Source: Bacteroidia bacterium
GTDB taxonomy: Bacteria > Bacteroidota > Bacteroidia > Flavobacteriales_D > Cryomorphaceae
NCBI GenBank assembly: GCA_030427905.1
Contig: JAUICL010000002.1
Span: 248,001-312,000, forward strand
Length of the DNA stretch: 64,000 bases
Direction of reading: 5' to 3'
The first letter of the stretch is position 1. The number at the start of each line of letters is the position of its first letter. Position numbers and translations under genes: made by a program. The notes below the pieces were generated by a model. The model had not been told where the DNA came from. It made no database searches and was given only the letters and a program-made list of their open reading frames with translations. Shown one piece after another: positions 1 through 64,000 of this stretch.

Positions 1-65
1 GGGTGATTAGTTTCCATAGCCTAGTATTGAAAAGGCTGTTTTTATGCCTTGTCTATTGATTCTGA

Positions 66-1142
66 TTAGGTTTTGAACTTTTTGAGCCCTTCTTCCAACG
101 GATTGTGAATGCTCTTGTGACCAAGATATCCGGCGCGGCCCTTTCTAAAAGTCATCACCCCGCGATCTATACCCGCTCGCTGCTTCTTTTGCTCATCTTC
201 GGGAAGGTGGATCACTTCCTTGCATTCATTCGAACAGCAGCCTTCGTATGCTGCCTTGCACTCGTCGCATTGAATAAACAAGAGGTGACAACCGCGGTTT
301 TCGCAATTGGTGTGGGTATCGCAGGGCTTGCCACATTGGTGGCATTTCGAAATCACATCGTCTGAGATACGCTCGGCCCACCTTTCATCAAAGACAAAGT
401 TTTTACCGATGAATTTGTTTTCCAGGTTCTCATTTTCGGCTTGGCGTGCGTATTCGATTATTCCGCCTTCGAGCTGGTATACGTTTTTGAACCCATTGTG
501 CTTCATCCACGCTGATGCTTTTTCGCAACGGATTCCACCGGTGCAATACATCACCAAGTTTTTATCTTCCAGACCTTTAATCTGGTCGATTATATAGGGT
601 AGCGAATCGCGAAAAGTATCCACATCTGGCGTGATGGCACCTTTGAAGTGACCAATCTCATGCTCGTAGTGGTTACGCATATCAATCAAGATTGTATTGT
701 CGTCCTCGATGATCTCATTGAAGTCTTTCGCGCGGAGATGGGTCCCTTTGTCGGTCACGTCAAAACTCTCATCCGTCAATCCGTCGGCGAGTATTTTGGT
801 TCGCACCTTTATGGTGAGTTTATAGAAGCTCTTTCCATCGTCTTCAATGGCCAGATTTAATCTGATATTTTCCAGAAAACTGATGGTATACAAGTGATCT
901 CGAAAAGCTTCGAAATTCTCGGCTGGTACGGAGATTTGAGCGTTGATACCTTCGTGTGCTACGTAGGTGCGCCCCAGTACGCCAAGCTCGCTCCAATGGA
1001 TAAAAAGATAGTCGCGGAAAAGTTGAGGATTGCCAAGTTTGGCATACTGGTAGAAGGAAATGGTAACGCGCTGTCCCATTTTACCTTGAAACATTCGTTC
1101 CTTCAGTATGCGCCAATCCTCTTCGTTGTGTAGTTTGCTCAT
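66..1142 (-). CDS. trhO: tRNA uridine(34) hydroxylase, rhodanese family (TrhO/YceA)
   Basis: Predicted oxygen-dependent hydroxylase that makes 5-hydroxyuridine at position 34 of tRNAs, acting in the cytoplasm. The 358-residue product has the family order: an N-terminal acylphosphatase-like region, then a rhodanese domain with the active-site loop CTGGIRC, then a C-terminal tail. The tail carries many Cys residues in pairs (CHQCGKPC, CDECKAAYEGCC), a likely zinc site seen in the longer members. The ATG at 1140-1142 gives MSKLHNEEDW. A TATCTTTG -7 box lies upstream on the minus strand. The gene diverges from the RNase P RNA gene. Family assignment is firm; the exact tRNA targets are inferred from the E. 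coli enzyme. Confidence 0.92.
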   Translation of the reverse strand: MSKLHNEEDWRILKERMFQGKMGQRVTISFYQYAKLGNPQLFRDYLFIHWSELGVLGRTYVAHEGINAQISVPAENFEAFRDHLYTISFLENIRLNLAIEDDGKSFYKLTIKVRTKILADGLTDESFDVTDKGTHLRAKDFNEIIEDDNTILIDMRNHYEHEIGHFKGAITPDVDTFRDSLPYIIDQIKGLEDKNLVMYCTGGIRCEKASAWMKHNGFKNVYQLEGGIIEYARQAENENLENKFIGKNFVFDERWAERISDDVISKCHQCGKPCDTHTNCENRGCHLLFIQCDECKAAYEGCCSNECKEVIHLPEDEQKKQRAGIDRGVMTFRKGRAGYLGHKSIHNPLEEGLKKFKT

Positions 1143-1190
1143 TTTACAATTTCAAGTTATACAATGATCTACTCTGAAGAGTACGGGCCG

Positions 1191-1198
1191 CAAAGATA
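1191..1198 (-). promoter_or_regulatory. -7 promoter box upstream of trhO
   Basis: Reads TATCTTTG on the minus strand, a perfect match to the Bacteroidota -7 consensus TAnnTTTG, about 50 bases before the trhO start. No clear -33 TTG is seen at the expected distance, so the call rests on the -7 box alone. Confidence 0.45.
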
Positions 1199-1229
1199 AG
1201 CTTTCAGACGATTATTCTAAATAGAGCCG

Positions 1230-1237
1230 TACCTTTG
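1230..1237 (+). promoter_or_regulatory. -7 promoter box of the RNase P RNA gene
   Basis: TACCTTTG matches TAnnTTTG and sits just before the inferred 5' end of the RNase P RNA at about 1241, the correct spacing for transcription start. A -33 TTG is not obvious. Confidence 0.55.
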
Positions 1238-1240
1238 CGC

Positions 1241-1616
1241 CAAACGGTTCCATCGCCCCGATCCCGATAGCTATCGGGCAGGTCGGGGAGGAAAGTCTGG
1301 ACAATACAGAGCACCACGCTTCCTAACGGGAAGGATGCTGATGGTAAAACATCAGTAGACAGATAGTGCCACAGAGACAATACCGTCCGCCTTAGGCGTG
1401 ATAAGGGTGAAAAGAGTGGGGTAAGAGCCCACAGCTTTGCGTGGTGACACGTAAGGGAGGTAAACCTCGTGGATTGAAAGACCATGTAGACCCGGGCTTG
1501 AGGGCTGCTCGCCCAATCCGGGAGGGTAGGTTGATTGAGCTATTCGGCGACGAATAGCCTAGATAAATGATGGAAGCCCCGATTTATCGGGATACAGAAT
1601 CCGGCTTATACGTTTT
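1241..1616 (+). ncRNA. rnpB: RNase P RNA, bacterial class A
   Basis: Catalytic RNA that removes 5' leaders from precursor tRNAs. Conserved blocks are visible in order: GAGGAAAGTCTGGAC near 1287, CACAGAGACAATACCGTC near 1370, AGGGTGAAAAGAGTGGG near 1404, and ACAGAATCCGGCTTATA near 1594. The ends were set by pairing: AAACG at 1242-1246 with CGTTT at 1611-1615 (P1), and TTCCATC at 1248-1254 with GATGGAA at 1569-1575 (P2). A -7 box precedes it and a hairpin terminator follows. Open reading frames in this stretch are spurious. Confidence 0.95.
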
Positions 1617-1622
1617 ACTTTT

Positions 1623-1650
1623 AAAGCACATCTTTTGATGTGCTTTTTTC
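1623..1650 (+). terminator. Rho-independent terminator of rnpB
   Basis: Perfect 10-bp stem AAAGCACATC / GATGTGCTTT with a TTTT loop, running into a T-rich tract, directly after the RNase P RNA. Confidence 0.85.
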
Positions 1651-1689
1651 TTTTGACTAACCTTGCAACACCCGAGCTTACTTCGGCGT

Positions 1690-2637
1690 ATGAAAATTAT
1701 GAAGTACTGGTTGATATGTTCGCTGATTACTTTTAGCCTGAATATCTATGGTCAGGAGTCACGCAGGGATTCGGCATCAATAGCCCAGTTCGTCAATCTC
1801 GATGCTTTTGAGATTAGTGCTGGTATGGGTGATTTTGATGTAGACGATTTTATCAATCAAGTACAGAAGGACACCACCTTTTATCAGGCTTTTTTGAACC
1901 TAAAGTATTTTCCGCATCGCTGTGAGAGCTGGATGGAAGTCCACGACAAAGATGAAGAAGTGGCGGCTCGCCTTGAGCGGGAATCAATCCAATACAGAGA
2001 CGAGGAAAATAGACGATGGGTTGAAATCAAGGAGGAGAAGTCGAAAGGTAAAATCAAAAAGAAAAATGGAGAGTGGAAATACCTGACTGCCGAGATCTAC
2101 GACGACGTATTCTTCCCCACCCAAAAGGAAAAAGTAAGCAGGGATTACAAGACGCGAAACCAGTCGCTGGAGCATTCTTCGAAGATGGAAAAGCACAAAG
2201 CACAGCTCAAGAAAATGCTTTTTAATCCAGGGCAGGAAATCGAAAACGTGCCTTTCATCGGTGATCGGATGGCGATCTTTTCGGAAGAAATGGTCGAGTA
2301 CTATGAGTTTAGAATTTTCAATTTCGATTGGAAGGATAGCATTCCTTGCATTGGATTCAGCATATCGACCAAAGAAGGTGAAGAGGACAATACCGTGATC
2401 AAGTCGATGACTTCGTACTTTGATGAGTCAACTTACGCTGTGATGGGGCGAGATTACTACTTGGAGTACCGCACATTGTTATTTGATTTTGACATCCATA
2501 TGAATGTCGAAAATATTGTGACAGACGGAGAGATTCTTCCCGTTTTGATCCAATACGACGGCTGGTGGGATATTCCGTTCAAAAAGCCTGAGAATATCGC
2601 TTTTGAGTTGAAGAATTCAGATTATCAAGTAGACTGA
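1690..2637 (+). CDS. secreted protein of unknown function
   Basis: Not recognised. The frame is open from a TTG at 1663, but the ATG at 1690 gives a convincing signal peptide (MKIMKYWLICSLITFSLNIYGQ), so that start is preferred (315 residues). The mature part is charged and rich in Glu, Lys, Asp and aromatic residues, with a very basic/acidic stretch around residues 100-170 and no repeat or Cys motif. It is probably periplasmic or outer-membrane associated. It stands alone between rnpB and the tryptophan dioxygenase gene on the same strand. Coding is supported by length, signal peptide and the absence of a competing frame. Confidence 0.75.
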   Translation: MKIMKYWLICSLITFSLNIYGQESRRDSASIAQFVNLDAFEISAGMGDFDVDDFINQVQKDTTFYQAFLNLKYFPHRCESWMEVHDKDEEVAARLERESIQYRDEENRRWVEIKEEKSKGKIKKKNGEWKYLTAEIYDDVFFPTQKEKVSRDYKTRNQSLEHSSKMEKHKAQLKKMLFNPGQEIENVPFIGDRMAIFSEEMVEYYEFRIFNFDWKDSIPCIGFSISTKEGEEDNTVIKSMTSYFDESTYAVMGRDYYLEYRTLLFDFDIHMNVENIVTDGEILPVLIQYDGWWDIPFKKPENIAFELKNSDYQVD

Positions 2638-2715
2638 TTTTCTACTCGAAAAAAGAGAATATCAGCAATGGAAGGCGATGGATTTTCTATCTTCGATCCA
2701 TAGAAACTGCCAGAA

Positions 2716-3756
2716 ATGTCCCAAAAAGAAGTCTACTACAAAGATTACCTTCAACTCGATAAAATTCTAAATGCCCAAGCTCTTGAAAGTGACGCCGCTG
2801 GGGTGGATGCTCACGATGAGATGCTCTTTATCGTCATTCACCAAGCCTACGAACTTTGGTTTAAGCAGGTGCTCTTCGAAGTGGATTCTATCCTCGATAT
2901 TTTCAATTCTCCGAAATTAGAAGACAACGACCCCACACTCCAAACGGTGGTGCACAGATGCAATCGGATTAACACCATTCTCAAAGTATTGGTAGAGCAG
3001 ATGAATATCATGGAAACGATGACATCGCTGGATTTCCTTGACTTCAGAGATTTGCTCAGGCCTGCCAGTGGGTTTCAGAGTGTACAGTGGAAAGAGTTGG
3101 AAGCCAAACTCGGGCTTGCTTTTGAAGCGCGCCACGGAAAGCACTACTACACATCTCAATTGAGACCGGAAGATGTAGATCAAGTGAAGCAGAATGAAAG
3201 AGCCACTTCTCTGCTCGAGTATCTCAATGTTTGGCTCGAGCGCATGCCTTTCATGCACGATGCCACCATTTGGGGCGAAGCGTTTGAATCGAATCCGACT
3301 GATCATCCTTTTTGGAAGTCGTACCGCGATGTATACACGGGAAGCCTGCTGGAAATAGAGTCAGCTAATATTGAGCAATTTGATTCGGTGATGTTTGGGA
3401 TCGGGGAACAGAACAAGGGTAGACGACTTTCGCCAAAGGCTTGTCGTGCAGCACTATTTATCACGCTATATCAGGGATATCCCATGCTTCAGCAGCCCTA
3501 CCAACTTTTGGATGCCTTGCTCGAGACAGATACGCTGATGGCTACCTGGCGTTCGCGCCATATGAATATGGTGGGTCGTATGATTGGAACGCGAGTAGGA
3601 ACTGGAAATTCGAGTGGGCGCGGGTATCTGAAAGCTGCGATGGACAAACATTATGTGTTCCAAGAACTGGCCCAGCTCAACGGTTTGTTGGTGCGAAGGG
3701 GAGCACTTCCTGAGTTGCCAGACGCACTAAGAGCTCGCCTTGGGTTCGGGGGGTGA
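2716..3756 (+). CDS. kynA: tryptophan 2,3-dioxygenase
   Basis: Heme enzyme that opens the indole ring of L-tryptophan with O2 to give N-formylkynurenine, the first step of the kynurenine route. The 346-residue protein shows the N-terminal block DEMLFIVIHQAYELWFKQ (residues 34-51) with the distal-pocket His42, and the C-terminal block RSRHMNMVGRMIG followed by GTGNSSG, which holds the proximal heme His and substrate-binding loop. This is the longer Bacteroidota form. No other kynurenine-pathway gene is adjacent. Its last 30 bases overlap, tail to tail, the end of the lipoprotein gene on the other strand. Confidence 0.95.
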   Translation: MSQKEVYYKDYLQLDKILNAQALESDAAGVDAHDEMLFIVIHQAYELWFKQVLFEVDSILDIFNSPKLEDNDPTLQTVVHRCNRINTILKVLVEQMNIMETMTSLDFLDFRDLLRPASGFQSVQWKELEAKLGLAFEARHGKHYYTSQLRPEDVDQVKQNERATSLLEYLNVWLERMPFMHDATIWGEAFESNPTDHPFWKSYRDVYTGSLLEIESANIEQFDSVMFGIGEQNKGRRLSPKACRAALFITLYQGYPMLQQPYQLLDALLETDTLMATWRSRHMNMVGRMIGTRVGTGNSSGRGYLKAAMDKHYVFQELAQLNGLLVRRGALPELPDALRARLGFGG

Positions 3757-4563
3757 AATTTTCGTTTTTAGCGAGTAGGAAGCCGTATCCACTTCGCCAA
3801 CAGAAAAGACGGAAATCACTAAATCACCAGATTCAGGCCAGGCACCATGCCAGGAATTGTATTCCATATTTACTTCGTCAATTCCATCAATGGTAAACCA
3901 CGCCCTTTGCGATGGAGATGAAATGGAGATGTCAATTTGATCGCCCATTGCGGCATTGAGATGGTAAACATCCACTTGACCAGAAGAAATTCGACCTGAT
4001 ACTTCTGCGTTCAATTCTTTAATTCTCTGTCGGTATGGACGAGTTCGCTCAAGTTTTTGTAGCCGCTTCGCTTCTCGTGCACATTTTAGAATAAGGTTAG
4101 GATCTGCAGGTGAGTTTAATGGGTTTATAGGTTCCCAAACGCCTTCGCTCCACTCTGCCGATGCATACGGCGACTCATTGGCATAAGCCGTAATGACCGT
4201 GGTTTCGAGTTTGTCTGACGTCCATTCTGAGTAGACCAATCGTCCGCCTTCAAAAAATACATTGTACCACTCGTCGCCATTATGTGCTACGGTCTTGTAA
4301 AGCTCTTCATTGACGAAGTAATTCATCAGCTCGATGTAGTCGTTCTTGATGCTTCCATAGAGCATGTAGCTCGGTGCATTTTCTGCTTCATCTATCCAGT
4401 TTTGGGCTTGGTTTACCCATAATTCTGTTGGAATCAGCATTTCAGCTTCACTCACGAGTTGTTCGGAATCTGAATTGAGCTCCATATCGCAACCACCAAA
4501 AAGGGTTGTGAATGAGAGTATAAGCCAAAAGTTTACACGAGAATATTTAATAGATACACACAT
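3727..4563 (-). CDS. predicted lipoprotein of unknown function
   Basis: Not recognised at family level. The 278-residue product starts with a basic N-terminus, a hydrophobic stretch and the lipobox LFGGC, so it should be a lipid-anchored envelope protein. The mature part has no repeats, and a small C-terminal beta-like domain (around residues 190-270) could be a ligand-binding fold. The gene lies 54 bases downstream of the M23 peptidase gene on the same strand, so it may be the last gene of the T9SS cargo/PorP/OmpA operon. It overlaps the 3' end of the dioxygenase gene by 30 bases. Confidence 0.75.
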   Translation of the reverse strand: MCVSIKYSRVNFWLILSFTTLFGGCDMELNSDSEQLVSEAEMLIPTELWVNQAQNWIDEAENAPSYMLYGSIKNDYIELMNYFVNEELYKTVAHNGDEWYNVFFEGGRLVYSEWTSDKLETTVITAYANESPYASAEWSEGVWEPINPLNSPADPNLILKCAREAKRLQKLERTRPYRQRIKELNAEVSGRISSGQVDVYHLNAAMGDQIDISISSPSQRAWFTIDGIDEVNMEYNSWHGAWPESGDLVISVFSVGEVDTASYSLKTKISPPEPKASS

Positions 4564-4617
4564 TGTTGACCCGCAGACAGGTAGAAAAGGTATCGCAAAA
4601 AAAGGAGAAATGAAAAT

Positions 4618-5361
4618 TTAGGATTTCAATTGTTGCGCTTTTATTAACGTCTTGCACGTACTTTTTCCCATTACACTTTTCCAAGACTGCAGAAATAGCT
4701 GCGCTGGATTGGGGCAGTTTGCTAGGTAGAAGGCTGAATCTGACGCTAAACACACACCTGGGTAATCACCTTTTCGGTTGCCCATATCAATGATAACCTG
4801 GAAATGAAGGTGTGGTGGCCATCCAACATTTTCGTGTGGTCCGCCCAATTCGGCAATTTTTTCGCCCCGTCTCACGAGTTGACCTTTTTTAAGTCCTTTT
4901 ATAGATTCTTTACTCAAATGCCCGTAAAGGCTGTGAAATTTCGCATTTCCGAGCAGGTGTTCAATAATGACTGTTGGCCCATAATCGCCGGGAGTAGCGT
5001 TTATCCCGATGCTGTGAATAGTGCCGGGAAGCACAGCCAGAACATCAGTTCCGGTGGCAGTCCAAAAATCTATTCCGAGGTGGATCTCTCGAGCTTCATC
5101 GCTCTCTTCAAAATGGTGGAATCTGGCGTATAGATTCCTTTGCTCGGCGTATCCGCCTACGGCTACTTTTTTTCGTCGCTTGGCCAAGCGCCTGTCTATA
5201 AAACGACCTAACTCTGAGTGGTCCACAGGGGCAGCCTTGAGCAGTTTGGGATTGTGTTTTGATAGGTCGATATGGTAAAAATCACGTGGCACGAACCCGC
5301 CACCAATTGGGAGGGACACGTGGGGGAGGTAAATTTTTCCGAAAGCTTTGGTCTCGATCAT
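4618..5361 (-). CDS. M23-family peptidoglycan metallopeptidase
   Basis: Predicted LytM-type zinc endopeptidase. The 247-residue protein has the metal-binding pattern HLGIDF (about residue 90), the YGHLS block, and HLHFQV near residue 185, the usual HxxxD...HxH set. No clear signal peptide or membrane segment is seen, which is unusual for a cell-wall enzyme; export may depend on another feature, or the protein may act differently. Its ATG overlaps the TAA of the upstream OmpA-like gene by one base (TAATG), so it is translationally coupled and belongs to that operon. Confidence 0.85.
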   Translation of the reverse strand: MIETKAFGKIYLPHVSLPIGGGFVPRDFYHIDLSKHNPKLLKAAPVDHSELGRFIDRRLAKRRKKVAVGGYAEQRNLYARFHHFEESDEAREIHLGIDFWTATGTDVLAVLPGTIHSIGINATPGDYGPTVIIEHLLGNAKFHSLYGHLSKESIKGLKKGQLVRRGEKIAELGGPHENVGWPPHLHFQVIIDMGNRKGDYPGVCLASDSAFYLANCPNPAQLFLQSWKSVMGKSTCKTLIKAQQLKS

Positions 5362-7520
5362 TATTCGACTACTTCAAAAGTCAAATGTAATTGTTTGAGC
5401 AAATCTCCATCACTATCCACCACATCGAGCGACAAAACCTGCTTTCCTTCAAAGATTCCGGCCATGATGAAGCCTCGAATTGTTTCGTCATCAATCTCCA
5501 CATCCACCACACCTGTAGGGGATTCAACAGCTCCAATCTTTACGCTTCCTTCGGTGGTATAGTTAAAAACAAACTCCAATTTGGAATCAATACCCACCTG
5601 GCCTAGATCGATTATTTCCTTTTCAAACTGGATCAAAAAGGCTTGTTCGCTCTTGGCTTGCTGAACACTTGAGATCTCAATTTTTCTTTCGCGTGCTGCG
5701 TGAATACTGTACACAGCATTCGATTCGTTTGGGTTATCGCTTATGTAGTTTGAAGCGACATACTCCCCAAATGGTATTTCATTGAAGGCAATCTTTCCAC
5801 CATTCGAAGCTGTCCCACGGATAAAAGGTACGAGGCTTCCGCGGTTGTAATCGCGCATATAGTTGATCAGGGAAGATATCCTTCGCGATGTCAACTTCAC
5901 ATTGTAATCAGTTTCAGCTAGCGGGCTGGCGAAGCCTTTAATCGTGATTTCAACTCGTGAGCCTTTCTCGAGCTCCGATTCTAAAAGTTGCATGAATAGG
6001 TCGAGGTCGCGCACACCCCCATCGATTTCATCCAAGAAGAAGGATTCCATTGCTTCTTCGGCTTTATCCTGCTCATCGGCAGTCAGCCCTACGCGGTATG
6101 CTTCCCGATACGCTGGCAACATGGCTGTGTAATCTCGATACGTTTCTACATAAGTCTTGGTGGTAGTAGACTTTCGAGTGCGTGGGTCGGGCTCGTCATT
6201 GTGAAAATACAGCACGACAGGCAGATAGGCATTGAGCGATTCCAAGTCTTGGATGTCGGGCAGCAGTTCTTCTTTGGATGGTTCAGAAAACATCCACAAG
6301 TCGTTGCAACAGGTACCAGATTCCGTTTCGCTCCGGTTACTCGTGATACAGCCCAGGTTCTGTGTTGACTCATAAGTATAATACAGGTCGTTGGATGGGG
6401 TATTGTATGGTGGCTTTAGATTTTCGGGAAAATCCACATCCCCATCATTCACAGCAGCTTTAAATATGTCAAACCCTCCTAGACCGTAATGCCAGTCAGA
6501 AGCGAAGTATACCGCATCTTCGCTAGCCTTGTAAAATGGGGTGATCTCATTTCCAATACTGTTGACACGCACCCCCAGGTTTTTGACCTTTTTGGAGTTC
6601 AAATCCATGTACCAAATATCACTTCCACCTACAGATCCTTTTCTATTTGATGAAAAAAGAAGCACTTCACTTTCGCCAATCATACCAAATTGTGGGTGCG
6701 AATACCAGGCATCTTCACCTTCCGTAGGCAATTGATGGAGTTTTTTATCTCCACGCCATATTTCTATCGTGTTCTTGAAGTCTGAATCAGATTTGAGAAC
6801 GGCTTTGTATGTAGAGTCTTTTGAGAATGCAATTCCCGCCAATTCCATTTCGTCTGAGTCAAAAAGAACTGACTCGGTGTATGGTGGCTGAGCTTGATAA
6901 GCTCTCACCCGATACGATCCTTCAGGGTTGATCACTTCATTCTTCGCATTGTACTCACCATTCAAACGCGAAAAAAGTAGAAGGCTGTCGCGGTAAAACT
7001 GACCATCAAATTGACTTTCTGATTCGCTATCGGCCATCTCAATTTTTTGAAGTTTCATTAAGAGGGTATCTTCTTTCATCCAAAGAATGGCAAAATCACA
7101 AGCCCGCATTTCCTGTATCGCTTTCTTGTATTCGAAACTCTCCGGATTTCCTTCAAATTGGTCTCTCACGCGGCGCCAGGTAGATTTTGACGCCTGGTAT
7201 TCTCCGGACTGTTTTTGCATCTGCGCCAGATAAAACCCACTCAGCGGATACACTTTTCCTTGTTCTCGACGGTAGGTCTTGTAGTAATAGTAGGCCGCTT
7301 TGCGATACTGGTGATTTTCCCGAAGAGCGTGAGCATACTTGTATACCAATTCGCCACGGGCACTATCAATATCCATGGCCTTCTGGTAGTAAAGCAAGGC
7401 CCCGTAAGGATCTCCATCATCAAGGGCTTCGTCGCCAAGTTTGGTCCAGTCGTCTTGTGTTTGAGCAAAAAGTAGCGTGGCCCAGAACAATGAAACTAAG
7501 AGAAAGATAGGCCGAATCAT
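5361..7520 (-). CDS. TPR / WD40-like (PD40) / OmpA-like envelope protein
   Basis: Large periplasmic or outer-membrane-associated protein of the kind that accompanies PorP/SprF in T9SS and gliding loci. The 719 residues comprise a signal peptide (to about residue 19), two or three TPR-like helices (25-110), a middle beta-propeller-like region with PD40 signatures LLFSSNRKGSVGGSDIWY and YFASDWHYGLGGFDIF (about 290-360), and a C-terminal OmpA-like peptidoglycan-binding region with ITIKGFASPLAETDYN and RRISSLINYM (about 530-570). Its start overlaps the stop of the PorP/SprF gene (ATGA). It resembles PorE-like proteins, but equivalence is inferred. Confidence 0.85.
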   Translation of the reverse strand: MIRPIFLLVSLFWATLLFAQTQDDWTKLGDEALDDGDPYGALLYYQKAMDIDSARGELVYKYAHALRENHQYRKAAYYYYKTYRREQGKVYPLSGFYLAQMQKQSGEYQASKSTWRRVRDQFEGNPESFEYKKAIQEMRACDFAILWMKEDTLLMKLQKIEMADSESESQFDGQFYRDSLLLFSRLNGEYNAKNEVINPEGSYRVRAYQAQPPYTESVLFDSDEMELAGIAFSKDSTYKAVLKSDSDFKNTIEIWRGDKKLHQLPTEGEDAWYSHPQFGMIGESEVLLFSSNRKGSVGGSDIWYMDLNSKKVKNLGVRVNSIGNEITPFYKASEDAVYFASDWHYGLGGFDIFKAAVNDGDVDFPENLKPPYNTPSNDLYYTYESTQNLGCITSNRSETESGTCCNDLWMFSEPSKEELLPDIQDLESLNAYLPVVLYFHNDEPDPRTRKSTTTKTYVETYRDYTAMLPAYREAYRVGLTADEQDKAEEAMESFFLDEIDGGVRDLDLFMQLLESELEKGSRVEITIKGFASPLAETDYNVKLTSRRISSLINYMRDYNRGSLVPFIRGTASNGGKIAFNEIPFGEYVASNYISDNPNESNAVYSIHAARERKIEISSVQQAKSEQAFLIQFEKEIIDLGQVGIDSKLEFVFNYTTEGSVKIGAVESPTGVVDVEIDDETIRGFIMAGIFEGKQVLSLDVVDSDGDLLKQLHLTFEVVE

Positions 7521-8521
7521 AAATACACGGGACAGTATTTGTGCATGAAACTACTCGATTCACTCTTTCGGCCAAAGATATATTGAAGCGAAAACTCGAG
7601 CCCACCTCGATTTCGACTTGCAACATCCAGTTCGCTCATGTTGATATCATAGCTCACCGCAAATCGCCAGGCGTCGAGCTCAAACCCACCCATAGCGATA
7701 CCACTGTCGGCGAGCCTGCCGTAATAGCCTAAGAACACCGCCCGGTACATGTCTCTTTCTTCGAGTATCCGCACGCGAAGGGCTGCTCCGAGCATAATTT
7801 CTTGAAACGTTGATTGACTCATATATCGGAACGAAGGCATGGCATCTACACGCTCGGTTATTTTCCATTCGCTTGTGACGTAAGCCGAATACCGCAAAGG
7901 CAGGTTTACACCTGTATCATTGTAGAACGATTGGTCAGGGGCAAGGATGTTGTGAGCGGTGAGCCCCACGCGAATATGTTTCCTTCTCTCGTACCTAAAT
8001 TCGTAAAGCGCACCGAGGTTTAAGTTGGCATACCACCTCGATAGCCGTGCTAAGTCTTCGCCTGAGCTGAGATTTGGATCGAAAACAACACCGTTGTATT
8101 GGTTATTGAATGTTAGATCTTCTTGGGATATTTTGATTTGGGTGGCTCCCACTTGGACGCCTAAATTAATACTGTGCTCGGTAGATAAGTTCAATGCATA
8201 ACTCCCTGCGGTTTGGATCGAAAAGGTGTTGAATCTGGAATCTCCAGCTTGATCATTCAATATGATTAGGCCAAGTGAAATGTCTTCAGGCAGAAAGTCA
8301 AAATGGCCATCGCCCATCAGCGCAAAAGTGGAGTAGGGACGGGAAACTTCTCGCCACTGGGTTTTTTGATTGGCGTTGAGTCGATACTTCCCATTAAATA
8401 CGCCTACTTCAGCTGGATTTGTGGTTTGAGGGGAAAAGAAAAACTGAGAAAAGTGAATGTCTTGGGCATTGGCTGCCAATGTCAGAAAAGTAAAACCAAG
8501 TATGTGAAACCAGATTTTCAT
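7517..8521 (-). CDS. PorP/SprF-family type IX secretion outer-membrane protein
   Basis: Predicted outer-membrane beta-barrel that helps secrete or anchor the T9SS cargo encoded just upstream. The ATG at 8519-8521 (MKIWFHILGF, signal peptide ending in ANAQ) is preferred over an upstream in-frame start because it forms a TAATG overlap with the preceding gene. Typical family features are DIHFSQFFFSPQTTNPA at the mature N-terminus, repeated amphipathic strands, and a C-terminal strand ending in FSLQYIFG. Order (type B cargo, then PorP/SprF, then OmpA-like) is the well-known arrangement of such units. Length, 334 residues, is normal. Confidence 0.92.
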   Translation of the reverse strand: MKIWFHILGFTFLTLAANAQDIHFSQFFFSPQTTNPAEVGVFNGKYRLNANQKTQWREVSRPYSTFALMGDGHFDFLPEDISLGLIILNDQAGDSRFNTFSIQTAGSYALNLSTEHSINLGVQVGATQIKISQEDLTFNNQYNGVVFDPNLSSGEDLARLSRWYANLNLGALYEFRYERRKHIRVGLTAHNILAPDQSFYNDTGVNLPLRYSAYVTSEWKITERVDAMPSFRYMSQSTFQEIMLGAALRVRILEERDMYRAVFLGYYGRLADSGIAMGGFELDAWRFAVSYDINMSELDVASRNRGGLEFSLQYIFGRKSESSSFMHKYCPVYL

Positions 8522-11500
8522 TATCTCAGCAAAGTCACATTTCCTTTCTTGAAATACTCTTCTCCCTCGGCACATCTCGCGCGTAGGTAGTATACGTATA
8601 CTGCCGGTTCGGCCAAATCGCCTTTATAGGTGCCATCCCACCCTTGATTTAAGTCATTGGTTGCAAACACTTCTTCGCCCCACCTATTGTAAATCACGAA
8701 TTCCATGGAAGTAATCACCCCATATCCACGAACCCACAATTGATCATTTTCTCCATCGCCATTTGGAGTGAAGGTGTTTGGTACAAAGATGTTGGGCTCT
8801 CCGCAGAACGCTTCGTATACAAAAAGTGTCACCGAGTCGGTTCGGACACAAACTCCCAACGGATCTTGATCGATGATCGTGAGGGTGTAGGTGATGGTTT
8901 CGTCAGGCTGGCTGGTAGTGTTTCGCCCCACAGGCGTTGTAAGATAGGTGGGGGGATCCCAATGGTAGAGATAATCGCTGTAGTCGGGGGTGCCGCTGAG
9001 TTGGCTGATATCTCCTTCCAGTAAATGTATCGGGTCTGCGTGAGCATCGACTTCCTGCCCACCCAATGGAGACAAGTAGACGGTAGAGCTATTCTCAACG
9101 CTGCAGCCAAATTCAGTTTCACTGACTACGGTGAATGTGGTGGGTTCTTCAACAAAGACGCGAATGAAACTCGTGTTTTGCCCTGAGATGATGTACTCAT
9201 CTGGCGACCACGTGTGTGCGAGTTGACTGCCTGGAAAATCGTTCGAAACGAAAATCAAAGCCGTATCGTTGAGACAGATGTACTGGTCGGCTGAGACGGT
9301 CGTTCCCGCCGAAAGCAAACTCACTGCAACGGTGTCGATTAGCACGCACCCATTGTTCTCAACACGTGCGAAGTAGTGCACTATTGATGTCGGGATGATG
9401 GTAATCGTACTGTCACCGCTTGGATTAAGGATATTGCTAAAATCAGGTGTGTCCGACCATACAAAGCTCTCTGCCCAACCATTGCTATTCGCCACGAGAT
9501 CTATCGGGTTGTTCACACAAGCCAAGGTATCTTCGGTAACTTCCAATTCGATCGGGTAAACATCTACTTGTGCACTTGCTGAAAGATCGCAGCCAAACTC
9601 GGTGGTGATGTCCACAGAAAGTGAAATGGGCTCATCGGCATCGAGCAAGACATTGGTGGTGTTTTGACCTTCGATAATCTTGTTGTCGGGTTGCCAGATC
9701 ACGGTAGTCAGATCGTAGCCACCCGTAACCAGAGCTTGTACTGGGTACTCTTGGATAGAGCATAGAAGCACATCTTCTGTATCCAATGTTAAGGATGGCG
9801 CGGGAGAGACGAGGACCGAATCAATTTTATCACAGTTCTCATTCGAGACTCGAATGTAAATCATGATCTGTTCATCGCCCGTATATGTAATTAGGCTATC
9901 AGTTGGCCCTTCTTCGATAATCGAATTGAAATTGATGTCTTCAGCCCACTCAAAATACGTTCCAGCTCCATTGTTGCTGATTTCTAAATCAAAAGTCGAC
10001 TCGGTGCAGGATTGTACATCGTCAATGGAAAGAACGATTTCGGGAAACACTTCCACCTGGTGAGTAATGGTGTCGGAAATATTGCAGGCCAAAGGGTCGG
10101 TGATTATCAAGGTAACGTCGTAAACTCCTGGTGTATCAAAAAAGTAGGAGGGGTTTTCTTCCATTACGATGTCGTCGTTCGGAAAAATCCATTGATAATT
10201 TGGGTTTCCTTCTGTATTGACGGTACTCGTATTGTTAAACTCAACTGGATCGGGCAAGCAGGCCGGTGTGCTCTCATAATCGGCAAAGACCAAGGGTAGA
10301 ATAAAGTCGATTTTGGCCACTCCCAGATTACAGTTTGGGCTCCCATTGGTCGGGCTCCAGGCATTTGGTGGCTCTATTGGAAAATCGTCATTGGAGCCAC
10401 AACCGGCACATACAGCTTGGTATATTTTCCCCGTTCTATCAAATCGACTCGTTCCACCATCCACGTGTTCCTGGCTGGTGTTTCCACCAAAATAGGTGGC
10501 AAAGGTGAGGGCAGAAGCGTCAGATTCCATGACCATAAAGTAGAAGTCATTTCCATCCGTGGTGCTTTTTATGGCGTCATCTGTTACAGTAAGACCATTA
10601 GTGGTGGTCATAGGTCCGCCGTAGTTGGGATTGTTGTTTGGCCCGCCACCCCAACCTGACAGGTACACGTGATTGCAAATGTCAACTGAGAAGGCAGTAG
10701 GTGATAGATTTGGCGCATTTTCGTTGTCTCCAAAAACAGTGGACCAATTGACATTTGTCAAGCCCGGGGTAAAGCTTGTCACTAGCATCCCACTGTTCGA
10801 ATTACTGAAATCTGCATTGATGATGAACGTGCTATCTGGAGCTTCCGTTTGACCAAAAATATGTGGGTTTCCTTCCCCGTCTACATCTACAAAGTAGATT
10901 TGATCGTAGCTCGACGAGCCCAGGTAAGTCACGCGAAATAAATCGGATGCATTGTTTTCAAACCTAGCGACAAATCCGTCTGCCCGTCCACCTTCGAAGT
11001 CTTCTTGGTATGACCCGCCATCGGTGGGTAAGTCAGAAGAACGCGTTCCACCCGCAACGGTGATTCGCGAATCACTCGTGCAGTGAATAGAATATATCGC
11101 ATCATCTCCATTGCCTCCAAAATAGGTTGAAGTCACGATACTTGATAAGTCTGGCGTCAGTTCTACGATCACTCCATCTTGTCCACTTCCTTTTACACTC
11201 TGGTAGGGTGATCCTACTATCGGAAAATCATCGGAAAGGGTAGTGGATCCGATTACCACATTACCCGAAGGTTCTAACTCGATTTCGCCACGCATTTCAT
11301 CGGCGTAGTTGTACTTCAGCTGTGAGTTGGAATTGATACCATCATTCCCCGTTCCGCCGAGATACGTTGATCCTTCCAATGCCGTTCCGCTAGGGCTTAG
11401 TCTCGAAACGATCATATCTGATCCTTCCGTATAGTTTACCCCAATGCCTTGAGGGGTAAAGGGAGTTCCTCCGTTAAACTGATCTTGAGCTGGATTGGCA

Positions 11501-12549
11501 CCTAGGGGAAAGTCATCAGAACTAGTGGTCCCAAAAACGTAAAGGTTTCCCAAATCATCGACGATAATGCTGTGGGGTAAATCATCGCGTCCACCACCGA
11601 GATAGGTGCTGTATACAAGTGATGTGCCGTTTAGAGCAAATTTTGTGATCGCAATATCGGTACCAGCGCCGTTCGAGCTTCCACCGGCCCAATCGGTTTG
11701 GTAGGCTCCGGAGGTGGTGGGGTACTCGGTACCAAAAGCGGAGCTTCCTGAGTAGAGGTGTCCGTCGAGGTCGAAAGTAGCGGTGAAGCCAAAGTTGTCA
11801 GTCCCAGACCCACTGTATGTGCTGAAAATGAGTTCCGGATCGATAATGAGATCGATGGATGGGTCATAGCTTCCCAAGTCGAAGTGGAGTTTACGTCCGT
11901 TGAGTTGGTATGCGCACTCCACCACTTCTATTCGACCATTTCTCACCTGATAGGCAAAAGGTTTTGATTCAGTAATGGTGCCTACAGATGTCTCGATGAC
12001 GAGCTGTCCTTTCTCATTTGTTTTCGGCTTCACGCCGTCGTACACGAGTTCAATTTCGGCAACATTCCCGCCAGGGTGCACGATAAAGTCGTATTTGGTG
12101 TTTCCCTTTTGGTAAATTTTCAGATCAATATGGTCATAGACTTTTTGGAAAGTGATTCCATCATAGCCCTTTAGATTGCTTCCCCACTTTGAAGGGTCAT
12201 TTCCTTTGAAGTAATTGTAAGAGCCTGTGACTTCGGTACCTGCTTGCACTGAATAGTTCTCACGGGCATTTGCCAGGGAGATGGTGTAGGCATGGCAGGG
12301 TAGCTTTTTAGGAATGGGTATATCCATGCCGCCGCCGTGAGCAGCGTTCACGCTATTGACGGTTTCTTGGTCGTAAAGATCAAAGGTGAGGGTAGTACCT
12401 TCCAGATAGAGTTTTCCTCCGGGAAGATCTTTTGCAAAAAGCACGCGATCAGGCCATTGCCCCCCGTTTTCGACAAATCTATTCTGGGCCTGTGCCAGAT
12501 TGGACAGGACGCTGAACAGAATGGCTATGACGATGGCAATTTTTCTCAT
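8521..12549 (-). CDS. large T9SS cargo protein, SBBP repeats, PKD-like domains, type B C-terminal domain
   Basis: Predicted cell-surface or secreted protein of 1342 residues. The start at 12549 gives the signal peptide MRKIAIVIAILFSV...AQAQ. Then follow a conserved N-terminal domain often preceding SBBP repeats (about 20-240), beta-propeller SBBP-type repeats with STYLGG motifs (about 240-700), PKD-like domains with pairs of Cys (about 780-1200), and a C-terminal gliding-motility-associated (type B sorting) domain with FTPNGDGENDQLWV and YNRWGEEVF. Its TAA overlaps the PorP/SprF ATG. As family knowledge, such cargoes can be adhesins or matrix proteins; the ligand is unknown. Confidence 0.9.
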   Translation of the reverse strand: MRKIAIVIAILFSVLSNLAQAQNRFVENGGQWPDRVLFAKDLPGGKLYLEGTTLTFDLYDQETVNSVNAAHGGGMDIPIPKKLPCHAYTISLANARENYSVQAGTEVTGSYNYFKGNDPSKWGSNLKGYDGITFQKVYDHIDLKIYQKGNTKYDFIVHPGGNVAEIELVYDGVKPKTNEKGQLVIETSVGTITESKPFAYQVRNGRIEVVECAYQLNGRKLHFDLGSYDPSIDLIIDPELIFSTYSGSGTDNFGFTATFDLDGHLYSGSSAFGTEYPTTSGAYQTDWAGGSSNGAGTDIAITKFALNGTSLVYSTYLGGGRDDLPHSIIVDDLGNLYVFGTTSSDDFPLGANPAQDQFNGGTPFTPQGIGVNYTEGSDMIVSRLSPSGTALEGSTYLGGTGNDGINSNSQLKYNYADEMRGEIELEPSGNVVIGSTTLSDDFPIVGSPYQSVKGSGQDGVIVELTPDLSSIVTSTYFGGNGDDAIYSIHCTSDSRITVAGGTRSSDLPTDGGSYQEDFEGGRADGFVARFENNASDLFRVTYLGSSSYDQIYFVDVDGEGNPHIFGQTEAPDSTFIINADFSNSNSGMLVTSFTPGLTNVNWSTVFGDNENAPNLSPTAFSVDICNHVYLSGWGGGPNNNPNYGGPMTTTNGLTVTDDAIKSTTDGNDFYFMVMESDASALTFATYFGGNTSQEHVDGGTSRFDRTGKIYQAVCAGCGSNDDFPIEPPNAWSPTNGSPNCNLGVAKIDFILPLVFADYESTPACLPDPVEFNNTSTVNTEGNPNYQWIFPNDDIVMEENPSYFFDTPGVYDVTLIITDPLACNISDTITHQVEVFPEIVLSIDDVQSCTESTFDLEISNNGAGTYFEWAEDINFNSIIEEGPTDSLITYTGDEQIMIYIRVSNENCDKIDSVLVSPAPSLTLDTEDVLLCSIQEYPVQALVTGGYDLTTVIWQPDNKIIEGQNTTNVLLDADEPISLSVDITTEFGCDLSASAQVDVYPIELEVTEDTLACVNNPIDLVANSNGWAESFVWSDTPDFSNILNPSGDSTITIIPTSIVHYFARVENNGCVLIDTVAVSLLSAGTTVSADQYICLNDTALIFVSNDFPGSQLAHTWSPDEYIISGQNTSFIRVFVEEPTTFTVVSETEFGCSVENSSTVYLSPLGGQEVDAHADPIHLLEGDISQLSGTPDYSDYLYHWDPPTYLTTPVGRNTTSQPDETITYTLTIIDQDPLGVCVRTDSVTLFVYEAFCGEPNIFVPNTFTPNGDGENDQLWVRGYGVITSMEFVIYNRWGEEVFATNDLNQGWDGTYKGDLAEPAVYVYYLRARCAEGEEYFKKGNVTLLR

Positions 12550-12633
12550 GGCTAAAACACGGGAAAATACAAAAATCGGAGAAAGCACGTTTTTTTAACA
12601 TCCGTTCATCCTCGGATTTTTATACATTGGTAT

Positions 12634-13182
12634 ATGCGCCCTTTTGATAAGTACTATAGAATCTTGGAATTACCGATCGGTGCATCGGATCTGGAAATCA
12701 AAAAGGCGTATCGCGTTTTGGCTAAAAGGTACCACCCAGATCGAAGCCGTACAACAGATACAAGAGAGCAGTTTGTCGCCATTAGCGAGGCTTACGAGAT
12801 ACTGATGCGTAAGGATCAATACGTTTTAGAAGCCATCCAGCGATACCAAAAAAAGTATGGTGGGGCTCAACGAAGTTCTCATCAACCCGAACCGCCAAAT
12901 AGGGCCGATTATCAAGAGCGTGCAGCGACCTACGCCGATATGAAATTTAAGGAGTTCGAGAAGACGCCAATTTACAAGACGGCCATTGTGGTCAACTCAG
13001 TTTTTAACTATTTGATGATAATAGTGGGTTTGACGATGGTTTTCTCACCTGTAGTCCGTTATTTTGGGATGGGAGGAACGTTCGAGTCAAAACTGCCGAG
13101 TCTTCCACAATTTATTTTGCCATTTGTCCTTGGTGTTGGATTCTTGCTCGGGCTGTGGCACTTCGTTTTTAAGAATGAATAA
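12634..13182 (+). CDS. membrane-anchored J-domain protein
   Basis: Co-chaperone-like protein of 182 residues. An N-terminal J-domain (residues 5-70) has the HPD motif at 34-36 inside RYHPDRS, which should stimulate a DnaK ATPase. There is no Gly/Phe region or zinc domain. The C-terminal half has two predicted membrane helices (about 115-145 and 155-180), so it is a tethered J-protein, J-domain on the cytoplasmic side. It ends 11 bases before the S46 peptidase gene on the same strand, so the two are probably cotranscribed. Its client is unknown. Confidence 0.85.
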   Translation: MRPFDKYYRILELPIGASDLEIKKAYRVLAKRYHPDRSRTTDTREQFVAISEAYEILMRKDQYVLEAIQRYQKKYGGAQRSSHQPEPPNRADYQERAATYADMKFKEFEKTPIYKTAIVVNSVFNYLMIIVGLTMVFSPVVRYFGMGGTFESKLPSLPQFILPFVLGVGFLLGLWHFVFKNE

Positions 13183-13193
13183 ATAATCTAAAT

Positions 13194-15413
13194 ATGTTTT
13201 CGAGATTCAAATCATTGGGAATCACCTTTCTATTAATTGTCACATTTCCACTCGCCAATATGGCGCACGAGGGAATGTGGATACCATCTACACTGGCTAA
13301 GCTTGTGATTGGAGATATGCAAGATGCTGGCTTGCGCTTGACTGCGGAAGAAATATACAGCATCAATCAATCGAGTTTGAAGGATGCGATCGTGCATTTT
13401 GGTGGAGGCTGTACGGCGAGCGTAATTTCAGAAGATGGCCTGATTTTGACAAACCACCACTGTGGGTATGGTCAAATTCAGTCGCATTCATCGGTAGAAG
13501 CCGACTACCTAAAAGATGGTTTTTGGGCCATGGATCGATCGCAGGAATTGCCGAATGAAGGGCTTGCGGCCACCTTTGTGGTGCGCATTGAAGATGTGAC
13601 AAAGACCATGCTCAAAGCGGCTGGTGATCTCGAAGGCGACGAATTGAACCAAGCTCTTGCTGCTCAGGCTAAAAAGCTCCAAGACGAGGCTGTAGCTGGT
13701 ACGCAATACGAGGCTGAAGTAAAGCCGTTTTTCTACGGAAATGAGTACTATATGATCGTGACCGAAACCTACCGAGATGTGAGATTGGTTGGTGCACCAC
13801 CTTCTTCAGTTGGGAAATTTGGTGGGGATACCGATAACTGGATGTGGCCGCGTCATACGGGCGATTTTTCGCTGTTTCGAATTTATGCTTCTCCAAATAA
13901 CGAACCGGCTTCTTATAGTGAAGAAAACGTTCCGTTTAAGGCCGATCGCCATCTCGCCATCAATATGGAAGGCCTTGAGCCAGGTGATTTCACCATGGTT
14001 TTTGGTTTTCCTGGAACTACGGAGCAATACTTGACGAGCTACGCGGTAGACTATGTAGTCAATATTGAAAACCCGGCAAAAATTGATATGCGTGAAGCCA
14101 GTCTCAATGTCATTGACGCTGCGATGGAAGCGAGCGACAAAACGCGAATCCAATATGCAGCTAAGCAATCGCGTATCAGCAACGCATACAAGAAGTGGAT
14201 CGGCCAAAGCATGGGCCTAGAGCGCTACGATGCAATAGGCACCAAGAAAGCTCATGAAGAGAAATTTGTTCAAATGGCTCGAAGCACCAAAGGCTATGAA
14301 GGGATGCACAGTTTGATGTCGGATTTTGAAGTACTGTACACCAAGAGTAGAGACGTAAAGCTAGCCCGAAATTATTTGATTGAGATGTATTACTACGGAC
14401 CAGAAGTCATTCGGTTTGCGCAGCGCTTTGGAAAGATCGCTGGAACTCATGAAGAGTTTACGGATGAAGAGCTTCAAGTTGAACTCAATAATTTGGTAGC
14501 TGGTGTGGACGGATTCTACAAGGATTACGATGCCCAGGTAGATCGGGATATATTCAAGGCACTTTGGCCACTTTTTGATGCTGGATGTCCTGAGATTTTA
14601 AGTTCTGCTACAGCTGATAAGTATCTGGCAGATCTAGAAAAGCTTGATGCGAATGTCAACAAACTGTACGAAGACTCCTTTTTTGATGATAAAGATGAGC
14701 TGGTAGATGCATTGGACAATAAGAATCCGAGAAAATCGGTAAAGGCCATCGTTGAAGACCCGCTATTCCAAATAGGGTGGCAGTTGCTCGAGGCCTACCG
14801 TGGGGGCGTGCAAGTGGGTTACGGAGAGTATCGCAATGAAGAAGATGCCATGATGAAGGTTTATCTCAAAAACTGGATGGCTTTGATGCCACTTGAGACG
14901 TACTCACCAGATGCAAATAGCACTTTGCGACTTACTTATGGTAAGATGGAAGGTTCGGAGCCAGTAGATGGGGTAGAGTACCAGCCCTATACCACTATGG
15001 ATGGAATCGTGAGCAAGTACATTCCGGGTGATAAGGAGTTTGATGTACCACAAAAACTATTGGATTTGCACGCCAACCAAGACTATGGGAAGTACGCCAC
15101 AGACGGCGAACTGCGCGTATGCTTCTTGGGTTCTAACCACACCACAGGTGGAAACTCAGGAAGCCCTGCTATTGATGCTAATGGAAATTTAGTCGGTTTG
15201 AACTTCGACCGCACTTGGGAGAGTACCATGAGCGATATCATGTTTAGCGAAGAGATTTGTCGAAACATCATGGTTGATGTGAAGTACGTTCTATTTATCG
15301 TAGATAAGTATGCTGGTGCAGGGCATCTAGTGGAAGAAATGGACTTGATCTGGTCGTCGAAAGCAGATAAATTGCAGATACCAGAAGAAGCCCAGCAAGA
15401 AGTGATGGACTAG
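13194..15413 (+). CDS. S46-family dipeptidyl-peptidase, DPP11-like
   Basis: Periplasmic serine exopeptidase releasing dipeptides from peptide N-termini. The 739-residue protein has an N-terminal signal, the catalytic-His block NHHCG (87-91), and the nucleophile block GGNSGSP with Ser655. Eighteen residues after that Ser is Arg673 (in NFDRTWE). From family knowledge, Arg at this site marks the Asp/Glu-specific DPP11 type, Gly the DPP7 type, and the P. gingivalis DPP11 numbering (S655, R673) is identical. Substrate preference is therefore predicted to be acidic P1. It lies in a likely operon with the J-domain gene. Confidence 0.93.
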   Translation: MFSRFKSLGITFLLIVTFPLANMAHEGMWIPSTLAKLVIGDMQDAGLRLTAEEIYSINQSSLKDAIVHFGGGCTASVISEDGLILTNHHCGYGQIQSHSSVEADYLKDGFWAMDRSQELPNEGLAATFVVRIEDVTKTMLKAAGDLEGDELNQALAAQAKKLQDEAVAGTQYEAEVKPFFYGNEYYMIVTETYRDVRLVGAPPSSVGKFGGDTDNWMWPRHTGDFSLFRIYASPNNEPASYSEENVPFKADRHLAINMEGLEPGDFTMVFGFPGTTEQYLTSYAVDYVVNIENPAKIDMREASLNVIDAAMEASDKTRIQYAAKQSRISNAYKKWIGQSMGLERYDAIGTKKAHEEKFVQMARSTKGYEGMHSLMSDFEVLYTKSRDVKLARNYLIEMYYYGPEVIRFAQRFGKIAGTHEEFTDEELQVELNNLVAGVDGFYKDYDAQVDRDIFKALWPLFDAGCPEILSSATADKYLADLEKLDANVNKLYEDSFFDDKDELVDALDNKNPRKSVKAIVEDPLFQIGWQLLEAYRGGVQVGYGEYRNEEDAMMKVYLKNWMALMPLETYSPDANSTLRLTYGKMEGSEPVDGVEYQPYTTMDGIVSKYIPGDKEFDVPQKLLDLHANQDYGKYATDGELRVCFLGSNHTTGGNSGSPAIDANGNLVGLNFDRTWESTMSDIMFSEEICRNIMVDVKYVLFIVDKYAGAGHLVEEMDLIWSSKADKLQIPEEAQQEVMD

Positions 15414-15491
15414 ACCTTGTGCAAGTCAGAAATATTGCGCCCTCTGGGTAGTGCACGAGAAAATTAAATCTCTGCCCTATTCAGGGGGCTT

Positions 15492-16874
15492 TTACATTTC
15501 CCGCATTAATGTGGATGAACTCGTGTTTTGCCATAATCCATTCGTAAAGTCGGGAATGGGGATTGACTGGCTATTATGGGCTACGGAGTATTCTGTTAAT
15601 GGGCTAATGGCACTCCACAGGGCTCCTTCGTACACATTGATGTCTAGCGGTACACCAAGGTTTAGGCATTTGATGAGCCGGTACATCATGATGAAGTCCA
15701 TGCCACCGTGAGCAAATTGCGTCTCTTTTATTTGTTTTTCTAGTTTTTTCCAGATAGGGTGGTCATACTGATCTCGGTATTCATTGTACGTGTCGGTGTT
15801 TGCCCAATTGTGTCCATCGAATTCTAATTCGTTGCTATCCAGATAGAGCTTTGACGGAAATCCGCTGTGGGTGGCCTTAGTTCCACTGAGTAGGTTTATG
15901 CGAGAATAAGGTCGCCCCGTATGTACATCAAACTGAAGCATGATGGACCTGCCTTTTTTTGTCCGGATCATAGTCGTATTCATATCACCGCAGGCTATCG
16001 GTTTGGCTGAGTTGAATCTGCTCAAATTTCTTTCCACAGAGCTCATTGACACGAGGTGGTCAAGATAGTCGCCATGACCAATCCCGAAGTACTTACTGAT
16101 GGGGCTTAAACCATGTGTGGGGTATAAATTGCCACTTCTTTTTTCGTGTTCGGTCAGTCTCCAGTCATCTTGATAGTAGCCCTTAGTCAGGAGGTGTTTT
16201 CTCAGATCGTGAATATAGGCTCCTTCGGCATGAGTTAGTTCTCCAAATACACCTTCGTTGACCATGTTTAGCATCCAAAGCTCCTCTCTGTTGAAGCAGC
16301 AATTTTCGAGCAGCATACAATGCTTCTTTGTGCGCTCCGATGTTTCTATAATCTTCCAGCAGTCTTTTAAGGTATAGGCTAAAGGAACTTCGCAGGCTAC
16401 ATGCTTTCCCTTTTCCATGCAATAGGTCGACATTTCTGCATGGTACTCCCATGGAGTCGCGATAATGATGAGATCTATATCATCCCTATCTGCCAAGCTC
16501 TTCCAACTATCCTCCGTGCCATGATAAGTCTGAGGAATCGTGTTTTGTTGGATTTTAAGAAGAGCCAAACTCTCAGTTAGCTGCGCTTCATGAAGATCAG
16601 CTAAGGCAACTATGGTCGCCATATTTTGACTTATCATCCAATCGAAGAGTTTGATAAGACAAGATCCTCGATTACCAAGGCCAATTAGGCCGATACGAAC
16701 ATTGGAAATAGGGTTACTCGAAAGCCCGATGCAGCTCCCATCAGAAAACCCTCCTGCCAAAAGGTCTTCAAAGCTACTCGAATCTATATCCCTTCGGCAT
16801 GCGCATAGAATGGAAGAGCCTCCAATAAGAAGACCCGCGGAAGCAGCTAACTTGAGAAAGGTGTTTCGTCTCAT
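15492..16874 (-). CDS. Gfo/Idh/MocA-family oxidoreductase, GH109-like
   Basis: Predicted NAD-dependent exported enzyme. The 460-residue protein starts MRRNTFLKLAASAG, resembling a Tat signal, and a Cys preceded by LCA (SSILCAC) could be a lipobox, so a Tat-exported lipoprotein is possible. The nucleotide-binding block is IGLIGLGNRG, followed by EKGKHVACEVP. The block YPTHGLSPISKYFGI with DYLDHLVSMSS is typical of GH109 glycosidases (alpha-N-acetylgalactosaminidase type), which use NAD in a redox mechanism. GH109 function is inferred; a dehydrogenase role cannot be excluded. It is convergent with the S46 gene. Confidence 0.85.
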   Translation of the reverse strand: MRRNTFLKLAASAGLLIGGSSILCACRRDIDSSSFEDLLAGGFSDGSCIGLSSNPISNVRIGLIGLGNRGSCLIKLFDWMISQNMATIVALADLHEAQLTESLALLKIQQNTIPQTYHGTEDSWKSLADRDDIDLIIIATPWEYHAEMSTYCMEKGKHVACEVPLAYTLKDCWKIIETSERTKKHCMLLENCCFNREELWMLNMVNEGVFGELTHAEGAYIHDLRKHLLTKGYYQDDWRLTEHEKRSGNLYPTHGLSPISKYFGIGHGDYLDHLVSMSSVERNLSRFNSAKPIACGDMNTTMIRTKKGRSIMLQFDVHTGRPYSRINLLSGTKATHSGFPSKLYLDSNELEFDGHNWANTDTYNEYRDQYDHPIWKKLEKQIKETQFAHGGMDFIMMYRLIKCLNLGVPLDINVYEGALWSAISPLTEYSVAHNSQSIPIPDFTNGLWQNTSSSTLMREM

Positions 16875-16926
16875 CTCATCTTAATTTCTGAGTTTAAGAT
16901 AATCTGGAAACGTGACTTTTGGGTAC

Positions 16927-16957
16927 AAAAAAACCCTTTGGCTTGGATGCCAAAGGG
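16927..16957 (-). terminator. terminator after the DUF1573 gene
   Basis: A perfect 9-bp stem (CCCTTTGGC / GCCAAAGGG) with a 6-base loop, followed on the minus strand by TTTTTTT, lies 23 bases past the stop codon of the DUF1573 gene. Confidence 0.85.
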
Positions 16958-16979
16958 CTCTTTCTAAATTAAAATATGA

Positions 16980-17519
16980 TTAAACCCCTTCTTGAACATC
17001 AGCAGTGATGGTCAAAACTGTTTTTGTTGGGTTCGTGTTTGCCGTAATCGTTACGTTCTTCGTTTGGTTGTTCTTCTGTTTACCCGGTTTGTATACCACT
17101 TCGATTTCGCCAGTAGCACCAGGTGCGATAGGCTCTTTCGGATATTTTGGAACAGTACATCCACAAGAACCCTTCGCATTCTCAATGATTAGAGGCTCGG
17201 ATCCTGTATTGGTGAACGTAAACACTTTTTTGTTTTCAGAATCTTGTGGTACTTGACCAAAATCGTGTTTTACTTCAGCAAACTGCATGATTGTAGTTGG
17301 CGCTGCTGGCTTTTCAGCGGCATTTGACAATGGGTCAACAGCCGAAGTGAGTTTAGAATCTGTGGCTACAGGTGTAGATTTCTTCTCCGCAGTTCTCTCA
17401 AATTTAGGTTTCGACGTAGATGGTCCTGAAGAAGATCCATTCTTAAGTAGAAGTCCTGTATTCACAACCAAAAGGGCTGCAATCAAAACTAGTAGTCCAT
17501 TTTTTACTTTTTCACTCAT
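16980..17519 (-). CDS. DUF1573-domain protein, membrane-anchored
   Basis: A 179-residue protein of unknown function common in Bacteroidota. It has an N-terminal membrane segment (about residues 8-27, probably an uncleaved anchor), a Ser/Pro/Lys/Ala-rich linker (28-75), and a C-terminal Ig-like DUF1573 domain (77-178) with the characteristic block FTNTGSEPLII and the CxC motif SCGCTVP. It should face the periplasm. It follows ctpA on the same strand, with a 72-base gap that holds a TAGATTTG -7-like box at 17545-17552, so it may be cotranscribed or have its own promoter. A hairpin terminator ends it. Confidence 0.88.
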   Translation of the reverse strand: MSEKVKNGLLVLIAALLVVNTGLLLKNGSSSGPSTSKPKFERTAEKKSTPVATDSKLTSAVDPLSNAAEKPAAPTTIMQFAEVKHDFGQVPQDSENKKVFTFTNTGSEPLIIENAKGSCGCTVPKYPKEPIAPGATGEIEVVYKPGKQKNNQTKNVTITANTNPTKTVLTITADVQEGV

Positions 17520-17591
17520 GGTGGTTCGTTTTTACTTTACTTGACAAATCTAATAAATCGCCTATGCGATGGGTTGGGTTTAACAAAAACT

Positions 17592-19196
17592 TTAAGGTTT
17601 AATCTCAGCCAGATTGTACGACTCGTAGCTGTCTTCTTCGAGAAGCTTAAGCGCCTTGGTATATGCTGGCCAGTATGGATTAAAAACTTCGTAGTACGCT
17701 GAATAGTCCCAAAGGTTTCGGGCGATCAATGCCTTCAGACGTCCTTTGATCATATTCTCAGAAACGGCATAGTCTTCCGCGTTCCAATCAATTTCTTCGT
17801 CCTCTTCTTCGGCGTATGACTTAAATTCAGGAATCACTTTTTCCATTTCGAAATTGGCGTTGAACAACTCTACTGTCGAGTAATCCTTTAGGAGCATATC
17901 TCGATTCTGGTTGGTATAGGTAATCGCAAAAGAGTTCATGACCCCCTTGCGGATAAGGTCGGTATTCAAATCAGACGACTGCGTGGTGTCAATCGGGACA
18001 AACACGTCGGGGGTAATTCCACCACCACCGTATACCACGCGGCCACGGTTGGTCTCATACACCAGTGAGTCCGGCACATCGATGCTGTCGGCCGACCACA
18101 TTTCACCATTTTCATAGCGCTCGTATTTTTCCATAATGTAAGCTTCTCGGCCATCATCGTATGGTTTTTGAATGCATCTACCGGCTGGGGTGTAGTACTT
18201 TTGGATAGTCAATCTCACCGAACTTCCATCGGGCAATTGAATGGGCCGCTGTACCAGTCCTTTTCCAAAGCTACGGCGTCCTACCACCAGGCCACGGTCC
18301 CAGTCTTGGATAGCTCCCGAAACAATCTCTGACGCCGACGCTGAGCCTTCATCAATGAGTACCACAAGACGTCCATTTTGAAATGAGCCAGCTGCGGTGG
18401 CTACCGCCTCCCTTCTCGGATAGGCTCTCCCTTCGGTGTAAACAATGAGCTCATCGGCTTTTAGGAACTGATCGGCCAGCTGGATGCTCGTTTCCAGCAT
18501 TCCACCACCATTTCCTTGCAAGTCGAGGATAAGATCTTCCATTCCTTCTGTTTTCAAATCGCCCATAGCTTTGTAAAACTCACCCATCGTGGTTTTGGCA
18601 AAGCGGTTGAGCTTGATATAGCCGATCTTGTCGGTGGCCATATAGGCTGCATCCAGACTGTAAATCGGAATTTTATCGCGGGTGATTTCGAAAACCAAGG
18701 CTTTTTTGACACCTTTTCTTCTGATCCCTACTGTCACTTTCGTACCCTTGTCACCACGCAACTTAGTGGTCACATCGTTATTGGTTACGCCATTACCAGC
18801 AACCAGTTCTCCGTCAATTGTTACGATTTTATCACCGGCTTGAATCCCGAGCTTTTCACTCGGCCCACCACTTATGGGCGATACTACGGTTATGGTGTCG
18901 TGAAGTATGTTGAATTGAATCCCGATTCCTTCAAAATTTCCCTCGAGGCCTTCGTTCGCCTTTTTCACATCCTTTGCGGGGATGTATACAGAGTGTGGAT
19001 CCAAGTCTTCGAGCACTTTCCTGATGGCGTCATCCACCAGTTCCTCCGTATCTACCGTATCCACATAGCTATTCTCAATGTGGTAGAGCAATGCCGTGAT
19101 TTTCTCCGCTTGTTGTGTAAACCCTTCCGATTCGGTTTGCGCCCAGATAGTTGTAGCGACAAATAGGGCGATTAGACCCAAACCTACTTTTTTCAT
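17592..19196 (-). CDS. ctpA: carboxy-terminal processing protease (S41 family)
   Basis: Periplasmic serine protease with a Ser-Lys dyad. The 534-residue product has a signal peptide (1-19), an N-terminal helical region, a PDZ domain (about 80-170), and the S41 core with the nucleophile block GSASASE (284-290) and the general-base Lys in SFGKG (Lys312). A C-terminal extension of about 150 residues follows, as in other Bacteroidota CtpA proteins. It is likely to process or degrade envelope proteins; the substrate is unknown. The DUF1573 gene follows downstream. Confidence 0.94.
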   Translation of the reverse strand: MKKVGLGLIALFVATTIWAQTESEGFTQQAEKITALLYHIENSYVDTVDTEELVDDAIRKVLEDLDPHSVYIPAKDVKKANEGLEGNFEGIGIQFNILHDTITVVSPISGGPSEKLGIQAGDKIVTIDGELVAGNGVTNNDVTTKLRGDKGTKVTVGIRRKGVKKALVFEITRDKIPIYSLDAAYMATDKIGYIKLNRFAKTTMGEFYKAMGDLKTEGMEDLILDLQGNGGGMLETSIQLADQFLKADELIVYTEGRAYPRREAVATAAGSFQNGRLVVLIDEGSASASEIVSGAIQDWDRGLVVGRRSFGKGLVQRPIQLPDGSSVRLTIQKYYTPAGRCIQKPYDDGREAYIMEKYERYENGEMWSADSIDVPDSLVYETNRGRVVYGGGGITPDVFVPIDTTQSSDLNTDLIRKGVMNSFAITYTNQNRDMLLKDYSTVELFNANFEMEKVIPEFKSYAEEEDEEIDWNAEDYAVSENMIKGRLKALIARNLWDYSAYYEVFNPYWPAYTKALKLLEEDSYESYNLAEIKP

Positions 19197-19416
19197 AGAA
19201 ATCTTTTAGAACAGATAAAGTTAACCAAAGATGTGGGTATTTAGTTTCAGAAAGGCCTGTTAAATATGGTTAACACCTCGTTTGAGTGCCAATATACACT
19301 GGGAATTGACGGAGCACCAGTGTCATCCGAAACCTTTTGATCACCAATTCCGTAGAATGGCAGTTAAGACCAGCAGTCAACCTTTTTTAAGGAGATTGCG
19401 ACATAGCTGAAGGTCA

Positions 19417-21051
19417 ATGAAAAACGAAAGACTGTATGTGATCGATGAGAAGAGTTGGTGCTTGATTTCAGATCAATACTCCAGCCTTTACAGGGATACA
19501 TTCTTGTTCGTAACCGAGAACAAAGGAACGAACACAGAAGCGCTCGACGTATACATCGAATCCTTTTTGTACTACACCCAACTGCTCGAACTCCACGGTA
19601 TGGATCTGATCGAGAAAGGGGCAGATATTATCTATTCATTCGCTCGCTGTATATGGGTGAGCAAGCTTCGGAAGCGAAATGTTGACGTGAATTTCGTTGT
19701 GCACAAGCGATCGTATTTTGAAATGGAAGACGCCTTCCACGAGATAGATTTAATCGCTAAACGCAGCGAAGCAACGGCAGAAAAGCTCGCATCAGTCGGA
19801 GAACCATCGAGAACGCTGATTCTCGAGCACATCGGACAGGGAACGCCACTCAATCAACTCTTGGAACGTCTTAGTTTTTCATCGGAAGAGCGAGCGTCCA
19901 ACCAACTTATTTCAGGTCTTCACAAGCTAATCAAGCTAAGTGAAAACAAGGATATACATCTCAATGAAGAAAAATTTGCCGAAGCGCTGCGGGTGCTTGA
20001 GGGCGAAGAAGGAAGTAGTTTTAGCGACAAAGTTTCGCTGACCGTTATTTCAAGAACGGTTGCAATGGTTAAGAACCACGTGACGCGATCCAATAGAATT
20101 GCTCACTTCAAAGAATTGTCGATTCACACCGAAGCCCAAATGGCGAATGCCAGCTGGGGTAGTCAAGAGAAGACTGGTCGGTATGTCAAATTAGCCGCGG
20201 CGATTGCTCTGGCTTGCACGTCGGCTGTTATAGCTTCATTGCTCACTGCTTTTGGTGTCCTATCGTCAGACAATAGCCAAGCAAGTTCAAAGCCATCAAC
20301 TGAAACGAAGATTGAATCCCACGTTGTAAAGCTGGAGGAGAAGGAAGAGCCGCTTGAAAAAGTAGAAGCCAATTTTACGGAAGAGCAGTTAAAAGTCGAG
20401 GTTCCAAATGACGAACTGGAAATAGAAGCTCCAACTAGTCAGCCTGAACTAGATAAACCTGAAGTGGATGAAAGGGAAGAAGTGGAGTCGAGTGAAACAG
20501 GAGATTACGACGGCGACTTTACGGCTTTTGCCATCTCATCTGATGGATATTTAATCACTACTGCCGATGCGGTAGCTGGAAAATCGTCGCTACGCCTGGC
20601 AGCAGAAGGCAGCGGAATGAACATCAAAGGAAGGGTAGTTTTCGCCGACAAGGAGAAGAATTTAGCTCTATTAAAGTGTCAGTTTCCCGATGGGACAAAA
20701 GTTCCATTTCGTCTCCGTCCAGAAGCGATGGCCGACTGTGCCAATTGCTTTCTTGCAGGCTTTGATCGAGAAGCTTTTTCAGTGCTCGCCATTGATAGCA
20801 TGGATGTTGAAAATGCCTTTTCTGGATCACCAGTATTCGGCGACTATGGGCAGGTAGCCGGGATGATTGGACGAAACGGAGAATTTCTCGATGTGGAAAT
20901 CATGTCAGCATTTGTATTGGAGTTCAATACTCGAAATACCGAAGAAATTGAGTTGGTCGAAATGAACGGACTTTTCTATTCCGATCAAGATGCTCAAATC
21001 AGGAAGGTTAGCCCTTTCATTTGGAAAATTCGTAAAGATTCGTCGATTTAA
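19417..21051 (+). CDS. ECF-sigma-like / transmembrane / degenerate trypsin-like fusion protein
   Basis: Unusual single-chain protein of 544 residues. Residues 20-87 resemble sigma region 2 of Bacteroidota ECF factors (block CIWVSKLRKR near 78-87), residues 122-174 resemble region 4 (VGEPSRTLILEHI then LSFSSEE), residues 180-250 look like an anti-sigma-type linker, 257-281 is a membrane helix, 282-365 an acidic linker, and 366-500 an HtrA/trypsin-like domain. In that domain the nucleophile block FSGSPVF keeps Ser469, but the catalytic His position is Asp384 and the Asp position Asn415, so it is probably not an active protease. Predicted topology puts the sigma part in the cytoplasm and the protease-like part in the periplasm. 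Function is unknown; a membrane-tethered sigma factor is a plausible reading. Confidence 0.75.
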   Translation: MKNERLYVIDEKSWCLISDQYSSLYRDTFLFVTENKGTNTEALDVYIESFLYYTQLLELHGMDLIEKGADIIYSFARCIWVSKLRKRNVDVNFVVHKRSYFEMEDAFHEIDLIAKRSEATAEKLASVGEPSRTLILEHIGQGTPLNQLLERLSFSSEERASNQLISGLHKLIKLSENKDIHLNEEKFAEALRVLEGEEGSSFSDKVSLTVISRTVAMVKNHVTRSNRIAHFKELSIHTEAQMANASWGSQEKTGRYVKLAAAIALACTSAVIASLLTAFGVLSSDNSQASSKPSTETKIESHVVKLEEKEEPLEKVEANFTEEQLKVEVPNDELEIEAPTSQPELDKPEVDEREEVESSETGDYDGDFTAFAISSDGYLITTADAVAGKSSLRLAAEGSGMNIKGRVVFADKEKNLALLKCQFPDGTKVPFRLRPEAMADCANCFLAGFDREAFSVLAIDSMDVENAFSGSPVFGDYGQVAGMIGRNGEFLDVEIMSAFVLEFNTRNTEEIELVEMNGLFYSDQDAQIRKVSPFIWKIRKDSSI

Positions 21052-21116
21052 TATAACCTTAGACAGGTACCGTCCGTACCACTAAGTAATTCAAGGGCCC
21101 AATGGCCAATTAATAG

Positions 21117-21151
21117 AAAACCGCCTCCGAGCTATGACGGAGGCGGTTTTT
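21117..21151. terminator. bidirectional terminator between the sigma-fusion gene and trxB
   Basis: A 13-bp perfect stem (AAAACCGCCTCCG / CGGAGGCGGTTTT) with an 8-base loop and T-rich tracts on both strands lies between two convergent genes, so it can end both. Confidence 0.9.
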
Positions 21152-21176
21152 GTATGTAATTATAATCACTTACTTC

Positions 21177-22121
21177 TTAGTGCAGGCCCTTAGCCGAAAG
21201 GTAACGCTCGGCATCAAGTGCAGCCATACAGCCAGTTCCAGCGGCAGTTACAGCCTGACGGTACACTTTGTCAGCGGCATCTCCACAAGCGAAAACTCCT
21301 TCGATGTTCGTTTTAGACGAACCAGGTTTTACCTGAAGGTAGCCCGTGTTGTCCATGTCGAGCTGACCTTTGAAGATATCTGTGTTTGGCTTGTGCCCGA
21401 TAGCTACGAAGAATCCAGTTACGGGGATGTCCGTTTCTTCACCAGTTTGGTTGTTCTTCACGCGCACACCTTCTACACCTTTTTCACCAAGAACTTCTAC
21501 TGTTTCAGAATTCCAGAGGATTTCAATGTTCTCAGTGCTTTCAACGCGGTGTTGCATAACCTTCGAAGCACGCATTTCATCACGACGAACAATCATCGTA
21601 ACTTTTTTACAAAGCTTTGCCAAGTATGTTGCCTCTTCAGCGGCTGTATCTCCAGCACCTACGATAGCCACTTCTTGACCTTTGTAGAAGAATCCATCAC
21701 AAACGGCACAAGCGCTTACTCCAAAACCATTAAGGCGTTGCTCACTTTCGAGACCAAGCCATTTGGCTGAAGCACCAGTCGAAATAATCACAGAGTCTGC
21801 TGTTATTTCTGTTTTATTGTCGATGGTGACTTTGTGTTTTCCATTTTGGAAATCCACGGCTGTAGCTAATCCAAATCGCACATCGGTGCCGAATCGCTCA
21901 GCTTGCTTTTTAAAATCTTCCATCATCGCAGGCCCTTGAATTCCTTCCGGGTATCCTGGGTAGTTTTCTACATCATTGGTTATGGTAAGCTGTCCACCTG
22001 GTTGAAGTCCTGTGTAGAGTACAGGCGACATATCAGCTCTCGCTGCATAGATGGCAGCAGTGTATCCTGCAGGCCCTGATCCTATGATCAGACATTTTAC
22101 GTGTTCTATTGTTTCGCTCAT
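21177..22121 (-). CDS. trxB: thioredoxin reductase
   Basis: Cytoplasmic flavoenzyme that reduces thioredoxin with NADPH. The 314-residue protein has the FAD-binding block IIGSGPAGYTAA (12-23), the redox pair Cys138 and Cys141 in CAVCDG, an NADPH-binding block AIVGAGDTAAEEA, and the C-terminal FAD block FACGDAADKVYRQ, all in normal order. A TAGATTTG -7 box lies at 22148-22155 on the minus strand, about 27 bases before the start. It closes the conserved left flank of the island at 22.5-29.9 kb. Confidence 0.96.
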   Translation of the reverse strand: MSETIEHVKCLIIGSGPAGYTAAIYAARADMSPVLYTGLQPGGQLTITNDVENYPGYPEGIQGPAMMEDFKKQAERFGTDVRFGLATAVDFQNGKHKVTIDNKTEITADSVIISTGASAKWLGLESEQRLNGFGVSACAVCDGFFYKGQEVAIVGAGDTAAEEATYLAKLCKKVTMIVRRDEMRASKVMQHRVESTENIEILWNSETVEVLGEKGVEGVRVKNNQTGEETDIPVTGFFVAIGHKPNTDIFKGQLDMDNTGYLQVKPGSSKTNIEGVFACGDAADKVYRQAVTAAGTGCMAALDAERYLSAKGLH

Positions 22122-22502
22122 GGTTTTATACGTGTCGTAAATCGCTGCAAATCTACAAACAGATGTCTTTACCTAGACCGAAATGTTATAACCAAACTTT
22201 ATGGGTTGAGAATCCAAATTTATATGGGGTGAAAATATGATGTATTGAATAAGTTGGATAAACCCAATCCTGAATTTTTATTCAATCATATATTGGCTTT
22301 TGGATGCACAAAAGAGTTAAGGTTACTAGGAGTTTTTAACTCACAATATGAACAGTCGTATATCATGGAACTTTTTACTTATAAAGTTCTTTCGATAGGA
22401 ACATATTGGCGTGAGAACCGAAGCAATATTGCTTTAACATCATTCACCGAATAGGTCATTTATCAAACATCTCTGATTGCAGATAAACTTTCTAGTATGA
22501 CT
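22122..22502. other. intergenic stretch at the left edge of the island, no gene supported
   Basis: About 380 bases, AT-rich. A TTG-started 69-codon frame runs 22245-22454 on the plus strand but has no recognisable product, promoter or ribosome site, so I do not call it a gene. No hairpin terminator or direct repeat of the tRNA-Pro 3' end was found here. Confidence 0.5.
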
Positions 22503-24248
22503 CTATAGTCGCTGTTTGCGATATGCAACCATCTTTGCAAAAAACTGCTTCTGTAGGCTTAAAATAGCATCAGAAGTACTCTCCCCTGATGTGTGTTCTG
22601 AAACAAATACAAATTTTTGTTTCGTTGAATTAATTCTATTGAGTTCAGTTAACTTTTGGTTTACTACAGTTGCATCTGAGAAAACACTCCTTAGTAACAT
22701 TTCGGCCATTTCTTCACTCCAAATAATATCTTCAGGAATCCGACCAGGAAGGTAATATACATTACTTAAGTAATAGTCCAGAAATGATTTCAATAGTTCA
22801 AGCTGCTGTTCTCGATTACTGCCTCCTTGACCACTATCTACAGAAAACTTAATTTCTACTCCAGTTTGTACTCTGATTTTTGCACTGAGATTTTCTATGG
22901 TTAAGTCAGTTGTCGGAATACTTCGCCAATCGAAGTGTGGGTTTTCTGGATTCTGATCACCATCAAAGAATATGAAATCATGTGAGTCATTCTCTCGGCA
23001 AAACACGGGAATAAACTCCTTTTTGATAACAGATTCCCCACCCGGATTGTATTTCACATTAAACAAGTTTTTTGTTTCACTGCCCATTTTACTTAACACC
23101 TCAGATATAATCTCTTTTGCTAAAATGTCTTCTACAACTATATTTTTTCGATTATCTATCTGGAATTCAATATGAAAGAATGCTTCTTCAGGGGTGAGAT
23201 TCTCTTTTATCAAAAATCTTCCGTTCCTAGGGTTTTGATAAAAAACTTTTATGGCTTCTTTCGGAAGCCCTTTTACAATTGAAGGTGAGTGACTGGTTAA
23301 AACAATTTGATGCTTTTTGCGCATTATCTGATCCAAAAGAAAAATAGTTAGCCTCCTTTGCGCTCCTGGGTGCAGTGAAACTTCCGGCTCATCGAGCAGT
23401 ATCAATGAGTAATCTTCAGCAGTGAGAACTTCCTTAACTAACCTGACAACGGCTATTTCACCGCTGCCAGCAACTGCCTCCGAGTATTTAGCAAAATTCG
23501 TTTGAAACAACACAGAATACCCTTCGTTCCGGAAAAGTTCATGAAACACTGAAACCCCACGTGCATAATCTCTTCCCAGAATAAAAGAAATCCATCGTAA
23601 CTCTTCCGAAGATAAAACATCAACAGGCTTATTTAAGGTTCTCGTACTCGAGTTGATTGTACGTTTCTCACCGGTAAAAATTTTATTAAGCGAAGAAGAT
23701 TTTCTTCTTATGAATTCTTGCTTGTTTCTTGCCCGACTATACTTTAAATTCCCGAAATAGAAGTACTTATCAAATGCACTTAGTTCAGAGCGAAAATCTA
23801 GATAAACAACATTTTTCACAATTGGACTATCTCGCTCATTTCGCCTAGTCCTCATACCCGCCCAAGCCAGAGGTCTGCTCGTTTCCCAATAGTTTGGATC
23901 GTTTTGTCTTTTGATTCTAGCCTTTATTACTTCGCGAGTTTGATCATCTTCCTGAAATGAGTACCAGAATGAATGTCTCTTTCGCTGTTCATCATAATAA
24001 CTAACAGGATCAACTTTTGTATCGAACCAAAATTTATACGGAGTGTAGCCCTCAGGTGCTCCATACAGGGCATGTAAACATGAGCTTTTACCACATCCGT
24101 TTTGACCAATGAACACTGTCAAAGGAAAATCGAAATTTATTCGTGTATCTATTTCTATGTTCCTGTAAAAGGGAAATTTAACGAAGTCAATATACCTCAT
24201 AAATTGTCCAGAACTTCTTATTGTTTGAATTGTCTCTATCAATTCCAT
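22503..24248 (-). CDS. OLD-like AAA ATPase with C-terminal TOPRIM nuclease region
   Basis: Last gene of the four-gene island. The 581-residue protein has an SMC-like ATPase with Walker A GQNGCGKSS (48-56), a Walker B LILLDEPEVSLH and H-loop LTSHSPSIV, as in OLD family enzymes. After it comes a TOPRIM-like region with a Glu in VVEDILAKEII and a DGD in IFFDGDQNP, the expected metal-binding residues of OLD nucleases. It is likely an ATP-controlled nuclease. It starts 6 bases after the stop of the receiver-domain gene and is probably translated with it. A nuclease effector role in anti-phage defence is inferred. Confidence 0.85.
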   Translation of the reverse strand: MELIETIQTIRSSGQFMRYIDFVKFPFYRNIEIDTRINFDFPLTVFIGQNGCGKSSCLHALYGAPEGYTPYKFWFDTKVDPVSYYDEQRKRHSFWYSFQEDDQTREVIKARIKRQNDPNYWETSRPLAWAGMRTRRNERDSPIVKNVVYLDFRSELSAFDKYFYFGNLKYSRARNKQEFIRRKSSSLNKIFTGEKRTINSSTRTLNKPVDVLSSEELRWISFILGRDYARGVSVFHELFRNEGYSVLFQTNFAKYSEAVAGSGEIAVVRLVKEVLTAEDYSLILLDEPEVSLHPGAQRRLTIFLLDQIMRKKHQIVLTSHSPSIVKGLPKEAIKVFYQNPRNGRFLIKENLTPEEAFFHIEFQIDNRKNIVVEDILAKEIISEVLSKMGSETKNLFNVKYNPGGESVIKKEFIPVFCRENDSHDFIFFDGDQNPENPHFDWRSIPTTDLTIENLSAKIRVQTGVEIKFSVDSGQGGSNREQQLELLKSFLDYYLSNVYYLPGRIPEDIIWSEEMAEMLLRSVFSDATVVNQKLTELNRINSTKQKFVFVSEHTSGESTSDAILSLQKQFFAKMVAYRKQRL

Positions 24249-24254
24249 TGAACA

Positions 24255-25937
24255 CTAATGTGGGAGATCAATACCGACACGATGGCCATAACCGAATGAT
24301 TCGTTTGCAATTCTTTGAGCGTAGTTCTCTTTCAGAACAATCAAATGCAGTAACTGTATTTCATGACCACAATAATTTATTTTCAACTGGCTTATATCGT
24401 TGGTTGAAATGTAACTAGTAAAGGGTTTACACTGCCACTTAATGCTCTTCGGTTCATTTTCTTTTAGGATAAAAGAGTGGAAGCCCGTTTCAGCTGCTTG
24501 GATAGCTTGAAGGCCATTAAAGCTTGCTCCTTTTACAAAGTAAAAGTTATCGTTAATATTCTCCGAATGAAGACAATCGCAGGACGGGGTTATACAAAGA
24601 AAATATTCGTTTGGATTGGCCGAATTCAGAAACAGATCCCCAAAGCGCAAGCTCGGATCACTGCGATCAAACACTTTGGATGTGGACACATATGCACAAT
24701 ACTTAATCAATTCATTTACTAGGGTAGTATCTGAGTCTGTAAGCTGCTTTGGAGGTTGGGGTTCTAAAGAATCATAGCGGTGTCCTGCAAACTTCAATAT
24801 GCTTGGCTGTTCGCTTATCTTTTGCTGGTGTAATTCACCTATCCAGCTTTTTAGAATGAAATCATAGATTGCGCGAAGGTCGTAATCTTGTCCATTGTTC
24901 AAAGTTCTATAATTCTCTAAATGGTAGAAGAATGCTTTCTCATCTGTCTTTGAAAACTGTGTACCTATTTTGGAAAACGACTCGCGAAGTCGATCTTTTA
25001 ATTCTAGAGAAAGAATGTTGAGATAGTTATGCGGATTGCTCACAACCGCATTTGCGAAAACAGTGAACAAATTTTCCGGTTTGATACCGTCTTCTTTTTC
25101 CTGTTTATGATAGACAAGCACTATCGTTCCATTCAAGTTAAACGCATGTTCGGCTGTGGTGATACGTTCTATTCGAAATGGTAATTTGATTTCGGATTCC
25201 TGACACATGGCCATCATTGACAACTCCAATAGACCATCGACATGATTTTCATTAATTGTTTTTACTGCAGCAGATACTTTCGCTTTTATCGCGGCTTCTC
25301 CAATTTGCCCTTTTATCGCAAAACTTTTACGAAAGCTTGTCATGAGTTCGGCCTCGGTTTTTTCTCTGTTGTTCCAATTGAAGAAATATTCGTAAAATGT
25401 TTCAGTATTTTCTTCGAGAAAAATATCAGCTTCAATGGAATCCGGGTCATCTGATATAGCAGAGTAGTTTGCCTTGAGGGCAGAAGAAACTGTTTGAAAC
25501 ACATCTGCGTCATAAGGTGAGAACTCCCGTATCAGTGCCTTACTGACTGAATGAAGATCAGCTGTTGATGTATAAACTACTACAAAAGGAATTTTCTTTG
25601 AATTAACGACCTCTGTGAGTATTTTGATGGCGTTGTCAAAATTACCATCTGCGTCAAGCTCCCAATCTAATATGAGAAGATCCTTGTTGGATAACATAAC
25701 ATCACTGTTCCAAGTCTCTTCAAAGGTTGTAAATCGGTAGATATCCAAGTCGCATAAGCCATCTTCACGAAATGATTTGTGAAGCTTTCTCGGTTCATCC
25801 ACAATCCACTCTGAGGGTTCTTCCTCATAAGCTGCAGCATAGCGATCATCTATGCAAATAGCGGAGCGTATTGAGTTCCGAATAACTTCAGTTGCTATAT
25901 CCTCAAACGCGGGCTCGTTTTCTGTAGTTTCGTCCAT
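24255..25937 (-). CDS. receiver-domain protein with large Cys-containing C-terminal region
   Basis: A 560-residue protein. The ATG at 25935-25937 is preferred over an upstream in-frame start because it lies 10 bases after the stop of the two-GHKL gene and leaves a compact N-terminus. Residues 20-145 match a receiver fold: acidic pair Asp30-Asp31 (in AICIDDRY), phospho-acceptor Asp91 (in LLILDWEL) and a switch Thr/Ser at 123-125 (VYTST). The rest is alpha/beta-rich and unknown, with a conserved-looking Cys block CITPSCDCLHSENINDNF near residue 460. It has no DNA-binding domain. It is likely to be the partner of the adjacent kinase-like protein. Confidence 0.8.
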   Translation of the reverse strand: MDETTENEPAFEDIATEVIRNSIRSAICIDDRYAAAYEEEPSEWIVDEPRKLHKSFREDGLCDLDIYRFTTFEETWNSDVMLSNKDLLILDWELDADGNFDNAIKILTEVVNSKKIPFVVVYTSTADLHSVSKALIREFSPYDADVFQTVSSALKANYSAISDDPDSIEADIFLEENTETFYEYFFNWNNREKTEAELMTSFRKSFAIKGQIGEAAIKAKVSAAVKTINENHVDGLLELSMMAMCQESEIKLPFRIERITTAEHAFNLNGTIVLVYHKQEKEDGIKPENLFTVFANAVVSNPHNYLNILSLELKDRLRESFSKIGTQFSKTDEKAFFYHLENYRTLNNGQDYDLRAIYDFILKSWIGELHQQKISEQPSILKFAGHRYDSLEPQPPKQLTDSDTTLVNELIKYCAYVSTSKVFDRSDPSLRFGDLFLNSANPNEYFLCITPSCDCLHSENINDNFYFVKGASFNGLQAIQAAETGFHSFILKENEPKSIKWQCKPFTSYISTNDISQLKINYCGHEIQLLHLIVLKENYAQRIANESFGYGHRVGIDLPH

Positions 25938-25947
25938 ATGTTGAAAC

Positions 25948-28827
25948 TTATTTTGAATCTTTTTCTTTTTTAATGATAAAACAAGCTCCTTTAAATTTGT
26001 TGACATCTTCTTGATTAGACGCAAAAATCTCATAACCAATAGATTGTAGGTTCTTCTTTGCCAGATACAGACCTATTCCGCGACCGTCTCTCTTTCTGGT
26101 AAAAAACAATGTGAAAATGTCTTCTAAGTGCGAATCGTCTATTCGTTCTCCCGAATTCATAATCCGAATTTCATCACCCGCGAGTTCTATTCTTATTTCT
26201 CTGTTTTCAACCGGAATGAGCCAATAGTTCGCGTTGTTAACAATATTCAGAAATATTGGCTTGATGATGGAATCGTAAGTGAAGAACTCATACATACGAA
26301 AGGCGTCGTTTACCGAAAAATCAATTCGATATCTTTTAAAGTCATTTTTGAAAAATTCCTTTATATAGTTTTCTATTTGTCTGCCGGTGATCACTTCTCT
26401 CGTTCTGCGGCTGGTTCTGTATAGTGGTTTGAGCAGTTTATAGTTTCCTTCGAGGTGCTGAAAAGCTCCTTTCAACTGTTTGAATGCTGATTCAATTCCT
26501 TTGTTTTTTCTAGTGTACTGATCAATTTCATTTACAGCATCATTCATTTGGGAGTACATGACATTGAATTGGTGATCGATAATTTCTATTGACATGCCCA
26601 ATTGGGCCAACTCTTCATAGTCGTTCAGTTTCTCTTCCAGGTTTTGGTTTTGCTTTTCGTACCAAGCCCTTAGAAAATCATCATCAACATCTATTTGCAG
26701 GTTCGAAACATGGTTGATGAATCCACCAATGGAGTGTTCAATTTGGCCTTTCTGATCCTCGGCTATCCGATCGAGCAGGCTTATTTTCGCAGATACAGAC
26801 TCGGTATCGTCATCAGCCACAATTTTGGTGTTTTCACTCTGTTCGATGAAATGGTCTACCTGCGCAGTTTGCTCCTCTGATAAGAGGTTATTAACGCGGC
26901 CAAAGGCATCTTTGCAAATAGCTTGATAGCTGGAGAATAGTTTCTCGATGTATTTTATATGAGATCGAAATTTTTCGCTGTATTCGAGTTTTAAGTTTTC
27001 CGAGTTGATTCTGCTTCGTGTGTCTTCAACTAATCTTATGCAAGATTGAACCTTGTCATTAACTACCGCATATTCGTTTTGATATTCTAGATAAGCTTTT
27101 TCCTGAATTTTTGTGATTTTAACAGCTTGGGGTTTGAAGAGTCTCAACCCTCTGATTTGTGCTCTTTTGTCTTCAAGCCTTGAAACGAGTCTGTTGTAAT
27201 TGTTGTAATTAATTTCTAACTGTTTTGCTTCTTCGGAAAGCTGGTCAGCTAAATCAGCTATTTCGTTTTCCAACTGATCGATGAGCGGCTTATTCAGTTT
27301 CAATTGCTCAAGAAATGCCTTTTTCGTTTTAGCATTCTTCTTTTTTGCAGCAGCCTGCTGGCGGTTGTATTTTTCTTGAATTTCCGACAATTGAGTTTGA
27401 CGAAACGTAGCTTCTTCTCCTTCTGGAGTTTTTCGCATGTATCGTTTGGCGATATCTACAAACAAGTCGATTAGGTCTTCTCGGAATTCTCTGTAGGCTT
27501 TGTTCTGAATGAACCCCTCTCTTCCGGCTTTGTCCTTGAGATTGGGATTCTTATCTCTTTTCAAGTCTATATATCCGACAAACCTACGATGAGCAAAGAA
27601 GTAATACCCTGCACCTAAATTGCGTCTCTTTTCAAAATCTAAAAAATCGTATTCGGTACGACCATATGGTAACACACGAAAGCTGTCTCTATAAACATAT
27701 AGTCCTCCGAAGGTCTCCAGCTTATTATTCAATGATCGGAATTGCTCAGGATTTAACAAGGAGCTTTTTTGTTCGCCCTCCAACGACCCCCACTCGAGAC
27801 TAAAAGGGCCATAAGAAGTTTTGCCAGGAGGACGGTTTGGTTTAAAGGAGTATTTCTCACGATGATTAAACACTCTTATCTCTCCTGTAAAAAAGCCGTT
27901 CTCATCAAACTCTCCTTTCAGCCAGTGATCGGCATTACGCATTTCTTCTTGAGTAAAAAACTCATCTATTAAGTCATATTTCCCGGATGCATCGTGTAGA
28001 TAAAAATGAGTCTCAAAATCTTTTTTGGTGTCCTTAAGATCATTGTGCATCCCACTTAGAGATGCTCTCAAATAGGTCAGTGCCGAGTCCTTTTTCAGAT
28101 CAATCCGATCTTTGTTGGATAGTTCAACCAACTGATCATGTGGTGTGAAAATGAGAAAGGTCGTGCCGTGATGCTCTTTCTGCATAAACTTCTGGACAAC
28201 GTCCTCATGCAAAAAGTCTGGTGTGCTGAAAGGCTTCCAATCTTCTAGCATCTGCTGCCTTAATTCCTTTTGCTCAGACCACTGATTTTCATCTAGATTC
28301 TTGAGAAACTCGGCAACGGCTTTCTTTTCATTCGTCTTGAATTCATCATTTGATGTGAATGTAAAGAGAGGAATGTTTAGGTCGTCCAGATAGAAGTCAT
28401 AGTTATCAAGTACTCTCCAATCAATTAATAGAGCATTCGCTTTCTGCCCTTGCTTTTTGGATAGCATTAAGAGCTGATTTCCAAGGTAGGAGACGGAAAG
28501 TCGGCCAATGCCTTTTTCGCCCATGGGAGCTCTTCGTTCAAGCCCAAAATGTGGCTCTAACTTTTCTCCCCTGGCTTTAGAATCGGTTCCGAGGACAAAC
28601 CACTTTTCAAGTATGTCAGTTTCAGACATGCCAAACCCATCGTCTGAAATGAGGAAAACCGGATTTTTATTGTCTTTATATGTTTCGAGGAATAATCGAC
28701 ATTCTAGATGCTTTGCATAAGCATCGTATCCGTTCTTCCAGAGTTCGGTAATAGCTGTTGGGAGGTCGGCAATTTGACCTTTACCCAGAAGTTCTACTGC
28801 TCTTGCCTTTGCTCTGAATTGTGCCAT
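25948..28827 (-). CDS. double-GHKL protein: MORC/HSP90-like N-terminus and histidine-kinase-like C-terminus
   Basis: A 959-residue ATP-binding protein with two GHKL modules. The N-terminal one has Glu28/Asn32/Asp35 (in AITELWKNGYDAY), DDGFGM (62-67) and GEKGIGR (103-109), as in MORC/HSP90/MutL-type ATPases. A long coiled coil follows (about 460-720). Then comes an H-box-like block IEIIDHQFNVM with His752, and a histidine-kinase-type HATPase domain with NIVNNANYW (861-869), NSG (891-893), FFTRKRDGRGIGL (908-920). Known biology links MORC-like GHKL proteins to restriction systems. It overlaps the methyltransferase gene by 34 bases, so translation is coupled. Confidence 0.85.
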   Translation of the reverse strand: MAQFRAKARAVELLGKGQIADLPTAITELWKNGYDAYAKHLECRLFLETYKDNKNPVFLISDDGFGMSETDILEKWFVLGTDSKARGEKLEPHFGLERRAPMGEKGIGRLSVSYLGNQLLMLSKKQGQKANALLIDWRVLDNYDFYLDDLNIPLFTFTSNDEFKTNEKKAVAEFLKNLDENQWSEQKELRQQMLEDWKPFSTPDFLHEDVVQKFMQKEHHGTTFLIFTPHDQLVELSNKDRIDLKKDSALTYLRASLSGMHNDLKDTKKDFETHFYLHDASGKYDLIDEFFTQEEMRNADHWLKGEFDENGFFTGEIRVFNHREKYSFKPNRPPGKTSYGPFSLEWGSLEGEQKSSLLNPEQFRSLNNKLETFGGLYVYRDSFRVLPYGRTEYDFLDFEKRRNLGAGYYFFAHRRFVGYIDLKRDKNPNLKDKAGREGFIQNKAYREFREDLIDLFVDIAKRYMRKTPEGEEATFRQTQLSEIQEKYNRQQAAAKKKNAKTKKAFLEQLKLNKPLIDQLENEIADLADQLSEEAKQLEINYNNYNRLVSRLEDKRAQIRGLRLFKPQAVKITKIQEKAYLEYQNEYAVVNDKVQSCIRLVEDTRSRINSENLKLEYSEKFRSHIKYIEKLFSSYQAICKDAFGRVNNLLSEEQTAQVDHFIEQSENTKIVADDDTESVSAKISLLDRIAEDQKGQIEHSIGGFINHVSNLQIDVDDDFLRAWYEKQNQNLEEKLNDYEELAQLGMSIEIIDHQFNVMYSQMNDAVNEIDQYTRKNKGIESAFKQLKGAFQHLEGNYKLLKPLYRTSRRTREVITGRQIENYIKEFFKNDFKRYRIDFSVNDAFRMYEFFTYDSIIKPIFLNIVNNANYWLIPVENREIRIELAGDEIRIMNSGERIDDSHLEDIFTLFFTRKRDGRGIGLYLAKKNLQSIGYEIFASNQEDVNKFKGACFIIKKEKDSK

Positions 28828-29903
28828 TTATTCCAATGTTCTTGTATAGAAAGTCCTATGGCTTTCGCCAGTTTAGGGGGTACAGCATTGCCAATCATGG
28901 TCGCAATGGCTCCTTTGTTCGTTGAGTGAAAGGTGTAGTTCAATGGGAAAGATTGAAGGGTAGCCCCTTCGCGAAGGGAAATTCCTCGATCTTGCTCAGG
29001 GTGAGAATATCTTCCAGTACTAGTATATAAAAATCGAGTCGTAATAGTTGGAGCCGGCTTACTCCATGCCATTCGCCCATAAACATCATAATGGCCATCA
29101 TGATTTTTATAACACTCTAGTTGAAGTTCTGGATCGTCTGCCCAAGCACTTCTAGATCCTCCGTTCTTGGGTGTTCGCCTTATACGTTTTTGATTCAAAT
29201 CAGATAAGCTTGCGGAAGAATGCAAAAATTCAGAATCATCCCTTGTACCGGCTATTATCTTTGGAAATTGAGAGTAATCACCAATGGCCTGCTCTACTGT
29301 AACTATCTTATCCTTATCTCGTTTTTGCTTAGGTAGCGAGACACTCTTATTAATTCTACTCGCTACAAGGACAAATCTTCTTCTGTTTTGTGGAACTCCA
29401 AAGTACTTTGCGTTCAAAACATTCTGATCAAAAACGTATCCCAGCTTTTTTAATGCAGTTTTAAAACGGTGCAATGGACTTCCTTTTTTTGTCTCCAGTC
29501 CTGGTACGTTTTCGATAAATATGAATCCTGGCTGATAGTAAACAATAAATTCTTTAAAGTCATCCAACAATAAGCGTCCCTTCTTGGATTTCTCTTTATC
29601 AGACTTGAGATTAGAAAAATACTGACAAGGACTGCAGCCTACGAAAATCAAACTATTGTCAAATCTCTTTATCGGCACCAGCTCACTTAGTTTTTCTGGA
29701 GTAAGTGATAGTTTGGAAACATCTTCGTTTATAAACTTAGATTTATTATTGGTCTCATATGTTTTTTTGAACTTCGGATCTATATCCAGTCCACACAGAA
29801 CTTTTACACCAACTTGCTGGAAGCCGCATGTAACACCTCCTGCACCACAGAAGAAATCAACGGCTTTCAGTTCACTGAAATGAGATTCTTGTTTACTTTT
29901 CAA
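28794..29903 (-). CDS. DNA cytosine-C5 methyltransferase
   Basis: First gene of the island operon; transfers a methyl group from SAM to cytosine C5 in DNA. The 369-residue protein has motif I DFFCGAGGVTCGF (16-28), motif IV with the catalytic Cys93 in GCSPCQYFS, motif VI FIENVPG, motif VIII QNRRRFV and the C-terminal IGNAVPPKLA block. The target-recognition region between VIII and IX is of ordinary size, so a single target site is expected. The start codon is TTG at 29901-29903; no in-frame ATG precedes the first motif. No restriction endonuclease of classic type is present beside it. Confidence 0.93.
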   Translation of the reverse strand: MKSKQESHFSELKAVDFFCGAGGVTCGFQQVGVKVLCGLDIDPKFKKTYETNNKSKFINEDVSKLSLTPEKLSELVPIKRFDNSLIFVGCSPCQYFSNLKSDKEKSKKGRLLLDDFKEFIVYYQPGFIFIENVPGLETKKGSPLHRFKTALKKLGYVFDQNVLNAKYFGVPQNRRRFVLVASRINKSVSLPKQKRDKDKIVTVEQAIGDYSQFPKIIAGTRDDSEFLHSSASLSDLNQKRIRRTPKNGGSRSAWADDPELQLECYKNHDGHYDVYGRMAWSKPAPTITTRFLYTSTGRYSHPEQDRGISLREGATLQSFPLNYTFHSTNKGAIATMIGNAVPPKLAKAIGLSIQEHWNKWHNSEQRQEQ

Positions 29904-30294
29904 GTTTCTTATACTTTTTTTATTGGATTCTAATCAATCTCATTCCACAATCGCAATGAAAATAGGACTGACAAGAAGATAATCCCCAATCTAAAATCGA
30001 ATTTGAACGCATCTCTACTCAGATCAAAACCTGATACTTAATCATTACTGAATTTAATAATTGCTCGCGCAATTTTGCTACAAAATACGCAATTAAAGAA
30101 TCTCACATAAGGTTTTGGTTTGCTGCGATACACAATCTGATCTTAATATATCCAATGTACATAAGGTCATCTGCTTTGCTCATACAAATTAGCTGGTCAA
30201 ACATTAAAAGTGGCGAAAACGATTACCCCGATGTTCCTTGCTTCGCTGCGGAAATCGGGATGATCGCGGAGGGGAATCGACAAAACAAAACCCG

Positions 30295-30325
30295 AGTGAT
30301 TGCCTTCTGCAATCACTATTTTTTT
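30295..30325 (+). terminator. terminator-like hairpin on the plus strand
   Basis: AGTGATTGC CTTCT GCAATCACT forms a perfect 9-bp stem followed by A and seven T. No plus-strand gene lies upstream, so it may end a small RNA, or act on the minus strand as a second hairpin of the tRNA trailer. Confidence 0.5.
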
Positions 30326-30370
30326 GCGCTTCGAATCTGCTTAAGAGTGCAACTCTCGCAGATTCGAAGC

Positions 30371-30400
30371 ACAAAAAAACCCAACTCTCAAGCTGGGTTT
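30371..30400 (-). terminator. terminator of the tRNA-Pro transcript
   Basis: On the minus strand AAACCCAGCT / AGTTGGGTTT (one mismatch) is followed by TTTT, 9 bases after the 3' end of tRNA-Pro. Confidence 0.75.
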
Positions 30401-30408
30401 TGTTTTGT

Positions 30409-30482
30409 CGGGGTGAGAGGATTCGAACCTCCGATCTCACGCCCCCCAGACGTGCACTTTAACCGGACTAAGCTACACCCCG
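30409..30482 (-). tRNA. tRNA-Pro, anticodon GGG
   Basis: A 74-base cloverleaf. The acceptor stem CGGGGTG pairs with CACCCCG, starting with the C1-G72 pair typical of bacterial tRNA-Pro. The anticodon stem CACGT / GCGTG carries the 7-base loop CTGGGGG, anticodon GGG. The T-loop GGTTCGAATCC is standard. CCA is not encoded. It lies at the right edge of the AT-rich island, a common integration position, though no flanking copy of its 3' end was found. Confidence 0.95.
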
Positions 30483-30536
30483 ATTAATCCGAGCGGCAAA
30501 ACTAATAAAGATTCTAATAGAATAACTAAGGATTTT

Positions 30537-31742
30537 CTAGCCAAGCTGCCCCGCAAAATACCCTGTGGTCCAGGCGGCTTGGAAGTTGTATCCACCTGTG
30601 ATGCCGTCTATGTCGAGCACTTCGCCGCAGAAGTAGAGCCCAGATACAGCTTTGCTTTCCATGGTTTTCATGTCCACGGAATTTAAACTTACTCCCCCAC
30701 AGGTCACAAACTCTTCTTTGAATGTGGTTTTGCCCTTGACTGGGTATATGTCGTTTGTGAGTATCTCGGCCAATTTCTGGAGTTGTTTCTTTTTTAGATC
30801 CATCCAGGTCGAATTCAAATCCAATCTGGCTTTTTCGAGGAGAAAGAACCATAGCCTTTCCGGAATGTCGAAGACTTTCGTGTTTCGAATTTGCTTCTTC
30901 GGATGCTCGCTTACCAAACGATTCAACTCACCCATCGTCCAGTCGCGATTGGTCACTCCAGACCAATTTACGGCCGCTTGAAAATTGTACTGGAGATTGG
31001 CCAACTCGCGAGCACCGATGGACGAGAGCTTGAGCACCGCCGGTCCGCTCATACCCCAATGGGTGACCAAAAGTGGCCCTTCTGAAACCAGCTTTGTTCC
31101 TTCTACCCTGACGATAACTTTTTTCACGGATAGTCCCATATAGTTTGTGACGGGATTTTTGGGCATGTTGAATGTAAATAAGGATGGAACGGGGCCTTCA
31201 ATCTCATGGCCCATTGCTTCGAGCCAGGCCAGCCCCGATCGCTTTGGGCTTCCACCTGTCGCTACGATTACTTTGTCGTATATGACTTCCGATTTTTCGA
31301 ATTGGATTCGGATACCATTTTCAACTTTTTCAATTCCCTTTACGGGAGAAGATAGATTGATTTGTACGCCCAATTTCTCGGCTTCGCCAATGAGACAGTC
31401 TATGATGGTTTGAGAATTGTCGGTCACAGGAAAAACGCGTCCATCTTCTTGGGTGTAGAGCTCCACCCCACGCGACTCAAACCAGGCTCTCGTTTCTTTT
31501 GTCCCAAACTTTGCGAATAGGTTTTTGAGCTTTTTGCCCCCACGTGGGTATCCGGCTGAAAGCTCCTTGATCGACTCAGTTCCGTTAGTCACATTGCATC
31601 GCCCACCGCCGCTCACCTTCACTTTCGAAAGGAGCTTGCTGGATTTCTCAAAGAGATAAACTCGCGAGTCGGGATGGCAGGTCTGCGCCGAAATAGCGGC
31701 AAAAAATCCCGCTGCACCACCACCTATTACTGCTACTTGCAT
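30537..31742 (-). CDS. BaiN/HI0933-family flavoprotein (NAD(P)/FAD-dependent oxidoreductase)
   Basis: A 401-residue cytoplasmic FAD protein of the HI0933/YhiN/BaiN family, whose physiological substrate is unclear. The ATG at 31740-31742 gives MQVAVIGGGAAGFFAA, the FAD dinucleotide fold at the very N-terminus; an upstream in-frame start lacks support. The family block SGGGRCNVTNG follows near residue 45, and a C-terminal FCGEVLDIDGITGGYNFQAA block closes the FAD site. It was probably the third gene of the pnp-greA operon before the insertion at 31760-33462 separated it, because a copy of its first 35 bases remains next to greA. Confidence 0.9.
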   Translation of the reverse strand: MQVAVIGGGAAGFFAAISAQTCHPDSRVYLFEKSSKLLSKVKVSGGGRCNVTNGTESIKELSAGYPRGGKKLKNLFAKFGTKETRAWFESRGVELYTQEDGRVFPVTDNSQTIIDCLIGEAEKLGVQINLSSPVKGIEKVENGIRIQFEKSEVIYDKVIVATGGSPKRSGLAWLEAMGHEIEGPVPSLFTFNMPKNPVTNYMGLSVKKVIVRVEGTKLVSEGPLLVTHWGMSGPAVLKLSSIGARELANLQYNFQAAVNWSGVTNRDWTMGELNRLVSEHPKKQIRNTKVFDIPERLWFFLLEKARLDLNSTWMDLKKKQLQKLAEILTNDIYPVKGKTTFKEEFVTCGGVSLNSVDMKTMESKAVSGLYFCGEVLDIDGITGGYNFQAAWTTGYFAGQLG

Positions 31743-31759
31743 GGCGTAAATGTCGGAGA
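31708..31759. repeat. 52-bp direct repeat, right copy belongs to 33463-33514
   Basis: This copy covers the first 35 bases of the BaiN-type gene (minus strand) and 17 bases upstream of its ATG. The same 52 bases occur perfectly at 33463-33514. Confidence 0.95.
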
Positions 31760-31856
31760 ATTGTACCATAGGAGCCGCTCAATTTCCACATTTTATCATT
31801 CGGATGTTTTATAAACTAGTTTCCTTATCATTGCCAGCATAAATTTTTTGGAATAG

Positions 31857-33431
31857 ATGAATAGACGATATTGCATTGTTTTGATGCTCTTGATAGGGTT
31901 TAATTCTAGTCTTTTTGCACAAAGCAGTAATGGGAGCGGCAGTTTAGCGAACAGAAAAGTATCAATCAACAAGGGGGAGCTCGTGGAGTTTCGTGACTTG
32001 AGACATCAATTGATAACAGAGAATGAAAATGACTATTTCTCTATCATTTCAGCTGAAAATCGATATTATATAAACAAGTTCGATTCTACACTTAAGAAGG
32101 TCAATGAAGTGAGAATTAAATTGCCTGATTTTGATTTCTATACTGATCTTGCGTTCCTAGATGGACAGTTGTTTTTGATTTATGATGCTGGCACATTTAC
32201 AGGGACCAAAAGAATTCGGGCGACTTTTGCACAACAATATGATATCAGTTCACTTGCACCGATTGGAGAGCCGGTTGAATTAATAAACGTCAGATGTAAG
32301 AAGTTACGAAGTTATTACAGGTCAGTTGATAGAATTAAGTATTCAGAAGATGGACGTATCATGATCCATTACTTCGCCTCTAACCCGGTAGATTTGGAGT
32401 CTGAAATTAGGTTTAACATCTACTCATCCAGCCTAGATTTAGAAAAGTCATTTGAGAAAAAAATAAACAACTTAAACTCAGCAAACAAAATAGACGATTT
32501 GGTTTTACTAAATGATGGTTCATTCTATTTGTTTTACACGGCTACCTTAGTTGGAGAAGAGAAAAAATCACCATACAGATATGAATTTCATATAGCTTAT
32601 GTTAACAGCGAAGGAGACGTAGTTTTTGACAACAATTTACCCATAGAAGGAGTTTGGTTAGATAGAGTAGATCTTCATTTAAGTAATGGTTTTCTATATT
32701 TTACTCAAGCCTTCAAAACAGATGAAAGTGTAGATGATTTCCGTTCTGGTGTGATTTGGGGAAAGGTTAAAACAGATGGTCAGGTGGTTGATATTAAAGA
32801 GATTCCACTTGGACTGGACTTCATGAGTGATATGTGGACTGATGTCGAGAAGAGAAGAGCTTCGGAGAGGTTTGAAAAAGATGAAAGTGAGCTTGACTAC
32901 ACCGAGCTTGAGTTCGTTTATTCTGGAGTAAACCAAAGTGGAATGACACTTCTAGTTCGGAACATTCATTCGCGTCAAAAACCCTATGTATTTTCTGCAG
33001 AGATAATGCGTGAAGATGTTGACTATTCAGGGTCGATTTACTACTCAAAATATGTTTACTTCTGGCTATTTAATGAAGACGGTGAAATAATTATTGCTGA
33101 TTCGTTTTACCGAGATATACTTCAAAAAGCCTACTCTTCAATATTCGTGATGGATCAGGATAATTCCTTTGAAATGTTCTTCAATGATCACCCTGAAAAT
33201 AAAGGGCTCCCAATTGATTCGAGGGGTTCAAAGGTTGTTCGAATAGATGATGCAGTCTTGATGTCTGTTCGAATTGACTCTGATAGTAGTTTTTCAAGAG
33301 ACGTAATAGAGAATTCTTCAGAACTAGTAAAGGCTAGTCCTGAGCAAGGTGTGAAAACTGGTAAAAACTCTTTCATTCTACCTTTTAGGCGTAAAAGTGA
33401 AGCCGAGCTGAGGGAAATTACTCTGGATTAA
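31857..33431 (+). CDS. secreted protein of unknown function carried on a one-gene insertion
   Basis: Not recognised. The 524-residue product starts with a signal peptide (MNRRYCIVLMLLIG...LFAQ). The mature part is beta-rich, with evenly spaced aromatic/Asp-rich strands (for example FLDGQLFLIYDAG and LNDGSFYLFYTA), suggesting a beta-propeller-like fold; no T9SS tail, lipobox or membrane helix is seen. The codon use is AT-rich compared with neighbours, like the island at 22.5-29.9 kb. It is the only gene between two 52-bp direct repeats and lies opposite to the operon it splits, so it was probably acquired. Function is unknown. Confidence 0.8.
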   Translation: MNRRYCIVLMLLIGFNSSLFAQSSNGSGSLANRKVSINKGELVEFRDLRHQLITENENDYFSIISAENRYYINKFDSTLKKVNEVRIKLPDFDFYTDLAFLDGQLFLIYDAGTFTGTKRIRATFAQQYDISSLAPIGEPVELINVRCKKLRSYYRSVDRIKYSEDGRIMIHYFASNPVDLESEIRFNIYSSSLDLEKSFEKKINNLNSANKIDDLVLLNDGSFYLFYTATLVGEEKKSPYRYEFHIAYVNSEGDVVFDNNLPIEGVWLDRVDLHLSNGFLYFTQAFKTDESVDDFRSGVIWGKVKTDGQVVDIKEIPLGLDFMSDMWTDVEKRRASERFEKDESELDYTELEFVYSGVNQSGMTLLVRNIHSRQKPYVFSAEIMREDVDYSGSIYYSKYVYFWLFNEDGEIIIADSFYRDILQKAYSSIFVMDQDNSFEMFFNDHPENKGLPIDSRGSKVVRIDDAVLMSVRIDSDSSFSRDVIENSSELVKASPEQGVKTGKNSFILPFRRKSEAELREITLD

Positions 33432-33462
33432 ATAATGATCTTGAGTTGTTGTTTGTAAAAAA

Positions 33463-33497
33463 CCCGCTGCACCACCACCTATTACTGCTACTTGCAT
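33463..33497 (-). pseudogene. remnant of the BaiN-type gene 5' end
   Basis: Encodes ATG and the first 11-12 codons (MQVAVIGGGAA) of the BaiN-type gene, then breaks off into the inserted DNA. It marks the ancestral position of that gene directly after greA. Confidence 0.85.
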
Positions 33498-33514
33498 GGC
33501 GTAAATGTCGGAGA
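33463..33514. repeat. 52-bp direct repeat, left partner at 31708-31759
   Basis: Identical to 31708-31759. It ends one base before the stop codon of the greA-like gene, so the minus-strand order stop codon, 17 bases, ATG of the BaiN-type gene is preserved at this end. Confidence 0.95.
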
Positions 33515-33515
33515 T

Positions 33516-33962
33516 TTATTGGATCTCTGAGATACTTGCTTGCTTTCCGCCGATAAGGACAGAGTCACCGAGCGTCTTTCTTAAAACCAATTGCGCCAAA
33601 GGCGAAGTAGGGGAGACGACCCAAACTTCAACACCGTCGAAATTGAATTTCCCAATACCTATGGCGATATAGATCCATTGCTCACCTGCTTTGAACAGGC
33701 TGCCCCGGTTTATGGTCGAGCTCTTTTCCAGTTTTCCAATTTGAATGAGCTCGGCGTGCTTTAGCTGGAGTTCTTTGAGCGTTTTGCTTTGGTTCTCTAG
33801 CTCAATTTGAGCCATGGCGCGACCTGTTTCATGCTTGTCGCCGGCCGTGCTTTTCCCGTTAGTGTCTCGTGAAGCTTCCAGATCCTTAATGCTAGCTGTA
33901 GCTTCTGAGATGCGCGATTCTAAAGAACGAATCAAGGCATCGTTAAGTGCCGCTTTTTTCAT
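33516..33962 (-). CDS. GreA/GreB-type transcription factor family protein
   Basis: A 148-residue protein with an N-terminal helical region (about 1-75, mostly coiled-coil, with alternating Glu/Lys/Leu) and a C-terminal beta domain resembling the GreA/GreB C-terminal domain (SPTSPLAQLVLRK...GDSV). Gre factors rescue backtracked RNA polymerase by stimulating RNA cleavage. The N-terminal tip acidic residues are not obvious, so the cleavage role is only inferred; this Bacteroidota variant is often poorly annotated. Its ATG overlaps the pnp TGA by one base (TGATG), so the two are translated together. Confidence 0.75.
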   Translation of the reverse strand: MKKAALNDALIRSLESRISEATASIKDLEASRDTNGKSTAGDKHETGRAMAQIELENQSKTLKELQLKHAELIQIGKLEKSSTINRGSLFKAGEQWIYIAIGIGKFNFDGVEVWVVSPTSPLAQLVLRKTLGDSVLIGGKQASISEIQ

Positions 33963-34780
33963 CAGCTAAGGCTTTGAAGGAAGGTATTTATCAGACTTAC
34001 CAGTTTCGGTTCGGCTTCACCAGCTACCGCGATGATTTCTGAAATGTCAACAGGTTTCAAATTATCGGGGTCGCACTCGTCTGTCAAAACGGATATAGCC
34101 ACACAGGGGAGTCCAATCTGGTTGGCTACAATAACTTCGGGAACGGTGCTCATCCCGACGGCATCGGCACCGATAAACCCGAGAAAACGGTATTCAGCAC
34201 GGGTTTCCAAGTGGGGTCCATGCACACAGGCGTAAACTCCTTCGTGAAGGTTTGTTCCTTGTTGAATGGCAATTTCCTTCAGCTTTTCGTTCATATCCTT
34301 GTGATAAGGAGCGGCCAAGTCTACAAAACGCTGCCCAAAACGCGGGTCACTCATCGCTGTAAGCGGCGACCCACCCTGAAGGTGGATGTGATCGTCGAGC
34401 AACATCAAATCACCTTTCTTAAATTCTTTATTGATTGCTCCGGCAGCGTTACTGAGAATGAGATTTTGACAGCCAAGCGCCTTAAAAACGCGAATCGGAA
34501 AAGTGATTTCAGCTTGGCTATAGCCTTCATAAGCGTGAAACCGCCCCTGCATGGCTACCACCTTCTTCGCTCCAATTTTTCCATACACCAATCTTCCTTG
34601 GTGAAATTCTACCGTAGCTTCCGGAAAATGGGGAATCTCACTGTAGGGAACTTCCACTTCAATGTTTATTTCATCAATCAGCTTTCCCAAGCCAGTACCC
34701 AGCACGATTGCCGTTTCAGGGTTTTGGATCCCGCGCTCAAAAAGAAATGAACGGGTCACTTCGATGTCTTCAAATCTCAT
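33962..34780 (-). CDS. purine nucleoside phosphorylase, class II (trimeric PNP/MTAP family)
   Basis: Splits purine nucleosides such as inosine or guanosine with phosphate to the base and ribose-1-phosphate. The 272-residue protein has the phosphate-binding block LGTGLGK, MQGRFHAYEGYS and the substrate block NAAGAINKEF, then VGMSTVPEVIVANQIGL, all in standard order. The ATG at 34778-34780 has a TAGCTTTG -7 box directly upstream. The radical-SAM gene ends 22 bases before it on the same strand, so cotranscription is also possible. Greater preference for guanosine or inosine cannot be read from the sequence. Confidence 0.93.
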   Translation of the reverse strand: MRFEDIEVTRSFLFERGIQNPETAIVLGTGLGKLIDEINIEVEVPYSEIPHFPEATVEFHQGRLVYGKIGAKKVVAMQGRFHAYEGYSQAEITFPIRVFKALGCQNLILSNAAGAINKEFKKGDLMLLDDHIHLQGGSPLTAMSDPRFGQRFVDLAAPYHKDMNEKLKEIAIQQGTNLHEGVYACVHGPHLETRAEYRFLGFIGADAVGMSTVPEVIVANQIGLPCVAISVLTDECDPDNLKPVDISEIIAVAGEAEPKLVSLINTFLQSLS

Positions 34781-34802
34781 GCTGCAAAGCTAAAACCATC
34801 TA

Positions 34803-35858
34803 TCAAACTACGGTGCCCTGACAGCTAGATCCAGCACCTGCCGTGCATCCATAGCAGTGCTGCGATATTTTAATGTCGCGAGTGGAAAGCGCTTTGATAT
34901 CAAAGTCGGAAATATGCGTTTTCGAACCGTTGACTTTCATATCGAGCATTTGGTTAAAATCGCAGTCGTAGAGATACCCATCATAGCCCACCGAAATGGT
35001 GTTCCGACACATCACGCCGTCCACTGCAGCTGGATTAAAGGCATCGACCAGTGCATCCATATAGTCTTCGTAATTGTCTGAAGCGATCAGGTACTCGAGA
35101 AATCGGCTGATCGGGAGATTGGTAATGGTGAACAGGCTATTGAACTCGATACCAAAATCATCGAAAAGCCTTTTTTTGAACTCCATTTCCAGCCCTGCCT
35201 GATCTCCCGGAAGGAAGGCTCCTGCTGGATTGTATACGAGATCCAACTTTAATCCGGAGCCCGATTTTCCATAGCCCACCTTATTGAGTTCGATCAACGC
35301 TTCAATGGATTTATCGAAGACACCATCGCCTCGCTGTTTATCGGTTCGCGATTTGCTGTAGAATGGGAGGGATGATACAACATGTACATTGTGTTCCTTG
35401 AAAAAGGATGGCATGTCGTGGTATTTCTTGTTCGCTCTTAGAATGGTCAAGTTTGACCGAACGATATAGTCTTGCACTCCAATTTTTGAAGCTTCTTCAA
35501 CAAACCACCGAAAATGCGGATTCATTTCGGGTGCTCCACCAGTGAGATCTAAGGTATGAACGGTGGTGTTTTTTAAAACATCGAGAATCGACTCCATCGT
35601 CTCTCGACTCATAATCTCTTTTCTATCCGGACCGGCATCAACGTGGCAGTGGGTGCAAACCTGGTTGCACATATACCCTACATTCACTTGCAATATTTCT
35701 AGTTCCGCCGGTTTTAGCGGAAGGTGACCGAGGGGTTCAATTTTCTCAGCAAACTTCGGTAGCTCTCCATTTTGAAAGACACCGTTGCTGAGGAATTTTA
35801 ACTGTTCCTTCGGATCGGATAGTGAATTATTACGTGCGTGAAGAGATTTTACCGCCAT
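34803..35858 (-). CDS. arsS: arsenosugar biosynthesis radical SAM protein ArsS
   Basis: Radical SAM enzyme of 351 residues. The iron-sulfur motif CNQVCTHC carries Cys64, Cys68 and Cys71, and the C-terminal Cys-rich ending HCYGCTAGAGSSCQG is characteristic of the ArsS family. Family knowledge places it in making arsenosugars from methylated arsenic. It is 3 bases downstream of the peroxidase-like gene, which is the common pairing. No arsM methyltransferase, arsR or arsenite exporter is nearby, so the complete pathway is not contained here. Confidence 0.92.
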   Translation of the reverse strand: MAVKSLHARNNSLSDPKEQLKFLSNGVFQNGELPKFAEKIEPLGHLPLKPAELEILQVNVGYMCNQVCTHCHVDAGPDRKEIMSRETMESILDVLKNTTVHTLDLTGGAPEMNPHFRWFVEEASKIGVQDYIVRSNLTILRANKKYHDMPSFFKEHNVHVVSSLPFYSKSRTDKQRGDGVFDKSIEALIELNKVGYGKSGSGLKLDLVYNPAGAFLPGDQAGLEMEFKKRLFDDFGIEFNSLFTITNLPISRFLEYLIASDNYEDYMDALVDAFNPAAVDGVMCRNTISVGYDGYLYDCDFNQMLDMKVNGSKTHISDFDIKALSTRDIKISQHCYGCTAGAGSSCQGTVV

Positions 35859-35861
35859 GTA

Positions 35862-36197
35862 TTACATCGAGAGTTTATTGACTTTGTTCATCATTTGAAC
35901 GCCGTGAACCAGTGAAGCCCCACCGCGTATAGCACCTGCTACGTGAAGCGCTTCCATCATTTCTTCTTTCTCAATTCCCTTTTTGAGACCATCATCGGTG
36001 TAGGCATCGATGCAATATGGGCATTGGATGGTGTGGGCGACAGCAAGCGCGATCAAAGACTTTTCTCTTGCGGTAAGTTTTCCTTCCGCAAATACGCTGT
36101 TGTAGTACTCAAAAAACTTGGCTCCTAACTCAGGGTTCCAGTCTGAGATGTTTCCAAACTTCTTGAGATCTTTCGGGTTGTAATATGTTTTTTCCAT
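35862..36197 (-). CDS. arsenosugar biosynthesis-associated peroxidase-like protein (carboxymuconolactone decarboxylase family)
   Basis: A 111-residue alpha-helical protein of the AhpD/CMD-like fold. The ATG at 36195-36197 (MEKTYYNPKDLKKFG) is preferred over the longer frame. The CPYCIDA motif (CxxC) is the active-site pair of AhpD-like peroxidases, embedded in TIQCPYCIDAYTDDG. It is the usual gene upstream of arsS in Bacteroidota. A TAAATTTG -7-like box lies at 36209-36216 on the minus strand. Its exact chemical role is not established. Confidence 0.88.
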   Translation of the reverse strand: MEKTYYNPKDLKKFGNISDWNPELGAKFFEYYNSVFAEGKLTAREKSLIALAVAHTIQCPYCIDAYTDDGLKKGIEKEEMMEALHVAGAIRGGASLVHGVQMMNKVNKLSM

Positions 36198-36299
36198 AGT
36201 TGTATTGACAAATTTAATCGGAGATCTATCCGAATCTTGTCGGAAGTGCGACAAGGTCAACGAATCTAAACAACCTAATGGAAATAGTGTTCGCGGGAC

Positions 36300-37343
36300 T
36301 TAGAGCTTTAGCAAAAAGTCAAGCGTATCCACTCCGTCGGCGTAGTCCCAAAGCTCTGGTTTTTGGCTTTGACCGAAAGGGATGTCTTTTTTTGAAACGA
36401 TACATTGGATCTCATCCATACGCGATTTGAGCGTTTCGCGAACCACTTCTTCGTTGTCAAATCGCTCGTAGAAGAGTGTGGAAATTGGGCTGGCGATGGC
36501 TTCGGATGGGCGCAGAAGCAAGAACCCATTCTCCAGAAGGTCTTCACGGTTCATCATCCACAAGGCTCTGTAGTAGTCGAAGTTATTGGCGTACTTGTGG
36601 TGGTTTATCACGGGATGATATTTGTACAATGCGTTGAAAAGGCGATCGAGATCAAAATCGTTTTTGATGTAAACTTTCGACACGGAGCGACAACCCAAGC
36701 CGTAGAACGAAAAGATGTCCTGGCCTAGAGCTTCCAGCTCTTCTTTAGATTCCGAACCATCTACTATGGCTACTGAGCTTCTGTTTTTTCGAATGATGTT
36801 CGGGTACTTTTTGAAGTAATATTCAAAGTAGCGCGAAGTATTGTTGCTGCCTGTGGCAATAACCGCATCAACTTCAGGTAGTTTTCCCTCTACCCATTCC
36901 ACCTGAAACGACGGGACTAGCGACTGCATCATTTCCACAAACACTGGCAGAAGATACTGGTCTTGCGAAGAGCGTTTTACGACGGGAATATGTCCAGCCA
37001 TCAAGACAGAAAACACATCGTGAAACCCAACGAGCGGAATGTTTCCAGCTAGGATGAGCCCGACGCGTTTGGGCGCCACTATGTCAAATTGGTAGGAAGC
37101 TACCCACTTTTCCAAAGCTTCTTTGCGAAGCATATACCCCAAACCATTTAAGGCTTCGCGTATGGCATCTTCTGTAAACCATGCATTTGACACTACACTG
37201 TGGTCTACAGCTTGTCTAAATTTTTCTAACCAGTCTGGTTGAACATGGTCAACTTCCGCATTCAAATCCTTCGAAAGCGTTAAAAGTACTTCTGACAGAC
37301 TCGATAGGGATTTGACTTTATCTTCTACGACTGGGGTATGCAT
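36300..37343 (-). CDS. LuxC-like acyl-CoA reductase
   Basis: Predicted NAD(P)H-dependent acyl-CoA reductase, 347 residues, of the LuxC/aldehyde dehydrogenase superfamily. The start at 37343 (MHTPVVEDKVKS) is preferred over the longer frame, which would place the start beyond the promoter. Nucleotide-binding residues lie in GLILAGNIPLVGFHDV, and the catalytic Cys in FYGLGCRSVSK near residue 230. It diverges from a 4Fe-4S ferredoxin gene, the common arrangement in Bacteroidota. The physiological substrate is unknown; bioluminescence is not implied. Confidence 0.87.
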   Translation of the reverse strand: MHTPVVEDKVKSLSSLSEVLLTLSKDLNAEVDHVQPDWLEKFRQAVDHSVVSNAWFTEDAIREALNGLGYMLRKEALEKWVASYQFDIVAPKRVGLILAGNIPLVGFHDVFSVLMAGHIPVVKRSSQDQYLLPVFVEMMQSLVPSFQVEWVEGKLPEVDAVIATGSNNTSRYFEYYFKKYPNIIRKNRSSVAIVDGSESKEELEALGQDIFSFYGLGCRSVSKVYIKNDFDLDRLFNALYKYHPVINHHKYANNFDYYRALWMMNREDLLENGFLLLRPSEAIASPISTLFYERFDNEEVVRETLKSRMDEIQCIVSKKDIPFGQSQKPELWDYADGVDTLDFLLKL

Positions 37344-37357
37344 CTTTTTCTCTTTAA

Positions 37358-37390
37358 TTGCCAAAATCAATCTGAGGCACTTTATATTTG
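37358..37390 (+). promoter_or_regulatory. promoter of the ferredoxin gene
   Basis: A TTG at 37358-37360 (-33) and TATATTTG at 37383-37390 (-7) are 22 bases apart, both matching the Bacteroidota consensus, and point toward the ferredoxin gene. Confidence 0.75.
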
Positions 37391-37398
37391 CAAAAGTA
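37391..37398 (-). promoter_or_regulatory. -7 box of the LuxC-like gene, back to back with the ferredoxin promoter
   Basis: Reads TACTTTTG on the minus strand. It abuts the plus-strand TATATTTG so that 37383-37398 is an imperfect palindrome, and the two polymerase footprints would overlap. Confidence 0.6.
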
Positions 37399-37420
37399 TA
37401 CATCAAAATCGATTTGACTT

Positions 37421-37768
37421 ATGGCAATTATGATCACTGACGAATGCATCAACTGCGGAGCTTGCGAGCCGGAGTGTCCCAATAATGCGATCTACGAAGG
37501 TGGTGTAGAGTGGAGAATGAGCGATGGTACTGATCTTTCGGGAAGTATTACCACAACGCTTGGCCACGAATTGGATGCCGATGAAGAGCAAGAGCCGAAG
37601 GATATGGATGTGTACTACATTGTTACAGATAAGTGTACCGAGTGTGTTGGTTTCCACGATGAGCCACAATGCGCTGAAGTTTGTCCGGTAGATTGCTGTG
37701 TGGACGATCCTGAATACAGAGAATCAGAAGATGTATTGATGAAGCGAAAAGAGTTCCTTCACCTTTAA
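37421..37768 (+). CDS. 4Fe-4S ferredoxin with two cluster motifs
   Basis: A 115-residue low-potential electron carrier. The first cluster uses [12 protein letters not shown] near the N-terminus, and the second uses [22 protein letters not shown] near residue 75; the long spacing inside the second motif is typical of YfhL-type ferredoxins. The ATG at 37421 gives [12 protein letters not shown]. It is divergent to the LuxC-like gene and precedes a secreted protein gene and serC-serA. Confidence 0.93.
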
Positions 37769-37804
37769 GCACAATCTCATCAAGTTTATTTCGTTTTCTT
37801 CTCC

Positions 37805-38704
37805 ATGAGAATAGCGACACTATTCATAGCCTGTTTTATGTTCAGCAACTTGTTTGCACAGAATTTGGACAGTCTGGAAGCAAAGATGTCGAAGATTCAC
37901 TTGGCCATCGGTCAGGGTGAAACTGATGACGAGCGAATCGCTGCATCTCAGAAACTTGAAGATTTTCTTCTCGAATGTTTTGAGTACGAACCTTGCTTCG
38001 AGCACGAGTTTGATGAGGTATACTCGATGGCAGCCATTACCAGCCCCGACGGAGCATTTCGACTTTTCAACTGGAATATTCCAAATTTGGATGGTACCTA
38101 TAGTTATGTGGCCTACGTACTTTTCCCCAAAGGAGAATTTGTAAAACTTGAAGACAATGAGCCACTCGACGGCAAGGACTTAAAGGAAGTCTATACTTCG
38201 AGTAATTGGTACGGTGCTTTGTACTACGAGATTTTCCCAGTAAAGCAGAAGAAGCAAACCGTCTATACCCTGATGGGGTGGGATGGAAACAATGCGCTTA
38301 CAACGCGTAAAGTGCTTGATGTGATGGTGATCGATAAGAAGAATCGAATCAGCTTTGGCTCGCCTATTTTTCAGACTGAAGATGAGCAGTGGGTGAACCG
38401 CCGAGTGTTTGAATATTCTTCAGAAGTGCAAATGACGTTGCGTTATTTAAAGCCTAAAGACGCCATAGTTTTCGATATTCTAGAACCGGTAAGCGCAGGA
38501 CTAAAAGGGCAGTATGCCTACTATGGTCCAAGTATGGGGCATAGTGGCTACCAATTACAGAAAGATGGTAAGTGGTACTTCATAGCTGAAATGGACATGA
38601 CCAGGCCAAAGGATGAAGAAGGAGCCCAGTTTCAATTTCCCCCTAAGGTAGACCCGACCAAGTCGCGTAGCAACGTGAACCCACTCACAGGGAAAGAGAA
38701 TTAA
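37805..38704 (+). CDS. secreted protein of unknown function
   Basis: A 299-residue product with a signal peptide (MRIATLFIACFMFSNLFAQ). The rest is beta-rich with conserved-looking blocks such as FRLFNWNIPN and YTLMGWDGNN, the type of protein found near serC in Bacteroidota but with no assigned function. It starts 36 bases after the ferredoxin stop. No lipobox or T9SS tail is visible, so it should be periplasmic or in the outer membrane. I know of no function. Confidence 0.72.
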   Translation: MRIATLFIACFMFSNLFAQNLDSLEAKMSKIHLAIGQGETDDERIAASQKLEDFLLECFEYEPCFEHEFDEVYSMAAITSPDGAFRLFNWNIPNLDGTYSYVAYVLFPKGEFVKLEDNEPLDGKDLKEVYTSSNWYGALYYEIFPVKQKKQTVYTLMGWDGNNALTTRKVLDVMVIDKKNRISFGSPIFQTEDEQWVNRRVFEYSSEVQMTLRYLKPKDAIVFDILEPVSAGLKGQYAYYGPSMGHSGYQLQKDGKWYFIAEMDMTRPKDEEGAQFQFPPKVDPTKSRSNVNPLTGKEN

Positions 38705-38726
38705 GATTAGGGTCACATGAATCATC

Positions 38727-38756
38727 TTGTCCAATCTTGGAAGTTGATTAGCTTTG
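38727..38756 (+). promoter_or_regulatory. promoter of serC
   Basis: TTG at 38727-38729 and TAGCTTTG at 38749-38756, spacing 19, a textbook Bacteroidota promoter. Its position shows that the in-frame TTG at 38754 is inside the -7 box, so the ATG at 38793 is the start. Confidence 0.82.
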
Positions 38757-38792
38757 CGCAAGAAATCAGCGCTAACGCTAATAAATAAGCAA

Positions 38793-39863
38793 ATGTCTAA
38801 GGTTCACAATTTTAGTGCAGGTCCCTGCATCCTTCCGCCCGAAGTACTTTCGAAGGCGTCTCAAAGTGTAATTGAATTGGGAAATCACGGTCTTTCATTG
38901 ATCGAAATGTCGCATAGATCTGCGCCGTTTGTTGAGATCATGGAGAAGGCCCGAAACCATGTAAAAGAGCTGCTCAATGTACCCGATGGATACACGGTTC
39001 TTTTCCTTCAAGGTGGAGCGAGCTTAGGATTCTATATTTCTGCCATGAACTTCATGAAAGAAGGTGGAAAAGCTGCGTATGTCGATACTGGATCTTGGTC
39101 AAATAAGGCAATAAAAGAAGCCAAATTACTCGGTGATGTGGATGTTGTCGCTTCTAGCGAAGAGTCTAATTTTAACTACATCCCGAAGGGGTATACGGTG
39201 CCTTCAGACGTCGATTACCTACACCTGACTTCCAATAACACCATTTTTGGTACGCAAATCAAAGAATTCCCGCAAAGCTCAGTTCCGGTAATTTGCGATA
39301 TGTCGAGCGATATCTTCAGCAAGCCGGTCAACGTGTCGGATTTTGCATTGATCTACGGTGGAGCGCAAAAGAATATGGGGCCAGCGGGTACCACATTCTA
39401 TATCGTAAAAGACGAATTACTCGGCAAGACTGGAAGAAAAATTCCTTCTATGTTGAACTTGGAAGTACACAAGTCTAAGGACTCAATGTTCAATACCCCT
39501 CCAGTGTTTCCTGTATACGTTTCTATGTTGATGATGGAATGGATGATGGAGCAAGGTGGAGTGCCGGAGATGGAGCGAAGAAACAATGCCAAAGCTGAAT
39601 TGCTTTATGGCGAGATAGACAGAAATCCACTGTTTAAAGGTACCACAGCTGTGGAAGACCGAAGCCCGATGAACGCCACTTTCGTTTTGACAAACGAGAG
39701 CTTGAAAGGCGAGTTTGACACTATGTGGAATGCCGCTGGTATCAGTGGAATCAAAGGACACAGAAGTGTTGGGGGATACCGAGCTTCTATGTACAACGCC
39801 TTGCCGCTCGAAAGCGTTCAGGTATTGGTGGATGTGATGCAAGAACTAGAAAGAAAAGCATAA
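38793..39863 (+). CDS. serC: phosphoserine aminotransferase
   Basis: PLP enzyme that makes phosphoserine from 3-phosphohydroxypyruvate and glutamate, in serine synthesis (and a pyridoxal-phosphate route). The 356-residue protein starts MSKVHNFSAGPCILPPEV, the family signature, and has the PLP-Lys region GGAQKNMGPAGTTFYIV near residue 190. The ATG at 38793 is fixed by the promoter. serA follows 10 bases later, so the two make a serine operon. Confidence 0.95.
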   Translation: MSKVHNFSAGPCILPPEVLSKASQSVIELGNHGLSLIEMSHRSAPFVEIMEKARNHVKELLNVPDGYTVLFLQGGASLGFYISAMNFMKEGGKAAYVDTGSWSNKAIKEAKLLGDVDVVASSEESNFNYIPKGYTVPSDVDYLHLTSNNTIFGTQIKEFPQSSVPVICDMSSDIFSKPVNVSDFALIYGGAQKNMGPAGTTFYIVKDELLGKTGRKIPSMLNLEVHKSKDSMFNTPPVFPVYVSMLMMEWMMEQGGVPEMERRNNAKAELLYGEIDRNPLFKGTTAVEDRSPMNATFVLTNESLKGEFDTMWNAAGISGIKGHRSVGGYRASMYNALPLESVQVLVDVMQELERKA

Positions 39864-39873
39864 AACATAAGAG

Positions 39874-40830
39874 ATGATCATCTTAGCAAATGATGGGATT
39901 AGCCCATCGGGAAAGAACAAGCTTGAAGCTGCTGGTTTTAAAGTTGAAACCGATACAGTAGCTCAGGATGAATTGATTGATTATATCAATTCAAAAGACA
40001 TTAAAGGACTATGTGTTCGCTCTGCGACTACTGTTCGACAGGATTTGATTGATGCCTGCCCAGGATTGAAATTCATCGGTCGCGGTGGAGTAGGAATGGA
40101 TAATATTGACGTAGACTATGCCAGATCGAAGGGGATTACAGTTTCCAATACACCTGCTGCCAGCTCTCAATCGGTAGCTGAGCTCGTAATGGCTCACCTA
40201 TTTGCATTGGCCAGAACTACATACGATTCCAACCGCCAGATGCCAACAAATGGCGCTTCTGAATTCAAAGCACTGAAGAAGAAGTATGCCAAGGGAATGG
40301 AGCTTCGCGGTAAGACACTCGGAATTATTGGGTTTGGCCGTATTGGTCAGTCGTTGGCTCAATACGCCTTGGGAACTGGAATGAAAGTGATCTGCTCTGA
40401 TTTGTTCGACGTGAATACGGAGATCAAATTCACAGTAGAAGGATATGGTGAAGTAAGTGTGAATGTTGAGAAAATGCCAATGGAAGATCTTTTGGCTCAA
40501 AGTGATGCGATTTCCATTCACGTGCCCAAGCAAAGCGACGGATCGGCTGTGATCAAAGCAAAAGAGCTCGAAATGATGAAAGATGGAGTGATCATCGCAA
40601 ACGCCGCTCGCGGTGGTGTGATCGAAGAGTCTGCCTTGATGGCCGCTCTTGATTCAGGAAAAGTGCGTGGTGCTGCGCTCGATGTTTTCGACAACGAGCC
40701 TACGCCAGACCCTAAAGTTTTAGCACACGAAAAGCTGGCTTTGAGTCCGCACATTGGTGCCGCGACTACCGAAGCTCAAGACAGAATTGGTACAGAATTA
40801 GCCGATCGTATTATCGAGACGCTGAAGTAA
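39874..40830 (+). CDS. serA: D-3-phosphoglycerate dehydrogenase, short form
   Basis: Oxidises 3-phosphoglycerate to 3-phosphohydroxypyruvate with NAD, the entry into serine synthesis. The 318-residue protein has the NAD-binding block LGIIGFGRIGQSLAQYA near 150, the catalytic Arg region NAARGGVIEE near 243, and the catalytic His in LSPHIGAATTEAQ near 300. It is the short type without a C-terminal ACT regulatory domain, so feedback inhibition by serine is not expected from a known domain. A bidirectional terminator follows. Confidence 0.95.
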   Translation: MIILANDGISPSGKNKLEAAGFKVETDTVAQDELIDYINSKDIKGLCVRSATTVRQDLIDACPGLKFIGRGGVGMDNIDVDYARSKGITVSNTPAASSQSVAELVMAHLFALARTTYDSNRQMPTNGASEFKALKKKYAKGMELRGKTLGIIGFGRIGQSLAQYALGTGMKVICSDLFDVNTEIKFTVEGYGEVSVNVEKMPMEDLLAQSDAISIHVPKQSDGSAVIKAKELEMMKDGVIIANAARGGVIEESALMAALDSGKVRGAALDVFDNEPTPDPKVLAHEKLALSPHIGAATTEAQDRIGTELADRIIETLK

Positions 40831-40854
40831 ATCACAATCGTCTTATCGAAATTG

Positions 40855-40888
40855 AAAGCCCCTCTGATGAAATCATCAGGGGGGCTTT
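40855..40888. terminator. bidirectional terminator after serA
   Basis: AAAGCCCC...CTGATGA / TCATCAG...GGGGCTTT forms a long, near-perfect stem between the convergent serA and metalloprotease genes. Confidence 0.85.
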
Positions 40889-40913
40889 AGTTTAGGGGGC
40901 ACTATCCTTCTAA

Positions 40914-43712
40914 CTATTCCACTACCACCAGCGTTTTCGTAGCTGAAAAGTCATCAGTTTGAATAAAGATTTGATACAATCCTTGATTCAGATCAGTAAT
41001 GTCAATGGTGTAGGGATTTAGGCCAGCATTGGCATGTTGAGAGCTCGATGCCAAACGTCCACTCATGTCGTATATTTTAACACTAAGAATAGAGTTGAAA
41101 CTTGTTTGGATCGATATTTGAACCATTCCATTTGCCGGGTTGGGATAAACTTCCCAGTCTATATTTCTACTTAAATCGTCTATGCCCGAAACGCAAGCCG
41201 GATCGCTTTCTTCAAGGAAGTAGACCGTAGCTGGACTCCCTGCAATAGCACAAGTAGACCCAGCCAGATCATCTACGTCGGTGTAGACGAAGGCGGTCAA
41301 CTCGTATTCCCCAACAAATGGATCGAAATCGTTGGCTGAAAGCAATCCATTCAAATCGTTGTCGAACGTGTAGGGTAGTTCGACGCCGGTTAAATTGATC
41401 GCGCTGTTGTCATCCACATTAAAAAACTCGATAGCGAGTCCACCGCCTGTTGGGATTTCGGCAGGGGTAGAGACTTCAACCGTTGTGGTTTCTTCTGGAC
41501 AAATAGAGTCGGGACCATCAAGCGCAAGCGATTCAACAGAGCAAGGCTCCGGATCTGCACAAGCTGGATCGTTTTCATCAAGGAAAAACACGGTAACGGC
41601 AGAAGCAGCTACCGCACAAGTAGATCCAGCCAAATCATTTACGTCAGTGTAAACGAATGCGGTCAATTCGTATTCCCCAACAAATGGGTCGAAGTCGTTG
41701 GCTGAAAGCAATCCATTCAAGTCATTATCGAATGTGTATGGTAGTTCGACGCCGGTTAAATTGATCGCGCTGTTGTCATCCACATTAAAAAACTCGATCG
41801 CGAGTCCACCGCCTGTTGGAATCTCGGCAGAGGTAGAGACTTCAACCGTTGTGGTTTCTTCTGGGCAGATGCTATCAGGTCCATCTAAGGTGAGTGATTC
41901 TACAGAGCAAGGCTCCGGATCTGCACAAGCAGGATCGTTTTCATCGAGGAAAAACACGGTAACGGCAGAAGCAGCTACTGCACAAGTAGATCCAGCCAGA
42001 TCATCCACGTCGGTGTAGACGAAGGCGGTCAATTCGTATTCCCCAACAAACGGATCGAAATCGTTGGCTGAAAGCAATCCATTCAAGTCATTATCGAACG
42101 TGTAGGGTAGTTCGACGCCGGTTAAATTGATCGCGCTGTTGTCATCCACATTAAAAAATTCGATAGCGAGTCCGCCACCCGTCGGGATTTCGGCAGGGGT
42201 AGAGACTTCAACCGTTGTGGTTTCTTCCGGGCAGATGGTGTCGGGACCATCTAAGCTGAGTGATTCTACAGAACAAGGCTCACTTGGTTCACATTCAGCC
42301 GTTCCATCTGTACATGTAAGCGCGGGGTATCCGTTTCCAATAGCGTTCGCCACTCCACAGTTGCTTGCTTCATTGATGACGATCAGATAAGTTCCATCTT
42401 CTGTTGCCGTCCAAGTGATAGAACACCCATCTCCATCGCCCGAGCCAGATGCGTCAATAGCTCCACTTGGGGCAATGATTGTGAATTCGGGTACCCATGA
42501 ACCTGCTCCGGGGCCATTGCACATACTAAACGTGTATGTGCCACCGGCCAAAAAACCATCAACTGAATAAGCCTCGGAAGCGAACACTTCAAAGGCATCA
42601 ATTTCATTAAAAGGGCAACCCGAACCATCGTCGCACGGCGCACCACCAAATACGTTATTAAAGTCCGTCCAACCAGTAGTTGGACTCGGGTCTACCCATG
42701 TTTCACAATCATCATCTGAGCCGCCATCTTCGCAGAGTGTCCAGCCCATGTCTTCGAATAGGCCAAGGGTGATGCTTCCCGGATTGTGGATGGCTTCACC
42801 ATTTCCAATTTGTGGTGTCATCAAGCTTTGCGCGTTACCGGGAGGGAATGTAGCTTCATCCCAGTGCGAAAGCGTTGAACCACCGGCGTATTCAGCGGGG
42901 GCGTAGATCTTGGGAGAAACTCCCGAATTTGCCGCTATGGCTTCAGGTGAGTCACAGTACACATTACCGCCTGTGAATGCATCGCCCAAATCTGTTCCTT
43001 GGGGTATATCCACTAGACTGGTTCCGCCGATTCCTTCTGTAAGAAAGTCATCGTACTTAGCTGGAGTGAGTGGGAAACCAAACCCAAGGCTACCTTCTCC
43101 TGTGTCGTCATCGTAGTCTTTTGAAGAAACGAAACCAAGTCCATGGCCAATTTCGTGAAGCACAACTGAAACCAGGTCATATTGTTCAAAAGGGGTGTTT
43201 CCATCGGTGCCGAGATACCAATCGAAGTCGGAGTTGAAACTGGCGTTTATGTCAGGAAAACCTGGGTCGAGATCTTCTCCTGCTATGTGATCGGCCAAGG
43301 CTGACGCGTAGTAGCGCCCGTCTGGGGCATTCGTGAAGTTTCGAAATAGCGTTTCAGGGCCGGCTGAACCCAAAACACCTTCTCCCAAAACCGTCCAGTT
43401 GGCATTTATCTTTATGGTAACAGGGCTGCTCAGAGCATTTTCCCAGATGTCTATAGCTGCTTGAAAAGCGGCCTGAGCTTCAGGGGTAAAGCCAGTATAC
43501 GTCACTTCAAAGGTGGCGCAAGTTTCACCGCCACCACCAAGCGATTCCGTGGTCATCAATTGCCGAATCCACTGAGCTGTTGGGGTATGGTGATGTTCAT
43601 GTCCTTCTCCAGCCGGGCAAACGATGATTGGGCCCGGTATGGACTCCAACTCTTGTGCCTGGGTGGCGGAAAATGCAAAAAGGCCTACGAGTAGGAAGTA
43701 GAGTTTCTTCAT
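40914..43712 (-). CDS. T9SS cargo zinc metalloprotease with three tandem 122-residue repeats
   Basis: Predicted secreted protease, 932 residues. The ATG at 43710-43712 gives a signal peptide (MKKLYFLLVGLFAFSATQAQ). The catalytic zinc motif HEIGHGLGF lies in VVLHEIGHGLGFVSS near residue 200, as in metzincin/matrixin-type enzymes. Then come a prepeptidase-like beta domain and three tandem 122-residue repeats with Cys pairs (GLAIEFFNVDDNSAI...). The end is a type A T9SS sorting domain (VYPNPANGMV...SVKIYDMSGRL). The substrate is unknown. The repeats probably form stalk or binding modules. Confidence 0.87.
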   Translation of the reverse strand: MKKLYFLLVGLFAFSATQAQELESIPGPIIVCPAGEGHEHHHTPTAQWIRQLMTTESLGGGGETCATFEVTYTGFTPEAQAAFQAAIDIWENALSSPVTIKINANWTVLGEGVLGSAGPETLFRNFTNAPDGRYYASALADHIAGEDLDPGFPDINASFNSDFDWYLGTDGNTPFEQYDLVSVVLHEIGHGLGFVSSKDYDDDTGEGSLGFGFPLTPAKYDDFLTEGIGGTSLVDIPQGTDLGDAFTGGNVYCDSPEAIAANSGVSPKIYAPAEYAGGSTLSHWDEATFPPGNAQSLMTPQIGNGEAIHNPGSITLGLFEDMGWTLCEDGGSDDDCETWVDPSPTTGWTDFNNVFGGAPCDDGSGCPFNEIDAFEVFASEAYSVDGFLAGGTYTFSMCNGPGAGSWVPEFTIIAPSGAIDASGSGDGDGCSITWTATEDGTYLIVINEASNCGVANAIGNGYPALTCTDGTAECEPSEPCSVESLSLDGPDTICPEETTTVEVSTPAEIPTGGGLAIEFFNVDDNSAINLTGVELPYTFDNDLNGLLSANDFDPFVGEYELTAFVYTDVDDLAGSTCAVAASAVTVFFLDENDPACADPEPCSVESLTLDGPDSICPEETTTVEVSTSAEIPTGGGLAIEFFNVDDNSAINLTGVELPYTFDNDLNGLLSANDFDPFVGEYELTAFVYTDVNDLAGSTCAVAASAVTVFFLDENDPACADPEPCSVESLALDGPDSICPEETTTVEVSTPAEIPTGGGLAIEFFNVDDNSAINLTGVELPYTFDNDLNGLLSANDFDPFVGEYELTAFVYTDVDDLAGSTCAIAGSPATVYFLEESDPACVSGIDDLSRNIDWEVYPNPANGMVQISIQTSFNSILSVKIYDMSGRLASSSQHANAGLNPYTIDITDLNQGLYQIFIQTDDFSATKTLVVVE
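41190..42290 (-). repeat. three tandem 366-bp repeats in the metalloprotease gene
   Basis: The same sequence recurs with a period of exactly 366 bases: the block ending GTTAAATTGATC ends at 41400, 41766 and 42132. Copies differ at few positions (and at synonymous sites), implying recent duplication or ongoing gene conversion. Confidence 0.92.
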
Positions 43713-43820
43713 GATCTGATGGTTTTGGTGAGTCATTAAAAATATGGAAATACTCTTTTGCTTTGGGATAACTTTTTAACGATGAGACATGTAAACTGCC
43801 TAGACAGCCGTTTTATGCAA

Positions 43821-43853
43821 AGAAAAAGCCCCTCTGAACGAATCAGAAGGGCT
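43821..43853 (-). terminator. terminator after the PNGase-F-like gene
   Basis: AGCCC-TCTGA / TCAGA-GGGCT hairpin with one mismatch on the minus strand, followed by TTTTTCTTT. Confidence 0.7.
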
Positions 43854-43879
43854 CTTGCAATGGTTGCTTTGATTGTGGT

Positions 43880-46800
43880 TTACTCCTTTACTAATTTTTG
43901 TGTTGCCGCTCTCTGACCGTCGTTTACTTGAATGAGATAAACGCCAGATTCGAGCTTGTTCAAATCAATTTCTTCGATCAGTTCCGTTCCGATTTGCTGT
44001 ACACGTTTCTGAATAACCGCTTGACCGAGCCCATTGAAAACGGTGATAGTCACTTCGGTGTCAAAGCCTGAAAGTCGCACTGAAGCTAAGTCAGATGTAG
44101 GATTTGGAAAAACTTCAAATTGGTGTTCTGCAGACACATCGGCGTATGAAAGTGGTTGGTCAATTGAGAACTGATAAATGATCCCATCTCCATAATCAGA
44201 TTCAAAAAACTCGATAGTAGGACCACCAACTTCTTTGAGACGAGCATAACCAGACCCATCGTTGTTTGCCCACCAGCTCAATCCATCATCGCCAGTGTCA
44301 AACACCTCAAATGTGTAACATCCTGCATCGAGTAAGAGCGTGTCGCGGTACAATGTGTTTGCACTCATTCCATCTCTTTCAAAAAGGATGTTTTCATTGG
44401 CGTCACGGAGTTCAAAACTGTTCTCAGAAGGCACATTGTTGGTGTTGAACATGATCAAGAAGTGGTTTGGTAGAACAGGTGGGATATTGAAATGCGAAGC
44501 ATAAGAATTGTTCTGCTCGTACTCATCAGCCGATCCATTTGGGTCGGCGATTTCAACATAAAAAACATTGTCTGTTTCTGTCACTGCGTTCCAAAGGGAC
44601 TCTGGAGTCGGGAGTACCACTAACTCGGTTTCCATCATTTCCAGACTTCCTTCCCAAGTGTACGACTCGGGCTCTGGAGCTCCATTCACCCAATAATTGA
44701 TGGTGAGCGAAGTCAAGGTGTTTGATCCGCTGTTTTGGATCACTACTTCGGGAGAGTGACAGATTGTTCCAATCCGATCGTACTCAAAGCGATCAGATGG
44801 CTTGCGCACTTCTACTACACGTGCATCATTGGTGAAGTTCGCTTCTCCATACGTCACAATTTGGTGGTTGACAATGTATCTGGAATCTCCAGTTGCACCC
44901 GTCACACCATAGTCGAGATTAACTGTCTCTCCGGGTGTCACGTACTGAGTAATATCCCATTCTTGTACATCGGTCGCCATTCCAGGGCACCATCCAGCTC
45001 GGTCGTAAACCCAAGTCCCACCTTGTGGGAATAAAGGGTTGGCGGCACATTCTTTCCACACTTGCCAAGAAAATTCATTTGAACCGCCATTCACATCAAC
45101 CCAGTGCGTACGTGGGATGAACTCACCTTCCTGCCCGTGGCCAGTGATCGCCGATTTTACTTTAAACGCGTCACCGTCTGCTCTTGTCGCGTAATCTCTC
45201 GGCTCAAAATATTGATCTTGACCAATAACAGAATAATTTCGGGATTCTACTCGCCAGATTTGGTCAAGCTCTAGAACATCGCGTGGCGGCGTACCGACAA
45301 TAAAATGGAATTTGATGTCCATTTCTTCTTGCCATTGGCCAGCTCCTTCCACTGTAATTCTTTTGCTTCCGTTCAAGACAGGAGTAAAATCGGTCATATC
45401 AAATGTCCAAGTCCGACCGGTTGGAGTCATGTTGAGTCCTATCCCGTATGGGGTTACGAAAGACATCAGCTCAATTTTGCTAATGCTCTTTTGGTAATAG
45501 TCCAAATCAACTACTTCAATGGTGTTTTCTGCAGGAACATTCACAGATCCTACCTGGTTTCCATCTTCATCCCAGATGGGCATTTCGCCAGCAAGATAGT
45601 ATAGGTTGGTAGAAACCTCGATCAGGTCTGTTCCATCCACGGCGTATTCTATTACGGTGTTGGCCCCATTCACTAACGAATCGAGTACTATAGACGTAAG
45701 AATTTCGCTATCGTATGTCCCTTGCACCACCTGGAAGTTTGGGCGCTCGCTCAGGTCTTCGAAGTTGGTCATGACTTCATTACCCTTTTTTTGTCGCCAA
45801 GTAGGATTTGTCGAAACCGCACTTGAGTAATTTCCGAGTTCATCAGCAACATTTTGGCCTGCTCCTTCATCAAACTTGTAGTAGGCTACGAGATGCTCGT
45901 AATTGGGGTGGTCGCTATCTACCGACCGGTACATGTACTCGCGAATACGACTACTCGATAGCTCTGCCTTCCAAATTCGAACTTCATCGAGATTCCCAAC
46001 ATATCCATTTCCTCCATTGATGTTCGCACCGATATTAATGGCATCCAGATCTATCAGGTTGTTCATTCCACTACCAGAGTGCCAAATCTCACCATTCAAG
46101 AAGATTTTCATGATTCCGAGGTTGGCATTTTTGGTAAATGCCCAGTGATTCCACTTTCCTCCGATTTCTTCTGCGGTAGCTGCTTTGTCGATTCGATCGT
46201 AGCCACCTTCATTCCCACAGTCCCAGTACACACGGCCATTTTCCCAGGGCAAGTGGATGTTTACTTGTCTTTCGTTGTTTGGTCCTACACCTTCTATGGC
46301 CGAAGTGTTGGCTGGAAGGATGTCCGGATTTCCGTAGGCCCAAAAAGAAATGGTAATTTGATTCGAGATATTCTCCATAGGCTCATCCACGGCGATATAC
46401 TCCGAACCATTGAACTCGATGCTGTAATCTGTCGCAGCACTCGATATTCCCATTCCTGTAGCCGAAGTTGAGAACAGGTCTGAGCCACTTCCATCTGTGT
46501 TCAAGTAGGTGAATTCGACGATCAGATTGCTCGCTCCATCCCAGTTGAATGGTGAACTGAAGTTGAACTGGTGCATACCGGTGTTGTCAAAATCGGTAGT
46601 GAGATAATAAACCGTCTCAAAACCTTCAAGTTCAGGTGCAATGGCAACTAGCTCTGTTTGAGCGGTGTGCTTTACTCGGATTCTCAAGTTGTTTACAGTG
46701 TTTCCCGGCGATTCTACGTCGACAGCTATTCCGGTAATATCACCTGCCACTATTCCCCCCGACTGAAGTTCTGTAGCCGTGATCAAGTATTGGGTCTTAG

Positions 46801-47320
46801 CATGCGTACTCTCATTTTCGAAAGGATATTCAGTAGGTACATCACCATCGCCGATTACCGAAACCACTTCGGATATCACATCGGATATCACAACTTCTTC
46901 TTGGGTTGATTGGTAATAGGTGTAGGTGGGACTAGTGGTATATGGATAAGTGGTCTCTCCATAAGCACTGATGGTGTAGTTGGGGTGGCTCGCTTTGACA
47001 GAGTCCGTCTTCGACTCATCGTGCAAATAAGTGTTGCAGCTATAATCCCACTCACCGCAGGCATTAGGCCCGTTAGGCCCGTTGTTGTTTCCACCGCCAC
47101 CATTCACAGCGGCACCGTGGCATCGCATATTATAGGTCATAAGCACCTTTTCGAATGTCAACCCCGTAAAGTCGGGGAAATCAATTACAGTATCTCGGGT
47201 GAGACTATTGTAGTCGAACGTGTTAACGACAATAGTGTCGCCCACTTCTTGTGCTTTTACGAATGAACTTGCGATCAATGCAAGTCCAAATACGAAGAGT
47301 CGAGTAGAGAGTTTAATCAT
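43880..47320 (-). CDS. T9SS cargo, PNGase F-like domains with LamG-type insertion
   Basis: Predicted secreted peptide-N-glycosidase-like protein, 1146 residues. The ATG at 47318-47320 gives signal MIKLSTRLFVFGLALIASS. PNGase F N-terminal block FEKVLMTYNMRCHGA plus CGEWDYSCNTY follows (about 50-110). A LamG/concanavalin-like domain occupies about 290-500. The PNGase F C-terminal domain comes next (about 620-860; NPLFPQGGTWVYDRAGWCPG), then a jelly-roll region and a type A sorting domain (VFPNPTSDLASVRL). It may release N-glycans from glycoproteins; activity is inferred from the domain match. Confidence 0.85.
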   Translation of the reverse strand: MIKLSTRLFVFGLALIASSFVKAQEVGDTIVVNTFDYNSLTRDTVIDFPDFTGLTFEKVLMTYNMRCHGAAVNGGGGNNNGPNGPNACGEWDYSCNTYLHDESKTDSVKASHPNYTISAYGETTYPYTTSPTYTYYQSTQEEVVISDVISEVVSVIGDGDVPTEYPFENESTHAKTQYLITATELQSGGIVAGDITGIAVDVESPGNTVNNLRIRVKHTAQTELVAIAPELEGFETVYYLTTDFDNTGMHQFNFSSPFNWDGASNLIVEFTYLNTDGSGSDLFSTSATGMGISSAATDYSIEFNGSEYIAVDEPMENISNQITISFWAYGNPDILPANTSAIEGVGPNNERQVNIHLPWENGRVYWDCGNEGGYDRIDKAATAEEIGGKWNHWAFTKNANLGIMKIFLNGEIWHSGSGMNNLIDLDAINIGANINGGNGYVGNLDEVRIWKAELSSSRIREYMYRSVDSDHPNYEHLVAYYKFDEGAGQNVADELGNYSSAVSTNPTWRQKKGNEVMTNFEDLSERPNFQVVQGTYDSEILTSIVLDSLVNGANTVIEYAVDGTDLIEVSTNLYYLAGEMPIWDEDGNQVGSVNVPAENTIEVVDLDYYQKSISKIELMSFVTPYGIGLNMTPTGRTWTFDMTDFTPVLNGSKRITVEGAGQWQEEMDIKFHFIVGTPPRDVLELDQIWRVESRNYSVIGQDQYFEPRDYATRADGDAFKVKSAITGHGQEGEFIPRTHWVDVNGGSNEFSWQVWKECAANPLFPQGGTWVYDRAGWCPGMATDVQEWDITQYVTPGETVNLDYGVTGATGDSRYIVNHQIVTYGEANFTNDARVVEVRKPSDRFEYDRIGTICHSPEVVIQNSGSNTLTSLTINYWVNGAPEPESYTWEGSLEMMETELVVLPTPESLWNAVTETDNVFYVEIADPNGSADEYEQNNSYASHFNIPPVLPNHFLIMFNTNNVPSENSFELRDANENILFERDGMSANTLYRDTLLLDAGCYTFEVFDTGDDGLSWWANNDGSGYARLKEVGGPTIEFFESDYGDGIIYQFSIDQPLSYADVSAEHQFEVFPNPTSDLASVRLSGFDTEVTITVFNGLGQAVIQKRVQQIGTELIEEIDLNKLESGVYLIQVNDGQRAATQKLVKE

Positions 47321-47499
47321 GTATTCGGATTTCAATTTTGGGTAGGTTTTCGCTCGAAGAGCAATTTTTATGATGGGGATGAAAGTAAGAAACTTTGCTC
47401 GAAAGAAATTCTCTACAGCCTCTTCTGCAGATACCATTCCTGCTTTTTAAATGGGATTCTCAGGGCTCTTTTTCATGCCGAACTTTAAGAATTCCCTAC

Positions 47500-47528
47500 T
47501 TGAATTCTCGGTAGTTCTACTATCTTTG
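47500..47528 (+). promoter_or_regulatory. promoter of pyrR-pyrB
   Basis: TTG at 47500-47502 and TATCTTTG at 47521-47528, spacing 18. The inferred transcription start is only about a dozen bases before the GTG start of pyrR, so no room exists for a leader attenuator. Confidence 0.82.
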
Positions 47529-47547
47529 GATTCCAAATTAGCGACCT

Positions 47548-48093
47548 GTGAAGCTCCTAAATACCGAGCAACTTTCCATTATTATTACCCGTCTCTGCCA
47601 TCAGCTTATTGAGAATCATGGCGACTTTGAAAACACTGTGATCATTGGGCTTCAGCCGAGAGGTGTCTTTTTGGCGAAGCGCATAGTTTCACAATTGAAA
47701 CAGCTTACTGGAGTGGATCAAATCAACCATGGCGCGCTCGACATTACATTCTATCGCGATGATTTTAGGCGGAAGGATGAAATGGCTGCAGCCAGTGAAA
47801 CTGATATCGAGTTTGAGATTGAAGGCTTGAACGTTATCCTGATTGATGACGTGCTTTACACCGGAAGAACCATTAGAGCGGGGCTTGATGCCATGCTCAC
47901 ATTTGGAAGGCCAAAGAGAGTCGAACTACTGGTTTTGATCGATCGAAGATTTAGTAGAGATCTGCCAATCCAACCCAACTATACAGGAAGGGTGGTAGAT
48001 AGTATTGCTAGTGAGCGGGTGGCTGTTGATTGGAAAGAAACCGAAGGCGAAGATTGCGTAACTTTATTTAAGAAAGTCAAAGACAATGAGTAG
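47548..48093 (+). CDS. pyrR: PyrR-type bifunctional regulator / uracil phosphoribosyltransferase
   Basis: A 181-residue protein of the PyrR family, which in other bacteria binds pyr mRNA to cause attenuation and also has uracil phosphoribosyltransferase activity. The PRPP-binding loop VILIDDVLYTGRT (about residue 95-107) is intact, as is the basic RNA-side region. The start codon is GTG at 47548. It overlaps pyrB by 8 bases (ATGAGTAG). RNA attenuation of this transcript itself is unlikely given the very short leader; action on other pyr transcripts is possible. Confidence 0.92.
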   Translation: MKLLNTEQLSIIITRLCHQLIENHGDFENTVIIGLQPRGVFLAKRIVSQLKQLTGVDQINHGALDITFYRDDFRRKDEMAAASETDIEFEIEGLNVILIDDVLYTGRTIRAGLDAMLTFGRPKRVELLVLIDRRFSRDLPIQPNYTGRVVDSIASERVAVDWKETEGEDCVTLFKKVKDNE

Positions 48094-49021
48094 TTTGAGT
48101 GTAGATCACCTGATCGGGATTAAGCACCTTCAAAGAAGCGATATAGAGCTGATCTACAAGACAGCTGAGAACTTTAAGGATGTAATCAATAGGCCGATCA
48201 AAAAGGTTCCTTCACTCAGGGATATAACCATAGCCAATCTCTTCTTCGAAAACTCGACACGAACAAAGCTGAGTTTCGAATTGGCCGAAAAAAGGCTCTC
48301 TGCCGATGTCATCAACTTCTCATCTGGTTCTTCTTCGGTGAAAAAGGGAGAAACGCTGATCGATACGGTCAATAATATATTGGCCATGAAAGTGGATATG
48401 GTTGTCATGCGACACCCGAACCCCGGAGCACCTTACTTTCTGTCGCAACATGTAGATGCGAAGATTGTGAACGCTGGAGATGGAACGCACGAGCATCCAA
48501 CACAAGCTCTCCTCGATACGTTTTCAATCCGCGAAAAACTTGGGGATTTAGAAGGCAAGAAAGTAGTGATAGTCGGAGATATTCTCCACTCACGTGTCGC
48601 ATTGAGCAATATATACTGCCTGCAGAAAATGGGGGCTGAAGTAATGGTGTGTGGTCCGGCTACCCTAATTCCAAAATACATCAATGAACTGGGGGTTAAG
48701 GTCTCTCATAATTTGAGAGAAGCGCTTAACTGGTGTGATGTGGCCAATATGCTCCGCATTCAGCTCGAGCGTCAGGATATGGCCTACTTCCCATCTCTTC
48801 GCGAATATTCTATGATGTTTGGTCTTACCAAAGAAATCCTGGATAGTTTAGATAAGGAAATCATTGTGATGCACCCAGGCCCTATTAATAGAGGGGTGGA
48901 GATCACCAGCGATGTGGCTGATAGTGGCCAAAGTATCATTCTAGAGCAGGTAGAAAATGGTGTGGCGGTTCGTATGGCCGTGCTTTACCTTTTGGCAGGA
49001 AAAATTGAACGCGAATCCTAA
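48086..49021 (+). CDS. pyrB: aspartate carbamoyltransferase catalytic chain
   Basis: Makes N-carbamoyl-L-aspartate from carbamoyl phosphate and aspartate, a pyrimidine pathway step. The 311-residue protein has the carbamoyl-phosphate block FFENSTRTKLSFE (about residue 50-62), DGTHEHPTQALLD, and the aspartate-side block HPGPINRGVE. No pyrI regulatory chain is adjacent. It is translated with pyrR through an 8-base overlap and followed by a STAS gene 36 bases later, so it may head a longer transcript. Confidence 0.96.
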   Translation: MSSLSVDHLIGIKHLQRSDIELIYKTAENFKDVINRPIKKVPSLRDITIANLFFENSTRTKLSFELAEKRLSADVINFSSGSSSVKKGETLIDTVNNILAMKVDMVVMRHPNPGAPYFLSQHVDAKIVNAGDGTHEHPTQALLDTFSIREKLGDLEGKKVVIVGDILHSRVALSNIYCLQKMGAEVMVCGPATLIPKYINELGVKVSHNLREALNWCDVANMLRIQLERQDMAYFPSLREYSMMFGLTKEILDSLDKEIIVMHPGPINRGVEITSDVADSGQSIILEQVENGVAVRMAVLYLLAGKIERES

Positions 49022-49057
49022 TTCTTCTATATTTGGATTATATCCCCCAAAAAGATT

Positions 49058-49435
49058 ATGAAATTTACTGTAGAGAACGACGAGAAATACACTGTAGTTG
49101 CAGCGCAAGTCGAAAAACTTGACACCTTGAGTGCTCCTGATCTGAAAAGTGAGCTAGTTTATTTGAATAAAAGTGGTGTGCGAAATATTGTAATTGACTT
49201 GGAAAAATGTCGCTACTGCGATTCGAGCGGGTTGAGTGCTCTCTTGACAGGAAATAGAATGACAAAACAAATTCAAGGGTCGTTTGTAATTTCAAACTTG
49301 CAACCTGCAGTCGAAAAACTCGTCAAGATATCGATGCTCGATAAAGTATTCAGCATCACCCCAACGCGCAATGAGGCGATCGATATGGTGATGATGGAGG
49401 AGATCGAAAGAGAATTAGGCGACGCTGCCGAATAA
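49058..49435 (+). CDS. STAS-domain anti-sigma factor antagonist
   Basis: A 125-residue SpoIIAA/RsbV-like protein. The phosphorylated Ser motif is CDSSGLSALL (around residue 52-54), inside a fold with IVIDLEKCRYCDSSG. Such proteins act in partner-switching pathways with an anti-sigma kinase. No such kinase or phosphatase is next to it, so the pathway cannot be assembled here; it could connect to a PP2C/HPK elsewhere. It precedes a T9SS cargo gene by 9 bases and RNase Z, a common neighbourhood in Bacteroidota. Confidence 0.9.
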   Translation: MKFTVENDEKYTVVAAQVEKLDTLSAPDLKSELVYLNKSGVRNIVIDLEKCRYCDSSGLSALLTGNRMTKQIQGSFVISNLQPAVEKLVKISMLDKVFSITPTRNEAIDMVMMEEIERELGDAAE

Positions 49436-49444
49436 TAACGAAAT

Positions 49445-50176
49445 ATGAAGAAAGCTTTACTTGGAATTGCCCTTACTCTAGCTACTAGTTTATCCTTTGC
49501 TCAATGTGAGCCGATGTTTGATTTCGGAGATGAGCCCTTTGGTGTAGCTCCTGATACCATTACAAATCTGGCTTCGGGTGAAGTTGATGTGTTGTACATC
49601 CAACAAGTTGATGTGAAAGTACCAGCAGATGGAAGTTTTATTGACTTTCCTTTTGTAACGGTAGACTCCGCTGCGATACTAAATATTACTGGAATGCCGG
49701 CAGGTTTGAGTATTGAGTGTAACGAGAATGCTTTTTATGAGTGTACGTTTTTAGGAGGGACTACAGGTTGCGGTGTAATTTCAGGTATTCCAGAAGCTCC
49801 GGGACTTTACGAGCTTGATATTGAAATCGAGATTTATACCACTTTAGGTGCTTTTCCTCTTCTCTTCGAAGGTTATGAAATTTTGATTGAAGGAACGATT
49901 GGGGTTGATGACCGCGAAGTAGTCTCTGGCTTTACTTTGGCCCCTAATCCTGCTGATCAGAATGTCTCTATTTTTGCTAATTCGAGCGAGTCCATGACTG
50001 GTACCATTCGCATTTTTGATCTGGTTGGAAAGCAAGTGATGAGTGAAAACGTTCAGCTCTCTGCAGGAGAGAATAGAATGGACTTTGACACGACAACCCT
50101 TCCAGAAGGAGTGTACATTTGTCGTCTTGACGCCGAGCACGTTTCCCAAGCCAAGCGTCTGATTGTTGTCCACTAA
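49445..50176 (+). CDS. small T9SS cargo protein of unknown function
   Basis: A 243-residue secreted protein. It has a signal peptide (MKKALLGIALTLATSLSFAQ), a beta-rich middle with several Cys (for example IECNENAFYECTFLGG), and a type A sorting domain starting FTLAPNPADQNVSIFANS and ending in KRLIVVH. The middle domain is unknown. It lies 9 bases after the STAS gene and 18 bases before RNase Z, so is probably cotranscribed with both, which is unusual for a surface protein. Confidence 0.85.
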   Translation: MKKALLGIALTLATSLSFAQCEPMFDFGDEPFGVAPDTITNLASGEVDVLYIQQVDVKVPADGSFIDFPFVTVDSAAILNITGMPAGLSIECNENAFYECTFLGGTTGCGVISGIPEAPGLYELDIEIEIYTTLGAFPLLFEGYEILIEGTIGVDDREVVSGFTLAPNPADQNVSIFANSSESMTGTIRIFDLVGKQVMSENVQLSAGENRMDFDTTTLPEGVYICRLDAEHVSQAKRLIVVH

Positions 50177-50194
50177 AATTCAGATAGGATAAAG

Positions 50195-51106
50195 ATGAAG
50201 TTTGAAGTCACGATCCTTGGTTGTGGATCTGCGACTCCTACCTTAAGGCATTTTCCCACTTCTCAAGTTCTCAATTACAACGAGCAACTTTATCTCTTCG
50301 ATTGCGGTGAAGGTGCCCAGCTGCAAATGCGACGCTATAAAGTCCGTTTTCAGCGAATCAATCGGATTTTTATAACTCATCTTCATGGCGATCATTGGTT
50401 GGGACTGGCCGGACTGCTCTCTACCCTTCACCTTTTAGGGAGAACGCAAAAGCTCCATATCCATGCCCATTCGGCACTTCGTGGAATTATTGAGAGCCAG
50501 TTGGCTGTTTCTCATGCCAGGCTGCGGTTTCCAATAGAGTGGCATGCGTTAAATTTTAAAGACAAGGAAGTTGTCTGGGAAAGCGATCAAGTGCAAGTAG
50601 AGAGTTTTCCGCTTGCACATGGAGTGCTATGCTGTGGTTTCAAATTTTCAGAGAAGCCGAAGCCCAGAAATATCAGGCCTGAAGCGATCGCTCATTACAA
50701 TATTCCAGTGGTGAGAATTAGGCAAATCAAGCAAGGTGCTGACTACAAAACGCCCCAAGGTGATTTAATTCCCAATAAGGACTTAACCGTTGACCCACCC
50801 GAGCCAAAGTCATTCGCATTTTGTACCGACACGGCATACCACCCCAGAACGGCTGAATATGTGAAGAATGTGGATCTGCTCTATCACGAGGCTACATTCT
50901 TGGAAAAAGATGCATTACGCGCAAAGGAAACCAAGCATAGCACAGCTCGTCAAGCTGCTCAAGTGGCTCTCGAAGCTGGTGCTCGCAAGCTCTTATTGGG
51001 CCATTATTCAGCTCGTTACAGAGATGAAGATGATTTTTTATCAGAAGCTGGTTTAGTTTTTGAAAATGCGGTTTGCGCCCAAGAAGGAATGACGGTTCCT
51101 GTGTAG
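50195..51106 (+). CDS. rnz: ribonuclease Z (tRNA 3'-end endonuclease)
   Basis: Zinc-dependent endonuclease of the metallo-beta-lactamase fold that removes tRNA 3' trailers. The 303-residue protein has the zinc motif THLHGDHWLG (His62, His64, Asp66, His67), and later conserved His/Asp positions in FCTDTAYHPRT and ATFLEKDA...KHSTARQAAQ. The length is normal for the short form. It follows the STAS and T9SS cargo genes on one strand. Confidence 0.95.
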   Translation: MKFEVTILGCGSATPTLRHFPTSQVLNYNEQLYLFDCGEGAQLQMRRYKVRFQRINRIFITHLHGDHWLGLAGLLSTLHLLGRTQKLHIHAHSALRGIIESQLAVSHARLRFPIEWHALNFKDKEVVWESDQVQVESFPLAHGVLCCGFKFSEKPKPRNIRPEAIAHYNIPVVRIRQIKQGADYKTPQGDLIPNKDLTVDPPEPKSFAFCTDTAYHPRTAEYVKNVDLLYHEATFLEKDALRAKETKHSTARQAAQVALEAGARKLLLGHYSARYRDEDDFLSEAGLVFENAVCAQEGMTVPV

Positions 51107-51118
51107 GTTGAAAAAAGG

Positions 51119-51151
51119 TTGTAGGAATTTTGCCTACGGACCTTATCTTTG
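51119..51151 (+). promoter_or_regulatory. promoter of the NarL-type regulator gene
   Basis: TTG at 51119-51121 and TATCTTTG at 51144-51151, spacing 22. An in-frame TTG codon at 51149 lies inside the -7 box and so cannot be the start. Confidence 0.72.
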
Positions 51152-51181
51152 CTATTTAAACGAAATCTAAATAAGAATCCT

Positions 51182-51880
51182 GTGTCTGATGTAGTTGATG
51201 TAGTGGTGGCAGATAGCAATAGGCTCATAGGCTTAGGGCTTGATGCAGTATTTAAGGCACATGCCGACATCCAGCTTCACGCTCAGGCAACAGATTTGGA
51301 GTCCTTGATAGACCGTTTGGACAGTGAGCAAATCGATGTGGTTTTGATGGATTTCACCGCCAAAGGGTTTTCACTCGAATCCATTGCGACAGTTATCAAC
51401 CGTTACCCAAATGTTCGGGTGGTGGCCATCACCCCCGATCAAGAAGGGACTACCATCGTAAATGCGTTGAAGGCCGGTGTGACGAGCTATGTGAAAAAGG
51501 ATTGTGATTTTGACGAGATCATTTCATCGGTAAGAGAGACCGCTCAAGGGTCTAAGTTTTTTTGTGGTAAAATATTAGAGACGATCCGCCAAGTGGATAT
51601 AAATCCCAACGATCAATCGATTGAGAAATTTTCTTGTGAACCCATCTATCTCTCTGCTCGTGAGCAGGAAATCATTACCCTTATTGCTGAAGGCCACACC
51701 AATACATCCATAGCTGAAAAGCTTTTCTTAAGCCCGCATACAGTTAATACCCACCGCAAAAACATCATGCAGAAATTGGGGGTGAAAAACACAGCCTCCA
51801 TTGTGATGTACGCGGTAAAGTCCAATTTGGTCAACGTGAATAAATTCCTTTTCTCCTCAGGAGCGGCTCCCATTGAGTAA
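51182..51880 (+). CDS. orphan NarL/FixJ-type response regulator
   Basis: A 232-residue transcription regulator. The GTG at 51182 is the start because the longer frame begins inside the promoter. The receiver domain has the acidic pocket VVVADSN, phospho-acceptor Asp in VLMDFTA, switch Thr in AITPD and Lys in YVKKDC; the C-terminal LuxR-type HTH is LSAREQEIITLIAEGHTN...SPHTVNTHRKNIM. No sensor kinase is adjacent. It is followed by the GlcNAc kinase gene. Confidence 0.9.
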   Translation: MSDVVDVVVADSNRLIGLGLDAVFKAHADIQLHAQATDLESLIDRLDSEQIDVVLMDFTAKGFSLESIATVINRYPNVRVVAITPDQEGTTIVNALKAGVTSYVKKDCDFDEIISSVRETAQGSKFFCGKILETIRQVDINPNDQSIEKFSCEPIYLSAREQEIITLIAEGHTNTSIAEKLFLSPHTVNTHRKNIMQKLGVKNTASIVMYAVKSNLVNVNKFLFSSGAAPIE

Positions 51881-51901
51881 TTTACATAGATTTGCTGCCA
51901 T

Positions 51902-52741
51902 ATGATTTTGGTAGCTGATAGCGGATCCACAAAGACGGATTGGCGACTTCTTACACCCGAAGGCCAGGAGCTTTCTTTCCATTCTGAAGGAATCAACCCC
52001 TTTTTTCATACACGACTTTCCGTTTCAGAAGTTCTGTTGAATATCACACTTCCAATTGGGCATTTCGATGATGTTTCAGCAGTTTATTTCTATGGAGCTG
52101 GTTGTAGCACAGAGAAGAATGTCAAGCTCATGAAGGATGGATTTTCAACGGTTTTTCGGCATGCTGAAATCAACATTCTCCACGATCTCCTTGGTGCTGC
52201 ACGGGCACTCTACCACCGGAGCGATGGTATCGCAGGTATCCTAGGCACGGGCTCAAATGCCTGTTTGTTTGAAGGCGGTGAGATCACTGTTCAGCTGGGC
52301 GGCGCGGGATACATTCTCGGCGACGAAGGAAGTGGGCTACATATCGGTCGTAAGGTTATCCGCGATTATACCAATCACCTAATGCCTGAGAAGTTTGAGA
52401 AGCTTTTTGCCAAAGCATACCCCATAAGCAGGCAAGAGATTGTTGACGCTGTGTACAAGAAGCCAATGCCCAACCGGTTTTTAGCTTCGTTCAGTCGCTT
52501 TGCCAGTGAGCATATTTCTAGCCCTTATATGCAGTCGCTGGTGGATGATGCTTTCGAAAAGTACTTTGATCGATATATCGTGAAGTTCCCAAATTATAAG
52601 CAGCACAAGTTGCGGATTGTTGGCTCAGTTGGATTTGTCTTGAAAGATCGACTAGAAATGCAAGCTAAGCGTGTAGGAATCGAACTCGATCGGGTAATCA
52701 AAGCGCCAATAGATGGACTAGTAGACTACCACCGAAGCTAG
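51902..52741 (+). CDS. BadF/BadG-family N-acetylglucosamine kinase-like protein
   Basis: A 279-residue sugar kinase of the actin-like ATPase fold. The phosphate blocks are DSGSTKTDWRLL (6-17) and GILGTGSNACLFEGG, followed by GDEGSGLHIGRK, typical of GlcNAc kinases in Bacteroidota cell-wall recycling. A TAGATTTG -7-like box at 51887-51894 precedes it, without a clear -33. Its last four bases overlap the end of the convergent M23 peptidase gene. Substrate assignment is from the family, not proven. Confidence 0.88.
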   Translation: MILVADSGSTKTDWRLLTPEGQELSFHSEGINPFFHTRLSVSEVLLNITLPIGHFDDVSAVYFYGAGCSTEKNVKLMKDGFSTVFRHAEINILHDLLGAARALYHRSDGIAGILGTGSNACLFEGGEITVQLGGAGYILGDEGSGLHIGRKVIRDYTNHLMPEKFEKLFAKAYPISRQEIVDAVYKKPMPNRFLASFSRFASEHISSPYMQSLVDDAFEKYFDRYIVKFPNYKQHKLRIVGSVGFVLKDRLEMQAKRVGIELDRVIKAPIDGLVDYHRS

Positions 52742-54447
52742 AAGGTGTACTTGTATGTTTGCGACACTTCATTGTCGCAGCGATCTTTGATCACCACCTT
52801 AAGCTCATTTTCGCCTTTCTCCAAGTTTATCTCGGTTAAGTCTAGCCACAGGTGTTTTTTCTTAGGGTCGTATTGGAGCAAAACCCATTTTCCATTAAGG
52901 TAGCCGTTATATGAGTTTACACCCGATCGGTCGTCTTGAATCTTAAAGTGAACTTTACTTTTCCCGTTTACAGGGCCTGATCTCGAGTTTTTCCAAGCCC
53001 AAAGGGTAGGAGCCACCGTATCGACCGAAAGGTAGTATTTGCCCAGGTACTTCGACTTAAACTCAAACCATTCTCCATCCACTTCACCAGCTATAAAAGA
53101 TTTGCCACCACTTGCGGATTCGCGGACGGCAATTATTTGACTCGGTTTTACAATGATCGGTGCGTTGACCTTGATGCGGTACGTGGCACTTCTCTGGAGC
53201 GGAGTGTACGCATTGTGCGCCACAAATACGGGCGAGAACATCTCTGGTTTTTGCATTTGCCTACTGAAGTTGAAAGGCAGATCGTCGTATAAAACGTGTT
53301 TGGGAAGCTCTATTTTGAACTCATCCTGATAGGCAAACTGGTTCTCTGTATTCCAATGAAAAAGTGCATCAAACTCACTGCTTCTGGGTACTCCCGGAAT
53401 AGTTTCTTCCACTTCAAACTCAAAGTTTAAGACGGATGAATTGCCGTAGGCGTCAATGGAATTGTACACTCCCGTGTGCACACCGCTTGATGGGTTTACC
53501 ACCCCTGCATTCTGTGGTGTCGTGCGGTAGATTTCCAGTTCATTTCCTGGCGATTTAAAAGATTTGTGGTAGTGCCATCGGTGCGCGTGGTAGGCTTCGT
53601 AGTCTTTGTAGGTATTGATCTGCTTCGATGTCGCAAAATCTATTTCATCAAAACGCTGGGAGCAAACCGTATCACCATCCAACACCAAATCAAGGCTGTA
53701 AACTCCGCACTTATTGGGTTGATCGTTGAGGTAGTCAATGGTATGCACACTAAAAGCGATGGGACCGTAGGTACGGACTTCCGTGCCTGCTTTCAAATGG
53801 TAGTTCCCGCTATTTCCGTGTACCACAAAACTCTTGGGTTCTTGTGCGCCATTGACAAATGAAGAGTCACTCATGGGGTATACCCGCAAGCCGCGGATTC
53901 GCGGTGGGATATTGTCTTTGATATCAAAACCAAACAACAAGGGGTTTTGAGCTCTTTGGGTTTTCGAATCCCGAATTTCAAAATGAAGGTGCGGGCCTCC
54001 ACTACCACCTGAGTTTCCACTTAGACCAATCACTTCACCCTTCTTTACTTCCACTCGCTCTTCTGGGCCAAAGTCTACAGCAAATGATTCTTTTGCGTAC
54101 TGCTCCTTTCGCACTACGGCTGTTATTTTTTCGCTGAACGATTGCATGTGCCCGTACACCGTAGTGTACCCGTTGGGATGAGCGATGTAAAGCACATTTC
54201 CATAACCCCACGGCGATACACCAATTCTGCTCACCACGCCATCTTCCGCGGCTAAAACAGGGAAGCCTTCAACACCTTGCGTCTTAATATCAATCCCCGT
54301 ATGGAAATGGTTGGTGCGCAACTCTGCAAAATTCCCAGATAGGTAAAGCGGTATGTCGAGCGGTGCGCCAAAACGGGGAAGACTATCTTGACCAAGCGCC
54401 TGGAAAAACGAAAAAAGAGTGATTAAAACGGTGAGTGATTTTCTCAA
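52738..54447 (-). CDS. M23-family peptidoglycan metallopeptidase, long form
   Basis: A 569-residue predicted periplasmic zinc endopeptidase. It has a signal peptide (MRKSLTVLITLFSFFQALGQ) and the M23 domain near the N-terminus: HFHTGIDIKTQG (about 47-58), YGHMQ, and HLHFEIRD (about 150-157). The remaining two thirds are beta-rich, perhaps Ig- or jelly-roll-like modules with no recognised activity. Such long M23 proteins are common in Bacteroidota and are thought to act on peptidoglycan cross-links. It starts next to the promoter of the zapA operon, divergent. Confidence 0.9.
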   Translation of the reverse strand: MRKSLTVLITLFSFFQALGQDSLPRFGAPLDIPLYLSGNFAELRTNHFHTGIDIKTQGVEGFPVLAAEDGVVSRIGVSPWGYGNVLYIAHPNGYTTVYGHMQSFSEKITAVVRKEQYAKESFAVDFGPEERVEVKKGEVIGLSGNSGGSGGPHLHFEIRDSKTQRAQNPLLFGFDIKDNIPPRIRGLRVYPMSDSSFVNGAQEPKSFVVHGNSGNYHLKAGTEVRTYGPIAFSVHTIDYLNDQPNKCGVYSLDLVLDGDTVCSQRFDEIDFATSKQINTYKDYEAYHAHRWHYHKSFKSPGNELEIYRTTPQNAGVVNPSSGVHTGVYNSIDAYGNSSVLNFEFEVEETIPGVPRSSEFDALFHWNTENQFAYQDEFKIELPKHVLYDDLPFNFSRQMQKPEMFSPVFVAHNAYTPLQRSATYRIKVNAPIIVKPSQIIAVRESASGGKSFIAGEVDGEWFEFKSKYLGKYYLSVDTVAPTLWAWKNSRSGPVNGKSKVHFKIQDDRSGVNSYNGYLNGKWVLLQYDPKKKHLWLDLTEINLEKGENELKVVIKDRCDNEVSQTYKYTF

Positions 54448-54560
54448 AATGACAATTTCTGTAAAAGTAAATTCTGCAAAGGGGAATACCCATTTCCTTC
54501 TTGCCTAAGATTTAAACATATACAGGTGTAAATTAATTGTGTGAAGGGCCATATTCAATT

Positions 54561-54590
54561 TTGTAATTCATCGAGACGAAGCTACATTTG
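54561..54590 (+). promoter_or_regulatory. promoter of the coiled-coil-zapA-rny operon
   Basis: TTG at 54561-54563 and TACATTTG at 54583-54590, spacing 19, pointing toward the coiled-coil gene. Confidence 0.8.
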
Positions 54591-54624
54591 TGTAACCTCT
54601 CGTAAGGTTTGAGAATATCGATCA

Positions 54625-54918
54625 ATGAGCCAAGAAGTATCTTCGAGATTAACACGCATAGAATCTAAACTAGCAAAAGCCGCCAATGCGGTAGCTGAGC
54701 TAAAAAAAGATCGGGACATGTTGAAACTGGAGAACGAGAAGCTCAAGTCTGATTTGGCCGATGAGTCATTGAAACGCAAGTCGATAGAAGAGCAATACGA
54801 AAGGCTAAAGCTCGTTAAGTCATTAGTATCTCACACCGATGATAAGACGGCAATGAAGTTTCGAGTGAATGAATTAGTGAAGGAGATTGATAAGTGCTTA
54901 GCACTTTTAAATAGATAG
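54625..54918 (+). CDS. small coiled-coil protein, ZapB-like position
   Basis: A 97-residue protein that is almost entirely a coiled coil, with heptads of Leu and charged residues (for example KKDRDMLKLENEKLKSDLA, residues 28-46), and a small C-terminal helical segment. It lies 10 bases upstream of zapA. The position and coiled-coil build suggest a cell-division or ZapA-partner role, comparable to ZapB; sequence identity to ZapB cannot be judged here. Function is inferred from context only. Confidence 0.78.
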   Translation: MSQEVSSRLTRIESKLAKAANAVAELKKDRDMLKLENEKLKSDLADESLKRKSIEEQYERLKLVKSLVSHTDDKTAMKFRVNELVKEIDKCLALLNR

Positions 54919-54928
54919 TTGTAGCCAG

Positions 54929-55207
54929 ATGGCTGATAAATCAATAAAGGTAACCATAGCAGGACGCATATATCCGATCACCGTAAAAGGCGATGAAGAA
55001 GAAAGTGTGCGCAATGCTGCGAAGGAAATAGACGACAACATCAAGTTCTTACAACAGAATTATGCGGTCAAAGACAAGCAAGATTTGCTTGCGATGACTG
55101 CGCTTGAATTGTCAACTAAGTCTCGGGATGCAGGTGGGGCTAAGGCTCCTGTTATCGATTCGTCAGTTCTAGACCGCATCGAAGCGGCTGTAGACAGCTT
55201 GATCTAG
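54929..55207 (+). CDS. zapA: cell division protein ZapA
   Basis: A 92-residue Z-ring-associated protein. It has the family N-terminus VTIAGRIYPITVKGDEEE, then a helix with RNAAKEIDDNIKFLQQ and a coiled-coil end; ZapA promotes FtsZ filament bundling. It is the middle gene of a conserved coiled-coil-zapA-rny operon. The gap to rny is 58 bases, too short for a 6S RNA. Confidence 0.92.
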   Translation: MADKSIKVTIAGRIYPITVKGDEEESVRNAAKEIDDNIKFLQQNYAVKDKQDLLAMTALELSTKSRDAGGAKAPVIDSSVLDRIEAAVDSLI

Positions 55208-55265
55208 ACAATCTCCATTTTGAATTAGTGTTTATAATGGCAGCTTGCTGCCGAAAGAAAGAAAA

Positions 55266-56807
55266 ATGGATCTAACATCAATTTTGATAGGTGTGCTAGG
55301 AGGTCTGCTAGTCGGGGGAGGAATCGCCTGGGTAGCGCTCAATGCCGCCATCAACAAAAAGAAAACCGGAATCTTGGCAGAAGCCGAGAAGGAAGGTGAA
55401 GCCATCAAGAAAGAAAAGATGGTGCAAGCGAAGGAGAAATTCCTTCAGCTCAAGGAAGAGCACGAAAAGGTGATCAAGGATAGAAATCGAAAAATCCAGA
55501 GCACTGAAGATAAGCTCAAGCAGCGCGAGTCTGTGATGAGTAAGAAAATCGAAGAAAACAAGAAAGCTACACGGGAGGTAGAAGCCATCCGCAATAACCT
55601 GAATCGTCAGCTTGAAGTAGTGTCCAAAAAGCAGAAGGAGCTTGAAAAGTCGCACCACGAGCACGTAGAGCAGCTTGAAAAAGTAGCCAGTATCTCTGCT
55701 GAAGATGCCAAGTCTGAGCTTATGAAGGCGCTGAAAGACGAAGCAAAGACCGAGGCGATGAACCACATAAAAAACATCATGGATGAAGCCAAGCTTACTG
55801 CTGGAGCCGAAGCCAAAAAGATTGTGATTCAAAGCATTCAACGTCTGGCAACAGAACACGCTATCGAAAACTCTGTTTCTGTATTCAATATCGAAAGCGA
55901 TGAGCTCAAAGGGCGAATCATCGGTCGCGAAGGAAGAAACATACGCGCCCTGGAAGCAGCTACTGGAGTAGAGATCATCGTAGATGATACGCCAGAAGCG
56001 ATTATCCTTTCTTGCTTTGATCCGGTGCGTCGAGAAATCGCGCGTCTCTCCCTTCACCAATTGGTGTCTGACGGACGAATCCACCCAGCCCGTATCGAGG
56101 AAGTGGTTAGAAAAGTAACTAAGCAGATCGAAGAAGAAATTATCGAGACTGGTAAACGCACCTGTATCGATTTGGGTATTCACGGTTTGAACCCGAATTT
56201 GATCCGTATGGTTGGGCGTATGAAGTACAGATCTTCTTACGGTCAGAATTTGCTTCAACACAGCCGTGAAGTAGCCAACCTGAGTGCCACAATGGCTTCT
56301 GAGCTTGGGTTGAATACTAAGCTAGCCAAACGAGCAGGACTTCTTCACGATATCGGAAAAGTGCCTGAAGATGAGCCGGAGATGCCACACGCATTGCTCG
56401 GTATGAAGCTCGCCGAAAAGTATGGTGAGAAACCTGATGTCTGCAATGCCATTGGAGCTCACCACGACGAGATCGAAATGAATTGTATGCTGGCGCCAGT
56501 TATCCAAGTTTGTGATGCCATTTCTGGTGCAAGACCGGGAGCACGTCGAGAAGTAGTAGAATCGTACATCAAGCGACTTCAAGATCTCGAAAACCTTGCA
56601 TTGAGCTACGACGGAGTTACTAAGTCTTACGCTATTCAAGCCGGACGTGAGCTGCGCGTAATGGTCGAGAGCGAAAAGGTGACCGACGAGCAAGCAGATG
56701 TGTTGAGTTTCGACATTTCTCAGAAAATACAGAATGAAATGACCTACCCAGGTCAAGTAAAAGTTACGGTCATTCGCGAAAAGCGAGCGATCAATTACGC
56801 TAAGTAA
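55266..56807 (+). CDS. rny: ribonuclease Y
   Basis: Membrane-anchored endoribonuclease that starts mRNA decay. The 513-residue protein starts [18 protein letters not shown], an N-terminal anchor (about 3-25), followed by a long coiled coil (about 30-190), a KH RNA-binding domain with [15 protein letters not shown] (about 210), and an HD domain with [10 protein letters not shown] and the metal-binding pair in LLHDIGK. The ATG at 55266 is preferred over the longer frame. The polysaccharide epimerase gene starts only 3 bases after it. Confidence 0.94.
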
Positions 56808-56810
56808 TCC

Positions 56811-57803
56811 ATGTACCAAAAGGTCAGCGGAAAACGCATATTAATCACGGGGGGAGCCGGTTTTATCGGCTCCAACCTTTGCGATTCGTTTGTCGAATCA
56901 GGCAATGGAGTCATTTGTTTTGACAACTTGTCAACTGGTTTTAAATCGAATATTGAGCACCTGGAATCTCTGGGTGCTTTTACTTTTATAGAAGGAGATA
57001 TTCGAAACTACGATCAAGTAGCAGAAGCCATGAATGGAGTTGATCTCGTTCTTCATCAAGCTGCTCTTGGGAGTGTTCCTCGTAGCATCAACGACCCGAT
57101 TACATCCAATAATGTAAACATTAGCGGGTTTTTGAATGTGATAGAAGCTGCCCGAAATTTGGGGGTAAATCGCGTGGTATATGCGGCCAGCTCCAGTACA
57201 TATGGCGATAGTAAAAAATTGCCGAAAGTGGAAGATGAAATCGGTATGCCACTTTCTCCCTATGCCGTTACCAAGCTCGTAAACGAGCTCTACGCGCATG
57301 TGTATGGTGATCTTTTTCATCTAGAGCTTATTGGTCTTCGGTACTTTAATGTATTTGGAAAAAGACAAACTCCAGATGGGGCCTATGCCGCAGCTATCCC
57401 GAAATTTACTCAGGCATTCATTGACCACAAGTCGCCAACCGTACACGGTGATGGGCTACAAACACGCGATTTTACGTACATCGAAAATGTGGTTCAGATG
57501 AACCATTTGGCTGCAGGTACGCAGAACCCCGAAGCTGTCAATCAGGTGTATAATGTGGCTTACGGCGATCGAACTACGCTTGTCGACTTGATTGAGATAA
57601 TTCGAACGGCACTTGTTGAACATGATGAGGAAATAGCCCATGTTGACCTGGAGTTTGGACCATCGCGACAAGGTGATGTGAGAGACTCACTTGCAGACGT
57701 TTCTAAGGCAAAAGACTTGCTCGGATATAACCCTACTCACTCATTGAAGCAAGGGATTGAAGAAGCCATGAACTGGTATTGGAATTCGCTCAGGGTCAAC
57801 TAA
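56811..57803 (+). CDS. UDP-N-acetylglucosamine 4-epimerase, WbpP/Gne type (SDR family)
   Basis: First gene of the surface-polysaccharide locus. The 330-residue protein has the NAD block ILITGGAGFIGSNLCD (about 11-26), the active-site YxxxK (YAVTK, about 152-156) preceded by AASSSTYGDS, and NVFGKRQTPDGAYA, typical of WbpP/TviC-like 4-epimerases that make UDP-GalNAc(A). It starts 3 bases after rny, which links the locus to the zapA-rny transcript. The exact sugar is inferred. Confidence 0.9.
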   Translation: MYQKVSGKRILITGGAGFIGSNLCDSFVESGNGVICFDNLSTGFKSNIEHLESLGAFTFIEGDIRNYDQVAEAMNGVDLVLHQAALGSVPRSINDPITSNNVNISGFLNVIEAARNLGVNRVVYAASSSTYGDSKKLPKVEDEIGMPLSPYAVTKLVNELYAHVYGDLFHLELIGLRYFNVFGKRQTPDGAYAAAIPKFTQAFIDHKSPTVHGDGLQTRDFTYIENVVQMNHLAAGTQNPEAVNQVYNVAYGDRTTLVDLIEIIRTALVEHDEEIAHVDLEFGPSRQGDVRDSLADVSKAKDLLGYNPTHSLKQGIEEAMNWYWNSLRVN

Positions 57804-57890
57804 ACAGATTCATCACGCTACGTGGATAAGTTGAAGGGATTCATGCCGATGCTTCGATTTAAAACTTCATCTTAGCATTAGCCTTGCTGT

Positions 57891-59183
57891 ATGAGGAAGA
57901 AGCTAAATGAAATATTCAAGTCAGAGTTTCTCAAAAACTTTGGATTTGTGTTCTCGGGAAATGGTCTTGCCCTCGTGATTCCATTTCTGATAGCTCCTTT
58001 TCTCACCCGACTTTACACACCAGAAGATTTTGCGGGGTATGAGCTTTTTGCGCGGGTGGTGGCGCTGTTAATAGCTATCGCTACACTCCGTTTCGATGTC
58101 GCCATTATACTTCCTAAGCATCGCGAGGAGTCCATCGAAATTGTACGTCTCGCTTTTCGCGTTTTGGTGATTAGCACGCTATTGATGACAGTACTCATTT
58201 TCCCATTTCGGGATTCGATTGCAAACTTTGTTGGCAATACTAGCTTGGCTGGGTATCTCTGGTGGGTCCCCGTTTCCGTGTTTTTTGGAAGCGCACTCTA
58301 TGTGCTGAGCCAGTTTTTGGTCAGGGAGAAAGCCTTCAAGGCCGTGGCTGTCAACAAGCTCGTGACCACGGGGAGTGGTAACCTTGCCAAGTATGGGATG
58401 GGTTTCTTTTTTAGGTCCGGATTGGGACTCGTACTAGGACATCTTATCGGAGTAGTTGTTCCCGTTTTTATGCTTTTCAAGAGGATTGAAATTCGCTCTA
58501 TGCTACGTGAGCTAATTCATACCAAAAGCGAAAGTTTGAAGGCCACAGCGATCAGATACAAGCAGTTTCCAATGTACAATATGCCACATGCCTTTTACGA
58601 TGAAGGAATACGTACGCTGCTATTTGTGGCCATCTCAGCATATTACGGGGAGCTAATTGTCGGTTTGTTTGGCTTGACCTATAGGTACATCAGGGTTCCA
58701 GTACAGGTGTTTGGTGGAGCACTTACCCAAGTTTTTGTGCCTGAGATTGCTGGTGATTATGAAGATGGAGCGGATATTCGGCCTAAGGTGAAAAAGGTAA
58801 TTTTAAGTCTATTCGCCATCGGGTTCTTGCCTTTTGCTATTCTGTTTTTTATTGGGCCCGATCTATTCGGTTTAGTCTTTGGAGATCAATGGATAGAGTC
58901 TGGTAAGTATGCCGTTTATATCGCGCCTTGGCTGTTTTTTAATTTTATAGTCTCACCTGTTTCCATGGTGCCAAGCATCGCACGTAAGCAAGGCAAGTTC
59001 TTTTTGGTCAATGTGTTATTTACGCTCATTGCGAGTGCATTTCTCGTGATCTTGCCTACTATGGGCTATGGCTTTGATGTAGTGCTCATCACATACTCTG
59101 CTATTAACGCCTTGCTCAATATCTTTTTGGCCTTCTGGTTTGTCCACATTTTGAATCCTTTAAAGCGTGTTTCAGGGCTATGA
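57891..59183 (+). CDS. Wzx-like polysaccharide flippase
   Basis: Predicted MOP-superfamily membrane transporter that flips lipid-linked repeat units. The 430-residue protein has about 12 membrane helices, beginning KNFGFVFSGNGLALVIPF and ending FFLVNVLFTLIASAFLVI. The position between the epimerase and two glycosyltransferases supports the role. Its stop overlaps the next ATG (ATGA), so translation is coupled. A TAGCCTTG box before it is a weak candidate promoter. Confidence 0.88.
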   Translation: MRKKLNEIFKSEFLKNFGFVFSGNGLALVIPFLIAPFLTRLYTPEDFAGYELFARVVALLIAIATLRFDVAIILPKHREESIEIVRLAFRVLVISTLLMTVLIFPFRDSIANFVGNTSLAGYLWWVPVSVFFGSALYVLSQFLVREKAFKAVAVNKLVTTGSGNLAKYGMGFFFRSGLGLVLGHLIGVVVPVFMLFKRIEIRSMLRELIHTKSESLKATAIRYKQFPMYNMPHAFYDEGIRTLLFVAISAYYGELIVGLFGLTYRYIRVPVQVFGGALTQVFVPEIAGDYEDGADIRPKVKKVILSLFAIGFLPFAILFFIGPDLFGLVFGDQWIESGKYAVYIAPWLFFNFIVSPVSMVPSIARKQGKFFLVNVLFTLIASAFLVILPTMGYGFDVVLITYSAINALLNIFLAFWFVHILNPLKRVSGL

Positions 59184-60274
59184 GAATTTTGATTTTGGCA
59201 AACGCAAATTCGACTCACGTTTTGAAGTGGGTAGCAGGCTTAAAGGCCAAAGGTGCGGTGCTCGCAGTCTATTCGCTTTCGCCTCTCGAATCGGAAAATC
59301 AGAGCTACTATCAAGGTGTGGAGCTTAGGCACGGTGACACATGTCTTGTGGATTCAAGTTCATTTGCTAAGCTCAATTACTTTAAGAGATTACCTGACCT
59401 TAAGCGGTTCATAGCAGATTTTAAACCAGATATTCTGCACGCCCACTACGCTTCAAGCTACGGTTTGCTTGCGGCATTTTCCGGGTTTAAGAACTACGTT
59501 GTTTCTGCTTGGGGCTCAGATGTATACGCTTTTCCCAAAAGCAACCCCGTCAATCGAGCCATTATTAAAAAGGCCTTTAAGAAGGCTGCTGCGGTCTATT
59601 CAACAAGTAAGGACATGGCGCGTGTGATTCAAAAATACACAACCAAAAAGCCAGAAATAATTCCTTTCGGGGTGGATGTGGAACGATTTAAACCCAGTGA
59701 GAAAGCCAAGGGACCAGTGACGAAATTTGTCACAACTAAATCTCATTTTCCAATTTACCGAATCCCTGAAGTTGTAGAAGCTTTTCGTCGCGTTGTGGAG
59801 TTAAACCAGGGGTTGAATATAGAGCTCTATGTGGCAGGCGATGGTCCTGAGTTTGATCGTGCGCGGGTGGCAGCCGGGGCTTGTATCGATCGGGCGATCC
59901 ACTTCACGGGCAGAATCCATCCCGATGACATGCCTGCATTTCTTGCCAATAAGGATGTGTTGATCAACGTGCCTGTTTCGGAGAGTTTTGGCGTAGGGAT
60001 TCTAGAAGCTTCTTCAGCCGAATTGGCCGTGATAGCCACACGGGCTGGTGGGATACCTGAAGTACTCGAAGATGGAAAAACAGGGGTGTTAATCCCATCG
60101 AGTTTTACAAATGAGCTTGAAAAGGCCATCGTCGATTTCGCCATGAATCCAGATAAAATTCTGGCGTATGGAAAGGATGGTCGAGAATTCATCAAGGCGC
60201 ATTTTGATTGGAATATTTGTCTCGATATGCAGTGGAATTCTTACCAAAAACTCTTGGGAAAAGGATTTGAATAG
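59180..60274 (+). CDS. GT4-family glycosyltransferase
   Basis: A 364-residue glycosyltransferase of the GT4 family. It has a typical N-terminal Rossmann start MRILILANANSTHVLKW and a C-terminal domain with GDGPEFDRARVAA, NVPVSESFGVGILEASS and the E(x7)E-like region with GGIPEVLEDGKTG. Retaining chemistry is expected. The start codon overlaps the flippase stop. Its sugar donor and acceptor are unknown. Confidence 0.9.
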   Translation: MRILILANANSTHVLKWVAGLKAKGAVLAVYSLSPLESENQSYYQGVELRHGDTCLVDSSSFAKLNYFKRLPDLKRFIADFKPDILHAHYASSYGLLAAFSGFKNYVVSAWGSDVYAFPKSNPVNRAIIKKAFKKAAAVYSTSKDMARVIQKYTTKKPEIIPFGVDVERFKPSEKAKGPVTKFVTTKSHFPIYRIPEVVEAFRRVVELNQGLNIELYVAGDGPEFDRARVAAGACIDRAIHFTGRIHPDDMPAFLANKDVLINVPVSESFGVGILEASSAELAVIATRAGGIPEVLEDGKTGVLIPSSFTNELEKAIVDFAMNPDKILAYGKDGREFIKAHFDWNICLDMQWNSYQKLLGKGFE

Positions 60275-60275
60275 A

Positions 60276-61118
60276 ATGGAGCAAAGCATTTCCGAAATAT
60301 GGACTGCCACCGGGCTGAAAGGGTTGGAACAACACCAGATTACAGAAGCTCATTCCAGTTTTGAGCTTACTTTGAATCGGTATCGAAAGTTAGGGGTTCA
60401 AATTTGCGGAACGCCACCGCTTCAAGGCTACGCCATCTGGCCTGGCTCTGGGGCGACCGCTGTAAATGATCTTCGTACTTGCTTGGATAGCTGCAAATAT
60501 TTTGATCTCGACATACATCCCGATGTTGATGCTGAAAAATTTCATCTCCCAAAATCAGATTTAATCGAACGCCAAACGCATTTATTGAGTTTAAACCTAA
60601 CGTCTGATGAGCTCTTTAAAGCCATGTCGACCAACCGTCGCCGGAATATCAAAAAGGCGGAAAAGATGCTTGAGATTTCATGGGACGATCACCGTGATGA
60701 AGTTTTTGCACTTTTTGAAGAAACTGCCAAAGAGAGAGATTTTCTCTTTTCGGCAAGCTATGTTGAGCATTTGCTAAGCCCTGCGTTTGACGGGTTCCGG
60801 CATTGGTCTGTTGTGAAGCAAGATGGGGTAGTGGTGGCGAGTAATCTCTTCACTTTAAAGCATGGTTGGGCCTATTACCTTTTAGGCGGTGTGCGGCGAG
60901 ATATTGGGGTGACAGGTGCAGGACCCTATTCCCTTTGGAAATGTATATTGCACGCTAAAGAATTGGGATCGTCCACATTTGATTTTTGCGGCTCAGCCAT
61001 CCCCTCGATTGCTGAGTATTTCAAATCTTTTGGAGCCTATCCCAAAGCGTATTATCAGTTGAAAACGAGCAATAAAGTGCTTTCTACCATGAAGGCCATT
61101 AAAGACAGAATAACATAG
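60276..61118 (+). CDS. FemAB/GNAT-like protein in the polysaccharide locus
   Basis: A 280-residue protein of the GNAT/FemAB-like fold. The start at 60276, one base after the upstream stop, gives MEQSISEIWTATG. The C-terminal half has blocks like NRRRNIKKAEKM and VASNLFTLKHGWAYYLLGG, found in FemAB-like acyl- or aminoacyl-transferases. In capsule loci such proteins may add an acyl or amino-acid group to a sugar. The donor is not deducible. Confidence 0.8.
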   Translation: MEQSISEIWTATGLKGLEQHQITEAHSSFELTLNRYRKLGVQICGTPPLQGYAIWPGSGATAVNDLRTCLDSCKYFDLDIHPDVDAEKFHLPKSDLIERQTHLLSLNLTSDELFKAMSTNRRRNIKKAEKMLEISWDDHRDEVFALFEETAKERDFLFSASYVEHLLSPAFDGFRHWSVVKQDGVVVASNLFTLKHGWAYYLLGGVRRDIGVTGAGPYSLWKCILHAKELGSSTFDFCGSAIPSIAEYFKSFGAYPKAYYQLKTSNKVLSTMKAIKDRIT

Positions 61119-61120
61119 CT

Positions 61121-62383
61121 GTGAGAATCAATCGGGCACATATTCTTGAGTTTTTGAAATCGGGGAAAGCCTTTGCCTGGATGCTGGCTATTGTAGCACT
61201 TGCCATCCCAGTTGTGAAGTCAGGCATTCAGATTCCACTTTTCTTGCTGATTATATCGTGGTTTTTCGTTTCGAAAACTACGTTTAAAGCAAATGCCAAA
61301 GAAGTGCTCCTGTTTTCGGGAATCTACATTTTTCACATCATTGCCATGTTTTACACTGCTGATATTTCAGAAGGCTTTGTAGATCTGGAGTCAAAACTTT
61401 CGATTTTGCTCTTTCCAATATTATTGGGAGCAGTAAAACCCATTTCAACTTTATCGTACCAACGCGTATTGAAATTTTTCGTTTTCGGGACGGTTGTTGC
61501 CGTCAGCATAGGGTACATTTCGTCCATTATTGATTACCGTGAAACCGAAGACTTGAGAGCCTTTTACATGTCTAATTTCTCGCCTGTACATCACCCATCA
61601 TATGTGGCAATGTATATCAATTTGGCCATATTCATTTTGGCAATCAAGGCCTGCAATAGGGCATTGGCGCGAAAGCCGGATGTGTGGCATTGGATTCTCA
61701 TGTTGCTTCTCGCTCTCACGTTGGTCTTTCTGGCGAGTAAACTGGGCGTTCTTTCCTTTGTGTTTTCCATCCCATGTATTCTCATTGTTGCTTGGCGCAA
61801 GGGAATTTTGAAATCCGTGTTCACTTTAAAGCTGCTCGCCGTTTTGGGTGTTTTCGTCTTGTTTTTTCTCAATGATCCAATTTCAAGCAAGAGGCTGGCC
61901 AATAGTGTGAAAGTTGCTACGGAAGAGCAGGTTGATAAACAAGGGTCAGAAATGGAGAGCACCAGAGCCAGAAAGACTTCATGGACCATTGCAGTTGCTG
62001 AGATAGCCAAGCATCCTTTTGGAGTGGGAACGGGAGATATTCAAAACCATATGGATACCAAGTATCGCGAGAATGGTCACCAATTGATGGCTGAGCACAG
62101 CTTGAATGTACATAATGCATTTTTACAAATGGCCCTTGCGCAAGGGTGGTTGGCCTTGCTGTGGTTCCTGTTCTCCCTGGCGTATCCACTGCGGATGATA
62201 TGGAAAAACAGTTGGTGGATTTACGGTTTTTTCCTCGTACTCATATCGGTCAACTTTCTGGTTGAGTCTATGCTAGAGAAGCAAAGTGGAGTCATATTTT
62301 TTGCGTTCTTCAACGCAGTCTTTTTCTTTACCATGAAAGGGCACTCCCCCCGTGCAAGGAGTGTGAACGCGAAGCTTGGATGA
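61121..62383 (+). CDS. Wzy/WaaL-like O-antigen polymerase or ligase
   Basis: A 420-residue membrane protein with about 10-11 helices and a large periplasmic loop (about residues 270-330, with conserved His and Arg in HQLMAEHSLNVHNAFLQMA) as in O-antigen ligase/polymerase families. The start codon is GTG at 61121, two bases after the previous stop. The stop overlaps the next ATG. It should join or transfer repeat units; polymerase and ligase cannot be told apart here. Confidence 0.85.
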   Translation: MRINRAHILEFLKSGKAFAWMLAIVALAIPVVKSGIQIPLFLLIISWFFVSKTTFKANAKEVLLFSGIYIFHIIAMFYTADISEGFVDLESKLSILLFPILLGAVKPISTLSYQRVLKFFVFGTVVAVSIGYISSIIDYRETEDLRAFYMSNFSPVHHPSYVAMYINLAIFILAIKACNRALARKPDVWHWILMLLLALTLVFLASKLGVLSFVFSIPCILIVAWRKGILKSVFTLKLLAVLGVFVLFFLNDPISSKRLANSVKVATEEQVDKQGSEMESTRARKTSWTIAVAEIAKHPFGVGTGDIQNHMDTKYRENGHQLMAEHSLNVHNAFLQMALAQGWLALLWFLFSLAYPLRMIWKNSWWIYGFFLVLISVNFLVESMLEKQSGVIFFAFFNAVFFFTMKGHSPRARSVNAKLG

Positions 62384-63612
62384 AAAAATTACTCATTCTC
62401 ACACAATACTATCCACCCGAAACAGGTGCGCCGCAAAACAGGCTGCACGAGCTGGCTTTGCGAATCAAAGACGCTGGTATTGACGTGGAAGTGCTCACAG
62501 CCATGCCGAATTATCCTAAAATGGAGATTTTCGATTCTTACAAGGGAAAGCGCTACCTAGAAGAAGAAATCGACGGCATCAGGGTATACCGGTCGCGGAT
62601 ATACGTTAGCAAGTCTCGGGGAATGGTGGCTCGCTTACTCAACTATTTTTCATTTGTTTGGACTTCCTTTTTCACGGGAATGGGAAAGCTCGATCGTTAC
62701 GACTACCTGATGTTTGAGTCTCCCCCCTTGTTCCTCGGAATGTCGGCCTACCCACTGGCCAAGTTCAAACGCGCGAAGCTAATAATGAATGTGAGTGACC
62801 TTTGGCCGGAAAGTGCTGAAAAGCTTGGGCTAGTCACCAATCGCTTCTTTCTTAGGCTGGCCACCTGGCTAGAAGAATTCTTATACCGAAAATCAGTTTT
62901 GATCACAGGCCAAACCCAGGGAATTGTTCGGGATATCTCATCTCGGTTTCCCGATAAGAAAACTTACTGGCTTCCAAATGGAGTAGACCTGACGTATTTC
63001 AAAAACGACTCTGTCGAGAGTAGCTGGCGGGTAGATCAAGGATTTGCCGAAGGTGATTTTCTGCTCTTGTATGCCGGAATTGTAGGGCATGCTCAGGGGC
63101 TCGAGATTCTTGTAAATGCCGCAGATCGGCTGAAAGACCAAGCAGGCATTTATATTTTGGTGCTGGGTGATGGTCCAGAAAAAGAAAAGCTTTTGAAAAT
63201 GAAAGCGGATCGAAAACTGGATAATCTTCGATTCTTCGACCCCGTGCTCAAAACCGAAATGCCGGCTATCGTAAAAGCCATTGATGTAGCCGTGGTCCCG
63301 CTGAAGAAGTTACCTTTATTTGAAGGAGCTATTCCTTCCAAAATATTTGAAAACCTAGCTATGGAGAAGCCCATTCTCCTCGGTGTAAAAGGAGAAGCCA
63401 AAGAGCTTTTTATTGATGAAGGGCGGGCTGGTTTGTATTTTGAACCAGAAAATGATGAAGAATTGGCTAATCAAATTCTAGCATTGAAGGATGGTCAAGG
63501 TACAAGAGTGGCAGAGTTAGGAAAAAACGGAAGGGCCTATGTGGAGCGAAAGTTTGACCGAAATAAGATTGCAGAAGCATTTTACAATGAATTAAGAACT
63601 TTGGAAGAATGA
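62380..63612 (+). CDS. GT4-family glycosyltransferase, WbuB-like
   Basis: A 410-residue glycosyltransferase. It begins KKLLILTQYYPPETGAPQNR, typical of WbuB-like enzymes, and has GDGPEKEKLLKMK, then a C-terminal block with EGAIPSKIFENLAMEKPIL. Such enzymes add an amino sugar to a repeat unit. Overlaps the neighbours at both ends by 4 bases (ATGA), so it is translated together with them. Confidence 0.9.
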   Translation: MKKLLILTQYYPPETGAPQNRLHELALRIKDAGIDVEVLTAMPNYPKMEIFDSYKGKRYLEEEIDGIRVYRSRIYVSKSRGMVARLLNYFSFVWTSFFTGMGKLDRYDYLMFESPPLFLGMSAYPLAKFKRAKLIMNVSDLWPESAEKLGLVTNRFFLRLATWLEEFLYRKSVLITGQTQGIVRDISSRFPDKKTYWLPNGVDLTYFKNDSVESSWRVDQGFAEGDFLLLYAGIVGHAQGLEILVNAADRLKDQAGIYILVLGDGPEKEKLLKMKADRKLDNLRFFDPVLKTEMPAIVKAIDVAVVPLKKLPLFEGAIPSKIFENLAMEKPILLGVKGEAKELFIDEGRAGLYFEPENDEELANQILALKDGQGTRVAELGKNGRAYVERKFDRNKIAEAFYNELRTLEE

Positions 63613-64000
63613 AGATATTGACGGTAGTAGGAGCCAGGCCACAGTTTGTGAAGGCCGCGGTGATAAGCAGAGAAGTGGCCAACCATCCCGAAATTGAAGA
63701 AGTGATTGTACACACTGGACAGCATTTCGATTCGAATATGAGCGACGTGTTTTTTGAAGAGATGTCAATTCCAAAACCGAAGTACAATCTGGATATACAT
63801 GGATTGAACCATGGAGCAATGACGGGAAAAATGCTCGAAGGGATTGAAGATTTAATCATCAAAGAGAGACCCGACGTTCTTTTGGTTTACGGAGACACAA
63901 ACTCGACTCTGGCTGGAGCTTTAGCAGCTCGGAAGCTCCACGTACGCGTTGCACATGTGGAGGCCGGTTTGCGAAGCTTTAACATGGCTATGCCCGAAGA
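63609..64000 (+). CDS. wecB: UDP-N-acetylglucosamine 2-epimerase, partial (cut by the window end)
   Basis: Starts at the ATG at 63609, overlapping the previous stop by four bases, and runs off the window. The visible 130 codons match the non-hydrolysing family: MKILTVVGARPQFVKAAVIS, HTGQHFDSNMSDVFF, VLLVYGDTNSTLAGALAARK and HVEAGLRSF are the standard N-terminal blocks. It converts UDP-GlcNAc to UDP-ManNAc for the polysaccharide. The rest lies outside. Confidence 0.93.
   Translation, partial: MKILTVVGARPQFVKAAVISREVANHPEIEEVIVHTGQHFDSNMSDVFFEEMSIPKPKYNLDIHGLNHGAMTGKMLEGIEDLIIKERPDVLLVYGDTNSTLAGALAARKLHVRVAHVEAGLRSFNMAMPE

Follow-up and report, generated by a model that had tools for sequence, protein, structure and literature searches.

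The locus raises the question of what a protein can do that carries a sigma-like N-terminus, a single membrane helix and a degenerate protease domain in one chain. In the window, the stretch of 64,000 nucleotides analysed here, this protein of 544 aa is encoded on the plus strand by one ORF (19417..21051), and orthologues that are likewise single ORFs occur in 8/8 genomes of the family to which the window belongs (f1; a second family of the same order is denoted f2). The first-pass annotation had the ORF, its coordinates, the residues Asp384, Asn415 and Ser469 and the single membrane helix right. The gene is flanked by a divergent S41 protease gene (C-terminal processing protease family) and by trxB; a terminator-like hairpin (21117..21150, minus strand) lies between the fused gene and trxB, and the gene looks monocistronic. 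No TonB-dependent receptor gene adjoins it. Elsewhere the window contains an RNase P RNA (class A) at 1237-1624, a tRNA at 30408-30482 and a low-GC block at 22503-29903 with an AAA/OLD-like ATPase, a Response_reg_2 protein, an HEF_HK/HATPase protein and a cytosine methyltransferase-like ORF, which looks like a defence island.

All parts of the protein are encoded on the plus strand. The membrane helix (about residues 258-282; 20188..20262) is a single hydrophobic segment with its peak at residues 259-277, and is followed by an acidic periplasmic linker (residues 283-365; 20263..20511; 27 D+E versus 8 K+R) and the trypsin-like domain (residues 366-544; 20512..21048). Trypsin_2 is the sole Pfam match of the window protein (E=4.7e-7), leaving no receiver domain in that search. 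The His and Asp of the catalytic triad are replaced by Asp384 (in TTADAV) and Asn415 (in KNLALL), with Ser469 present in AFSGSP, in agreement with the earlier description of an HtrA/trypsin-like pseudo-protease. The domain resembles DegS/HtrA and catalytically dead HtrA-like domains in its Trypsin_2 fold and predicted periplasmic location; it differs from DegS/HtrA in that no PDZ domain was found in the window protein and the triad is lost.

The N-terminal part consists of a sigma region 2-like part (residues 15-87; 19459..19677) and a sigma region 4-like part (residues 128-175; 19798..19941), connected by a linker (residues 88-127; 19678..19797). The sigma part of the window protein has no Pfam or NCBIfam sigma-model match of its own. 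Its ancestry is established through its relatives: separate sigma genes match residues 17-190 (E 5e-12 to 1e-8), 9/10 examined short separate sigma genes match Sigma70_r2 and TIGR02937, and the latter model is matched directly by 3/9 fused proteins (best 2.3e-5). Profile-profile comparison of seven f1-only sequences with 21 split sigmas gave a probability of 99.8% (E=1.6e-27), so that the sigma-derived N-terminus first proposed from the window alone is confirmed by way of the family, and ECF sigma-70 homology spans both regions 2 and 4. A profile search of the PDB recovered no sigma factor with the f1-only sigma sequences and recovered sigma with the split ones. AlphaFold models from two-sequence alignments, too weak to judge the fold by, reached a pLDDT of 55 and 35, their Foldseek matches being noise, and the region 4-like part was modelled as a helix-turn-helix at a pLDDT of about 85.

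Homologues with the parts in separate adjacent genes, for which the first-pass annotation had proposed a search, were found across Bacteroidia. In other families the relatives are two adjacent genes on the same strand, an ECF sigma gene (∼190 aa) and an anti-sigma gene, the product of the latter combining an N-terminus that resembles anti-sigma factors with a membrane helix and a trypsin domain. Such split pairs numbered 67 in Bacteroidia (66 intact ones were analysed), and in most of them the genes overlap or lie less than 25 bp apart; L064, L065, L084, L091 and L111 are examples. The NCBIfam 'anti-sigma factor' model NF052375 is matched by 6/19 second genes (best 3.8e-6). Since the relatives consist of a sigma gene and an adjacent anti-sigma gene, and the segment preceding the membrane helix occupies the position of the anti-sigma domain, the window protein is a sigma/anti-sigma fusion: by descent from the split relatives, an ECF sigma and a membrane anti-sigma in one chain. 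In f2 the anti-sigma domain is detectable, the juxtamembrane region matching split anti-sigma domains (95.3%, E 2e-8). The same region of f1 shows no similarity to them (0.2%), and because of this the anti-sigma domain of f1 (residues 178-257; 19948..20187 in the window) is claimed by position only; no recognisable anti-sigma domain is present in the window protein on comparison with the split ones. Other ECF sigma genes of f1 (L122-L133) also adjoin anti-sigma-like genes that are laid out alike and have a TPR or another domain in the periplasm, and would represent one modular anti-sigma scheme.

The fused form occurs in 8/8 f1 and 2/2 f2 genomes and was seen in no other family among the matches listed from 399 order, 395 class and 395 phylum genomes, sets that overlap and are samples, several genomes being draft assemblies. 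In f2 the fused gene is likewise transcribed divergently from S41-DUF1573, two genes for secreted proteins being inserted between them. Presence throughout both families with a matching gene order therefore indicates that the fusion probably arose once, as a single ancestral event of f1 and f2. A single clade of fused proteins is not rejected by the tree (AU p 0.585), which by itself fits one or two fusions. It is very highly probable that a class-wide operon, made of an ECF sigma and a trypsin-type membrane anti-sigma, became fused in the common ancestor of the two families.

The split operons, as direct ancestors, have their parts arranged as in the fusion (sigma, anti-sigma domain, membrane helix, trypsin domain), but differ in being two genes with an intact triad and recognition helix in 66/67 and with a promoter motif of their own. 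In the intact pairs the triad His and Asp are each present in 66/66 and the Ser in 65/66, and the sigma-4 recognition helix AK.QKYKC..RLK is conserved at 63-66/66. In all 10 fused copies the recognition helix is lost and the triad is mostly lost and never intact; Ser469 of the window copy is shared by only one f2 copy, Pro or another residue standing at this position in the other f1 copies. The net charge of the recognition-helix segment falls from +5.2 in split sigmas to +1.5 in the fused proteins, and the recognition helix of the window protein (residues 155-173) is degenerate and no longer one with basic DNA-contacting residues. The split pair L025 / L057 (genome G021) is degenerate in both helix and triad and still consists of two genes, and represents an intermediate without fusion. 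The protease triad and the DNA-reading helix are thus lost together in every case seen, in the fused copies and in L025. The window protein has also lost the Gln of region 2.2 (Ile47). This was considered as proof of a dead sigma factor and dropped; a change of this Gln to His is also found in the ECF paralogs L122-L124, which have a basic recognition helix, so losing only this Gln is not enough to disable a sigma factor.

Purifying selection on the sigma part is strong. Among close f1 members this part has a pN of 0.14, saturated synonymous sites and 77-80% identity, compared with 46-47% identity in the pseudo-protease. Within the sigma factor of split families, sigma-4 is the most conserved region (0.73-0.83) and the linker the least (0.30-0.42). 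In f1, conservation is highest in the linker (0.63), which carries a family-specific FEMEDAFHEI, and that of sigma-4 (0.51) lies below the strongly conserved sigma-2. The five sigma-4 positions that we take to face DNA, by analogy to E. coli sigma-E, show a conservation of 0.92 in split sigmas versus 0.38 in f1; the linker figures set beside them are 0.37 in split sigmas versus 0.76 in f1. The basic and aromatic residues R77, W80, K86 and R87 of sigma-2 are invariant.

The promoter has changed along with the protein. Split operons carry a GGTTAC-N14-16-GTAT motif, mostly 27-56 bp upstream of the sigma gene and in about half of them by strict pattern; its GTTAC core occurs in 32/67 (shuffled expectation 0.3). 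The motif is absent upstream of all f1 fused genes. Instead, AAC-N16/17-CGTA precedes 8/8 f1 fused genes versus 0/67 split operons, a dyad found after inspecting the same sequences and in eight genomes that are related. The longer GAAAC form is present in 6/8, and in the window GAAAC-N17-CGTA, an ECF-type promoter-like dyad, lies on the plus strand at 19329..19354, 88 bp upstream of the start codon. Among the dyads shared by five genera, GAAAC-N16/17-CGTA ranks best (5/5; shuffles at most 3), and the spacers are not conserved. A further motif, TTAAC-N5-TTAAC (19259-19273, some 77 bp ahead of the S41 protease gene), is kept in f1 and f2 and was seen in one genome each of two other families; it was rejected as belonging to the fused gene and attributed to S41, with which it stays in genomes where the two genes are not neighbours.

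In number, the stricter GAAAC-N16/17-CGTAT shows no excess in f1 genomes. Of 64 matches, the fused genes not included, 33% fall immediately before a gene start versus 4% of control positions, and the motif recurs across genera before similar exported-protein genes (L204-L273). By names assigned by eye, these encode a MORN/YwqK-like protein (G000, G001, G004), a lipoprotein-like protein (G002, G004), an NGDFxxW-type secreted protein (G004, G005) and a GldK-like lipoprotein (G000), and OmpA/TPR-like proteins are also among them. They possibly form a regulon under ECF control for the envelope or type IX secretion. The f1 promoter and its recurrence before exported-protein genes therefore suggest an ECF-type envelope regulon of which the fused gene is a member. 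Among the other ECF genes checked, the same promoter was found at one locus only (L183); a match to AACC-N-CGTC before another ECF gene probably lies in coding sequence and was discounted.

We tentatively favour, at a little short of an even chance, the reading that the fused protein is a sigma mimic tethered to the membrane and belonging to an envelope regulon; the more specific form, a trans-envelope sensor-regulator with both effector ends silenced and placed within the regulon of another ECF sigma, is put forward slightly more cautiously. The chain would stay in the inner membrane with its sigma part in the cytoplasm and the pseudo-protease in the periplasm, promoter reading and protein cutting both having presumably been lost. 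The conserved sigma-2/linker surface would bind a putative partner, by analogy to PhyR most likely an anti-sigma factor or another regulator acting on a true ECF sigma, and binding events at the pseudo-protease in the periplasm may alter this contact. Since the fused gene would itself belong to the ECF-controlled envelope regulon, it is proposed to give feedback. PhyR is a sigma mimic whose own gene lies within the regulon of the true sigma (PMC8103513). It is alike in having an ECF fold with degenerate promoter- and core-contacting regions, the core-contacting loss in the window protein being the weaker one and confined to region 2.2; PhyR differs in being a soluble response regulator, where the window protein has a membrane helix, a pseudo-protease and only putative anti-sigma binding.

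The first-pass annotation had read the protein as a one-chain device whose tethered sigma part is released, perhaps by proteolysis. That it is one chain, tied to the membrane and sigma-derived has stood, and its anti-sigma ancestry had been overlooked; it is doubtful that a released half would act like an ordinary sigma factor, since the promoter-reading helix is lost and the DNA-facing positions vary within f1. A working tethered sigma of the IutY type, in which a periplasmic signal leads to two-step proteolysis and release of the sigma part, is the main rival, somewhat less probable than the mimic. Such a sigma would transcribe its own gene and the envelope regulon from GAAAC-N16/17-CGTA, its -35 preference having changed with the recognition helix. 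The kept GTA core of the -10 and the changed -35 match a kept sigma-2 and a changed sigma-4, the sigma part is strongly constrained, and the invariant R77, W80, K86 and R87, which count against a mimic, are what a -10-opening sigma would keep. ECF genes are commonly autoregulated, and the scarcity of this promoter at other ECF genes, L183 being the only other locus, would fit autoregulation by the fused protein better than mimicry. On the other side, the sigma-4 DNA-facing positions differ among f1 members despite an identical -35, a variable face on a constant element that would favour the mimic, and Lys and Arg contacts are lost. IutY, whose sigma part is released by proteolysis with Prc, a C-terminal processing protease, and RseP (PMC5411451), is a precedent, and the divergent neighbour here is a processing protease of this kind (S41); every relative searched has S41, though, and in f2 it lies about 5 kb away, so this neighbourhood alone means little.

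A membrane scaffold or adaptor unrelated to transcription, with the sigma fold and pseudo-protease reused as binding modules, would account for the degeneration of both effector ends and for the new f1-specific FEMEDAFHEI between regions 2 and 4 being the most conserved part; it is unlikely, the kept sigma-2 signature and the ECF-type promoter suggesting an ECF circuit. That the gene is a decaying relic of the sigma/anti-sigma operon is very improbable. Triad, recognition helix and anti-sigma signature have been lost, and two f1 copies, both from incomplete genomes, are truncated or shortened, but the gene persists in 10/10 genomes of two families with its promoter in 8/8 f1 genomes and strong purifying selection on the sigma part; with sigma-2 and linker so strongly conserved, the fused gene is therefore no relic.

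One-chain sigma/anti-sigma proteins as such are already known, namely IutY, ECF48/52/53 and part of ECF36 (PMC8999054, section 3.5.3). IutY of Pseudomonas putida (ECF243) likewise joins an ECF sigma and a membrane anti-sigma, but has the periplasmic domain of a cell-surface-signalling anti-sigma, a TonB receptor partner and a working sigma part. ECF48, ECF52, ECF53 and part of ECF36 also fuse sigma to a membrane anti-sigma extension; the first three differ by actinobacterial ZAS-type C-terminal extensions and the ECF36 members by N-terminal DUF2275 extensions. The trypsin-type periplasmic domain, the double degeneration and the new promoter are undescribed in the literature searched, which covered few subscription papers.

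The split operons make up a widespread and apparently undescribed ECF system of Bacteroidia, in which the anti-sigma has an intact trypsin domain of its own and which has a predicted promoter. From two intact genes through a degenerate pair to the fusion, the locus and its relatives offer a traceable series of how a sigma/anti-sigma switch becomes a single regulator. If the mimic reading is true, sigma mimicry would extend past the alphaproteobacterial PhyR to a membrane sensor.

Follow-up and report, generated by a model that had tools for sequence, protein, structure and literature searches.

A MORC-like/histidine-kinase hybrid and its receiver as a putative control cassette in a restriction-modification-type operon of a Bacteroidia bacterium

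Comparison of 85 loci suggests that a histidine-kinase-like protein with two GHKL ATPase modules and the receiver encoded beside it travel between defence operons as a unit. In loci of the type studied here, in which the fourth gene encodes an AAA protein, methylase and AAA genes form one unit and kinase and receiver genes another, the two combining freely, a pattern that is not universal across the loci compared. The domain architecture is not new, having been described in 2021 (PMC8011034, as far as its available text goes), and modularity is what the comparison adds to it. Within the window (the whole 64,000-nt stretch analysed, part of a 3.8-Mb genome in 13 contigs), we lean towards reading the locus as a horizontally acquired restriction-modification-type operon made up of a methylase, a MORC/kinase hybrid, its cognate receiver and an AAA protein that is likely a nuclease, with the kinase-receiver pair serving as control cassette. 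Neither the fourth gene nor the exchangeability of kinase and receiver had figured in the earlier note on this DNA, which was made from the sequence alone.

Operon structure and genomic context

Open reading frames and Pfam matches define a compact minus-strand operon of four genes (22503-29903), in the order C5 methylase, kinase, receiver and AAA ATPase (Table 1). The methylase, the first gene, also matches NCBIfam dcm above its cut-off and shares an overlap with the beginning of the kinase gene; the receiver ORF extends upstream as far as a TTG at 26039. PADLOC and NCBIfam whole-protein scans of the operon returned no system name. Of the components of a type II restriction-modification system, the DNA methylase gene is present (Pfam), and the part of the endonuclease would fall to an AAA/TOPRIM-like protein co-inherited with the methylase, a predicted nuclease for which a match in specificity is not implied.

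Table 1 Features of the operon and adjacent tRNA gene (positions within the window)
Feature	Position	Strand	Description
C5 cytosine DNA methyltransferase	28794..29903	-	369 aa, TTG start; Pfam DNA_methylase, E 9.2e-57
Dual-GHKL histidine-kinase-like protein	25948..28827	-	959 aa, ATG start; HATPase_c_3, coiled coil, HEF_HK, HATPase_c
N-terminal MORC/HSP90-like GHKL ATPase	28396..28758	-	Residues 24-144; Pfam HATPase_c_3, 49.3 bits (cut-off 25)
HEF_HK domain	26404..26604	-	Residues 742-808; Pfam, 82.3 bits (cut-off 24.1), E 3.6e-23
His752 codon	26572-26574	-	Inside HEF_HK
C-terminal histidine-kinase ATPase	25969..26259	-	Residues 857-953; Pfam HATPase_c, 43.5 bits (cut-off 26.4)
Receiver protein	24255..25937	-	560 aa from ATG; Response_reg_2
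Asp91 codon of receiver	25665-25667	-	Numbering from ATG at 25937
OLD-like AAA ATPase, candidate nuclease	22503..24248	-	581 aa, operon gene 4; Pfam AAA_15 and AAA_21
TOPRIM-type motif stretch of AAA protein	22953..23141	-	Residues 370-432: E373, GG403-404, DGD429-431
tRNA-Pro	30407-30482		Just upstream of operon

G+C content is 0.37-0.40 across 22-30 kb, against 0.43-0.49 (about 0.45) in most of the window. The sister genome G396 shares the flanking trxB, tRNA-Pro and flavoprotein genes, and its gap between trxB and tRNA-Pro holds a TonB-receptor-like gene and lacks the operon. HEF_HK was found in one of eight genomes of the family, namely the window's own, and above cut-off in 11 of 395 genomes of the phylum, again counting the window's own. 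Low G+C content, a different gene at this site in G396 and the rarity of HEF_HK in family and phylum indicate that the operon was probably acquired horizontally. A direct repeat of the tRNA end, sought at the locus as a mark of integration, was not found. Elsewhere in the window there is one further 2-kb bin of low G+C content (0.39; 32-34 kb).

Domains and conserved residues of the kinase

The earlier note had described two GHKL modules of differing kinds in one protein, joined by a long coiled coil, with His752 in an H-box-like block, and each element of this description was recovered. All three Pfam domains exceed their curated cut-offs; Pfam, Foldseek and VIA-align agree on the kinds of the two modules, and the H-box-like block corresponds to HEF_HK with its invariant His. 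In an alignment of 82 proteins (the window protein and 81 relatives), E28, N32, D35, D62, G64, G66, K105, G106 and G108 of the N-terminal module, H752, and N861, N865, G893, G915, G917 and G919 of the C-terminal module are each present in 82/82. The ATP-site residues and His752 named beforehand thus lie where they had been placed, far beyond chance, in a set whose conservation is partly built in because relatives were chosen by similarity to the window protein. The residue after His752 is Glu in 61/82 and Gln in 21/82, including the window protein; the acidic residue of a canonical HisKA H-box is therefore absent here and the protein is not filed as a HisKA member.

The C-terminal module has a canonical kinase CA fold with N, G1 and G2 boxes, as judged from its match to ThkA and the invariant residues. 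The G1 box begins with Asn in 66 of the 82 proteins and with Asp in the other 16. A degenerate ATPase site (NSG for DxG) was considered and ruled out: ThkA, solved with bound ADP, carries the same NSG, so that Asn in this box is not a sign of decay.

The structural model of the kinase, built on a 9-row alignment, is of modest confidence (mean pLDDT 67.1). Best solved Foldseek matches include the ATPase modules of MORC2, MORC3 and SMCHD1 and the histidine kinase ZraS, and VIA-align superposes ThkA (Z 16.8, 144 residues, rmsd 2.8; model residues 808-959) and SMCHD1 (Z 16.0, 320 residues, rmsd 5.0; model residues 2-450). Structure prediction, which the earlier note had put forward as a check, accordingly returned the expected fold for both modules, the C-terminal HATPase fold included. 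Between them the model has helices at 468-534, 573-666, 675-709, 716-772 and 776-803. Around His752 (residues 708-762) pLDDT is <50, and the helical hairpin is therefore supported chiefly by the HEF_HK profile and less by the model.

GHKL motifs I-IV are followed by an S5-like domain, as in MORC proteins, with K433 being Lys in 81/82 and Arg in one. The MORC S5 motif GhXhhpXXRhl is not reproduced exactly, since 375-GLYVYRDSFRVL-386 has one extra residue before the Arg; the N-terminal module is consequently described as MORC-like and not filed as MORC. Relatives of the kinase were absent from viral contigs, and phage records gave three partial matches, none covering >80% of the query.

Receiver protein

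An adjacent receiver with Asp91 had also been noted beforehand, and the gene next to the kinase indeed encodes Response_reg_2 (66.9 bits, cut-off 27), with numbering that fits the ATG. D30 and D91 are invariant (78/78), position 123 is Thr in 65 and Ser in 13 of the 78 proteins, and K278 is found in 63/78. In the model (pLDDT 90.2, 78-row alignment), receiver-domain structures align up to Z 10.8 with ~115-120 residues spread over positions from about 21 to 303, and the domain is split by a helical insert (residues ~141-255) before the fifth strand (271-278).

Across the 78 receiver proteins Pfam found only Response_reg_2 in common, without a clear match for the C-terminal domain (~404-560) and without a DNA-binding domain at meaningful score in any of them. 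For this C-terminal domain Foldseek (PDB and viral models) gave nothing below E 0.001, and VIA-align matches end at about 303; weak Foldseek matches include MazF-type barrels (E 0.05-0.26; TM by target 0.54-0.59). The domain is strongly conserved, with G433 and C453 in 78/78, D454 in 75/78, R553 in 74/78 and C448 in 72/78.

OLD-like AAA protein at the fourth position

The product of the fourth gene has the ATPase of the OLD family (AAA_15/AAA_21 type; Pfam) and matches PADLOC ATPase-Toprim_I-B. All ten relatives retain its E, GG and DGD motifs unchanged, and profile comparison with OLD-like TOPRIM proteins drawn from 60 genomes gave a probability of 98.9 across ATPase and motifs; the C-terminal part by itself matched weakly (E 0.063), and the Pfam TOPRIM model and a PDB profile search returned no match for it. 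On the basis of the motifs and this one profile comparison the protein is tentatively assigned as TOPRIM-type, and nuclease activity is likely.

Genes at the fourth position in related loci

From 438 candidates, 80 loci were selected by similarity; together with eight full-length loci from phylum genomes they gave 85 counted loci, after removal of duplicates (L059, L071 and L073) and weak hits (L025-L027). The receiver gene adjoins the kinase gene in 82/85, the contigs of the remaining three ending early, and a methylase lies directly upstream of the kinase in 79/85; five of the six loci lacking it had room for a methylase gene. A same-strand gene follows the receiver within 250 bp in 41 of 85 receiver loci (duplicates counted). 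According to labels from BLAST clusters, of which example members were scanned with Pfam, the largest groups of fourth genes are Vsr (8), AAA (6, plus the window), HNH_2 (6) and NOV_C (4); some of the HNH types are PADLOC-listed type II restriction enzymes. A Vsr-like gene lies within 4 kb in 26/85 loci and an HNH_2-like gene in 10/85.

Besides the locus of the window's own genome, a search with an AAA profile added one further locus in 395 phylum genomes, three in 395 class genomes and one on a viral contig. L115 and L116 have the four-gene form with AAA, while in L114 and L117 the methylase lies directly beside the AAA gene with nothing between. In L110 the same methylase and AAA genes flank an HgiDII/BbrUII-like ATPase, with neither kinase nor receiver. 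On plasmids, three full-length matches among 64 records were examined; the only recognised nuclease beside the core was Vsr, in one locus of permuted gene order, and the Pseudoalteromonas and Pantoea plasmid loci have the three-gene core with no annotated nuclease nearby. Such cores may thus cut alone, may not cut, or may have an activity of their own.

Module exchange between operons

Among seven AAA-type loci (21 non-independent pairs), identities of kinase and receiver are tightly correlated (Spearman 0.96), compared with 0.68 for methylase and AAA and 0.42 for methylase and kinase. The window and L115 share 76% (methylase) and 77% (AAA) identity, against 33% (kinase) and 23% (receiver). 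L029 and L053 show the same division with an HNH fourth gene (methylase 71, HNH 76, kinase 40, receiver 32), and L042 and L043 the reverse, kinase and receiver being 89% and 88% identical, the methylase 47% and the fourth gene unrelated (25). With default blastn scoring, the sole DNA match between L042 and L043 (85.7%; 10000-14539) begins where the kinase gene begins and stops with the end of the receiver gene; with looser scoring it extends back across the methylase and still stops at the receiver stop. Between L043 and L115, DNA identity (87.8%) is limited to the AAA gene. These patterns underlie the two freely combining units of AAA-type loci and suggest transfer of the kinase-receiver pair as a whole.

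Placing nine AAA-type loci in one clade lowered lnL by 2158 on the kinase tree and by 89 on the methylase tree, and was rejected on both, much less strongly on the latter. Changes of fourth-gene label numbered, on methylase versus kinase trees, 8 versus 7 (HNH2), 18 versus 15 (Vsr) and 2 versus 4 (AAA), leaving out 12/73 loci with short flanks and loci with short genes (e.g. L081). The HNH2 and Vsr changes, together with rejection of a single clade on the methylase tree, rule out an invariable pairing of the methylase with the fourth gene. For many pairs of Bacteroidota loci, the block of homologous DNA comprises methylase, kinase and receiver and ends at the receiver, so that in these the methylase is linked to the kinase and not to the fourth gene. 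On the methylase tree L096 (NOV_C) falls inside the AAA group.

Blocks that span exactly the methylase to the end of the receiver would also be expected if the three-gene core were a complete restriction system, with the receiver C-terminal domain or the middle of the kinase acting as a phosphorylation-gated nuclease and the fourth gene being optional. The Pseudoalteromonas and Pantoea plasmid loci and the strong conservation of the receiver C-terminal domain (G433, C453) point the same way, but Pfam and Foldseek found no nuclease family in that domain, where an enzyme without a profile match is possible, and overall we regard this explanation as improbable.

Proposed mechanism and alternatives

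A phosphorelay is the natural reading of a kinase-like protein encoded beside a receiver, and transfer from His752 to Asp91 is plausible judging by the conserved sites. In the favoured reading, that of a restriction-modification-type operon with a built-in control cassette, methylase and effector would supply identity and damage, the methylase marking self DNA, and the MORC-like kinase and receiver would supply control. The hybrid would be a soluble protein whose N-terminal MORC-like ATPase dimer closes with ATP on either DNA or the AAA complex; the coiled coil would relay the closed state to HEF_HK and the C-terminal ATPase module, His752 would be autophosphorylated and the phosphoryl group would then pass to Asp91. 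Through its insert and C-terminal domain, the receiver might release or restrain cutting by the AAA protein. The pair would thereby act as a control cassette rather than regulate the transcription of distant genes.

More generally, and more tentatively, a portable phosphorelay cassette may insert between a methylase and an effector that can be exchanged; one type of His-Asp switch, with a MORC-type DNA-clamp readout, would then serve many unrelated effectors: OLD-like AAA proteins, HNH nucleases, NOV_C proteins and perhaps SIR2 and kinase-ORC proteins. The helical insert of the receiver, 110-130 residues long and placed ahead of the fifth strand on the face usually used for signalling, could be the coupling element. 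Should the relay exist, a His-Asp switch gated by stress or by the state of the DNA would govern restriction; this would account for the way bacteria keep potent nucleases silent and connect MORC clamps of eukaryotic type with a signalling output. For testing the division into specificity, effector and control, the swap pairs (L042/L043, window/L115 and L029/L053) offer natural chimeras.

It is also conceivable, at about the same low level of credence as the self-sufficient core, that there is no relay, the kinase module and receiver being ATP-driven interaction modules and the protein a MORC-like structural DNA clamp. The HgiDII-like ATPase in the corresponding place of L110 indicates that a MORC-type ATPase can do without kinase module and receiver, and the window protein has Gln after His752 where canonical H-boxes have an acid. 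However, conservation of His752 (82/82), Asp91 (78/78) and both active sites across several phyla would be needless for a dead relay. An ordinary cytoplasmic two-component system controlling transcription of defence genes would account for the conserved His, Asp and ATP site, but is the least probable of these alternatives given 78 receivers in which Pfam gives no DNA-binding domain at meaningful score, a MORC-type ATPase that would be unusual as a sensor and the location of the pair within the very operon to be controlled.

Comparison with known systems

The earlier note considered the layout unusual for a restriction system; on the contrary, no other architecture is as common in a published family that has been linked to restriction-modification. 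In the available text of Bellieny-Rabelo et al. (2021; PMC8011034), HATPase_c_3, HEF_HK and HATPase_c form the main arrangement (group 1, 174/222), with adjacent receiver genes, restriction-modification neighbours (above all C5 methylases) and a link to paraMORC, and a phosphorelay between HEF_HK and Response_reg_2 proteins is given as a prediction. The window pair has the HEF_HK score, adjacent Response_reg_2 and group 1 order of this family (PF19191, PF19192), and shares with the pair described there the domain order, the neighbouring receiver, the nearby C5 methylase and the proposal of a cytoplasmic phosphorelay tied to restriction-modification. Neighbours named in that text are HNH_2, Vsr, MvaI_BcnI, EcoRII-C, HSDR and ResIII, and an OLD-like AAA protein is not among them; likewise, swapping of kinase and receiver among methylase-effector pairs is observed here and not reported in the text available. 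A literature search, with coverage mostly excluding subscription papers and preprints, turned up no experiments on HEF_HK proteins.

Restriction systems also contain the GHKL proteins MORC and paraMORC1-5 (Iyer et al. 2008; PMC2292703, available in part), which resemble the window protein in the N-terminal GHKL module followed by a beta-rich domain, in methylase and nuclease neighbours and in patchy horizontal spread. Unlike it, those described in that text have no histidine-kinase module and no receiver, and the window protein is off by one residue from the S5 motif in the form given there. BbrUII/HgiDII enzymes (NCBIfam NF050001) have the same N-terminal GHKL type, but the window kinase matches NF050001 at residues 10-141 only (54.8 bits, cut-off 550); the L110 ATPase reaches 246 bits, also below cut-off.

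The ATPase and collinear E, GG and DxD motifs of the fourth gene product recall the ATPase-TOPRIM proteins OLD, GajA, PtuA and AriA, from which it differs in having no Pfam TOPRIM hit and in being partnered by a methylase and not by GajB, PtuB or AriB. Gating of a nuclease by a GHKL ATPase, as proposed here, has likewise been proposed for the GHKL-nuclease Shedu protein VcSduA, for which the part of PMC12137116 available reports loss of phage defence in both ATPase-dead and nuclease-dead mutants. In VcSduA, as described there, the nuclease is fused in the same chain and no kinase, receiver or methylase is involved.

Variation in the core and fourth slot

The core genes (C5 methylase, dual-GHKL HEF_HK kinase and Response_reg_2 receiver) are permuted on the Rhizobium plasmid L144, where the order is kinase, receiver, methylase and Vsr. 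On L114, a viral-collection contig, the methylase adjoins an OLD-like AAA gene, with neither kinase nor receiver. L077 and L081 each have a receiver gene divided between two ORFs, with the remaining operon intact.

L065 and L068, which share a 10.3 kb DNA block (83% identity) across two genera, encode two proteins past the core: one of ~400 aa, without a Pfam match, and one of ~1200 aa, which in its L065 copy carries Ser/Thr kinase and ORC-CDC6-like domains. In L094 the fourth slot, i.e. the position after the receiver, holds a gene for a 1268-aa SIR2_2 protein, starting 224 bp past the receiver gene; this protein is possibly an NAD-depleting effector.

Coordinates of features in the window and in compared loci
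Locus	Feature	Position (strand)
Window	AAA protein	22503-24248 (-)
Window	Nested inverted repeats	30278-30410
Window	Repeat-containing protein	40914-43736 (-)
L065	Two post-core genes	14491-19319
L068	Two post-core genes	14552-19320
L077	Split receiver gene	12916-14486
L081	Split receiver gene	12881-14644
L094	SIR2_2 gene	7928-11734
L114	Methylase and AAA genes	4972-7908
L144	Permuted operon	5971-12741

Additional features of the window

The fourth-slot AAA protein of the window is ~16 residues shorter at its C-terminus than its relatives, to which a helix-like C-terminal tail is common. Nested inverted repeats adjoining the tRNA-Pro gene (22 nt arms, 95% complementarity; 16 nt arms, 100% complementarity) are probably terminators. 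The ORF list also includes a 940-aa protein with three near-identical repeats of ~130 residues each.
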